Positions 1-33,195 of a stretch of DNA of 33,195 nt are shown here, one piece after another. Position 1 is the stretch's first letter, and every line of letters begins with the position of its first letter. Source of the stretch: Alphaproteobacteria bacterium (GTDB lineage Bacteria > Pseudomonadota > Alphaproteobacteria > UBA828); the NCBI GenBank assembly GCA_022826665.1, contig JAJDUK010000052.1, forward strand, positions 1-33,195, read 5' to 3'. The position numbers and the translations under genes were made by a program. The notes under the pieces were generated by a model. That model worked only from the letters and a program-made list of their open reading frames with translations, did not search any database and was not told the DNA's origin.

Positions 1-561
1 GAGCTCGGCGGCGTCCCAGTGGGTGTCGAGGCTCACGCAGCCGAGAGGGCCGTCGACGTGCTCCGCGCAGGGCTTGGCGATGGCGAAGCTCCCGCAGGGG
101 CTGTTCTGCCCGATCACCACCGGCACGGCGCCCGCGCGGAGGGCATCGTTGACCCTGGCCTCGACCGCAGCCTGGGCGGCGAGCACGTTCTCCGCACTCT
201 GGTCGTGCATCACCGATTCGGGGATGTCGGCGTCGCCGTAGTCCACCATCCGCAGATGCTCGAACACGTCGAGGTCGAAGTCCTGAATGTAGCCCGACGG
301 GTAGCGGGCGGACTGCTGGCGCACCCGCTTCGGCGCCGCGATCCAGTCTTCCATCGGAACCCCCGCATAGGTGCCACCGGAGGCGGCGACGTAGGGGGCG
401 CCGATGATCGCCACGTCCGCCCCTTCGAGGTCCGCAGGCTCCCGCGCGATCTCGCGCGCCATGAAGGACGGCGTCTCCGGCGAGAGCAGGGGCCACTGGT
501 GCGAGGCCGCAAAGCTGGTGGTCGTGAACTCCTCCCAGGTCGGGTAGTCGGTTGTGCCCAT
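1..561 (-). CDS. Arginase/agmatinase (ureohydrolase) family protein, C-terminus off the left edge
   Basis: The frame is open from an ATG at 561 to the window edge (187 residues seen). An AGGAG lies about 9 nt upstream of the ATG. After an N-terminal segment with a WEEF and a DVAIIGAPY stretch, the fold-typical parts PVVIGQNSPCGSF and SLDTHWDA line up with the ureohydrolase motifs GGDHS and xDAHxD. These enzymes hydrolyse guanidino compounds to urea using two metal ions. The second motif is intact (D, H, D), but the first has lost its metal-binding His: GQNSP stands where GGDHS is expected. The family call is firm. The substrate, and whether it is an active urea-releasing enzyme, are open. It shares the strand of the amidohydrolase operon but an IS66 relic separates the two, so a shared pathway is only an inference. 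Confidence 0.8.
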   Translation of the reverse strand, partial: MGTTDYPTWEEFTTTSFAASHQWPLLSPETPSFMAREIAREPADLEGADVAIIGAPYVAASGGTYAGVPMEDWIAAPKRVRQQSARYPSGYIQDFDLDVFEHLRMVDYGDADIPESVMHDQSAENVLAAQAAVEARVNDALRAGAVPVVIGQNSPCGSFAIAKPCAEHVDGPLGCVSLDTHWDAAEL

Positions 562-597
562 GACGACGGCTCCTTGGTGCGGGTTCGAAGGGCGATG

Positions 598-1710
598 CTA
601 CAGGATTCGGCGCGGGTATGGCGATGCCGCCGGCTCGGGTACCCTGTCGGCGGAACCGTTCCCAGAATCAACCCACTCCGCCGCATACGCGGCCAGGGCC
701 TGCTGACGGTCGGCCTTCCAGTGCCGGGGGAGGAGTTCGTGCAGGCGGGTCTGCGGCAGGTCGACGATGCGGTCCAGGACGTCGGCGAGTCAGGCTTGGG
801 GGTCGACGTCGCGTTGAGCTTCGCGGTGCAATCAGCGTGTACATCACCGCCGCTCGCTCGCCACTGCGATCGGAACCCGCGAAGAGCCATGACTTGCGTC
901 CGGGACAGAGCGGCCTGAGCGCCCGCGGTTATTGGTCAGGCAGATGCGGCCATCATCGAGGAAGCGGGCGAAGCCGTCCCAGCGCTTGAGCATGTAGTCC
1001 ATCGCCTTGGCCACGGCGGCGTGGCGCGAGAGCCCGGCGCGCTCCGTGCGCATCCACTCCTCGAGCTCAGCGACGAGCGGCGCGCTCCGCTCCCGGCGCA
1101 CGGCGAAGCGCTGTTCGGCAGTCTCGCCGTTGATCGTGCGCTCGATATCGAACAGCGCGTCGATCCGCTTCACCGTCTGCAGCGCCAGCGGCGAGATCGG
1201 CGGTGCACGCTTGCCGCGCCTCTTGTTCGCGGCGATGTCGGCGAGCTCATAGAATTTCCTTCGCCCAGCACAGCGCTTCCGTCACGGGCCCCGGCGGGCG
1301 GCCGGGCTCGTAGAGGCGGCGGTAGCCGGCATAGGCGTCGGCCTGAAGGATGCCGGTGAGGCTCCGAAGATGCTCGACCGGATGATCGCCCGAGCGATCT
1401 CAGGAGTGGCGGAACAGCGCCGCCGGGCGGGTCCGGACCGGCAAACGGCGCGTCGTCGCGAACGTAGACCCAAGCCCAGTCCCGCTTCAGTCTTGCCCTC
1501 GGCAAGCACCGGCACAGGGGTGTCGTCGCCGTGCAGGCGTTCCGCTGTCAGCACGTGGGCCGCGATAAGGTCGTGCACCGGCTTCAACGTCACGGCGCAA
1601 GCGCCCAACTGGTCGGCCAGCCGAGATGCTGAGATCGATCCCTTCCCGGGGGGCGTAGCGGTCCCTCTGCCGGTTCAAGGGTACGTGCTGCCCATACTTC
1701 TCGTCGTCAG
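598..1710 (-). pseudogene. Decayed IS66-family transposase
   Basis: Pieces of an IS66 TnpC-type transposase can be followed on the minus strand across several frames. In order they are KYGQHVPLNRQRDRYA (about 1700-1655), KPVHDLIAAHVLTAERLHGDD (about 1585-1525), a VYVRDD piece (about 1470), YAGYRRLYEPGRPPGPV (about 1335-1280), KRIDALFDIERTING through FLDDGRICLTNN (1170-930) and DPQAWLADVLDRIVDLP (about 815-755). At least four frameshifts separate them. The stretch after TNN that should carry the catalytic Glu is out of frame, and the N-terminal third is missing. It cannot make an active transposase. Exact ends and terminal inverted repeats were not identified; the last piece runs to a stop at 598. 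Confidence 0.85.
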
Positions 1711-1869
1711 CAGGCTCGGGTCAACAGGACAGGCGTCCTATGCCGGATGTGTCGCACCTGGTTGCGTGCTAATGAGTCCACGTCCTAAGCAAACTATTCG
1801 CTGGTCTGATGTTCGCCAATAGTGCGGTTCGCAATGCTGCTCGCCACCAGACCTGCAGATTCTCTCTGC

Positions 1870-3327
1870 TCAAGAGTTTTGCAAGTGGCTCGGCAGGCAG
1901 AAGGGAGACATTTCATCGGCGCTGCGCTTCGCCCAGTCCACTTCCGGAATTCGGTCGAGCGCCCGCTGTTGGCCCTCCTGCAGACGGTCCAGCGCATCGT
2001 CCTGATCGACGGTGAGTACGGTGCGATCCTTCACCACTTGCTCGCCGTTCACGAATACGTCGCGGACCGCTGCGGCCGTGCCGGAATAGATCAGGCACTT
2101 CAGCGGATCGCGCACCGGGCGCATCGAGGAATGTCGCAGGTCGACCATGGCAAGATCCGCCTTGGCACCGGGCACCAAACGTCCCAGGTCGTCCCGACCA
2201 AGCGCCCGAGCAGCGCCCAGCGTTGCGATCTCGAACACCGCGTCGGTCGGAAGCAGGTCGACATGGCCGCTCGCCACCTTCGACATGAGACCGGCGATCC
2301 GCATCTCCTCGACCAGATCATGCGGGTAGCAATCGGTGCCGAGCGCCATGTTGACGCCGGCGGCGCGGTATCCGCCAAGGCTCCGCATCATGTCACCCCA
2401 CTGGGCGAAGGCGCGCGCGCAATGCACGACGCTCGCACCAGTCCGAGCGAGGCGTTCCAGATCCTTGTGCTCGTGGTGATTGACCCAGGGATGCTGGTCG
2501 ATGTCGATGGCGTGCCCCAGCAGCGTGTTCGGCCCGAGCACACCGATGTCGTCGAGCCATTCGATCGGCGTCTTGCCGTGGCGCCGAACCATCTCACGAT
2601 GTTCCATGACGGACTGCGCGGCATGGGTCTGCAACAGAATCCCTCTGGAGTCAGCGGCCTCCTTGCACCGCCGGAACATCTCTTCCGTACACGTGTCGGC
2701 CTGGGCCGGGCCAACCATCCCGTGCAAACGGCCGCTGGGATGCGCAATCGCGTCGTCGATTATCTCAAGGGAACGCTCGAGGTTCTCGAAGCCCTTCTCT
2801 TCGTACCACTCGTAGAGGTGATCCTTGCCGTTGGATGTGTACCAGTGAGCCGACTGCACCATGGGGCACGCATAGGTCCGAATGCCCGTGCCTGCCAGCA
2901 TGTCCACCCATCCGTCGAACGGCAGGCCGGAACAGTAGAGTTCCGCCATCGTGGTGCAGCCGCTCTTCAACAGATCGCAGGCCGACGCCTGGGTCGCAGC
3001 AAATGACGATTCCTTGTCGTCCTGCAGAATCCACGTGTATTCGAGCAGCTGCGTCATCCACATGTGCTTGGTGGCGAGATCTTCGAAGAAGCCCTTGCCG
3101 TGCATTTCCATGTAGCCATGCAGGTGCAGGTCGAGCATTCCGGGAAGGACCATCACGTCCTTGCCGTCGATGACGTGCTCGGCCTCGCCACCGTAGTCTC
3201 TGCCAACGTGGATAATCGTGTCATCCATGAAGGCCACGTCGGCACCGCGCATGTAGACGTGACCGTTCCTGTTGGGGTCGTAGCCCACGACCCAATCGGC
3301 GTTCCTGATGAGCGTCGTGCCAGCCAT
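1870..3327 (-). CDS. Amidohydrolase-superfamily enzyme (cytosine deaminase / ATZ-TRZ type)
   Basis: This is a 485-residue metal-dependent hydrolase. The ATG at 3327 is preceded by a GGAGGGAGAA ribosome site; a longer open frame to 3519 overlaps the upstream gene and is not used. Residues 61-70 carry LPGMLDLHLH, the first metal-binding HxH. Further on are QTHAAQS and GHAIDI (His ligands) and GTDCYPHD (the catalytic Asp), followed by the C-terminal composite-domain strands (PGAKADLAMVDL). The family removes amino groups or opens C-N bonds on heterocycles such as s-triazines, cytosine or methylthioadenosine. It is the last gene of the eight-gene operon starting at 11378. The substrate cannot be read from the sequence. 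Confidence 0.88.
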   Translation of the reverse strand: MAGTTLIRNADWVVGYDPNRNGHVYMRGADVAFMDDTIIHVGRDYGGEAEHVIDGKDVMVLPGMLDLHLHGYMEMHGKGFFEDLATKHMWMTQLLEYTWILQDDKESSFAATQASACDLLKSGCTTMAELYCSGLPFDGWVDMLAGTGIRTYACPMVQSAHWYTSNGKDHLYEWYEEKGFENLERSLEIIDDAIAHPSGRLHGMVGPAQADTCTEEMFRRCKEAADSRGILLQTHAAQSVMEHREMVRRHGKTPIEWLDDIGVLGPNTLLGHAIDIDQHPWVNHHEHKDLERLARTGASVVHCARAFAQWGDMMRSLGGYRAAGVNMALGTDCYPHDLVEEMRIAGLMSKVASGHVDLLPTDAVFEIATLGAARALGRDDLGRLVPGAKADLAMVDLRHSSMRPVRDPLKCLIYSGTAAAVRDVFVNGEQVVKDRTVLTVDQDDALDRLQEGQQRALDRIPEVDWAKRSADEMSPFCLPSHLQNS

Positions 3328-3376
3328 TTCTCCCTCCGTCCCGATAGCCGTCTGTGACGGGACAGTCCGTCTCGCC

Positions 3377-4282
3377 TTACTCGGCGGCCAGCCTCTCCAG
3401 TTCGGGCACCAGGCCGTCGTAGTAGGGCAGGTTGTCCACCCGAGGCGTCCAGCTGCCGTCGTCGATGCACGCTTGGACGTGTTTGGCGATCTCCTCCATG
3501 GTCGTGAACCAGACGCCACCCTTGCTCTGCATGTACTCGATCATCTGCTGGACGCGGCGGCACCGGGCGAGCCGCCCGGAGACGAAGGGGTGCCACACGG
3601 TAACCCAGAGGCCGCCGAAGTCGTACATCGCCTCGAACTCGGACATGAAGACGTTCATCGCTTCGTCCGGCGACTTGATCGTCATCATGTAGTTGAAGTC
3701 GAACGAGTGGGTGTAGTGCGGCCAGTCGTCCATCGCCCAGTGAGAGGGAAGCTCGATGACGCTCCCCTGCGCTGTCTTCAGGACGTAGGGCACGTCGTCG
3801 CCCATCAGCGTGGCGTCGTAGATGAGCCCCTCCTCGATCAGGAGGTCGACCGAGTACTTGGACGCGTTGTAGAGCGGGCCGCGCCAACCGCGCGGGCGCT
3901 GGCCGGTCATCTTTTCGATGACGTCGATCTGACGTCTGAGCCAGTAGTGCTCTTCCTCCCGCGGCAGCTTGTTGGGGTCCTCGTGGATGTAGCCGTGGGC
4001 GGCGATCTCGTGGCCATCCTTGAGGATCATCTCGACGAGATGGGGATAGCGCTCCATGCACCACGCCGGATAGAAGAAGGTCTGCTTGATGCCGCAGTCC
4101 CGGTACATGTCGAGAATGCGCGGGATCGCCACCTCGTCGTATTTCAGCCACGACAGCGACGACAGCATCGTATCCGCCCTCTCCCTGTGCTCGAGATGCA
4201 GGATGCTGTCGGTATCGATGTCGAATGTGATGGCAGCGGCGCACTTGGCGCCGTCCGGCCAGGGAACGGGGTTCTTGATCAT
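3377..4282 (-). CDS. Polysaccharide deacetylase (NodB-homology) family hydrolase
   Basis: This 301-residue protein starts at the ATG at 4282, behind a strong AGGAGG; an in-frame ATG 12 codons upstream has no such site. The N-terminal strand AAITFDIDTDS gives the catalytic/metal Asp pair of the NodB fold. HGYIHED supplies the two metal-binding His residues. GQRPRGWRGPLYN matches the R-G-P motif, and WHPF near the C-terminus is the usual late His motif. Cytoplasmic members of this family also include PuuE-type allantoinases and other C-N hydrolases. With no signal peptide and with an amidohydrolase and RidA-like domains in the same operon, a small-molecule C-N bond substrate is more likely than a polysaccharide. 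That is inference. Confidence 0.87.
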   Translation of the reverse strand: MIKNPVPWPDGAKCAAAITFDIDTDSILHLEHRERADTMLSSLSWLKYDEVAIPRILDMYRDCGIKQTFFYPAWCMERYPHLVEMILKDGHEIAAHGYIHEDPNKLPREEEHYWLRRQIDVIEKMTGQRPRGWRGPLYNASKYSVDLLIEEGLIYDATLMGDDVPYVLKTAQGSVIELPSHWAMDDWPHYTHSFDFNYMMTIKSPDEAMNVFMSEFEAMYDFGGLWVTVWHPFVSGRLARCRRVQQMIEYMQSKGGVWFTTMEEIAKHVQACIDDGSWTPRVDNLPYYDGLVPELERLAAE

Positions 4283-4318
4283 GTCAGCTCCTCCTTGGCG
4301 CCAAGACGGGTTATCCAA

Positions 4319-5557
4319 TCACGACCCGACGTAGGCGATGGCCTCGATTTCGATGAGCAAATCTTGATAGCCGAGACCGTTGACGCGAACGGCGGTGCCG
4401 ACCGGCCCCGGCTTCGCGAGATAATCCATCCGGACCTTGGTCATGGCCTCCCAGTAGTCCTGCAGCGCCTGACCCTCGCCGACCTGGTCGTAGTAAGTAT
4501 TGAGGCGCACGATATGCTCCAGGTCCGCCCCGGCCTCCTTAAGCACCGCGCGGATGTTCTCGAAGGTGTTGCGGGTCTGCGTGGCGATGTCGCCGACGCC
4601 GATGGCGCGGCCCTTGCTGTCGCCTGATATCTGACCGCCAACGAAGATGTAGTCGCCGACCTTCCAGCCCTGCGAGAGTGGGACCGGTATGCTCCAGTCC
4701 CAATGGTTGGCGGGCATCAGGCGCTGTTTGTCCGCGCCCACGTAGGCGATGCCTTCGATCTCGATGAGCAGGTCCTCAAAGGCGAAGCCGTTGACCCGGA
4801 CCGCGGTACCGGCAGGGCCCGGATCGCTGAGATACTCCATGCGGACCTTGGTCATGTCTTCCCAGTATTGCCGGAGCGCGTCGCCCTCGCCCTCGAACTC
4901 GTAGTAAGTGTTGAACTTTATGAGGTCGGAGAGCTCCGCGCCGCCCTCCCTGAGCACGCTCTGGATCGAGCCGAAGACGTTCCTCACCTGCTGGCCGATG
5001 TCGCCGGGTGCGATGGTGCGCCCCCTGTCGTCAGATGATATCTGCCCGCCGACGAAGATCAGATCGTCCACCTTCCAGCCCTGGGAGAATGGGACCGGAA
5101 TGCTCCAGTCCCAGTGATTGGCGGGCATGAGCCGCTGCTTCTTGCGGCCGACGACGGCAATGGCCTCGATCTCGATTAGCAGGCCCTCGTAAGCGAAGCC
5201 CCGAACGCGGACGGCCGTCCCCACCGGGCCGGGATCGGCCAAGTATTCCTTCCTGACCTCGGTCATCTCCTCCCAGAAGCGGGTGATGTCGGCGCCCTCC
5301 CCATCGTGCTGGTAGTAGGTGTTGAGCTTCACGATGTCGGAGAGATCGCCTCCGGCCTCCTCCAGGACCCGCTTGATGAACTCGAACGTGTTTCGCGTCT
5401 GCACCGCGATGTCGCCGGCCCCGACGGGTCGGCCCTGGGCATCGGCGGAGACCTGACCGCCGACGAAGATCACGTCGTCGATCTTCCACCCCTGCGAGAA
5501 CGGCGCGGGCATGCTCCAGTCCCAGTGATTTGCAGGCATGATTCGTGTCTTGGTCAT
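4319..5557 (-). CDS. Triple tandem RidA/YjgF-like fusion protein
   Basis: A 412-residue protein made of three RidA-like domains in one chain, at about residues 1-138, 139-275 and 276-412. Each opens with the same MPANHWDWS block, runs through an FSQGWK or LSQGWK stretch and an IFVGGQ strand, and ends with LLIEIEAIA or a close variant. RidA proteins are normally about 130-residue single domains that form trimers with active sites between subunits and hydrolyse reactive imines/enamines. Here a covalent trimer appears to be encoded. Counting back from the IEIEA strand, the position of the canonical catalytic Arg of RidA is a Thr in the repeats, with an Arg three residues later. The domains may therefore belong to a divergent Rid subgroup. 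It lies between the transporter genes and the two hydrolases of the operon. Confidence 0.9.
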   Translation of the reverse strand: MTKTRIMPANHWDWSMPAPFSQGWKIDDVIFVGGQVSADAQGRPVGAGDIAVQTRNTFEFIKRVLEEAGGDLSDIVKLNTYYQHDGEGADITRFWEEMTEVRKEYLADPGPVGTAVRVRGFAYEGLLIEIEAIAVVGRKKQRLMPANHWDWSIPVPFSQGWKVDDLIFVGGQISSDDRGRTIAPGDIGQQVRNVFGSIQSVLREGGAELSDLIKFNTYYEFEGEGDALRQYWEDMTKVRMEYLSDPGPAGTAVRVNGFAFEDLLIEIEGIAYVGADKQRLMPANHWDWSIPVPLSQGWKVGDYIFVGGQISGDSKGRAIGVGDIATQTRNTFENIRAVLKEAGADLEHIVRLNTYYDQVGEGQALQDYWEAMTKVRMDYLAKPGPVGTAVRVNGLGYQDLLIEIEAIAYVGS

Positions 5558-5604
5558 GGCAGCGTGTCCTCGTGGTTCATGGCGATCCGCCGCGACGCGT
5601 CACC

Positions 5605-6534
5605 CTATCGTGCCCCGGCCCGCACCAGCCGTGTCTTCGGATCGAGCGCGTCGCGCAGGCTGTCGCCGAGCAGGTTGAAACCCGTGACCATGAGAAAGAT
5701 CGCCACTCCCGGCAGGGTCGAGACGTGGGGGGCGATGTGCAGCACGGTGCGGCCGTCACTGGTCATGATGCCCCACTCGGGCGTGGGCGGCTGCACCCCG
5801 AGGCCGAGGAAGCTCAGCCCTGCCGCCGTCACCACGATCGTCCCCACGATGGTCATGGAATAGACGACCGATGCGGAAACGACGTGGGGCAGCATCTCGA
5901 CGAACAGAATCTTGAAATCGCTGGTCGCATCGGCGCGGGCGGCTTCGATATAGCCCTGCTCCTTTTGCGCCAGCGCCTGCACGTAGACGACGCGCGTGTT
6001 GTAGGGGATCAGGACCACGACGAGGGCGATGATCAGATTGCCGAGCCCCGGCCCCATGAAGAAGGAGAGCGTGATCGCCAGCAGCACCATGGGAAAGGCG
6101 AACAGCACATCCATGGAGCGCATGATGAAATAGCCGACACGCTCGTAGTACGCGGCAATGGTACCGAGGGGGATCGAAATGAGGCCGCCGAGCACGACTG
6201 GCGTGACTCCGGCGATGAGCGAGTAACGGGAGCCGTAGATCAGGCGCGAGAGGATGTCCCGCCCCTGCTGGTCCAAGCCCAGGATGTGGCCCTCGGTCCC
6301 GGGGCCGCGCAGCCGCAGCCTCGGGTCGGCATACTGCGGGTCGTAGGGCGCGATATAGGGCGCGAACAGCGCGCAAATGACGAGAACCAGGATGATCAGG
6401 GCGCCGGCCATCCCGTAGGGATCGTTGCGAATGCCGCGCCAGATGAAATAGAGCGTCGACCGCGCGCGTTCCGTCTCCACGCTGCGTCGGGAGCGCTTCG
6501 ACGCCTTGCTCTTTCTGATCCTGCCCGTGGCCAT
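5605..6534 (-). CDS. DppC/OppC-type ABC transporter permease
   Basis: This 309-residue inner-membrane permease has a basic cytoplasmic N-terminus (about 30 residues rich in Arg and Lys), then a first membrane helix (GALIILVLVICALFAPYIAP). The HILGLDQQGRDILSRLIYGSR block is the signature of DppC-type subunits. The EAA loop is seen at YIEAARADATSDFKILFVEMLP. Length and motif order are normal. It pairs with the DppB-type permease 15 nt upstream to form the channel of the importer. Confidence 0.93.
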   Translation of the reverse strand: MATGRIRKSKASKRSRRSVETERARSTLYFIWRGIRNDPYGMAGALIILVLVICALFAPYIAPYDPQYADPRLRLRGPGTEGHILGLDQQGRDILSRLIYGSRYSLIAGVTPVVLGGLISIPLGTIAAYYERVGYFIMRSMDVLFAFPMVLLAITLSFFMGPGLGNLIIALVVVLIPYNTRVVYVQALAQKEQGYIEAARADATSDFKILFVEMLPHVVSASVVYSMTIVGTIVVTAAGLSFLGLGVQPPTPEWGIMTSDGRTVLHIAPHVSTLPGVAIFLMVTGFNLLGDSLRDALDPKTRLVRAGAR

Positions 6535-6549
6535 GCGACGCCGCCCTCG

Positions 6550-7494
6550 CTACTTCCGGGTGGTGTCGAGGGCGTAGACGATGATGTCGGCCAACATATT
6601 GCCCAGGACGAATATGATGGCCACGGCCAGCACGCAGCCCTGCACCATTGTCAGATCGCGATGCAGGATCGACTGGTAAAGCTGCAGGCCGATTCCCGGC
6701 CAGTTGAAGATGATTTCCGAAAAGATGGCGCTGCCGAATAGATAACCGATCTGCAGGCCGATCATGTTGGAGAAGGTCGGCAAAATATTGCGCACGCCAT
6801 GGCGATAGATCACCCGTGACCCCGGCAATCCGCGCGACCGTGCCGCCAGGATGTAGGGCTGGCTCAACGTATCGAGCATGGCGCCTCGGGTGACCCGCGT
6901 CACGATGGCGACCGAGGTGGCAGCCGTAGTCACCGCCGGCAGGAATAGGTGATGAAGCAGGTCAAGGATGCCGCCTGGATTGGCCATGTTGTACATGCCC
7001 GACATGGGAAAGAGCGGTATCCGCACGCCGAACAGGTAGAGCAGCGCAATCCCGAGCCAGAAGACCGGCATGCTCGCGAGCAGCAGCGAGAAGAAGACGG
7101 TAAAGCGGTCGAAGGGCTTGCGGAAACGGGCCGCAGACGCGGTGCCCATCAGGAAGCTCACCGGAATGACGATGAGCAAACTTGCACCGGTCAGGATGAG
7201 CGAGTTTCCGGTCTTGTCCAGCAGCACGGTCATCACCGGCATCCGCATCATGAGCGACTGGCCGAGATCGCCGTGCAACGCGGCCCAGAGCCAGCGGCCG
7301 TATTGGACGAACATCGGCCTGTCCAGGCCGAGTTGCTCGCGCAGCATGGCCGCGCGCTCCTCGGTGTAGAACATCGAGAGCAGCGTGGTCGCGATGTCGC
7401 CTGGAATGAGATAGAGAATGCTGAAAACGACGAAAGAAACGCCGAGTAGAACCGGCACCACGTGAATCAAGCGCCAGATAATGAATCTGAGCAT
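6550..7494 (-). CDS. DppB/OppB-type ABC transporter permease
   Basis: This 314-residue integral membrane protein begins MLRFIIWRLIHVVPVLLGVS, the standard first helix of DppB subunits. It continues with the REQLGLDRPMFVQYGRWL periplasmic stretch, about six helices in all, and an EAA-type loop (YILAARSRGLPGSRVIYRH). The end LADIIVYALDTTRK is also typical (family usual: YxxLDPR). It is the channel partner of the DppC-type protein and lies directly downstream of the binding-protein gene in the same operon. Confidence 0.93.
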   Translation of the reverse strand: MLRFIIWRLIHVVPVLLGVSFVVFSILYLIPGDIATTLLSMFYTEERAAMLREQLGLDRPMFVQYGRWLWAALHGDLGQSLMMRMPVMTVLLDKTGNSLILTGASLLIVIPVSFLMGTASAARFRKPFDRFTVFFSLLLASMPVFWLGIALLYLFGVRIPLFPMSGMYNMANPGGILDLLHHLFLPAVTTAATSVAIVTRVTRGAMLDTLSQPYILAARSRGLPGSRVIYRHGVRNILPTFSNMIGLQIGYLFGSAIFSEIIFNWPGIGLQLYQSILHRDLTMVQGCVLAVAIIFVLGNMLADIIVYALDTTRK

Positions 7495-7522
7495 GGTCGG
7501 CTCGGAGGGGCAGTAGCGGCCC

Positions 7523-7544
7523 CGCCGGCAGGAAATCGCCGGCG
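7523..7544 (-). promoter_or_regulatory. Stem-loop between binding-protein and permease genes
   Basis: CGCCGGC (7523-7529) and GCCGGCG (7538-7544) can form a 7-bp stem with an 8-nt loop in the 70-nt gap. No T tract follows on the minus strand, so it is not a standard terminator. Stem-loops here often protect the more abundant binding-protein transcript or cause partial read-through in such operons; that role is inferred. Confidence 0.4.
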
Positions 7545-7564
7545 AGACCGCCCCACCTTATTGT

Positions 7565-9208
7565 TTATTCTTTGTCGACAATCGCCATGTCGTGCCAGTG
7601 CTGCGGTGCAAGCACGAAGCCCTTGAGATTGGGCCGCATGGCGTAGACTCCCCACGGGCTGTGGGTGGGAATGAAGGCCGTGTCTTCCTCGATGACGATC
7701 CGTTGGATCTCCCTGAGGTGGGCCACCATCTCTTCTTCGGTCAGCGCAGCCCGCGCCATGGAAAGCAGCTCACCGATCCTCGGGTTGTCGTAATACCCGG
7801 CATTGAAGCCGTTGGGCGGCAAGGCCGCCGGCGAGATGACGGCGTCGAGCCAATGGAACGCGCTCTCACCCCAGGAGAGCTGCATGAAGCCGGTGCCCTC
7901 ACGCATGCCCTGGGACATCGTGTCCATGTAGGTGCTGATCTCGAAGAGCTCGATGCTCAGATTGACGCCGATACGGGCCCAGTCACGCTGAATCCATTCG
8001 GCATCGGCCACGGTGTTGACGTCGCCGGCGCCGCCCGGCGTCCAATCGACCCGCACGTCGAAGCCGTCCGGATAACCGGCCTCCGCCAGCAGCTCCTTGG
8101 CCCTGGCCGGGTCATAGGGGAAGGGCTGGTAGTCGGGATCGTGGCCCGGTCCGCCATAGTTCAAGATGCTGTAGGCGGGTGAGCACTGGCCGCGCCTCAA
8201 GTACTTGCACAGACCCTCGCGGTCGATCGCCATGTAGAGCGCCCGCCGGACGCGTGGGTCGTCGAGCGGCTTCAGCCGCGTGTTGACCCACAGGTTGTAG
8301 ATCGTCGTGATCGGCGCCATGTCGACGACCATGCCCTGCGACGCGAGAAAGTCCGTCGAGTCCGGAGACGGTGTGGCGATGATGTCGACCTCGCCGGTGA
8401 GAAGCGCAAGCTCGCGGGTCGCGACATCGGGGATGCCGCGAATGATGAGCCTGTCGACCCTGGGAATCCGATTGGGGTCCCAATAGTCGGCGTTGCGCTC
8501 CATCACAATCTTCTCGCCAAAGACACGCTCCGTCAGCTTGAACGGGCCGGTGCCGACGCCGTGCAGATGCGCCTCCTCGTTGCCGTGGGTCTCCACGACC
8601 TTGGGACTGATCATGCCCGAGGAGCCGAAACCGCCCTGCGAGAGCCGCCGGATGAACTCGGAATTCGGCTGCTTCATGTTGACCCGGAACGTGTACTCGT
8701 CGACGACTTCGTAGCTCTCGATATCGCCGTGCCACCAACCGTTGAAGGCGTTGGCCAGCGGGTAGAAGTGCTCGAAGTCCTTGTCGAGGACCCGATCGAA
8801 GTTGAACTTCGCGACATCGGCGTTCCACGGCGTTCCGTCGTGGAAGGTGACCCCCTGGCGCAAGTGGAACGTGTATTGCAGCTTGTCCTCGGAGATGTCC
8901 CAGCTCGTGGCGAGAGCGGGAATGACCGGCGGACGATCGACGTCCTTGATGGTCAGGTCTTGCTGCACGAAGCTTTCGTAGATGTGGAAGGTCTCGCGAT
9001 AGGTGAGCCACAGCACATGTGTATGAGGATCGAGACGACTGGGCTCGCCTTCGACAGCAAGAACGATGGTTTTGTCCTGCGCCTGCGCCGGCTTGTCCGC
9101 CACGATCAGCGACCCCGCGGCAAGCGCCACCAAGGCGAGGAAGCCCACGGTGTGGCGACACAGCCACGTCGGGCTCACCCGGCCCATACCTTTCAGCCAC
9201 CCTCTCAT
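7565..9208 (-). CDS. Family-5 extracellular solute-binding protein of the ABC importer
   Basis: This 547-residue periplasmic binding protein opens with a basic stretch, a hydrophobic core (VGFLALVALAAGSLIV) and AQAQ before DKT, a Sec signal peptide probably cut near residue 44. The family-5 pattern follows: EGEPSRLDPH, IPALATSWDISED, YTFHLRQGVTFHDGTPW, GTGPF, and a C-terminal YDPARAKELLAEAGYPDGF. These proteins bind peptides, opines, nickel chelates and other polar compounds, so the substrate is open. A GGGAGGAC lies upstream of the ATG. There are 17 nt between it and the ATP-binding gene upstream. Confidence 0.92.
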   Translation of the reverse strand: MRGWLKGMGRVSPTWLCRHTVGFLALVALAAGSLIVADKPAQAQDKTIVLAVEGEPSRLDPHTHVLWLTYRETFHIYESFVQQDLTIKDVDRPPVIPALATSWDISEDKLQYTFHLRQGVTFHDGTPWNADVAKFNFDRVLDKDFEHFYPLANAFNGWWHGDIESYEVVDEYTFRVNMKQPNSEFIRRLSQGGFGSSGMISPKVVETHGNEEAHLHGVGTGPFKLTERVFGEKIVMERNADYWDPNRIPRVDRLIIRGIPDVATRELALLTGEVDIIATPSPDSTDFLASQGMVVDMAPITTIYNLWVNTRLKPLDDPRVRRALYMAIDREGLCKYLRRGQCSPAYSILNYGGPGHDPDYQPFPYDPARAKELLAEAGYPDGFDVRVDWTPGGAGDVNTVADAEWIQRDWARIGVNLSIELFEISTYMDTMSQGMREGTGFMQLSWGESAFHWLDAVISPAALPPNGFNAGYYDNPRIGELLSMARAALTEEEMVAHLREIQRIVIEEDTAFIPTHSPWGVYAMRPNLKGFVLAPQHWHDMAIVDKE

Positions 9209-9225
9209 GATCTTGTCCTCCCTCT

Positions 9226-10335
9226 TTATGTCATGAGTTGGCGCGCACTTTCGTCGCGCGCCTGCCGGAGAGCGTGTTCGCGTTCACGTCGTGCGTCCCC
9301 GGCGGTCGCCGACGCGTTCCAGTCTTTCTTTGAGCCCTCGTAAAGATGGCAGGCCACGGCGTGGCCCGCCTCGATTTCCTGCAGCTCAGGCATCTGCGTG
9401 GCACACGGTTCGAAGCGCTCCGTGCAGGTGCCGGAATAGATGCAGCCGGTTCTTGCCGCCGCAGAGGCGCGCATGGCGCTCTCAAGGTCTTCGTCATCGG
9501 CAAGCACGCCAGTTTGGCTTGCGACCCTCTCCCAGGCGTCGTCCTTCTTGAGGCCCAGCACCGCATCGAGGAGCGTCCTGGTGTAGGGATGCTTCGGCTG
9601 ATGATAGACCTCGTCGCTGCCACCGATTTCGACGGCGCGGCCGTGGTAAAGAACGAGAATGCGGTCGGAGAAATTCTTCACGAGCTTCAGGTCGTGAGAA
9701 ACGAAGAGATAAGTCAGATGAAGGGTCTCTTGCAGCTCCTTCAACAGATTGAGGATCTGCCCCTGAATTGAGACATCGAGCGCCGAGACCGGCTCGTCCA
9801 GAAAGAGAAAGCGCGGCTCAAGGGCCAGCGCGCGGGCGATGCCGATGCGCTGACATTGTCCCCCGCTGAACTCGTGCGGATAGCGATTGGTATGCGCCGG
9901 GTTGAGGCCGACGATGTCGAAGAGGTACTGGACCCGCTCCCTGGCCTCCTGGCGTGGGATATCGAAGTTGAGCATCGAGCGCGTGACGTTCTCCGCAACC
10001 GTGCGCCGAGGGTTGAGCGTGTGCAGGGGGTCCTGGAAGACGATCTGCAGATCCTTGCGGTACGGCCGCATCTCGGCCGGGGAGAGACCGACCAGATCGG
10101 CATCGCCGAATTGGACGCTACCCACATCGGCCCGGATCAGGTTGAGAATCAACCGCCCTAGAGTAGACTTCCCGGAGCCTGAACCGCCGACGCAGCCCAG
10201 AGTCTCGCCCTCGAAGACATCGAAGCTGACGTCGTCCACAGCCACAATCTCGCCGACCTTCTTGCGCAGAACCGTTCCCTCTCGCACGGGGAAGGCCTTG
10301 CGCAGGCCGCGCACCTTGATGAGGGGCTCGCTCAC
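9226..10335 (-). CDS. DppF/OppF-type ABC transporter ATP-binding protein
   Basis: The GTG at 10335 is chosen because it overlaps the stop of the preceding gene as GTGA, a typical coupled start; the longer frame runs inside that gene. The 369-residue protein has Walker A GGSGSGKST (Gly where Glu is usual), Q-loop FQDP, signature SGGQCQR, Walker B FLFLDEP and switch SHD. A C-terminal oligopeptide/dipeptide extension has a Cys pattern (GCIYSGTC, then EPCATQMP and ACHLYEG). The extra C-terminal tail after that is Arg- and Ala-rich. It couples ATP hydrolysis to the two permeases together with the DppD-type subunit. Confidence 0.93.
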   Translation of the reverse strand: MSEPLIKVRGLRKAFPVREGTVLRKKVGEIVAVDDVSFDVFEGETLGCVGGSGSGKSTLGRLILNLIRADVGSVQFGDADLVGLSPAEMRPYRKDLQIVFQDPLHTLNPRRTVAENVTRSMLNFDIPRQEARERVQYLFDIVGLNPAHTNRYPHEFSGGQCQRIGIARALALEPRFLFLDEPVSALDVSIQGQILNLLKELQETLHLTYLFVSHDLKLVKNFSDRILVLYHGRAVEIGGSDEVYHQPKHPYTRTLLDAVLGLKKDDAWERVASQTGVLADDEDLESAMRASAAARTGCIYSGTCTERFEPCATQMPELQEIEAGHAVACHLYEGSKKDWNASATAGDARREREHALRQARDESARQLMT

Positions 10336-11378
10336 TGGTGCGCGCTCGCTTCCGGCCCGAACAAGTGACAGCGAACGTCGGTCCCCGCAGCGGCCTCGTA
10401 GAGTTCCGGGCGCTCGCTCCGACACTTGGGCATGACGAAGGCACAGCGATCGGCGAAGCTGCAGCCGGCGGGCAGGTTCAGCAGATCGGGCGGCTGGCCC
10501 TCGATCTGATGAAGCCGTTGGTCGGTGCTATCCGGATCGGGCACCGCCTGGATCAGCGCCTTCGTGTAAGGGTGCTGCGGATTGGCGAGAACGTCGTCGA
10601 CCCGGCCCTGCTCCTGTATTTGCCCCGCGTACATGACGATGACTCGGGTGGCGAGCGCGCGCAGCACGCCAAAATCATGGGTGATGAGGATGATCGAGAG
10701 CCCGCGTTCCGCATGGGCGCGCTTCAGGAGGAGGAGTATCGTCGCCTGCACCAGAACGTCGAGGGCGGTCGTCGGCTCGTCGGCGATGAGCACTTCCGGC
10801 TCGCAGGCCATGCTCAGCGCCACGCCGACCCGCTGGCACATGCCGCCGCTCATCTGGTGGGGATAGCTGGCGGCAACGCGCTCGGGATCGGGAAAGTCGA
10901 CCGCACGTAACAGGGCCGCAGCACGCTTGACCGCCTCCGCTCTCGAGAGCGAAGAATCGTGGCGGCGCAGGGTCTCTACCATCAGCGTCGAGACGGTGAA
11001 GGCAGGGTTGAGCGCGGCACGCGGGTTCTGAAAAATCATCGAAATGCGCTTGCCGCGTATCGCGCCGAGCGCCCTTTCGCTCTGCGACAAGAGATCGATC
11101 CCGTCCAGGACTACCTGGCCGCTTGCGTATCGGCCAGGCGGCATGGCGACCAGCTTCATGATCGACTGGGCGGTGACGCTCTTGCCCGAGCCGGACTCGC
11201 CGACGATGGCGAGAATATCCCCGCGGTTCAGGCTGAAGGAGACGTCGTCCACCGCCTTCACCACGCCGGCCGGCGTGTCGAAGTATGTCCTCAGACGCTC
11301 GACCGAAAGGACGGCATCTCCGGACCGGGCGGGACTTGTCGCGTCCCATCGTTGCGGCTCGGCACCCGTCCTGCCCAT
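10332..11378 (-). CDS. DppD/OppD-type ABC transporter ATP-binding protein
   Basis: A 348-residue ATPase and first gene of the eight-gene operon. Walker A is GESGSGKS, Q-loop FQNP, signature SGGMCQR, Walker B VLIADEP and the switch His is in THD. The C-terminal oligopeptide-transporter extension shows NLPAGCSFADRCAFVMPKC, the Cys cluster seen in many DppD proteins. A TGGAGCG ribosome site precedes the ATG at 11378. It is divergent from the truncated amidohydrolase at 11641, so the operon promoter should lie in 11379-11640. I could not pick a convincing -35/-10 there. Confidence 0.93.
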   Translation of the reverse strand: MGRTGAEPQRWDATSPARSGDAVLSVERLRTYFDTPAGVVKAVDDVSFSLNRGDILAIVGESGSGKSVTAQSIMKLVAMPPGRYASGQVVLDGIDLLSQSERALGAIRGKRISMIFQNPRAALNPAFTVSTLMVETLRRHDSSLSRAEAVKRAAALLRAVDFPDPERVAASYPHQMSGGMCQRVGVALSMACEPEVLIADEPTTALDVLVQATILLLLKRAHAERGLSIILITHDFGVLRALATRVIVMYAGQIQEQGRVDDVLANPQHPYTKALIQAVPDPDSTDQRLHQIEGQPPDLLNLPAGCSFADRCAFVMPKCRSERPELYEAAAGTDVRCHLFGPEASAHQ

Positions 11379-11640
11379 GACTGCGCTCCAGCACGGTCGA
11401 ACGGCTTCAAGCGTGCGACTCTACAGTGAGTTGGGGTGAAGCGCCTACGCAATTCGCCGCCCCTTATTCGAGCCGGGTATTCCGCGCTCGTCGGTCATCA
11501 GGTGTGCACCGTCTCCCATCGCTCAGCGTCCGCGCTCGACCCGGATATCTCGCGGCGGGCCGCCCGGCATGATGTGCAGATTATCCCGGCAACATTCGTG
11601 ATAGCCTCGCTCCGGGCCTGGTCGAAGGGGAGACGACGCC

Positions 11641-11752
11641 ATGGCGATACTCATCAAGAATGCGCACGTGCTCACAATGGATGACCACGACACCGAGTTT
11701 GAACGGGCCGATATTCCTGTCCGCGGGACAAAGATCGAGGCACTTGAATCCG
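11641..11752 (+). pseudogene. N-terminal stub of a second amidohydrolase
   Basis: A GGGGAG precedes an ATG at 11641, and the first 38 or so codons read MAILIKNAHVLTMDDHDTEF, continuing into a RGTKIEAL strand. This is the standard N-terminus of the cytosine-deaminase/ATZ type of amidohydrolase. Resemblance then stops at about 11750, and the same frame continues through DNA that codes for another protein on the opposite strand. The metal-binding HxH and the rest of the barrel are absent. The gene was cut here by insertion or deletion, which marks the edge of the mobile part of the window. Confidence 0.75.
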
Positions 11753-11787
11753 ATATCCCTCCTCTCCCTCTTGACAGCGCGCACGGT

Positions 11788-12138
11788 TCACGAGTCTTTC
11801 CGGGCTGGATCATGCTTCTGCGAGACCGCCTCTCCCTCCGCCAATGGTTCGGGAGCCACGTCGGGAACGATGGTGGCGACGTGCTCGAGGATTTGATCGA
11901 CCTTGGTCTTGCGGCCTGCGGCGATCATGTCGAGCGCAATGGCCTGTGCGGCGAACAGCGAAGCGCGCGCGACGCGGACCTGCACCTCGGATTGCGGCCA
12001 CTCCCTCGTCTCCAGCCACCGCTCCGCGAGTTCGGCGAGAAGGCGGTTGGCGGTAATGTCCTCTTCCCCGGCGGCTGCTTCGAGGCGTTTCCAGAGCTCC
12101 TCGTCGATGCGGATGTGCTTGCTGATCGTCCCGGACAT
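11788..12138 (-). CDS. Ribbon-helix-helix protein, probable mobile-element accessory
   Basis: A 116-residue protein. KHIRIDEELWKRLEAAA followed by ITANRLLAELAERWL is a ribbon-helix-helix DNA-binding domain (about residues 6-45). An alpha-helical part with AAQAIALDMIAAGRKTKVDQILEHV follows. The second RHH protein of this window (31867-32250) has the same plan: RHH first, then a helix with an alternating aromatic/hydrophobic pattern, an AxGR-type turn and VDxxxxxA. The latter lies next to a relaxase, so a role in relaxosome or element regulation is plausible. Start supported by a GGGGGG-rich Shine-Dalgarno about 9 nt upstream. No relaxase gene is next to this copy. Confidence 0.7.
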   Translation of the reverse strand: MSGTISKHIRIDEELWKRLEAAAGEEDITANRLLAELAERWLETREWPQSEVQVRVARASLFAAQAIALDMIAAGRKTKVDQILEHVATIVPDVAPEPLAEGEAVSQKHDPARKDS

Positions 12139-13203
12139 CGTTCCGGTCCCCCCTATAGAGCCGACGCGCGCACCATTTTCCGTGAAGCGGCGCGCATTCG
12201 CGACGGCGATTCGTGCTCAGCGCGACGCCGGTGTCCGGAGTTTGGCGGAGCCTTGAAGCTGGAACGGGGTTGTTTATTGGGCGATTGGGGGGCCTCTGAC
12301 GGAAACATTGTCGTCGATTTTGACTCGATTACGCGCTCCCCAACGCAATGTGCAGCAGTTGGCCCTGCCCCGAATGCGGGTGCAGAACGGGATGCGGGTA
12401 TGGGAACAGGGTCATGTCTATCGGAGCACCATTCCCGAAGCTCTATCGAACGTGACGCGTAAGCCATTACGCCATTGGGAACAATTCTTATGTAGCTCGG
12501 AGCGACGCAAAATGCGACGCAGTTATTCCGGCACCTCAGGGCTACGCTCTTCTACGAAGTATCGTAGCAGACCGTATCCTCCACGTGCTTGAGCGTAGTG
12601 ATGTTGTAGGCTGGCAGCGAGCTGCGTCAGGTGTGAGAACAGAAGCGCGTAAGCGTCGAGGGGGACACAAGTTCGATATAGAAACGGTCAGGGCCCCAAC
12701 TCGTTGCAGGACAAACGATCGGGTCGATCGATGCCTTCGCGTCAGCGCTCGCGACGCATCCGGCGGAGTGGTGTTGCAGGTCGTTGCGCGGCTTCGAGTT
12801 GCAAGCATAGGAAGCACTCTCGACGGGGTGAACGGTCGGTGGAACGGCAAGCGGGACCAGGTCAAGCCGCTTGCGATCGCTGTCGGCGCAGCGAGCTCGT
12901 CACGCCTGTCGTCGACGGTGTCGGGCTGGGTGGCGCCGGGCCGTTCAGGCGCGGCGGCACCGATGTCCGTCAGGGCATCGCGATGCTCGTCGTCAACGGC
13001 GACGGCGGTGCGCCGATCGACCGCGGGCAGGCTATCGCGGACAGAACCTCGGTCCGTCTCTTCTGCGAGGCGAGCGTCCGTCGACGGTGCGCAGCACCGT
13101 GACGGCTGCGATGCCGAGGCCGGGTCCGGGAGGGTTGGCGGTTCGAGCGCGAGCGGCGCAGGCGCGGATGCGCCGAGCCGCGATGCGCGAGGGGGGCACG
13201 GCG
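12139..13203. other. Gene-free stretch, partly of lower GC
   Basis: No frame here has a domain I recognise. From about 12280 to 12720 the base composition is clearly more AT-rich and the codon use of every frame is unlike the neighbours. From 12870 to 13100 a plus-strand frame has the third-position GC bias of a gene for about 75 codons but lacks a good start and recognisable motifs, and could be the rest of a decayed gene. Likely a scar between the metabolic part and the mobile element. Confidence 0.5.
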
Positions 13204-13244
13204 AAAAAGGGGGAGCCGATCGCCGCAGAGGCAGCGATCGGCTC
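13204..13244 (-). terminator. Intrinsic terminator after the minus-strand DUF2493 gene
   Basis: GAGCCGATCGC (13213-13223) pairs perfectly with GCGATCGGCTC (13234-13244), an 11-bp stem with a 10-nt loop. On the minus strand it is followed by C residues and then five T (complement of 13204-13208). It lies 24 nt after the stop of the DUF2493 gene. Confidence 0.88.
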
Positions 13245-13267
13245 GTAGTGGACAGGTGGCGCCATCG

Positions 13268-14188
13268 TCATGTGGCGAGCTGAACCTTCATGACAGGAAT
13301 GCCGAGCTGCCGAGCTTTGTCGACGAGGTTGCCGGTGATGCCGGAGCCTGGGAACGCGATGACGCCCTTGGGTAGCAGGTTGAGCAGGTCGTCGTTGCGA
13401 CGGAAGGGCGCGGCCTTGCCGTGCGCGCTCCAGTCGGGGCGGCAGATGACCTGATTGACGCCTCTGGCTTCTGCCCAGCTCGCCGCGATCTTCTCGACGC
13501 CGGGACCGCCACCATGCAGCAGGACCATGTCGCCGTACTTCGCGCGCGCCATGTCGAGCGTGCTCCAGACGGTGTCGGCATCGCTGACGGTCTTGCCGCC
13601 GGTAATGGCGACCAGGGTGCCCTCGGGCAGGTGCGCTCTTGTCTCGCGGTCCTTGCGGGCACGGCGGAAGTCGCGGGCGTCGATGGCGGCGGAGGTCAGC
13701 GTGCCGGTCTGACTCGCGTGCGATCCGTGCCTTGGGCGCCAGACGTCGCCGGTCTCGACGCGGTAGGCGTCAGCGGCGAGGTCGCGCATCTTCTCGAAGG
13801 CGTCGCGGCGGTCGCCGAGGCTCTGCGCCCGGTCGGTCATCGTCTGCAGCTCCCACGCCTTCACCTCCGATCCGTCCTGGGCCTTCTCGAGGTCCTTCAT
13901 CTCGGGCGCGATGCGGTCGACGGCGCGGTCGAGGCGGGTGACCTGGGAGTGCAGGCAGTTGACGAAGCCCCACATCAGGGCCTCGCGCTCGTCGGCCATC
14001 TGTGTGCCGTCGACGGTGATGCCGTCGACGATGACGCGGATGGCTTCGCCCAGTGCATCCATGGCGTCGTCCTCGTCCCAGACGACCCTGCTGTCGAGCT
14101 CGCCGCGCTCGGGCGCCGTGCCGTAGAGAGCCATGCTCTCGCAGACGGTTGCAGTTGCGGATGCGGTAGCGCTTGTAGTGTCGATCAT
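13268..14188 (-). CDS. DUF2493 / SLOG-superfamily (YspA-like) protein, minus-strand copy
   Basis: A 306-residue protein. The ATG at 14188 has an AGGGAGGTC site 6 nt upstream, better than the ATG at 14224. An acidic, helical N-terminal two-thirds (DEDDAMDALGEAIRVIVDGI, then MTDRAQSLGDRRDAFEKMR) leads to a C-terminal Rossmann-like domain from about residue 200. That domain shows VAITGGKTV, a strand ending in HGGGPG, FRRNDDLLN and AFPGSGIT. HGGGPG and the PGSG loop are the ligand-binding signatures of SLOG domains, predicted to bind nucleotides or nucleotide-derived ligands. It is closely similar over its whole length to the plus-strand protein at 29056-30060. It ends the minus cassette, before a strong terminator. 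Confidence 0.85.
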   Translation of the reverse strand: MIDTTSATASATATVCESMALYGTAPERGELDSRVVWDEDDAMDALGEAIRVIVDGITVDGTQMADEREALMWGFVNCLHSQVTRLDRAVDRIAPEMKDLEKAQDGSEVKAWELQTMTDRAQSLGDRRDAFEKMRDLAADAYRVETGDVWRPRHGSHASQTGTLTSAAIDARDFRRARKDRETRAHLPEGTLVAITGGKTVSDADTVWSTLDMARAKYGDMVLLHGGGPGVEKIAASWAEARGVNQVICRPDWSAHGKAAPFRRNDDLLNLLPKGVIAFPGSGITGNLVDKARQLGIPVMKVQLAT

Positions 14189-14294
14189 GTCGACCTCCCT
14201 TGTTTCATCCTTGCGGATGTTCATCCTCCGGGGCCCTGTGCCCCTTCGTGATGTCGTTTCTCCTCACGCGCGCGCAGTGGAAGCACCTGGCCCT

Positions 14295-14549
14295 AGATGG
14301 TCTTAGGCGGGAGTTGGTGCGGAACGTCGCCGATGTTGGTGCGGAAGTTGGCGTTCTCTGTGCCTGGGAGGCCTGATGCGCAGCCGTGGTGGGTAGCCGC
14401 GTTTCGAGTAGGCCTTCTCAAGAACTGCTAGCATCAGGCCGACGCGCCGGCCCCGCGCGAGGGGCCGGTGCGCCACACACTCGGCGTTGGAGAGTTCTGG
14501 CAAGCCAACTTCACGGTCGGCGACGTTCACGGCCCGCCTTAGACCATCT
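14295..14549. repeat. Large nested inverted repeat between the DUF2493 and 78-residue genes
   Basis: Outer arms 14295-14311 (AGATGGTCTTAGGCGGG) and 14533-14549 are inverted copies differing at one base. Moving inward, both arms share AACGTCGCCGA and GAAGTTGGC in mirrored order, and an innermost perfect pair GGCCTGATGC (14370-14379) / GCATCAGGCC (14431-14440) faces a loop of about 50 nt. A further hairpin (CCGGCCCC/GGGGCCGG, 14448-14469) sits in the right arm. The whole can fold as one long imperfect hairpin about 255 nt long. It could be a MITE-like insertion, a structured RNA or a protein-binding cruciform. I saw no transposase or convincing gene in it. Confidence 0.7.
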
Positions 14550-14689
14550 TGGGTCAGGCCGCAGGGAGCGGAGCGACCGGAGGACCCGCAGGGTTGCTGC
14601 AATGAGCACGCGTGACATCCTCGGACATCACGACGGGGTGGCTATTCTCTCTCCACGCACGGCCCCCGTTTCTGTTGTGCCTGCCGGCA

Positions 14690-14926
14690 TCACGACGACC
14701 AGAGTGGGTGTGAGCGGATACGCTCCTCGGCCACCTCGCGAATGCGCGAGCGCTCGTGCACACGCACTGGGCCGCGGGGATCTTCGTCGAGATGGATCAC
14801 GAAGTAGGACGAACCCGGGTGAAGGATGTCGGGATGACGGAAGAGGTCGCCGACGTGATCGCCGTTGGCGTCGAGGATGCGAGCCTCGTCGTCGCCGACG
14901 CGCGTGAAGGTGATGGTGCTGCTCAT
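14690..14926 (-). CDS. Small conserved-looking hypothetical protein (78 aa)
   Basis: It begins MSSTITFTRVGDDEARI at 14926 with an AGGAG 6 nt upstream. A longer GTG start at 15031 would overlap the toprim stop but has low-complexity sequence and no better ribosome site. The product has alternating strands (EARILDANGDHVGDLFR, SYFVIHLDED) and a basic helical end (RSRIREVAEERIRSHP). I do not recognise the family. It lies 98 nt downstream of the toprim gene and is probably cotranscribed with it. Codon use is that of a real gene. Confidence 0.65.
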   Translation of the reverse strand: MSSTITFTRVGDDEARILDANGDHVGDLFRHPDILHPGSSYFVIHLDEDPRGPVRVHERSRIREVAEERIRSHPLWSS

Positions 14927-15024
14927 GCTGCGCTCCTGGCGTGATTGCGGCGGGGAGAGACCTCTCTCCCTCGCTGCGCCGCTCGCCCGGCGCCTGCCCT
15001 TCCCGGTCTCTCGCTTGGCGATCG

Positions 15025-16020
15025 TCACCACCGGTCCCCGGCGCGGTCCCGGCAGCGGAAGATCGGCGCGAGCCTGGCGCGAAGCGCCGGCGCGCCGAGG
15101 GCGACGAGATCGCTGTTGAAGTCATCGCCCGCGGGCGCGACGACCAGCGCGGCGAGCCTCGCGCGTGTGCAGCGCCGGGCAAGGCGCTCGGCGGCACGCT
15201 CTCCCTCGGGGTCGTTATCGCGCGCGATCACCAGCCGCGTGACGCCGGCAGGCGGCGCGAATGCGCCGAGGCTGCCGGCGGACAGCGCTGCGGCGGCGAT
15301 GGTGTCGGGAATGGCAGTGACGATGGACAGCACGGTCTCGATCCCCTCGCCGACCAGCAGCGTGCCGACGCCGGGAGCGCCGAAGCGGACGGCGCGGCCG
15401 TGGACGCGGCCCAGCGCCTTGCGCGGGCGAATCACATTCGCCTTGGCGGGCTTGGTCGGGTCCAACCACGTGCGATGGACGCCGGTGATGATGTCGTCGT
15501 CGTGAGCGGTGACGGCCGCGACAAGGGCCGGCAGGCGGCGCACGCCGTCGTCGTCGCGGTAGAAGAGGCCGGGATGGAAGCGCAGCGCCGCGAAGCGGCA
15601 GCGCTCAATGCCGCGGGCCTCGAGATAGGCCTCGGCATGGGTGCCGTCGATGGCGCGGCAGCGCTGCCAGAGACGGCGGGCCGCCTGGGTGCGGTCGTAG
15701 TCTTCGGGAACGGCGGAGGACGGCACGGGCGGCGACGCGAGGAAGGCGTGCGCCTCGGCGAGGGCCGCGCGAAGCGAGCCTGCGCCCGAGGAGATGCGAA
15801 TGAGGTCGAGCAGGTCGCCGTGCTCACCGCTGCTTGCGTCGGTCCACTTCCCCGGGACGCCGGGGGGCGCCAGGCGGACGAAGAGCGACCGCCCCCGCGC
15901 GCCGTAGACGTCGCCGGCGGTCCAGTATCGGCCTTGCTTGCGGCCTTGGGGCAGGTAGCGGCGGCACACCTCCTCGGCGCGTGCGCCGAGGGCGGCCGCG
16001 ACGCGAGCGGCGGCGCTCAC
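15025..16020 (-). CDS. Toprim-domain primase/helicase-like protein, minus-strand copy
   Basis: A 331-residue protein starting at a GTG (16020) that overlaps the stop of a short leader ORF as GTGA; GAGGTG lies about 7 nt upstream. Residues 15-75 (EEVCRRYLPQGRKQGRYW, GKWTD, HGDLLDLIR) are the N-terminal domain usual in plasmid toprim proteins. The toprim domain is at about 215-300, with LLVGEGIETVLS (E225) and LVIARDNDPEGE (D268, D270) as metal-binding acidic motifs. Such proteins are primase-like replication factors of plasmids and integrative elements. No zinc finger or helicase part is present. The plus-strand paralog at 26197-27252 matches it end to end. Confidence 0.88.
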   Translation of the reverse strand: MSAAARVAAALGARAEEVCRRYLPQGRKQGRYWTAGDVYGARGRSLFVRLAPPGVPGKWTDASSGEHGDLLDLIRISSGAGSLRAALAEAHAFLASPPVPSSAVPEDYDRTQAARRLWQRCRAIDGTHAEAYLEARGIERCRFAALRFHPGLFYRDDDGVRRLPALVAAVTAHDDDIITGVHRTWLDPTKPAKANVIRPRKALGRVHGRAVRFGAPGVGTLLVGEGIETVLSIVTAIPDTIAAAALSAGSLGAFAPPAGVTRLVIARDNDPEGERAAERLARRCTRARLAALVVAPAGDDFNSDLVALGAPALRARLAPIFRCRDRAGDRW

Positions 16021-16085
16021 GACGCACACCTCGGGCCGGAAAGGGGGCCGGCGGAGCCGGACCTGTGAGCGGGGATGGGGCGCAT
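16017..16085 (-). CDS. Leader ORF (22 aa) overlapping the toprim start
   Basis: ATG at 16085 with GGAGAGG upstream opens a 22-codon frame (MRPIPAHRSGSAGPLSGPRC, then AS) whose TGA overlaps the toprim GTG as GTGA. The paralogous toprim gene has the same arrangement with a different, shorter peptide. The layout suggests translational coupling rather than a functional peptide. Confidence 0.5.
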   Translation of the reverse strand: MRPIPAHRSGSAGPLSGPRCAS

Positions 16086-16225
16086 GAGAGACCTCTCCGG
16101 ATGCTGCGTGGAACGCGCCCCGGTCCCGGCCTCGACCGGCCTCTCGCCGGCGCCGGGACGGCAGGCGCCGCGCGAAGCGTATGGCGCGCCGTCCGGCCAG
16201 TGGAGGACTCGGATCGGGCTGCACG

Positions 16226-16264
16226 AAAAAGCCCGCCCCGCGCGGGAGGAACGCGGGGCGGGCT
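16226..16264 (-). terminator. Intrinsic terminator after ssb
   Basis: A 13-bp stem, AGCCCGCCCCGCG (16230-16242) with CGCGGGGCGGGCT (16252-16264), loop of 9 nt, followed on the minus strand by five T (complement of 16226-16230). It lies 42 nt after the ssb stop and separates ssb from the toprim unit. Confidence 0.9.
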
Positions 16265-16306
16265 CTGGGGCGAGCGGGCGGGGAAGGCCCGCTGCGGGGA
16301 GGGTCG

Positions 16307-16750
16307 CTAAAAGGGTATGGTGCTGTCAGCGGGATCGGCGTCGGCGGCCGGCGCAGCCTCACCGTCGGACGCCTGGGCGCCGTTGCCGTTGGTGCCGGCG
16401 GGGCGATCGAGAAACTGCACGCGGCCACCGGGAACCAGCAGGATCTCGGTCGAGAATCGGTCGCTGTCCTCGCCGTCCTTGCGCCACTTCCTGGTCTGCA
16501 GCTTGCCCGCGACGTAGACCAAACGGCCCTTCTTCGCGTGCTTCTCCAGCATGTCGATCAGCCCGCTCTGGAAGCTGACGACCCTGTGCCACTCTGTCCG
16601 ATCCACCCGCTCGCCGCTCTGGCGATCGATATAGGATTCGTCGGTCGCCACCGACATATTGGCGACGCGGCCGCCGGAGGTGAGGTTGCTGATGGTCGCA
16701 TCGGCGCCCAGCCGGCCGATGATCTGAGCGGAGTTGAGTCCGAACGCCAT
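16307..16750 (-). CDS. ssb: Single-stranded DNA-binding protein, intact copy
   Basis: A 147-residue SSB. The ATG at 16750 follows AAGGAG. The OB fold spans about residues 5-115: NSAQIIGRLGADATI, RVANMSVATDESY, TEWHRVVSFQSGLIDMLEKH, KGRLVYVAGKLQTRKW and DRFSTEILLVPGGRVQFLDR. An Asn/Gly/Ala-rich linker and the acidic tip DSTIPF follow; the tip recruits partner proteins. Length is slightly short for a chromosomal SSB and typical of plasmid copies. It heads the minus cassette and is cut off from the toprim gene by its own terminator. The copy at 25000-25311 has lost the first 52 residues. Confidence 0.92.
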   Translation of the reverse strand: MAFGLNSAQIIGRLGADATISNLTSGGRVANMSVATDESYIDRQSGERVDRTEWHRVVSFQSGLIDMLEKHAKKGRLVYVAGKLQTRKWRKDGEDSDRFSTEILLVPGGRVQFLDRPAGTNGNGAQASDGEAAPAADADPADSTIPF

Positions 16751-16994
16751 GATCGTGTCTCCTTGCGATTCGAGTTGATGACGAAGGTTGACGAGCGGGC
16801 TGGAGCCTCTTCTCGACCCCGCCCTGCTCACCTTCTCCAAGCTCCACACCTCCTCTCGTCTGCCGCCTGCTCCGAGGCTCGCCGGGTTCACGAGGCTTCG
16901 CGGACCGCACGGTCGGTGATTGCCGCGGCGCCGATTCGGGATCGCGGTTGACGGGAGCAGGTTCACGTTCGGAACGCCCGCGGCGGGTCCGCGC

Positions 16995-17804
16995 TCATGA
17001 CGGCAAGAGGGCCATCAGCGGGGCGTTGGATAGGATTTCGACCTGGTCGGGGCGCAGGCGGGCGAAGGCGATGCAGGCGGCGGCCTCGGATTCGGTCTCG
17101 AAGACGCCCAGCTCCTCGCCCGTCTCCAAGTCGACCACGGTAATCTGCGGCGGCCAGAGCGCCGCCAGGTGACGCTCCGGCGCGCGGGAGTTGGACCGAT
17201 ATGCGCAGCGCTCACAGCGGGCTGCGCCCCCGGTGCGGACTCCACAATCCACACATTGCCCCCTGGCGCGTCGTATGTTGTAGCGCCTCTTCCCGGCGGC
17301 GCTCTCGCGCTCGGGGCAGACGCGCTCCTTCTCCAGCGCGAGGCAGCGGCCGCAGCGCGACAGGTCCCCTACCGTGGGCTGGTTGCAACGCACACAACAG
17401 CCGGCAGCCCGTCGCGCGGAATAGCGCCGTCGATCAAGTGCGCGGCGTGCCTCGCGGCACGGCTCGCAGACGGAGCGGTTCTCCTCCGGCCGGCGGAGGC
17501 CGCAGGACGCGCATAGTCCCGCCTCCTGACGCGCCCGTCGGCGGCGCCTGTCGCCGGCGCGGTCGGCGCGGCGGCACCGTTCCGGATCGCGGCCGGCGTA
17601 TTGCTTGCCCTCGGCGCGTGCCTTCGCACGGCGGGCGCGCTCGGCGGCGCGGCGCTTTTCGGCACAGCCGGTGCACATCTTGAGGCCGCGCTCGGGATGA
17701 AGCCGGCCGCAGCGGGTGCATGTCCCACTGGCGGCGCGCGCGGCGTGGCGCCGGCGGAGGCGGCGATCCCGCTCCTGCTTCTTCACCGGGTCCTTGAGCG
17801 GCAT
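16995..17804 (-). CDS. Protein with four tandem CxxC-CxxC zinc-ribbon units
   Basis: A 269-residue, Arg-rich protein. ATG at 17804 is used; a GTG just before it (17807) is also possible. Four units of the form CxxC - about 10-12 residues - CxxC follow one another: CTRCGRLHPERGLKMCTGC, CASCGLRRPEENRSVCEPC, CVRCNQPTVGDLSRCGRC and CVDCGVRTGGAARCERC. Basic linkers separate them. A non-basic C-terminal domain (ITVVDLETGEELGVFETESE) ends it. Each unit should bind one zinc, giving a string of small ribbons suited to nucleic-acid binding. I do not recognise a named family. It follows the 107-residue gene by 15 nt and is probably in its operon. Confidence 0.75.
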   Translation of the reverse strand: MPLKDPVKKQERDRRLRRRHAARAASGTCTRCGRLHPERGLKMCTGCAEKRRAAERARRAKARAEGKQYAGRDPERCRRADRAGDRRRRRARQEAGLCASCGLRRPEENRSVCEPCREARRALDRRRYSARRAAGCCVRCNQPTVGDLSRCGRCLALEKERVCPERESAAGKRRYNIRRARGQCVDCGVRTGGAARCERCAYRSNSRAPERHLAALWPPQITVVDLETGEELGVFETESEAAACIAFARLRPDQVEILSNAPLMALLPS

Positions 17805-17819
17805 CACCGGCCACCCCGG

Positions 17820-18143
17820 TCAGCGCGCGTAGCGGGCGGCGACCAGGCCCGTCGCCTGCCATCCGTAGAGCTGGACCCCGGAGCCTGCCAGCTTGACGCC
17901 GGTGCAGACGATGATCTGGTCGCGTTCGGGCCGCATTCTCTTTACGGCGGCCAGGCTCGCGATCGTGCGTCGTCGCCTGCGTCGGCCTTTCGTCCTGGAC
18001 TGCTCCGTCTCGACGGGCTCGATCTGACCGTCGGGACGCGAGCGGTACGTCTCGACCACGTAGCGCTCGTCCTCAAGACCTCTGCCGAACAGGTGCACCA
18101 AAAAGGTCTGCGCGTCGCGATGGAACATCCGGCCGGTCCGCAT
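17820..18143 (-). CDS. Hypothetical basic protein (107 aa)
   Basis: Starts MRTGRMFHRDAQTFLVHLFG at 18143 with GGGGGAGA about 10 nt upstream; the longer frame to 18218 is low-complexity Ser/Thr and is not used. The middle holds a run of basic residues (RTKGRRRRRRTIASL), the C-terminus is more hydrophobic (IIVCTGVKLAGSGVQLYGW). No family recognised. It precedes the zinc-ribbon gene by 15 nt on the same strand. Confidence 0.6.
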   Translation of the reverse strand: MRTGRMFHRDAQTFLVHLFGRGLEDERYVVETYRSRPDGQIEPVETEQSRTKGRRRRRRTIASLAAVKRMRPERDQIIVCTGVKLAGSGVQLYGWQATGLVAARYAR

Positions 18144-18593
18144 CTTGCCGTCTCCCCCGGTGGTGGTTGTCGATGGCGGGGACCCGCTCCGCAGCGCCGC
18201 CCCCGCCGCCCGCGTCACGGCCGACCTCTTCCTCCTATGGGTACACGGGCGCGATCATGGAGAGGGCAAGGGGGGCAGCCGGTGGTGGGATTCCGCGCCC
18301 GGGTACGGCAGGCCGCGGGCGAGTCTGCGCAAGGCAAGGGCCGGACGCTGCGGCCGGGATGGGCCGGGAAGGACGGTCGTCGTTTGCCCCCTGGCCAGGC
18401 CGTCGTGCTGTGAGCCGGCACGACGGAGGATGTTCGCCGATGGCGATCGTGACGCGCGTCGATCTGGCGTTGGCCGTGCGCGAGGAGAGCCCTGCAGGGA
18501 GCATGCGGACGGCCGAAGTCGATGCCATGCCTCGCGGGGCGGCCCGCAGTGGCCGCGCGGCGCAGTCGCGTCCGTGCCTGCCGGGGAGTGCGG
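18144..18593. other. Gene-free stretch between sigma factor and small basic protein
   Basis: Several frames are open here because of high GC, but none has a recognisable motif or a consistent codon pattern. One plus-strand ATG at 18440 has GGAGG upstream and begins MAIVTRVDLALAVREE, faintly like the start of HU/IHF proteins, but the likeness ends within 20 residues. No terminator was found after the sigma-factor gene. Confidence 0.4.
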
Positions 18594-20387
18594 CTATCCT
18601 TCGAGGAAGCTGCGCAGCACGCGAATTCGTGCGGGGTGTTTCAGCTTGCGCAGCGCCCTGGCCTCGATCTGGCGGATGCGTTCGCGCGTCACCGAGAACT
18701 GCCGGCCGACCTCATCGAGCGTGTGGTCGCTCCTCGTGCCGATGCCGAAGCGCATGCGCAGCACCCGCTCCTCCCTTGGCGTCAGGGTGCCGAGCACCCG
18801 CGACATGGTGTCGCGCAGGTCGGAGCCGATGGCTGCGTCCAGGGGCTGCACCGCGTCCTCGTCCTCGATCAGGTCGCCAAGCCGCAGATCCCCGTCGCCG
18901 CCGCCGAGCGGCGTCTCCAGGCTCAGCGGCTGCGCCGCCGCTGCCGCCGTCAGCGCCTTCTGCACCCGCTCGAGCGGCATGCGCATTCGCTCGGCGATCT
19001 CCTCCGGCACCGGTGTGCGCCCAAGCTCCCGGTCCATGAGCCAGGACACACGCTTCACCCTCTTCACCATCTCCACCATGTGCACCGGGATACGGACTGC
19101 GGGGCCGGTCTCGCTGATCGCCCGCGCGATGGACTGGCGGATCCACCAAGAGGCATACGTCGAGAACTTGAAGCCCCGGCGGTAGTCGAACTTGCCCACC
19201 GCATACATCAGGCCGGCGTTGCCCTCCTGGACGAGGTCGGGGAGCGGCAGGCCCCGGTTCTGGTACTTCTTGGCGATCGAGACCACGAGGCGTAGGTTCG
19301 CCTCAATCATCTCCTCCGTGGCCTGCCGCACCTCGCGCTGGCCGCCGAGGATCAGGCCAGCCGTCCGCCTGAGGTCCGCAGGCTGCGTCGCGGTCTCCCG
19401 CGCCAGCGCCAGGATCTCGCGGCGCAGCGCCAGGATCTCGGGGCGCTTCTGCGCGGCCAGGATCTCCCAGCCCTCGCCGCGAAGCCGGCACACGCGCGAG
19501 AGCCATGCCGACTCCAGCTCGCGCCCTTCATGCCGTTCAAGGAACGCCTCTCGCGGGACACCGCACCCGGCGGCCAGGCGCAGGAGCGCGCCCTCACACC
19601 GGCGTAGGCGCTTGCCCGCGCCGCGTATCTTGTCGACCAGCGCCTCGATGCGGGCGTCGGTCAGGCGCAGGCTCTCCATGGAGGCAGCGAGCTCGCGCAC
19701 AAGCGTGCGCCGGCGCCTTTCCTGAGAGGCCGTCAGCGTCCCGTTCCTGCGCGCCAGCTCGATCCGCCTCTCCTCAAGCCGGCGCAGCTTCGCGCAGGAC
19801 GCCGCGATCCGGTCGAGCGTCTCCATGAAGGCGGGACGGACCGCCTCCTCCATCGCGGCGATCCGGGGCGCGGCGTCCTCGTCGTTCTCGCCGCCACCGC
19901 GCGGGTCGCCTGCCGCCTCGGCCCCCTCGCGGCCGTTGCCGGCCTGACGACTGTCCCCGTAGGTGGCAGCGACATCGACCACATGGCGCGGCGTCAGCGA
20001 GCCTTCGCGGATCGCGTCGCGCCAGGCGCTCACCGCCGCCATCGCCGGCAGGCTCGCGCACAGGCCTTCCAGCATCGTGCGCCGCCCCGCCTCGATCCGC
20101 TTCGCCAGCGCTACTTCGCCCTCGCGGGTGAGGAGCGGGATAGCCGACAGGTCGCGCATGTACATGCCCATCGGATCGTCGGGGAGATCGGGAGCGTCGA
20201 TGCCTTGCCCGGCAGCCGCCGGTGGGCCATCCAGCGGCGGCCCGGCGACCTCGTCGGCGGTATGGCCTTGCCCGACCGGCGCCGCCGCCGCGTCCGCGAT
20301 GCGGTCGGCACCGGTCTCGTCCTCCGCCGCAGTCTCCTCAAGGGAGCGCAACTCGGCCGGCAGCGAATCCGGATCCGTCATGGTCAT
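18594..20387 (-). CDS. RpoD-like sigma-70 factor carried on the mobile element
   Basis: A 597-residue primary-type sigma factor. Region 1.2 is [21 protein letters not shown] long helical non-conserved region of about 230 residues follows ([19 protein letters not shown] and neighbours). Region 2 has [40 protein letters not shown] and [19 protein letters not shown]. Region 3 follows, and region 4 has [16 protein letters not shown] and [20 protein letters not shown]. The DNA-contacting parts are close to housekeeping RpoD, but region 1.1 is absent; an acidic, Ala/Pro-rich 60 residues stand instead. The start is uncertain: ATG 20387 ([10 protein letters not shown]), ATG 20381 and ATG 20411 are all without a good ribosome site. 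It probably redirects RNA polymerase to element promoters, which is inference. Confidence 0.9.
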
Positions 20388-20605
20388 GAAGGTGCCACGC
20401 CCGGCGGCCATCGTGCCAGTGCGCGCTGGTGCGAGAAGCCCCGAGCCCCGTCCAGCTAGGCGATGCGGTCGTCGATGTGCTGCGCGGACTCGCCAGGCTC
20501 TTTCATCGTCCACTCCGCCGCACGGCCCCGGCTGCCATCCTGCGCCCAGGCGCGGGGCAGGCGTGCGGGGCCGGGAGGCGCAGAGCTCGGGTTAGCCGGC
20601 AGAGT

Positions 20606-21067
20606 TCACAGATCGAACATCGTCGCCATCGCCGAGGGGCCGTCGGGCGCGAACGGGTTGACGAACTCCACGCCGCCGAAACGGCGCCCATGCTGCATGT
20701 CCTCGCTAACCAGAACAGAGCAGCCCGCCCGCTTCGCGGTCGCCCAAAGCATCGCGTCCCAGAACGAGAACCGGTGCTCGTCCACCGCTGCCATCGCCTC
20801 GGCGAGAGCCGCGCCGTCGGCCGATACGACCTCGAACACCTCCAGCCAGTCGCGCACGAACCGGCCGGCTTCGGACGGTTCGAGCAGGCCCTTTCGGGTG
20901 GTGGCATGAAAGAACTCGGCCAGCGCCTGAACCGTCAGGACACAGTCGCGCCGGGCCGCCCGCCCCACCAGCTCCACAGAGAGCCAGTGCCGCTCGCTGC
21001 CGTCCCGGTCGACCGCATAGACCAGAATGTTGGTATCCAGCGAGAAGCGCCCCCTAACCACGGTCAT
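20606..21067 (-). CDS. PIN-domain toxin (VapC-like ribonuclease)
   Basis: A 153-residue PIN protein with the four acidic residues of the active site: D11 in FSLDTNILVY, E51 in ALAEFF, D104 in FWDAMLWATA and D123 in SEDMQHG. VapC-type PIN toxins cut RNA, often tRNA or rRNA, in a Mg-dependent way. Its ATG overlaps the end of the antitoxin gene by 14 nt, so the two are translated together. Length is slightly above the usual 130-140. Confidence 0.9.
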   Translation of the reverse strand: MTVVRGRFSLDTNILVYAVDRDGSERHWLSVELVGRAARRDCVLTVQALAEFFHATTRKGLLEPSEAGRFVRDWLEVFEVVSADGAALAEAMAAVDEHRFSFWDAMLWATAKRAGCSVLVSEDMQHGRRFGGVEFVNPFAPDGPSAMATMFDL

Positions 21068-21302
21068 AAAGCGCGGCCCGTTCGATCCTGAGGCCGCCGA
21101 GCGACGCTCCCTCTTTCAGCCGCGCCATCATGCGCCGATGGGCCGCCGCCCACTCGGGATCGGCGTCCTTGTCGGCGCTGTGGGGCACGAGCTTGGCGAC
21201 GGGCCGGCCCCGCCGTGTGATCAGGAAGCCCTCGCCGCGTTCGACTTCGCGGACGAGCTTGGAGAACTCCTGGTTGGCGGTCATCAGGGAGACGGTGCGC
21301 AT
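21054..21302 (-). CDS. Phd/YefM-type antitoxin
   Basis: An 82-residue protein starting MRTVSLMTANQEFSKLVREV at 21302; the extra 12 codons up to 21338 lie in the promoter region. RGEGFLITRRGRPVAKLVP is the core of the Phd/YefM DNA-binding fold. The C-terminal half (HRRMMARLKEGASLGGL) should wrap the toxin. It binds and neutralises the PIN toxin downstream and probably represses the pair through the palindrome just upstream. Confidence 0.88.
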   Translation of the reverse strand: MRTVSLMTANQEFSKLVREVERGEGFLITRRGRPVAKLVPHSADKDADPEWAAAHRRMMARLKEGASLGGLRIERAALYDRG

Positions 21303-21315
21303 GGCTCTTGTCCTC

Positions 21316-21332
21316 GTGCTAGTAGCTAGTAC
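21316..21332. promoter_or_regulatory. Candidate operator of the toxin-antitoxin pair
   Basis: GTGCTAGTAGCTAGTAC is an interrupted palindrome with 6 of 7 pairs matched around a 3-nt centre. It is 14 nt upstream of the antitoxin ATG and matches the usual position of a Phd/YefM autoregulatory site. Confidence 0.5.
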
Positions 21333-21639
21333 ATTCACGGATCGTCGCGTCCTGCGTCAAGGCGATATGTCCGCAAGAGCGCCTTGAGCGCCGGCACGCC
21401 CCCGACGGCCGCAGATTGCGGACGGTCCCGGCGGACGTGTGCACTCTCCCCCCGCCGGTGCTTGCCTGGCGGGGTGTGGACGGTCACTGTGCGCAAATCT
21501 TGAGGAGAGGCGCGTTGGCCCGGACTTCCACCCGGTCGGGTTGCAGCACGACGCACCGAGTGCCTGCGCGCCGTCTCGCTACCCCGGTTTGACCTCCGCC
21601 GTTGACCTCGCCGCGCGGCGGGCGTCATATCCCCGCGCC
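21333..21639. other. Divergent intergenic region of the TA pair and the SEC-C gene
   Basis: No gene is seen. A TTGACG on the minus strand at about 21354-21359 could be part of the antitoxin promoter. On the plus strand TTGACC occurs twice (near 21588 and at 21602-21607). The second is 17-18 nt from TCATATC (21625-21631). The SEC-C gene starts at 21640, only about 9 nt after this and with no Shine-Dalgarno, so a leaderless transcript is possible. Confidence 0.35.
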
Positions 21640-22311
21640 ATGAGACACACGGGAGAAGAGATCGCATTTCTGACCGACCTGCTGGACCGGCTGGGGGAAG
21701 TGCGGGAGGCGATGACGGTGGTCGAGCTGGACGGCTTCGTCGCCGGGCTCGTGCTTTGTCCCGAGTGGGTCGGGCCGGCGGAGTGGCTGCCGCTGGTATG
21801 GGGCGGCGACAGGGCGTCGGAGGATGTCGAAGAGTCGGTGGACGCGACGCTTGCGGTCACGGACCACTACCGGCGGGTGGCCGAGGACCTCGCATGCGAT
21901 CCGCACGGATACCGGGTGGTCCTTGGCTTCGATCCGGGTACGGGTGCGCTGCTCTGGGAGCCCTGGGTCTGGGGCTTCCGGCAGGCGAAGGGCCTGCGGC
22001 CCGAGGCATGGCTGCAGATCGGGGCGAGCGGCGACGAGGAGGCCATGGCTTCGCTCGCCATGATCGAGACGATGAACGACATCGACGAGGGTGTCTCGGA
22101 CCTGGCGGAGGACGCGGTCGAAGAGATCCGCCGGTCCGCGTCCGATCTGATCCCGGACTGCGTTCGGGCGCTCGCTGCATGGGCGCTATCCAAAGGCTTC
22201 GGGGGCGAACTGGGGATGGCCGCCGCGCGCGGCGCCTTCGAGGCGGTCGGCGGCGCGCCCTGTCACTGCGGCTCGGGGCGGACCTACGAGCGCTGCTGCG
22301 GGTCGAACTGA
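21640..22311 (+). CDS. UPF0149/YecA-like protein with C-terminal SEC-C zinc motif
   Basis: A 223-residue acidic protein starting MRHTGEEIAFLTDLLDRL. The N-terminal part, with VELDGFVAGLVLCPEWVGPAEWLPLVWGG, has the pattern of UPF0149/YecA domains. Residues 207-220 hold CHCGSGRTYERCCG, a SEC-C zinc motif like that at the tail of SecA and many adaptor proteins. Members are thought to bind ribosomes, SecA-like partners or nucleic acid; the exact role is not known. There is no ribosome site before the ATG. It is convergent with the integrase genes and ends 14 nt from them. Confidence 0.82.
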   Translation: MRHTGEEIAFLTDLLDRLGEVREAMTVVELDGFVAGLVLCPEWVGPAEWLPLVWGGDRASEDVEESVDATLAVTDHYRRVAEDLACDPHGYRVVLGFDPGTGALLWEPWVWGFRQAKGLRPEAWLQIGASGDEEAMASLAMIETMNDIDEGVSDLAEDAVEEIRRSASDLIPDCVRALAAWALSKGFGGELGMAAARGAFEAVGGAPCHCGSGRTYERCCGSN

Positions 22312-22325
22312 CGGGGCAGCCAGGC

Positions 22326-23567
22326 CTACCCTCTTGCCCCTGCCGTTCCACGCCGGTCCCGGCCCCGCCTCTCAGCGGCGCGAAGGCCGGCGCTGCCGCG
22401 CAGGATGTCTTCGCCGATGCTGTCCGCGATCCTGGCCGCCGCGGCATTCAGGGCCTCGCGGCTCAGGTGGGCATAGTGCGCCGTCGTCTGCACCTCGGCG
22501 TGGCCCAGCAGCCGCGCGATCATCGGAAGCGATTCCCCGAGCGCCAGCGCGCGCGACGCGAAGCTGTGACGCAGGTCATGAAGCCGCACGTCCTCCAGCC
22601 CGGCACGCTTGCGAAGCCGCAGCCAGGGCTCGTTGAGGCTCGAGATGCGCCGGCCCGGCTGCCTGCCCGGCAGCACCCAGGGATTGTCCGGCGCCCGCCG
22701 CAGCCCCGCCAGCACCTGCACCGCAGCAGGGTTCAGCGGCACCGTGCGCGGTCCCGTCTTGGTGTGGCGCAACCTCAGCTCGCGGCGCTCAAGGTCCACG
22801 TCGTCCCACTGAAGCTCCAGGATCTCGCTGCGACGGCACCCGGTAAGCATGAGGAGCCTGATCGCCGCAACCGTGCTCGGCATCGCCGGGCCGTCCGTCT
22901 CCGCCTCGGCGAGAACCCGGCCCAGGCGGGTGAACTCCTCTTCCGTCAGGAAGCGCTCCCGCCGGCGCACCCGGTGGGGCTTCACGAACCGGCACGGGTT
23001 GCCGCCCTCGGGCGCAAGGCCCCAGTACTCGGCCATGGTGAACAGGCGCGACAGGACCTCGACAACATGGTTCGCCAGCACCGGCCTGTCGCGAAGCTCG
23101 TAGTGCAGCGCCGCGACCTGCTCGCGCGTCACCGCAGAAAGCGGCAACGCGCCGAAGGCCGGCAGGATGTAGCGCTCGATCTTGCGCCGGTACATGCTCG
23201 CCGTGCTCGCTCTGCAGCGCACCGCCACATGCTGCTCGAGGTAGCGTGCCGCGATCTCGCCGACCGTCGGGCCGTCCGGGGGCGGCGGAAGGGGCGACGG
23301 GATCGGGTCCTCCCCCGCCTTGATCCGGGCGATGATCAGCGCCGCCCGCTGCCGCGCCTGGTCCGCCGTGATGACGCCGTGCCGACCCACCGTGAGACGC
23401 TTCGAGCCCTCCGGGCCGCGCACCTGCACGATGTAGTACTTGGCCCCCGACGGATAGACGCGGACCCCGAAGCCGATCAACTCCCGGTCCCAGAACACGG
23501 TGTCCCTGTCGACCGACAGCGCGTCGACCGTGCGCCGCGAGATGGACCGCCGCTTCAGCTTCGCCAT
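22326..23567 (-). CDS. Tyrosine recombinase (phage/island integrase), downstream copy
   Basis: A 413-residue integrase. An N-terminal DUF4102 arm-binding domain (FWDRELIGFGVRVYPSGAK, GRHGVITADQARQRA) is followed by a SAM-like core-binding domain (about 105-190). The catalytic domain carries Arg in LTGCRRSEI, Lys in the HTKTG turn, HxxR in HDLRHSFASRAL, His in LLGHAEV and Tyr in TTAHYAHL. All catalytic residues are present. AAGAGGTG lies before the ATG at 23567. It lies 27 nt behind the second integrase gene, so both are probably in one transcript. Confidence 0.93.
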   Translation of the reverse strand: MAKLKRRSISRRTVDALSVDRDTVFWDRELIGFGVRVYPSGAKYYIVQVRGPEGSKRLTVGRHGVITADQARQRAALIIARIKAGEDPIPSPLPPPPDGPTVGEIAARYLEQHVAVRCRASTASMYRRKIERYILPAFGALPLSAVTREQVAALHYELRDRPVLANHVVEVLSRLFTMAEYWGLAPEGGNPCRFVKPHRVRRRERFLTEEEFTRLGRVLAEAETDGPAMPSTVAAIRLLMLTGCRRSEILELQWDDVDLERRELRLRHTKTGPRTVPLNPAAVQVLAGLRRAPDNPWVLPGRQPGRRISSLNEPWLRLRKRAGLEDVRLHDLRHSFASRALALGESLPMIARLLGHAEVQTTAHYAHLSREALNAAAARIADSIGEDILRGSAGLRAAERRGRDRRGTAGARG

Positions 23568-23594
23568 CGCCGCACCTCTTCCCCGAACGCCGCG

Positions 23595-24776
23595 TCAGGC
23601 AGGCTCGGTCCCGTCATGCAGGACGTGGGCGCCGATGCTGGCCCCGATCTTCGCCGAAGCTGCGATCTCCGTGTCACGCGCAAGATGCGCATAGCGCGCG
23701 GTGGTCCGCACCTTCGTGTGACCGAGCAGACCGCCGATGGTGGTCAGGCTCTCGCCCAGCGCCAGCGCGCGCGAGGCGTACGAGTGACGAAGGTCATGGA
23801 TGCGCACGTCCTTGAGCCCGGCGCGCGCGCACAGGGCCTGCCACGGCGCGTTGATGTTGACCAGGCGGCCGTCGGCGCCGCGGCCCGGAAACACCCAGGG
23901 CTTGCCCTCAACGCGAGGGAGTGCGTCAAGGATCTCCGCCACGAGCGGCGTCAGCGGCACCCGCCGCGGGCCGGTCTTGGCGTGACGAATCCGCAGCTCC
24001 CCCGTGGTCCGGTCCACGTCGTCCCACTTCAGCTCAAGGACCTCGTTGCGCCGGCACCCGGTTAGCATCAGCACGCGGATCGCGGCCACCGTATACACCG
24101 ACATCCGGCCCTTCTCCGCCTCGTCCAGGACGTCGCCCAGCCGGCGGTACTCATCGCGCGTCAGGAAGCGCTCGCGCTTGCGCTCCCGATAGCCGCGCAC
24201 GAAGCGGCAGGGGTTCCTGCCGCCCGTCTCGAAGCCCCAGCCCGGAGCCAGGGCGAACATGTGGGACAGGATCTTCAGCGCCGCGTTGGCTCGTGTGGGC
24301 GTCTCGCGAAGCCGGTAGTGGAGGTCGGCGGCGTGCTTGCGCTCGACCGAGGCGAGCGCCATCTCCCCGAGCGCGGGCAGGATGTGCAGGTCGAGGGAGC
24401 GCCGGTAGTCCTTCACGGTCGCCGGCTGGCAGTTCACCTCCACATGGGCGCGCATGTAGTGCGCGGCCAGGTCGGCCACGGTGGGCTCGGGCTGCGGCTC
24501 TGCCGGGAGCGGGTCCTCGCCGCGCTTGATGCGGTCGATGGCGTCCGCAGCCTTCTTGCGGGCCTGGTCCGGGGTGAGGTCTCCGTGGCGGCCGAGCGTT
24601 GCCCGCTTCGAGCCTTTCGGTCCCCTTGTCTGCACGAGGTAGACCTGGCGGCCGGAGGGATAGACCCTGACCCCGAAGCCGGGCAGGTCGCGGTCCCAGA
24701 AGACGGCGTCGCGCTCGTCAACAGCGAGGGCGTCGATGGTGCGCTTGGAGAGTTTGCGTTCGGCGCGTCTGGGCAT
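23595..24776 (-). CDS. Tyrosine recombinase (phage/island integrase), upstream copy
   Basis: A 393-residue integrase of the same plan as its neighbour: DUF4102 arm domain (FWDRDLPGFGVRVYPSGRQ, GRHGDLTPDQARKKA), core-binding domain and catalytic domain with LTGCRRNEV, HAKTG, HDLRHSYASRAL, LLGHTKV and TTARYAHL. Catalytic Arg, Lys, His, Arg, His and Tyr are intact. The two proteins are clearly paralogous, roughly half identical by eye. The ATG at 24776 begins MPRRAERKLSK and has no clear Shine-Dalgarno; the open frame extends to 25043 but that part does not look like integrase. It faces the truncated ssb about 220 nt away. Confidence 0.92.
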   Translation of the reverse strand: MPRRAERKLSKRTIDALAVDERDAVFWDRDLPGFGVRVYPSGRQVYLVQTRGPKGSKRATLGRHGDLTPDQARKKAADAIDRIKRGEDPLPAEPQPEPTVADLAAHYMRAHVEVNCQPATVKDYRRSLDLHILPALGEMALASVERKHAADLHYRLRETPTRANAALKILSHMFALAPGWGFETGGRNPCRFVRGYRERKRERFLTRDEYRRLGDVLDEAEKGRMSVYTVAAIRVLMLTGCRRNEVLELKWDDVDRTTGELRIRHAKTGPRRVPLTPLVAEILDALPRVEGKPWVFPGRGADGRLVNINAPWQALCARAGLKDVRIHDLRHSYASRALALGESLTTIGGLLGHTKVRTTARYAHLARDTEIAASAKIGASIGAHVLHDGTEPA

Positions 24777-24999
24777 GGGTCGGGTGTAGCGAATTCTCGA
24801 CGGTCGGGCATGGTAGGCGCTCAGTAAGCACCTTGCAAGCGACTGATGTCGAATGGACGCGTAGCGGAGCGTGCTCCTGTCGGGAGTGCGATACGGCATT
24901 ATGGCGGAAAAGTGGCAGAACCCTGCGGTTTTCTCCCAATTCATCGTACCTGATCGTATCTCCGCGTGCGTGTGTCCTGTGGGGAATCCTCTGCTTACT
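24777..24999. other. Junction between integrase and truncated ssb (candidate attachment region)
   Basis: This AT-richer stretch sits between the integrase start and the point where ssb homology begins (25000). On the minus strand TTGCAA (24833-24838), 17 nt and TACCAT (24810-24815) could be the integrase promoter. Because ssb is beheaded exactly on the integrase side, the recombination site should lie here. I could not define a core without the other end. Confidence 0.4.
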
Positions 25000-25311
25000 G
25001 AAAGGCACCGCATCGTCACCTTCCAGGACGGGCTCATCGACATGCTCCAGAAGCACGCCGTGAAGGGCCGCCTGGTCTACGTCGCGGGCAAGCTCCAGAC
25101 CCGGCGCTGGTCGAAGCCCGGCGAGGACGGCGACCGGTTCTCGACCGAGATCCTGCTGGTGCCCGGCGGACGCGTGCAGTTCCTGGACAAGCCGAACGGG
25201 AGCAACGGCAACGGCTCGACGCAGCCGGCCTCGGCGCCCGCGAGCGGCCCGGCGATGCCGGCCGGCGACGGCCCGGCGGCCCCGGACCTGGACGACGATA
25301 TCCCCTTCTGA
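25000..25311 (+). pseudogene. ssb: 5'-truncated ssb
   Basis: From codon 25000 the plus strand reads ERHRIVTFQDGLIDMLQKHA, followed by KGRLVYVAGKLQTRRW, DRFSTEILLVPGGRVQFLD, a Ser/Pro/Ala/Gly linker and the acidic tip DLDDDIPF. This matches the intact SSB at 16307-16750 from residue 53 to the end. The first 52 residues (OB strands 1-3) are missing. Upstream in-frame ATGs at 24871 and 24901 lead into unrelated sequence, so any product would not be a normal SSB. An excellent terminator follows 34 nt after the stop. Confidence 0.85.
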
Positions 25312-25345
25312 TTCAGGGGGTTACGTCTCTCCTCCCTTCCACCTC

Positions 25346-25379
25346 GGGGACCGGCGCTTCGGCGTCGGTCCCCCTTTTT
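25346..25379 (+). terminator. Intrinsic terminator after truncated ssb
   Basis: A 12-bp stem (25346-25357 GGGGACCGGCGC with 25362-25373, one G-T pair) closed by a TTCG tetraloop (25358-25361), then five T at 25375-25379. Confidence 0.93.
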
Positions 25380-25459
25380 GCAGGGGGCTTCGAGTCTTCT
25401 CCGCCGGAGTCCGAGTGGAGCTTTGCAAGCGGGCGTATCCACCGAACAGGAGAGAGAGC

Positions 25460-26026
25460 ATGGCGCGCGACACTTCCATCTTCGCCCACGGGGCGGTCAT
25501 CGTCCCGGACTTCGTCACCCCCGCGGAGGAGGCGCGCCTCCTCCTTCGCATCGCCGAGGCGCCCTGGCTCCCCGAGCTCCGCCGCCGAGTGCAGCACTAC
25601 GGCTACCGCTACAGCTACAGCGGCGACGGCTCGCGCGAGCCCGCGCCGGCCTTCCCACGCTGGGCGGCGTGCATGGCCGAGCGGCTTCGGCCGCACTTCG
25701 CAGGCGCCCTTCCGGTGCAGTGCATCGTGAACGAGTACCGCCCCGGTCAGGGCATCGGGATGCACGCCGACCATCGGCAGTTCGGGCCGGTCGTCGCCTC
25801 GCTGTCGCTCGGCGCCGACTGGCCGATGCGCTTCCGGCCCCGCGCCGCCCGTCCCTACGCCGCCGGCGCGCTGCCCGGCGACGAGGTCGCGGTACTCCCC
25901 CGCCGCTCGGTCCTCGTGCTCGCCGGCGATGCCCGCCATCGCTGGATGCACGGCATCGACCGCGGGATGAGCGCGCGCGAGACCGCGACACGCGTCTCCG
26001 CCACGTTCCGCACGCTCGCGCCCTGA
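25460..26026 (+). CDS. AlkB-like 2-oxoglutarate/Fe(II) dioxygenase
   Basis: A 188-residue enzyme starting MARDTSIFAHGAVIVPDFVT at 25460 behind AGGAGAGAG. It has VNEYRPGQGIGMHADH with the iron ligands H102 and D104, a third His in WMHGI (H164), and the 2-oxoglutarate-binding Arg pair in RVSATFR (R178, R184). The usual AlkB motif is RxNxTFR; here Ser replaces the Asn. AlkB proteins remove alkyl groups from DNA or RNA bases by oxidation. The sequence is a typical short AlkB without extra domains. It sits between the ssb terminator and the toprim gene, a place empty in the minus-strand cassette. Confidence 0.88.
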   Translation: MARDTSIFAHGAVIVPDFVTPAEEARLLLRIAEAPWLPELRRRVQHYGYRYSYSGDGSREPAPAFPRWAACMAERLRPHFAGALPVQCIVNEYRPGQGIGMHADHRQFGPVVASLSLGADWPMRFRPRAARPYAAGALPGDEVAVLPRRSVLVLAGDARHRWMHGIDRGMSARETATRVSATFRTLAP

Positions 26027-26158
26027 GCGGCGCTTCGCGCCCGCTCCCGTCCCGGCCTCGCGGCCGCGCTTCGCTTAAGGCCGCTCGCCCTCCGGCGCCG
26101 GCAGGAGCCGGGCCTGGCCGGTATCGGGCGTCCCGCCCGAACCCCGAGGAGTCCCGCC

Positions 26159-26200
26159 ATGCCCCATTCCCGTTCCGCCCCCGCCGGAGCGGCGCCGTGA
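26159..26200 (+). CDS. Leader ORF (13 aa) overlapping the plus-strand toprim start
   Basis: ATG at 26159, with GAGGAG upstream, encodes MPHSRSAPAGAAP and stops in the GTGA that also starts the toprim gene. The same architecture with a different sequence precedes the paralogous toprim gene. Confidence 0.5.
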   Translation: MPHSRSAPAGAAP

Positions 26201-27252
26201 ACGCCGCCGCCATCGCCGCCCGGCTCGCCGAGCGCGCCGAGGCCGTGTGCCGGCAGTACCTGCCGCACGGCCGGCGCCAGGGCCGCTACTGGGTCGCGGG
26301 CGACCTCGACGGCGCCCGCGGGCGCTCGCTCTACGTCCGGCTCAGGCCCCCCGGCACGCCGGGGAAGTGGACCGACGCGGCCGAAGGGACGCACGGCGAC
26401 CTGCTCGACATCATCCGTCACCGCGTGAACGCGCCGACGCTTCGCGCGGCGCTCGACGAGGCCCGCGCCTTCCTCGCCCTGCCGGCTGCGCCGGCCGCGG
26501 GCGAGGGCGATTCCTACGACGCGACCGAAGCGGCGCGCCGCCTGTGGCGGCGCTGCCGCGCCATCGACGGCACCCACGCGGAGCGCTACCTCCACGCGCG
26601 GGGTCTCGCGCGCTGCCGCTTCGCGGCGCTGCGCTTCCACCCCGAGCTTCGCTACCGCGAAGGCTCGTCCGTGCGCCGCCTCCCGGCGCTGGTCGCCGCC
26701 GTGACCGGCGGCGACGGCGCCATCCTCGGCGTGCAGCGCACCTGGCTCGACCCCCGCTCGCCCGCCAAGGCGGGCGTCGCGGCGCCTCGCAAGGCGCTCG
26801 GGCGCATCTACGGCCACGCCGTCCGGTTCGGACGCCCCGCCGACGGCGCTTCGCTCCTCGTCGGCGAGGGCATCGAGACGGTGCTCTCGCTGGTGACCGC
26901 CGTTCCGGCGATCACCGCCGCCGCCGCACTCTCCGCCGGGAGCCTCGGCGCGTTCGCGCCTCTGCCGGGCGTCACGCGGCTCCTCATCGCCCGCGACAAC
27001 GACGCCGAGGGCGAGCAGGCGGCGGAACGCCTCGCCCGGCGCTGCGCGCGGGCGGGCGTCGCCGCCCTGGTGCTCGTGCCCGAGGGCGAGGACTTCAACG
27101 ACGACCTCGTTGCACTCGGCCGCGACGCGCTCGCCGCGCGTCTCGCCCCGCTGCTCCGCGTGCCGCTCCGCACCGGCTCGCGAGAGTGGGAGTGCTCGCA
27201 AGGGGTGAGGACGGAAGCAGCGTATGGAGAGGGAGCATGGCCCGCATCGTGA
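26197..27252 (+). CDS. Toprim-domain primase/helicase-like protein, plus-strand copy
   Basis: A 351-residue paralog of the protein at 15025-16020. The GTG at 26197 follows GGAGCGGC and overlaps the stop of the leader ORF. The N-terminal domain has RAEAVCRQYLPHGRRQGRYW, GKWTD and HGDLLDIIR. The toprim domain has LLVGEGIETVLS and LLIARDNDAEGE, with all metal-binding acidic residues kept. After the shared part it carries about 25 extra residues of low complexity that run into the next gene, overlapping it by 16 nt. Confidence 0.88.
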   Translation: MNAAAIAARLAERAEAVCRQYLPHGRRQGRYWVAGDLDGARGRSLYVRLRPPGTPGKWTDAAEGTHGDLLDIIRHRVNAPTLRAALDEARAFLALPAAPAAGEGDSYDATEAARRLWRRCRAIDGTHAERYLHARGLARCRFAALRFHPELRYREGSSVRRLPALVAAVTGGDGAILGVQRTWLDPRSPAKAGVAAPRKALGRIYGHAVRFGRPADGASLLVGEGIETVLSLVTAVPAITAAAALSAGSLGAFAPLPGVTRLLIARDNDAEGEQAAERLARRCARAGVAALVLVPEGEDFNDDLVALGRDALAARLAPLLRVPLRTGSREWECSQGVRTEAAYGEGAWPAS

Positions 27253-28034
27253 ATCTGAAGCACGAGCCCGACGCCGTCGCGCGCGGCGCGGTGCGCATCG
27301 ACCGCCGCACGCCCTGGGGCAATCCGTTCGTCGTGGGACGCGACGGAACCAGGGAAGAAGTGATTGCGCGCTTCCGCGTCGAGCTCTGGCGCCGGATCCG
27401 CGCGGGCGAAATCGCCCTTGCGGATCTCGCTTCGCTCGAATCCAGCACGCTGGCCTGCCATTGCTGGCCGGCCAAGTGCCACGGGGAGGTGCTGGCGCGC
27501 GCCGCAGCCTGGGCCGCCGGGCAGCTTCGCGTCCGTGCGGCCTCGGCCGAGCCGATTCTGTTCTGGTCGCGCTGCCCGCAGTGGGGGTGGCTCTCGAACT
27601 TCGCCGCCGCCGGCTTCGCCGGCCCGGGCGGCGAAGTCTGGGCGAGCGTCGAGCACTGGTACCAGGCGGGCAAGGCCGAGGACCCCGCAGCCGCCGAGCG
27701 CATCCGCCGCGCGGCGACGGCGCAGCAAGCGCAGCGCCTCGGGCGCGCCGTTCGCTGCCGCCCCGGCTGGGACGGCGCGAAACTCGCGCGCATGGCCGAG
27801 GGGCTGCTGCTGCGCTTCGCTCCGCAGCGCCCCGACACCGCGCGGCTCATCGCCACCGGCGGGCGGGCGCTCCGCCACGCGACGCCCTGGGGCGCGCACG
27901 GCGACCCCTTCTGGGGGATCGGCCGCGATGGCGCCGGCGCCAACCGCCTCGGCCGCATGCTGGAGGCGGTGCGGACCGCGCGGCGCGAGGACGCGCCGCT
28001 CGCCGCCGCCGCGCTCGCCCACCGCGTCCGCTGA
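27237..28034 (+). CDS. DUF4326-NADAR fusion protein
   Basis: A 265-residue two-domain protein with start ATG 27237 after GAGGGAG. Residues 3-90 are DUF4326: ARIVNLKHEPDAV, TPWGNPFVVGRDGTREEVI and LACHCWPAKCHGEVLA. Residues about 107-255 are a NADAR domain: ILFWSRCPQWGWLSNF, WASVEHWYQAGKAED, a QRLGR helix, PFWGIGRDG and GANRLGRMLEAVR. NADAR domains cleave N-glycosidic bonds; known members act on riboflavin-pathway intermediates or remove ADP-ribose. DUF4326 is uncharacterised. The gene overlaps the toprim gene, so the two are coupled. The minus-strand cassette lacks it. Confidence 0.87.
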   Translation: MARIVNLKHEPDAVARGAVRIDRRTPWGNPFVVGRDGTREEVIARFRVELWRRIRAGEIALADLASLESSTLACHCWPAKCHGEVLARAAAWAAGQLRVRAASAEPILFWSRCPQWGWLSNFAAAGFAGPGGEVWASVEHWYQAGKAEDPAAAERIRRAATAQQAQRLGRAVRCRPGWDGAKLARMAEGLLLRFAPQRPDTARLIATGGRALRHATPWGAHGDPFWGIGRDGAGANRLGRMLEAVRTARREDAPLAAAALAHRVR

Positions 28035-28105
28035 TGGCCCCGCTTCGCGGGAGGAAGAGGAGAGCAGGGAGAAGGGCAGGCCCCCATGGAGAGAGGAGAG
28101 AGACG

Positions 28106-28567
28106 ATGGACGCCGCCGCGAACCCGAGCAGCATCCCGATGGCCCCGCGCTACGTCATCCGCACCATCGACGAGGACTGGATTGACCTCTTCGACCCGCC
28201 GTCGCGCATCGAGGAGAAGCGCGCAGCCTGGGACGAGGCCCGGCGCCGCGTCCGCGAATACCCCGAGCTCAAGACCGTCGTGCTCGACCGCTACACCGGC
28301 GCCACGCTGTGGCAGAGCGACCCGGACGTTCCCGCGCGCTACGAGGTCCTCGCGGTCGACGACACCGTGTTCTACGCGCTGGACACGGACCTGCTTCCGG
28401 GCGACCTGCTCTCCGCCCACAAGGAGAAGGACGACGCCTGGACCGCGTTCTACGAGGCCATCAAGGCGCCCGTGGGCAACGACATCATCGTGCTGCGCGA
28501 CACCATCCCGGGGCAGACCGTCCTCGCGTCTTCCGACGACGACCTCTACAGAACCGATGCGGCGTGA
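28106..28567 (+). CDS. Hypothetical acidic protein (153 aa)
   Basis: Starts MDAAANPSSIPMAPRYVIRT at 28106 after GAGGAGAGAGACG. Mixed alpha/beta appearance: YVIRTIDEDWIDLFDPP, KRAAWDEARRRVREYPELKT, YEVLAVDDTVFYALDTDLLP and NDIIVLRDTIPGQ, with high Asp content and no Cys. I do not recognise the family. High third-position GC and a good ribosome site support a real gene. It follows the NADAR fusion by 71 nt and probably ends that operon. Confidence 0.7.
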   Translation: MDAAANPSSIPMAPRYVIRTIDEDWIDLFDPPSRIEEKRAAWDEARRRVREYPELKTVVLDRYTGATLWQSDPDVPARYEVLAVDDTVFYALDTDLLPGDLLSAHKEKDDAWTAFYEAIKAPVGNDIIVLRDTIPGQTVLASSDDDLYRTDAA

Positions 28568-29055
28568 GGCGGTGGTGCGGTATGCGAAGGGAAGGTTGGG
28601 CGCGTCGCTTCGCGACCGGGCTACCCTGTCGAGCCCGCTGCGCGGTCTCGCCCCTTCGGGCGGGTATCCCTCGCGCCTCCGCTCGCAAGCTCGCTGCGCG
28701 CTCCGCTTGCCAAGAGCGGGCAGGAGAGAAAGCTGCCTCCCGCCGTGACTGGGCATTGTCCCACACGTGCTCAGTGCGCCAACCCCTGCGGGGTCCTCCA
28801 CTCCGCTTCGCTCCGTTGCGGCCGGGACTCGCAGGGCAACGGCGCTGGCGCGCCTAGTCCCGCCGGCGCGCGCGACCGTGGCTCGCTCGATTCGCTCCCT
28901 GCGCCCGCACCACTCGCGCACACCGACGGGCCATGCCCTGCGGCCCCGGTGGCTCCCCTGCGCGCGCGTGAAACATACCCAGTCACCACGGGGGGAGGCC
29001 CCGAGGACGAGCCGCAGACGGTTCGAGACACTCACTTCCGAATCAGGAGAACGTC
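28568..29055. other. Intergenic region upstream of plus-strand DUF2493, with repeat copy 1
   Basis: It holds the first copy of the repeated element (28597-28711). The remainder (28712-29055) shows short inverted GC-rich motifs but no recognised gene. The promoter of the DUF2493 gene must be here; no clear -35/-10 seen. Confidence 0.5.
28597..28711. repeat. Non-coding repeat, copy 1
   Basis: About 115 nt, more than 90% identical by eye to 30966-31081 (roughly eight differences and one indel) and in the same orientation. It is related more distantly to 30285-30367. Shared blocks include GGCGCGTCGCTTCGCGACC and GGGCGGGTATCCCTCGCGCC. On the minus strand CGAGACCGCGCAGCGGGCTCG folds into a short hairpin. 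It lies 30 nt after a gene end. Confidence 0.85.
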
Positions 29056-30060
29056 ATGCTTGACACCGACCGCATCGACACCACGATGGCCGACGCCTTC
29101 GCACAGGCCGGCTTCGACACCACCACCGTCATCGAGACCGGCGACGACGGCGACGACGGACCGCGCGCGCAGTCCCAGACCGCCATCGCTTGCGAGCAGG
29201 CGCAGCTCTTTGGCGCAACGCCCGAGCGCGACGAGTTCGACCCGCGCGACGTCTGGGACCGCGACGACGCGACCGACGCGGTGGGCGAAGCCTTCCGCAT
29301 CATCGCCGAGGGCGTCGCACCGGACGGCTTCCAGCTCGCCGACGAGCGCGAGAGCCTGCTGTGGGGCTTCGTCAACATGCTCGACGCCCAGGTGCGCCGC
29401 CTCGACCGCGCCACCGACCGGCTGCTCCCGGAGATGCGCGACCTCGAACGCGCGCAGGACGGCACCGAGGTGAAGGCCCGCGAGCTCGAGCTCATCACCG
29501 ACCGGGCGCGGAACTTCGGCGACCGCCGCGACGCCTTCGAGACCATGCGCGACCTCGCCGCCGACGCCTACCGCGCAGAGACCGGCGACGTCTGGCGCCC
29601 GCGACGCGGCTCGCACGTCAGCCAGACCGGGCACCTCACCTCGGCGGCCATCGACGCCCGCGACTTCCAGCGCGCGAGGAAGGACCGCGAGCTCCGGGCG
29701 CACCTGCCGCAGGGCACCCTCGTCGCCATCGCGGGCGGGAAGCACGTCGCCGACGTGAACGCCGTCATCGCCCGGCTCGACAAGGCCAAGGCGAAGTACG
29801 ACGACATGGTGCTGGTGCACGGCGGCGGCCCCGGAGTCGAGCGCATCGCCGCGCAGTGGGCGGAGCGGAACGGCGTGCACCAGGTCGTGTGCAAGCCGGA
29901 CTGGAACGCCCACGGACGCGCCGCCCCGTTCCGGCGCAACGACGAGCTGCTGAACCTGCTGCCGAAGGGCGTCATCGCCTTCCCCGGTTCGGGCATCACC
30001 GACAACCTCGTCGACAAGGCCGTCGCGCTCGGCATCCCGGTCCAGCGGGTGGGCGCCTGA
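29056..30060 (+). CDS. DUF2493 / SLOG-superfamily (YspA-like) protein, plus-strand copy
   Basis: A 334-residue paralog of the protein at 13268-14188. Start ATG 29056 follows AGGAGAACGTC. The acidic N-terminus (TVIETGDDGDDGPR) is longer than in the other copy. The helical middle (QVRRLDRATDRLLPEMRDLE) and the C-terminal SLOG domain (LVAIAGGKHVADVN, VHGGGPGVERIA, FRRNDELLNLLPKGVIAF, PGSGIT) are nearly superposable with the minus-strand protein. SLOG domains are predicted to sense or process nucleotide ligands, and genome surveys link them with NADAR and other NAD-related enzymes. A 14-bp-stem terminator follows 15 nt after the stop. Confidence 0.86.
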   Translation: MLDTDRIDTTMADAFAQAGFDTTTVIETGDDGDDGPRAQSQTAIACEQAQLFGATPERDEFDPRDVWDRDDATDAVGEAFRIIAEGVAPDGFQLADERESLLWGFVNMLDAQVRRLDRATDRLLPEMRDLERAQDGTEVKARELELITDRARNFGDRRDAFETMRDLAADAYRAETGDVWRPRRGSHVSQTGHLTSAAIDARDFQRARKDRELRAHLPQGTLVAIAGGKHVADVNAVIARLDKAKAKYDDMVLVHGGGPGVERIAAQWAERNGVHQVVCKPDWNAHGRAAPFRRNDELLNLLPKGVIAFPGSGITDNLVDKAVALGIPVQRVGA

Positions 30061-30075
30061 CCCGCAGCGCCCCGA

Positions 30076-30112
30076 CGGGTCGCGTCGCTTCCGAGCGGCG
30101 CGGCCCGTTTTT
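30076..30112 (+). terminator. Intrinsic terminator after plus-strand DUF2493
   Basis: A 14-bp stem (30076-30089 with 30094-30107, including two G-T pairs), TCCG loop, then five T at 30108-30112. Confidence 0.92.
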
Positions 30113-30542
30113 CTTTGGTCGGCCCCGTCGCGAACACCACCACCGCGCGGCTCGCCTTCGCGTCGCGCGTCGCCTGACGGCGCCGCGCTTCGCGGCGGCT
30201 CCGCCGCTCTTCCTCCGCATCCGTTCACGCGGTCGCCGATGCAGCGCGTGTCTCCCCGGTCCCGCATCGGTGTCCATGTGTTTTCGGGCGCATCCCTTCG
30301 GGACCGCGCTCTCGTGCTGCGCATCGAGCCAAGCTGCGCTTGTCTCGACCCTGCGGGCTTCGATCGCTTGCGCAAGAACCCCGCCTCTCGCATCGCCGCC
30401 CATTCCCACACTCGCACACGTGCTCGCCTCGTCAACCGCTTCGCGGTCCGCTACCGCGGCCCTTAGGGTGACAAGGCTTGCGCGCGCGTGGCCCGGCCGG
30501 AGTGGCCGGCGATGCGACCGGCGAACAACAAAGGACGACTCC
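30113..30542. other. Intergenic region with repeat copy 2
   Basis: No convincing gene. GC-rich short inverted words (GCGCTTCGCGGCGGCTCCGCCGC near 30183-30205) precede a divergent copy of the non-coding repeat at 30285-30367. Confidence 0.5.
30285..30367. repeat. Non-coding repeat, divergent copy 2
   Basis: Read on the minus strand it has, in order, GATCGAAGCCCGCAGGGT, CGAGAC, CGCAGC, GGCTCGA, CGGTCC, CGAAGGGA and GCGCCCG. The same landmarks in the same order occur in copies 1 and 3 (CCCG, CGAGAC, CGCAGC, GGCTCGA, CGGTC, CGAAG, GCGCCC). Spacing varies by a few bases. Confidence 0.6.
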
Positions 30543-30743
30543 ATGACCACGCAGACCATCACCCTCTCGACCACCGCAGACGGCAAGCGCTGGACGGTGT
30601 CGGTCGAACTCCCGCACGACACCCTCAACGAACTGTTCGCACTCTCCCTCGTCGACGGCACCGACTTCGACTCCATGGCAGACGCCGCCGAAGCGGTCCA
30701 TGCCGCCATCGAACTCGACCTCACGCTCGCCGCCCGCTCTTGA
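30543..30743 (+). CDS. Small hypothetical protein (66 aa)
   Basis: Begins MTTQTITLSTTADGKRWTVS at 30543 after AAGGACGACTCC. Two beta-strands, then an acidic helical end (DFDSMADAAEAVHAAIELDL). High third-position GC supports coding. Family unknown. Its end overlaps the tail of the minus-strand hydrophobic frame by 23 nt. Confidence 0.6.
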   Translation: MTTQTITLSTTADGKRWTVSVELPHDTLNELFALSLVDGTDFDSMADAAEAVHAAIELDLTLAARS

Positions 30744-30965
30744 ACCGGACAGCGCACCGCTCGACGCAGACGCCGCTCCCTGCGCCGAGCACGATGATGG
30801 TGCCGGCGCCCATGATGCCGATGCTGGTGAACCCGATGGTGACGACGATTCCGATGATGCCCATGCCGGTTTCGGTGATGGTGGTGCAGATTCCGATGGT
30901 GCAGGCGATGACGGTGATGAGGGTGCCGATGATGGAGACGGGTTCACCGATGCAGTCGATGAGGC
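30721..30965 (-). pseudogene. Isoleucine/threonine-rich membrane-protein frame lacking a start
   Basis: On the minus strand a frame ending at 30721 reads through repeated ATC, ACC and GGC codons with almost every third position G or C, giving a hydrophobic peptide (VSIIGTLITVIACTIGICTT, MGIIGIVVTIGFTSIGIMGA) that would span the membrane at least twice. The other frames of the same DNA give Asp-rich or Met-rich peptides with poor codon use, so this frame is the likely real one. No ATG, GTG or TTG occurs between the repeat border at 30966 and an internal ATG at 30864. Either the gene lost its 5' end at the repeat or a 47-residue product starts at 30864. Confidence 0.5.
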
Positions 30966-31081
30966 TGGGCGCGTCGCTTCGCGACCGGGCTACCCTGCCG
31001 AGCCCGCTGCGCGGTCTCGGCCCGTCGGGCGGGTATCCCTCGCGCCTCCGTTCGCTCCGCTCACTGCGCGCTCCGCTTGCC
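30966..31081. repeat. Non-coding repeat, copy 3
   Basis: About 116 nt matching 28597-28711 in the same orientation at over 90% identity. It abuts the truncated hydrophobic frame exactly at 30965/30966. Confidence 0.85.
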
Positions 31082-31628
31082 CGGCGGCTCGCTGCGCTCA
31101 CCGCCGTTGCCGGGACGACGCGTTGGTTGCCATGTTCGACAGCATCGTCCGTCGGCCCGCCGTCCACTCCTCGCGCCGGCGCTGCGCGCCACGCTCGTCG
31201 GCGACCTCGCCTCGCTCGCCCTGGCCGGCTGCGCCGGCAGCGGGCATCGCCTCGGCTCGTACCGGCAGCACCCCGTGCGTCGCCGGTGCCGGCTTCGCCG
31301 GACACCAGCCTCCGCACCGCGCCGTGCAGTAGCGCCGGCACCGGTGCGGGCGGCGCCGCCATCGCCTTCGGCAGCGTGCTGCGCACTGCCTGCCTGCGGC
31401 TCCGGCCGCACCGCCCGCCACTCAATCGCCGTGGCGGCTCCCATCCGCCGGGTCCTCCGGCGTCGATTCCCCCTTCGCTCATGCATCTCGCATCGTCATT
31501 CCGACCCGCCGGGGCGGGCTTTTCGTCCACACCCCACGCATCGTTGATGCAGGCGTGCCATCGGGTTCCATACCCTGTCCTCCCGGGGTCATCGGGTGTC
31601 ATCGGGGGTCTCGGGGTTGTTGGAGCGA

Positions 31629-31650
31629 GCGAGTTGCGCGCGCAACTCGC
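31629..31650. repeat. Perfect 22-bp palindrome
   Basis: The half-site GCGAGTTGCGC is followed immediately by its exact inverse complement. It may be a binding site of the RHH protein encoded at 31867-32250 or part of an origin of transfer. Confidence 0.75.
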
Positions 31651-31683
31651 GGATCGTCACCGCCCTGTCGCCGGGTGGCCTCG

Positions 31684-31803
31684 CCCGTCACCGGCCGCAG
31701 TGCGCACCGACCTCTCCGGAGTGGGGATCCACGGTCCGCGTGTTTCGCGCGGGTTGCGCCCGGCCGGGCCAAGTGGCCCCGCCTGTCACCGGCCGCGGTG
31801 CGC
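31684..31803. repeat. Pair of 22-bp direct repeats 98 bp apart
   Basis: Copies at 31684-31705 and 31782-31803 share GTCACCGGCCGC and GTGCGC and differ at two or three bases. Two copies are too few to call iterons, but they lie in the presumed origin region. Confidence 0.6.
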
Positions 31804-31866
31804 GTGAATTGCGTGAGCGTCGCGGTCCAGGGCCGGCTTGCGCCCCGCCCCGGTCCCCGCATGCGC

Positions 31867-32250
31867 TCAGTCCGGGGTGCTTCGGCCGAGCGTTTCCTGG
31901 AAGGCGCGGGCCTCCGCGACCAGTCTGTCGACCTCTTCGCCGCGCCCTTCGCGCAGCATCGCGTCGCGCTTCTCGGTCGCGAGGAACCAGGCGTAGCGGA
32001 ACGTCCGCTCGATCAGCGGCGCGAGCAGCAGCGGAACCGGGGCCGCCCCGGCACCCTCGGGGCCGCGCGCGAGCCCCAGCATGGTCCGGCGAACGAACTC
32101 CGCGGCCGGCATGTCGTGCCCCCGCGCCGCGCCCTTGACCTCCTCCCACTCGGAATCCGAGAAGCGGATGCTGCGGGTCCGGCGGAGATCGTCCGCCCGG
32201 GCGGCCGCATTCCCGTCGCCCGAGGCACTGTTGCGTTCGACTTCGCTCAT
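31867..32250 (-). CDS. Ribbon-helix-helix relaxosome accessory-type protein
   Basis: A 127-residue protein starting at 32250 behind a strong AGGAGGGG. After a 20-residue Asn/Ala-rich lead, TRSIRFSDSEWEEVKGAAR and MPAAEFVRRTML form an RHH DNA-binding domain. A helical C-terminus follows (FRYAWFLATEKRDAMLREG, VDRLVAEARAFQ). It lies 42 nt after the relaxase gene on the same strand. In TrwC/TraI-type systems small RHH proteins such as TrwA bind the origin of transfer and help the relaxase; that role is inferred from position and fold. It shares its plan with the protein at 11788-12138. Confidence 0.75.
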   Translation of the reverse strand: MSEVERNSASGDGNAAARADDLRRTRSIRFSDSEWEEVKGAARGHDMPAAEFVRRTMLGLARGPEGAGAAPVPLLLAPLIERTFRYAWFLATEKRDAMLREGRGEEVDRLVAEARAFQETLGRSTPD

Positions 32251-32292
32251 CGCTCAACCCCTCCTTGGACATCGGCCGGCATGGCGGCCGCG

Positions 32293-33195
32293 TCACAATC
32301 CAAGGTCCATGCCTCCCTTGCCGCGCTCCCGCGCCGGTGCTTCGGCTTCCTTCGCGGGTGCCTTCGACGGCGTTCGTTCCGCCCCGCGGTCCTTCGTCAC
32401 GCCCTCGCCGGCCCCGCGTTCCTGCCCGGCGTCGCGGCTTCGTGTCATGTCCGCGGCTCTGTCCGGCGCCTTGCGGGCCGTCTCGCCGATGCCTTCGAGC
32501 GCCGCGATGCGCTCGCCGGTGACGGCCTGGAGCTGCGCCTTGAGGTCGGCCGCGTCGTCGGTGACCAGCTCGGCGCGGTCCCGCGCCCGGCTGATCTCGA
32601 CGTAGAAGCTCTTCTGCGTGGTCAGGTGCTTGTGCCGCGCTTCCATCGCGGCGATCACGTTGTCCACCGTACGGCCCTGAAACGCGTGCACGGTGGACGC
32701 CCAGGCGTGGTCGAGGTGGCGCAACTGCGGATCGCCCGTGCCGAGATCCAGCGTCTTCCCGTCCTCCAGCCGGAACGTCACCCGTCCGTCCTTCACGGCG
32801 ATCACGTCCGCCGTGCGGCTGTTGACAAGGCCGAGGCCGGCGTCGTTGCGCGTCCAGCGGACGCGGTCGCCGGCCCTGAGCTCGATGTCCTCGCGGCGGT
32901 AGACCTCGCTGCCGCCCCGTCGCCCTCCGATCTCGTCGGGCTTCCAGGCGACGGCGCCGCCGTGGCGATCGTCGAGCAGGACCTCGTGGTTCGCGCGGTC
33001 GACGCCCGTGACCGTGAGCTCGTCGCCCTTCCCGACGCCGATCCGTTTGTAGGGACGGTGGAACGCCACCACGTCGCCGGCCGCGTAGTTGGCGGCGAGC
33101 GCCTTCTCAGGCCCGGTGTAGCCCTTCGAGACCAGCCGCTCGGACTGCATGGCGGGGCCTCGGATGCGCCCCTCGCGGGCGAGGCGCTCGCGGAT
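32293..33195 (-). CDS. TraI/TrwC-type conjugative relaxase-helicase, C-terminal part
   Basis: The last 300 residues of a protein that enters from the right edge with no start in the window. It has the 1B/2B-type strands of RecD-like helicases (YAAGDVVAFHRPYKRIGVGKG, ELRAGDRVRWTRND, VIAVKDGRVTFRLEDG). Helicase motif V is STVHAFQGRTVDNVI and motif VI is SFYVEISRARDRAELVTD. A charged, Pro/Ala/Glu-rich tail ends it. MobF relaxases nick the origin of transfer with an N-terminal domain (not in the window) and unwind with this one. It shows that the right part belongs to a conjugative or mobilisable element. Confidence 0.88.
   Translation of the reverse strand: MRERLAREGRIRGPAMQSERLVSKGYTGPEKALAANYAAGDVVAFHRPYKRIGVGKGDELTVTGVDRANHEVLLDDRHGGAVAWKPDEIGGRRGGSEVYRREDIELRAGDRVRWTRNDAGLGLVNSRTADVIAVKDGRVTFRLEDGKTLDLGTGDPQLRHLDHAWASTVHAFQGRTVDNVIAAMEARHKHLTTQKSFYVEISRARDRAELVTDDAADLKAQLQAVTGERIAALEGIGETARKAPDRAADMTRSRDAGQERGAGEGVTKDRGAERTPSKAPAKEAEAPARERGKGGMDLGL

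What the first reader, a model, noticed from the sequence alone, without database searches (positions are those of the whole stretch)
25460..30060. Candidate nucleotide-conflict cassette: AlkB, toprim, DUF4326-NADAR, unknown acidic protein and SLOG
NADAR enzymes cut N-glycosidic bonds including ADP-ribose attachments, SLOG domains are predicted to bind nucleotide ligands, and AlkB removes base alkyl groups. Together on a conjugative element they look like a repair or counter-defence set that clears base modifications or ADP-ribose from incoming DNA, with SLOG as possible sensor. The homologous minus cassette lacks AlkB and NADAR, so these are added cargo. The 153-residue acidic protein is the unknown member.
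Basis: partly seen in the sequence, partly recalled or inferred. Interest (0 to 1): 0.68.

Follow-up and report, generated by a model that had tools for sequence, protein, structure and literature searches.

The report
Mobile-element kit that cleans modified DNA
A gene cluster on a mobile DNA element groups a DNA-repair enzyme (AlkB) and an enzyme predicted to strip ADP-ribose (NADAR) with the element's single-strand-binding and primase genes; the same grouping, reshuffled, recurs in dozens of related elements across several bacterial phyla, suggesting that these elements carry their own kit for cleaning chemically tagged DNA as they enter a new host.

Summary
In detail: alkB, toprim (DUF7146), DUF4326-NADAR fusion, an unknown acidic 153-aa protein and a YAcAr-family SLOG protein lie in order on the + strand, right after a truncated ssb. 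The reading "AlkB and NADAR are cargo added to this cassette" is only partly right. The own genome holds about ten paralogous ssb-toprim-SLOG cassettes, five with alkB. A database scan with AlkB alone, plus the genus, gives 31 non-redundant loci: ssb lies within 4 kb in 25, and a macro, NADAR or DUF4326 domain in 21; 7 control AlkB loci have none. Sister cassettes carry an orphan DarG-type macrodomain (PDB E about 1e-40 to DarG), read in one open frame with AlkB in 8 loci and with NADAR in one, with no DarT toxin. The set is shuffled in at least five orders around ssb and toprim. Best explanation: an element-borne module that removes alkyl/etheno and ADP-ribose adducts from the element's single-stranded DNA, a counter-defence against DarT-like transferases. 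Gene content, joins, recurrence and catalytic residues are shown; substrates, timing and the opponent are inferred. Phage ADPr-eraser sets are already published; the coupling to ssb/primase/AlkB on conjugative elements appears new.

The parts
25004..25311 (+). 3' half of ssb (OB-fold end plus acidic DLDDDIPF tail), truncated at 25004 next to the integrase pair
   Evidence: Pfam SSB E=1e-7; homology to dozens of intact element ssb genes starts exactly at 25004
25460..26026 (+). alkB, ALKBH8-type 2OG-Fe(II) dioxygenase; HxD...H and Arg conserved
   Evidence: PF13532; closest solved: ALKBH8; catalytic residues in 30 copies
26197..27252 (+). DUF7146-Toprim_3 primase-like gene, core of the element module
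   Evidence: PHROG DNA primase E=3e-35
27237..28034 (+). DUF4326-NADAR fusion; His at the family-diagnostic position (as in phage gp30.3 NADARs), E and K of the active site kept
   Evidence: residue classes from PMC11543638 and PMC11125620
28106..28567 (+). acidic 153-aa protein, predicted as two beta-alpha-beta-beta units, recurrent member of the module, function unknown
   Evidence: orthologues in L113, L114, L145, L152; AlphaFold pLDDT 68; no fold match
29056..30060 (+). SLOG, YAcAr/DUF2493 family, core of the element module
   Evidence: 736 plasmid records, 464 conjugative
31867..32250 (-). small RHH-like gene that accompanies the relaxase in sister cassettes
32293..33195 (-). C-terminal helicase part of the relaxase (UvrD_C_2), runs off the contig
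23595..24776 (-). second of two tandem tyrosine integrases; sits against the broken ssb
22326..23567 (-). first of two tandem tyrosine integrases
28593..28735 (+). structured intergenic element, second copy at 30962-31081, shared by sister cassettes
13271..18218 (-). paralogous minus-strand cassette without alkB/NADAR: two unknown genes, ssb, toprim, unknown, SLOG

Best explanation
The cluster is one version of a mosaic module of conjugative elements that keeps the element's single-stranded DNA usable during and after transfer. SSB coats the entering strand and the toprim protein takes part in making the second strand. AlkB oxidatively removes alkyl or etheno adducts from the strand. NADAR (here) and the DarG-type macrodomain (in sister cassettes) remove ADP-ribose from bases, probably guanine and thymine respectively. 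DUF4326 probably processes the released or attached ADP-ribose, and SLOG binds a nucleotide. The adducts come from host or rival-element DarT-like transferases that attack single-stranded DNA, and from chemical damage. Shown here: gene content, recurrence, in-frame joins, conserved catalytic residues, absence of a partner toxin. Inferred: substrates, action on the transferred strand, and the opposing systems.
For: AlkB used alone as bait finds 26 loci, 19 of them new, in MAGs labelled Alphaproteobacteria, Gammaproteobacteria, Acidobacteria, Vicinamibacteria and one closed Ca. Binatia chromosome. Of 31 non-redundant loci, 25 have ssb and 21 have macro, NADAR or DUF4326 within 4 kb, against 0 of 7 control AlkB loci. 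The AlkB tree shows at least five gene orders among the clades, so the set stays together while its order changes. Macro and AlkB share one open frame without stops in 8 of 8 such loci; macro and NADAR share one in L007. The macro domain's best solved matches are DarG of M. tuberculosis and T. aquaticus (E=8e-41, 7e-38; chain names as deposited are generic, identity of 5m3i/5m31 as DarG is from knowledge) and PADLOC DarG E=6e-61; the catalytic Lys motif FPTK is kept in all 15 copies read. None of the 32 element loci checked has DarT or the DarT-binding part of DarG; only a true DarTG in G005:C139 of the same genus does, while reference plasmids carry the same macro as DarT-DarG pairs. DarT modifies ssDNA (PMC7003065), NADARs hydrolyse ADPr-guanine in DNA (PMC11543638, PMC11125620), and an ALKBH8-like bacterial AlkB repairs etheno adducts and reactivates damaged ssDNA phage (PMC4051686).
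Against: No biochemical or transfer data. The window's own genome has no DarT, so the opposing enzyme is hypothetical there. The window cassette has lost half of its ssb, so it may be partly decayed. ALKBH8-type enzymes can act on RNA. The literature on phages prefers soluble ADP-ribose derivatives as NADAR/macro targets (PMC9503650). Most loci come from MAG contigs, so phylum labels may be binning errors; related cassettes are not independent samples.
Confidence: 0.47

Rival explanations
1. The NADAR, macro, DUF4326 and SLOG proteins destroy or sense small ADP-ribose derivatives (signals or toxic metabolites) made by NAD-dependent host immunity, and AlkB is an independent repair passenger.
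For: [quoted passage not shown]). The window NADAR has the phage-type His. A RES-domain gene lies near the toprim-DUF2493 core on a Mesorhizobium plasmid.
Against: The macro partner is of the DarG type, whose known substrate is DNA; AlkB, a nucleic-acid enzyme, is read in frame with it in 8 loci; ssb adjacency in 25 of 31 loci.
Confidence: 0.23
2. RNA-repair module: AlkB (ALKBH8-type) and the ADP-ribose erasers mend host tRNA or rRNA damaged by abortive-infection toxins.
For: Closest solved relative is the tRNA hydroxylase ALKBH8; NADAR and macro enzymes have been linked to RNA repair (PMC9503650).
Against: No RNA ligase, kinase, RtcB or KptA was recognised in the cassette genes scanned; bacterial ALKBH8 did not change tRNA-Gly modification in Agrobacterium (PMC4051686); neighbours are ssDNA proteins.
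Confidence: 0.12
3. Anti-addiction: the erasers protect the element and host against DarTG toxin-antitoxin systems carried by competing plasmids, not against host immunity.
For: DarT-DarG pairs occur on plasmids; the genus carries one DarTG; cassettes lack the toxin.
Against: Does not explain AlkB or the tie to ssb and primase by itself; also compatible with the best explanation.
Confidence: 0.08
4. Ordinary accessory cargo: genes that accumulate in the same variable spots of a conjugative backbone with no joint function.
For: ssb-toprim-SLOG is a backbone found with many different neighbours; several cassettes lack alkB and all erasers; DUF4326 sits among varied conflict genes on other plasmids.
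Against: In-frame joins of macro-AlkB, macro-NADAR and DUF4326-NADAR; the set stays together through at least five rearrangements; none of 7 control AlkB loci shows it.
Confidence: 0.1

Closest known systems
DarTG toxin-antitoxin systems (DarT2-DarG macro, DarT1-NADAR)
   Same: Macro domain of sister cassettes is DarG-like with its catalytic Lys; NADAR family is the DarT1 antitoxin family; both reverse base ADP-ribosylation of DNA.
   Different: No DarT, no DarT-binding domain; macro stands alone or joined to AlkB or NADAR; NADAR joined to DUF4326 and with His instead of the DarT1-linked Asp.
Phage NAD/ADPr counter-defence sets (NADAR, Macro, SLOG, DUF4326; PMC9503650, PMC7824862)
   Same: Same four domain families, including DUF4326 fusions, in mobile genomes.
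   Different: Here on conjugative elements, next to ssb and toprim, with AlkB and Macro-AlkB joins not mentioned in the passages read from those papers.
Anti-defence islands in plasmid leading regions (PMC11541004)
   Same: Clusters of protective genes around ssb on conjugative DNA.
   Different: That paper's main text mentions no NADAR, macrodomain, AlkB or ADP-ribosylation; oriT position is unknown here.
Toprim-DUF2493 core of alphaproteobacterial conjugative plasmids
   Same: Same toprim-SLOG pair.
   Different: Adds ssb, alkB and the ADP-ribose erasers.
Bacterial ALKBH8-like AlkB (Rhizobium etli type; PMC4051686)
   Same: Single-domain AlkB closest to ALKBH8.
   Different: A distinct element-borne family (61-89% identical to the query alignment); best plasmid match outside is about 37% identical.

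Membership tests
DarTG toxin-antitoxin system | DarT ADP-ribosyltransferase gene beside the antitoxin | tested here: not met
   No DarT in G000 (PF14487) nor in any of the 32 element loci tested; the only positive is the true DarTG locus L143.
DarTG toxin-antitoxin system | ADP-ribose-removing domain (macro or NADAR) with catalytic residues | tested here: met
   Window NADAR E=4e-21 with active-site E and K kept; macro in sister cassettes, FPTK Lys kept in 15 of 15.
DarT1-associated NADAR (BC4488 subfamily) | Catalytic Asp in the last strand | tested here: not met
   Window has His (LRHAT), the stand-alone genus NADARs have Glu (IVEVSTRD) (classes).
Phage-type NADAR (gp30.3) | His at the diagnostic position | tested here: met
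   Alignment to 2b3w and 8bau; PHROG 1017 E=3e-23. One residue read from a pairwise alignment.
AlkB 2OG-Fe(II) dioxygenases | HxD...H iron triad and 2OG-binding Arg | tested here: met
   Iron triad conserved in all 30 copies and the Arg in all 29 with that column.
Phage-like ADPr counter-defence set | Physical association of NADAR/Macro/SLOG/DUF4326 in a mobile genome | tested here: met
Leading-region anti-defence island | Position next to oriT on the transferred strand | not tested
   No oriT was identified; the contig ends inside the relaxase gene.
Leading-region anti-defence island | Clustered with ssb, genes co-directional | tested here: met
   All cassette genes on + strand; ssb within 4 kb in 25 of 31 loci.

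The most novel reading that the evidence does not exclude
Conjugative elements of several phyla carry a dedicated 'strand-scrubbing' module: a Macro-AlkB or Macro-NADAR or DUF4326-NADAR enzyme acting with the element's own SSB to strip both ADP-ribose and alkyl adducts from the incoming single strand before it is copied, the first described counter-defence of conjugation against base ADP-ribosylation.
Probability: 0.3. Interest if true: 0.8.

Novelty: new variant of a known kind. Interest (0 to 1): 0.62.

Why it matters
Conjugation delivers DNA as a single strand, which is what DarT-type enzymes modify, yet no plasmid-borne answer to DNA ADP-ribosylation turned up in the literature searched. 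A recurrent module that couples ADP-ribose erasers and AlkB to the element's own ssb and primase would extend anti-defence beyond restriction and CRISPR, and would give substrates to three open families (element-borne ALKBH8-like AlkB, DUF4326, phage-type NADAR). The Macro-AlkB join is a direct, cheap test case.

Tried and rejected
Rejected: a plain DarTG toxin-antitoxin pair (no DarT). Rejected: an isolated insertion of cargo into one cassette. The first genome-contig scan with the whole fusion protein gave nothing. No plasmid matched the acidic protein. Acidic protein as a two-repeat protein: sequence self-similarity not significant; AlphaFold shows two beta-alpha-beta-beta units at low confidence with no Foldseek match. 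DUF4326 fold: confident model but only viral DUF4326 matches, no solved relative, so the published rhodanese-phosphatase assignment was not confirmed. The alignment meant to model both halves of the fusion misaligned NADAR onto DUF4326, so the NADAR half was modelled from one sequence and is unreliable. Rfam: nothing convincing. One script printed BLAST warnings because protein files were mixed in; the nucleotide hits it lists are unaffected. The DUF4326 neighbours on reference plasmids are varied conflict genes, supportive but not specific.

Full report
What is there. Just upstream lies the 3' half of an ssb gene; homology to intact element ssb genes starts sharply at 25004, where a pair of tandem tyrosine integrases abuts it. 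Downstream, on the other strand, are a small RHH-like gene and the C-terminal helicase part of a relaxase, cut by the contig end. The window is a complete contig of a 4.6 Mb draft genome; sister genomes of the same genus are uncultured MAGs labelled Rhodospirillales or Alphaproteobacteria.

The cassette is one of many. The same genome has about ten related cassettes built on ssb, toprim and SLOG, five with alkB. Across eight genomes of the genus the core (two unknown genes, ssb, toprim, SLOG, then the RHH-like gene and relaxase) recurs more than thirty times, in whole or in part. In all 12 genus copies, alkB lies directly beside ssb, upstream in some and downstream in others. The toprim-SLOG pair is also a backbone of rhizobial and other conjugative plasmids: the SLOG protein matches 736 plasmid records, 464 of them typed conjugative, with toprim next to it in the example opened. 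So toprim and SLOG are backbone; alkB, NADAR, DUF4326 and the acidic protein are the variable part.

ADP-ribose erasers recur beside alkB and ssb. A YbiA-type NADAR sits between alkB and toprim in the cassette on contig C85. Several other cassettes carry a macrodomain. Its closest solved relatives are 5m3i and 5m31, the DarG macrodomains of M. tuberculosis and T. aquaticus (E=8e-41 and 7e-38; that these entries are DarG is known from the literature), and the PADLOC DarG model (E=6e-61). The FPTK motif that holds the DarG catalytic lysine is kept in all 15 copies read. Macro and AlkB lie in a single open frame without stops in 8 of 8 loci with that order; macro and NADAR do so in C85. An internal start for alkB is possible, so 'fusion' should be confirmed at the protein level. 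With the window's DUF4326-NADAR this makes three kinds of in-frame join among the same small set of families.

Recurrence outside the genus. A scan of one genome per species with the AlkB alignment as the only bait gave 26 loci, 19 of them new, in MAGs labelled Alphaproteobacteria, Thiotrichales, Pseudomonadales, Acidobacteria, Vicinamibacteria and one closed Ca. Binatia chromosome. Over 31 non-redundant loci, many cut short by contig ends, ssb lies within 4 kb in 25, macro/NADAR/DUF4326 in 21, toprim in 17, a second DprA-like SLOG in 19, the main SLOG in 12 and the acidic protein in 6. Seven control AlkB loci (six from class-level relatives, one from a viral contig) have none of these. An AlkB tree with the gene orders written on it shows at least five arrangements. 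These are related copies and not independent samples, and the profiles were built from some of the same loci; but the bait was AlkB alone and the domains are recognised by Pfam.

No partner toxin. DarT was not found in the window's genome, and none of the 32 element loci examined holds DarT or the DarT-binding half of DarG; the single positive is a true DarTG in genome G005 of the same genus. On reference plasmids the same macrodomain family occurs in ordinary DarT-DarG pairs. The cassettes therefore carry orphan erasers. This rejects membership in the DarTG toxin-antitoxin systems and leaves 'works like an antitoxin or counter-defence'.

Residues. AlkB keeps the HxD...H iron triad in all copies and the 2OG arginine in all copies that reach it, and is closest to ALKBH8; the tested bacterial ALKBH8-like enzyme of R. 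etli repairs etheno adducts and reactivates damaged ssDNA phage, and a tRNA role was not found in Agrobacterium (PMC4051686). The window NADAR keeps the active-site Glu and Lys but has His at the position that separates subfamilies (Glu in YbiA, Asp with DarT1, His in phage gp30.3; PMC11125620, PMC11543638). All NADARs tested in that paper hydrolysed guanine-linked ADP-ribose in vitro, including the phage type.

Mechanism. The most economical reading is that the variable genes act on the element's single-stranded DNA: SSB and toprim handle the strand, AlkB removes alkyl or etheno adducts, macro and NADAR remove ADP-ribose from thymine and guanine, and DUF4326, predicted elsewhere to act on phosphates of ADP-ribose products (PMC9503650), finishes the job. 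DarT enzymes modify single-stranded DNA (PMC7003065), which is the form in which conjugation delivers DNA (abstract of PMC9849209). The steps from substrate to effect are inferred. The main rival is that macro/NADAR/DUF4326/SLOG act on soluble ADP-ribose derivatives, as proposed for phages.

Novelty. Sets of NADAR, Macro, SLOG and DUF4326 in phages, including DUF4326 fusions, were published in 2021-2022. The leading-region anti-defence survey mentions none of NADAR, macrodomain, AlkB or ADP-ribosylation in its main text, and the only two papers in the searched library with at least three of AlkB, NADAR, macro domain and conjugative are those phage surveys. The coupling to ssb/primase with AlkB on conjugative elements, and the Macro-AlkB open frame, appear undescribed in what could be searched; supplementary files and subscription papers were not.

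Limits. Drafts and MAGs; contig ends; possible misbinning; no oriT; no assays. The acidic protein remains unexplained: recurrent, pI 4.3, two predicted beta-alpha-beta-beta units at low confidence, no fold match.

Noticed in passing
window 28593-28735 and 30962-31081; L007 14566, L114 3386, L011 1398-1517, L160, L101, L163, L152, L145 and others: A ~120-nt GC-rich structured intergenic element, co-oriented with the cassette and up to 95% conserved; only 10 matches in the whole genome, at least 8 on cassette contigs. Predicted helices show two-sided changes (8 of 30 pairs). Could be an ssDNA promoter, terminator-like or repeat element.
   Followed up: partly
window 22326-25043: Two tandem tyrosine integrases abut an ssb gene broken at 25004; a similar integrase pair occurs in L035 and an int2-like gene follows alkB in L153, suggesting an island that inserts in or near ssb of these elements.
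   Followed up: partly
window 18594-20513: A complete rpoD-like sigma-70 gene stands beside the minus-strand cassette; the genome has four full-length rpoD-like genes.
   Followed up: no
L137-L142 (G003:C319, G000:C55, G001:C328, G007:C60, G005:C65, G000:C45): Stand-alone YbiA-type NADAR recurs beside a highly conserved AAA ATPase-like protein (about 97% identical in several) and, in some, a DUF3150-like gene: a second recurrent NADAR neighbourhood.
   Followed up: partly
L009 2221-2799, L007 7704-8378 and 17 more element loci: A second SLOG-like gene (PHROG DprA-like, E=3e-49) lies near alkB/ssb in 19 of 31 loci; it is absent from the window cassette.
   Followed up: partly
window 20606-21338: PIN toxin with Phd/YefM antitoxin between the two cassettes.
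   Followed up: no
L143 2075-3764 (G005:C139): A true DarT-DarG operon in the same genus, a possible natural opponent of the orphan erasers.
   Followed up: partly
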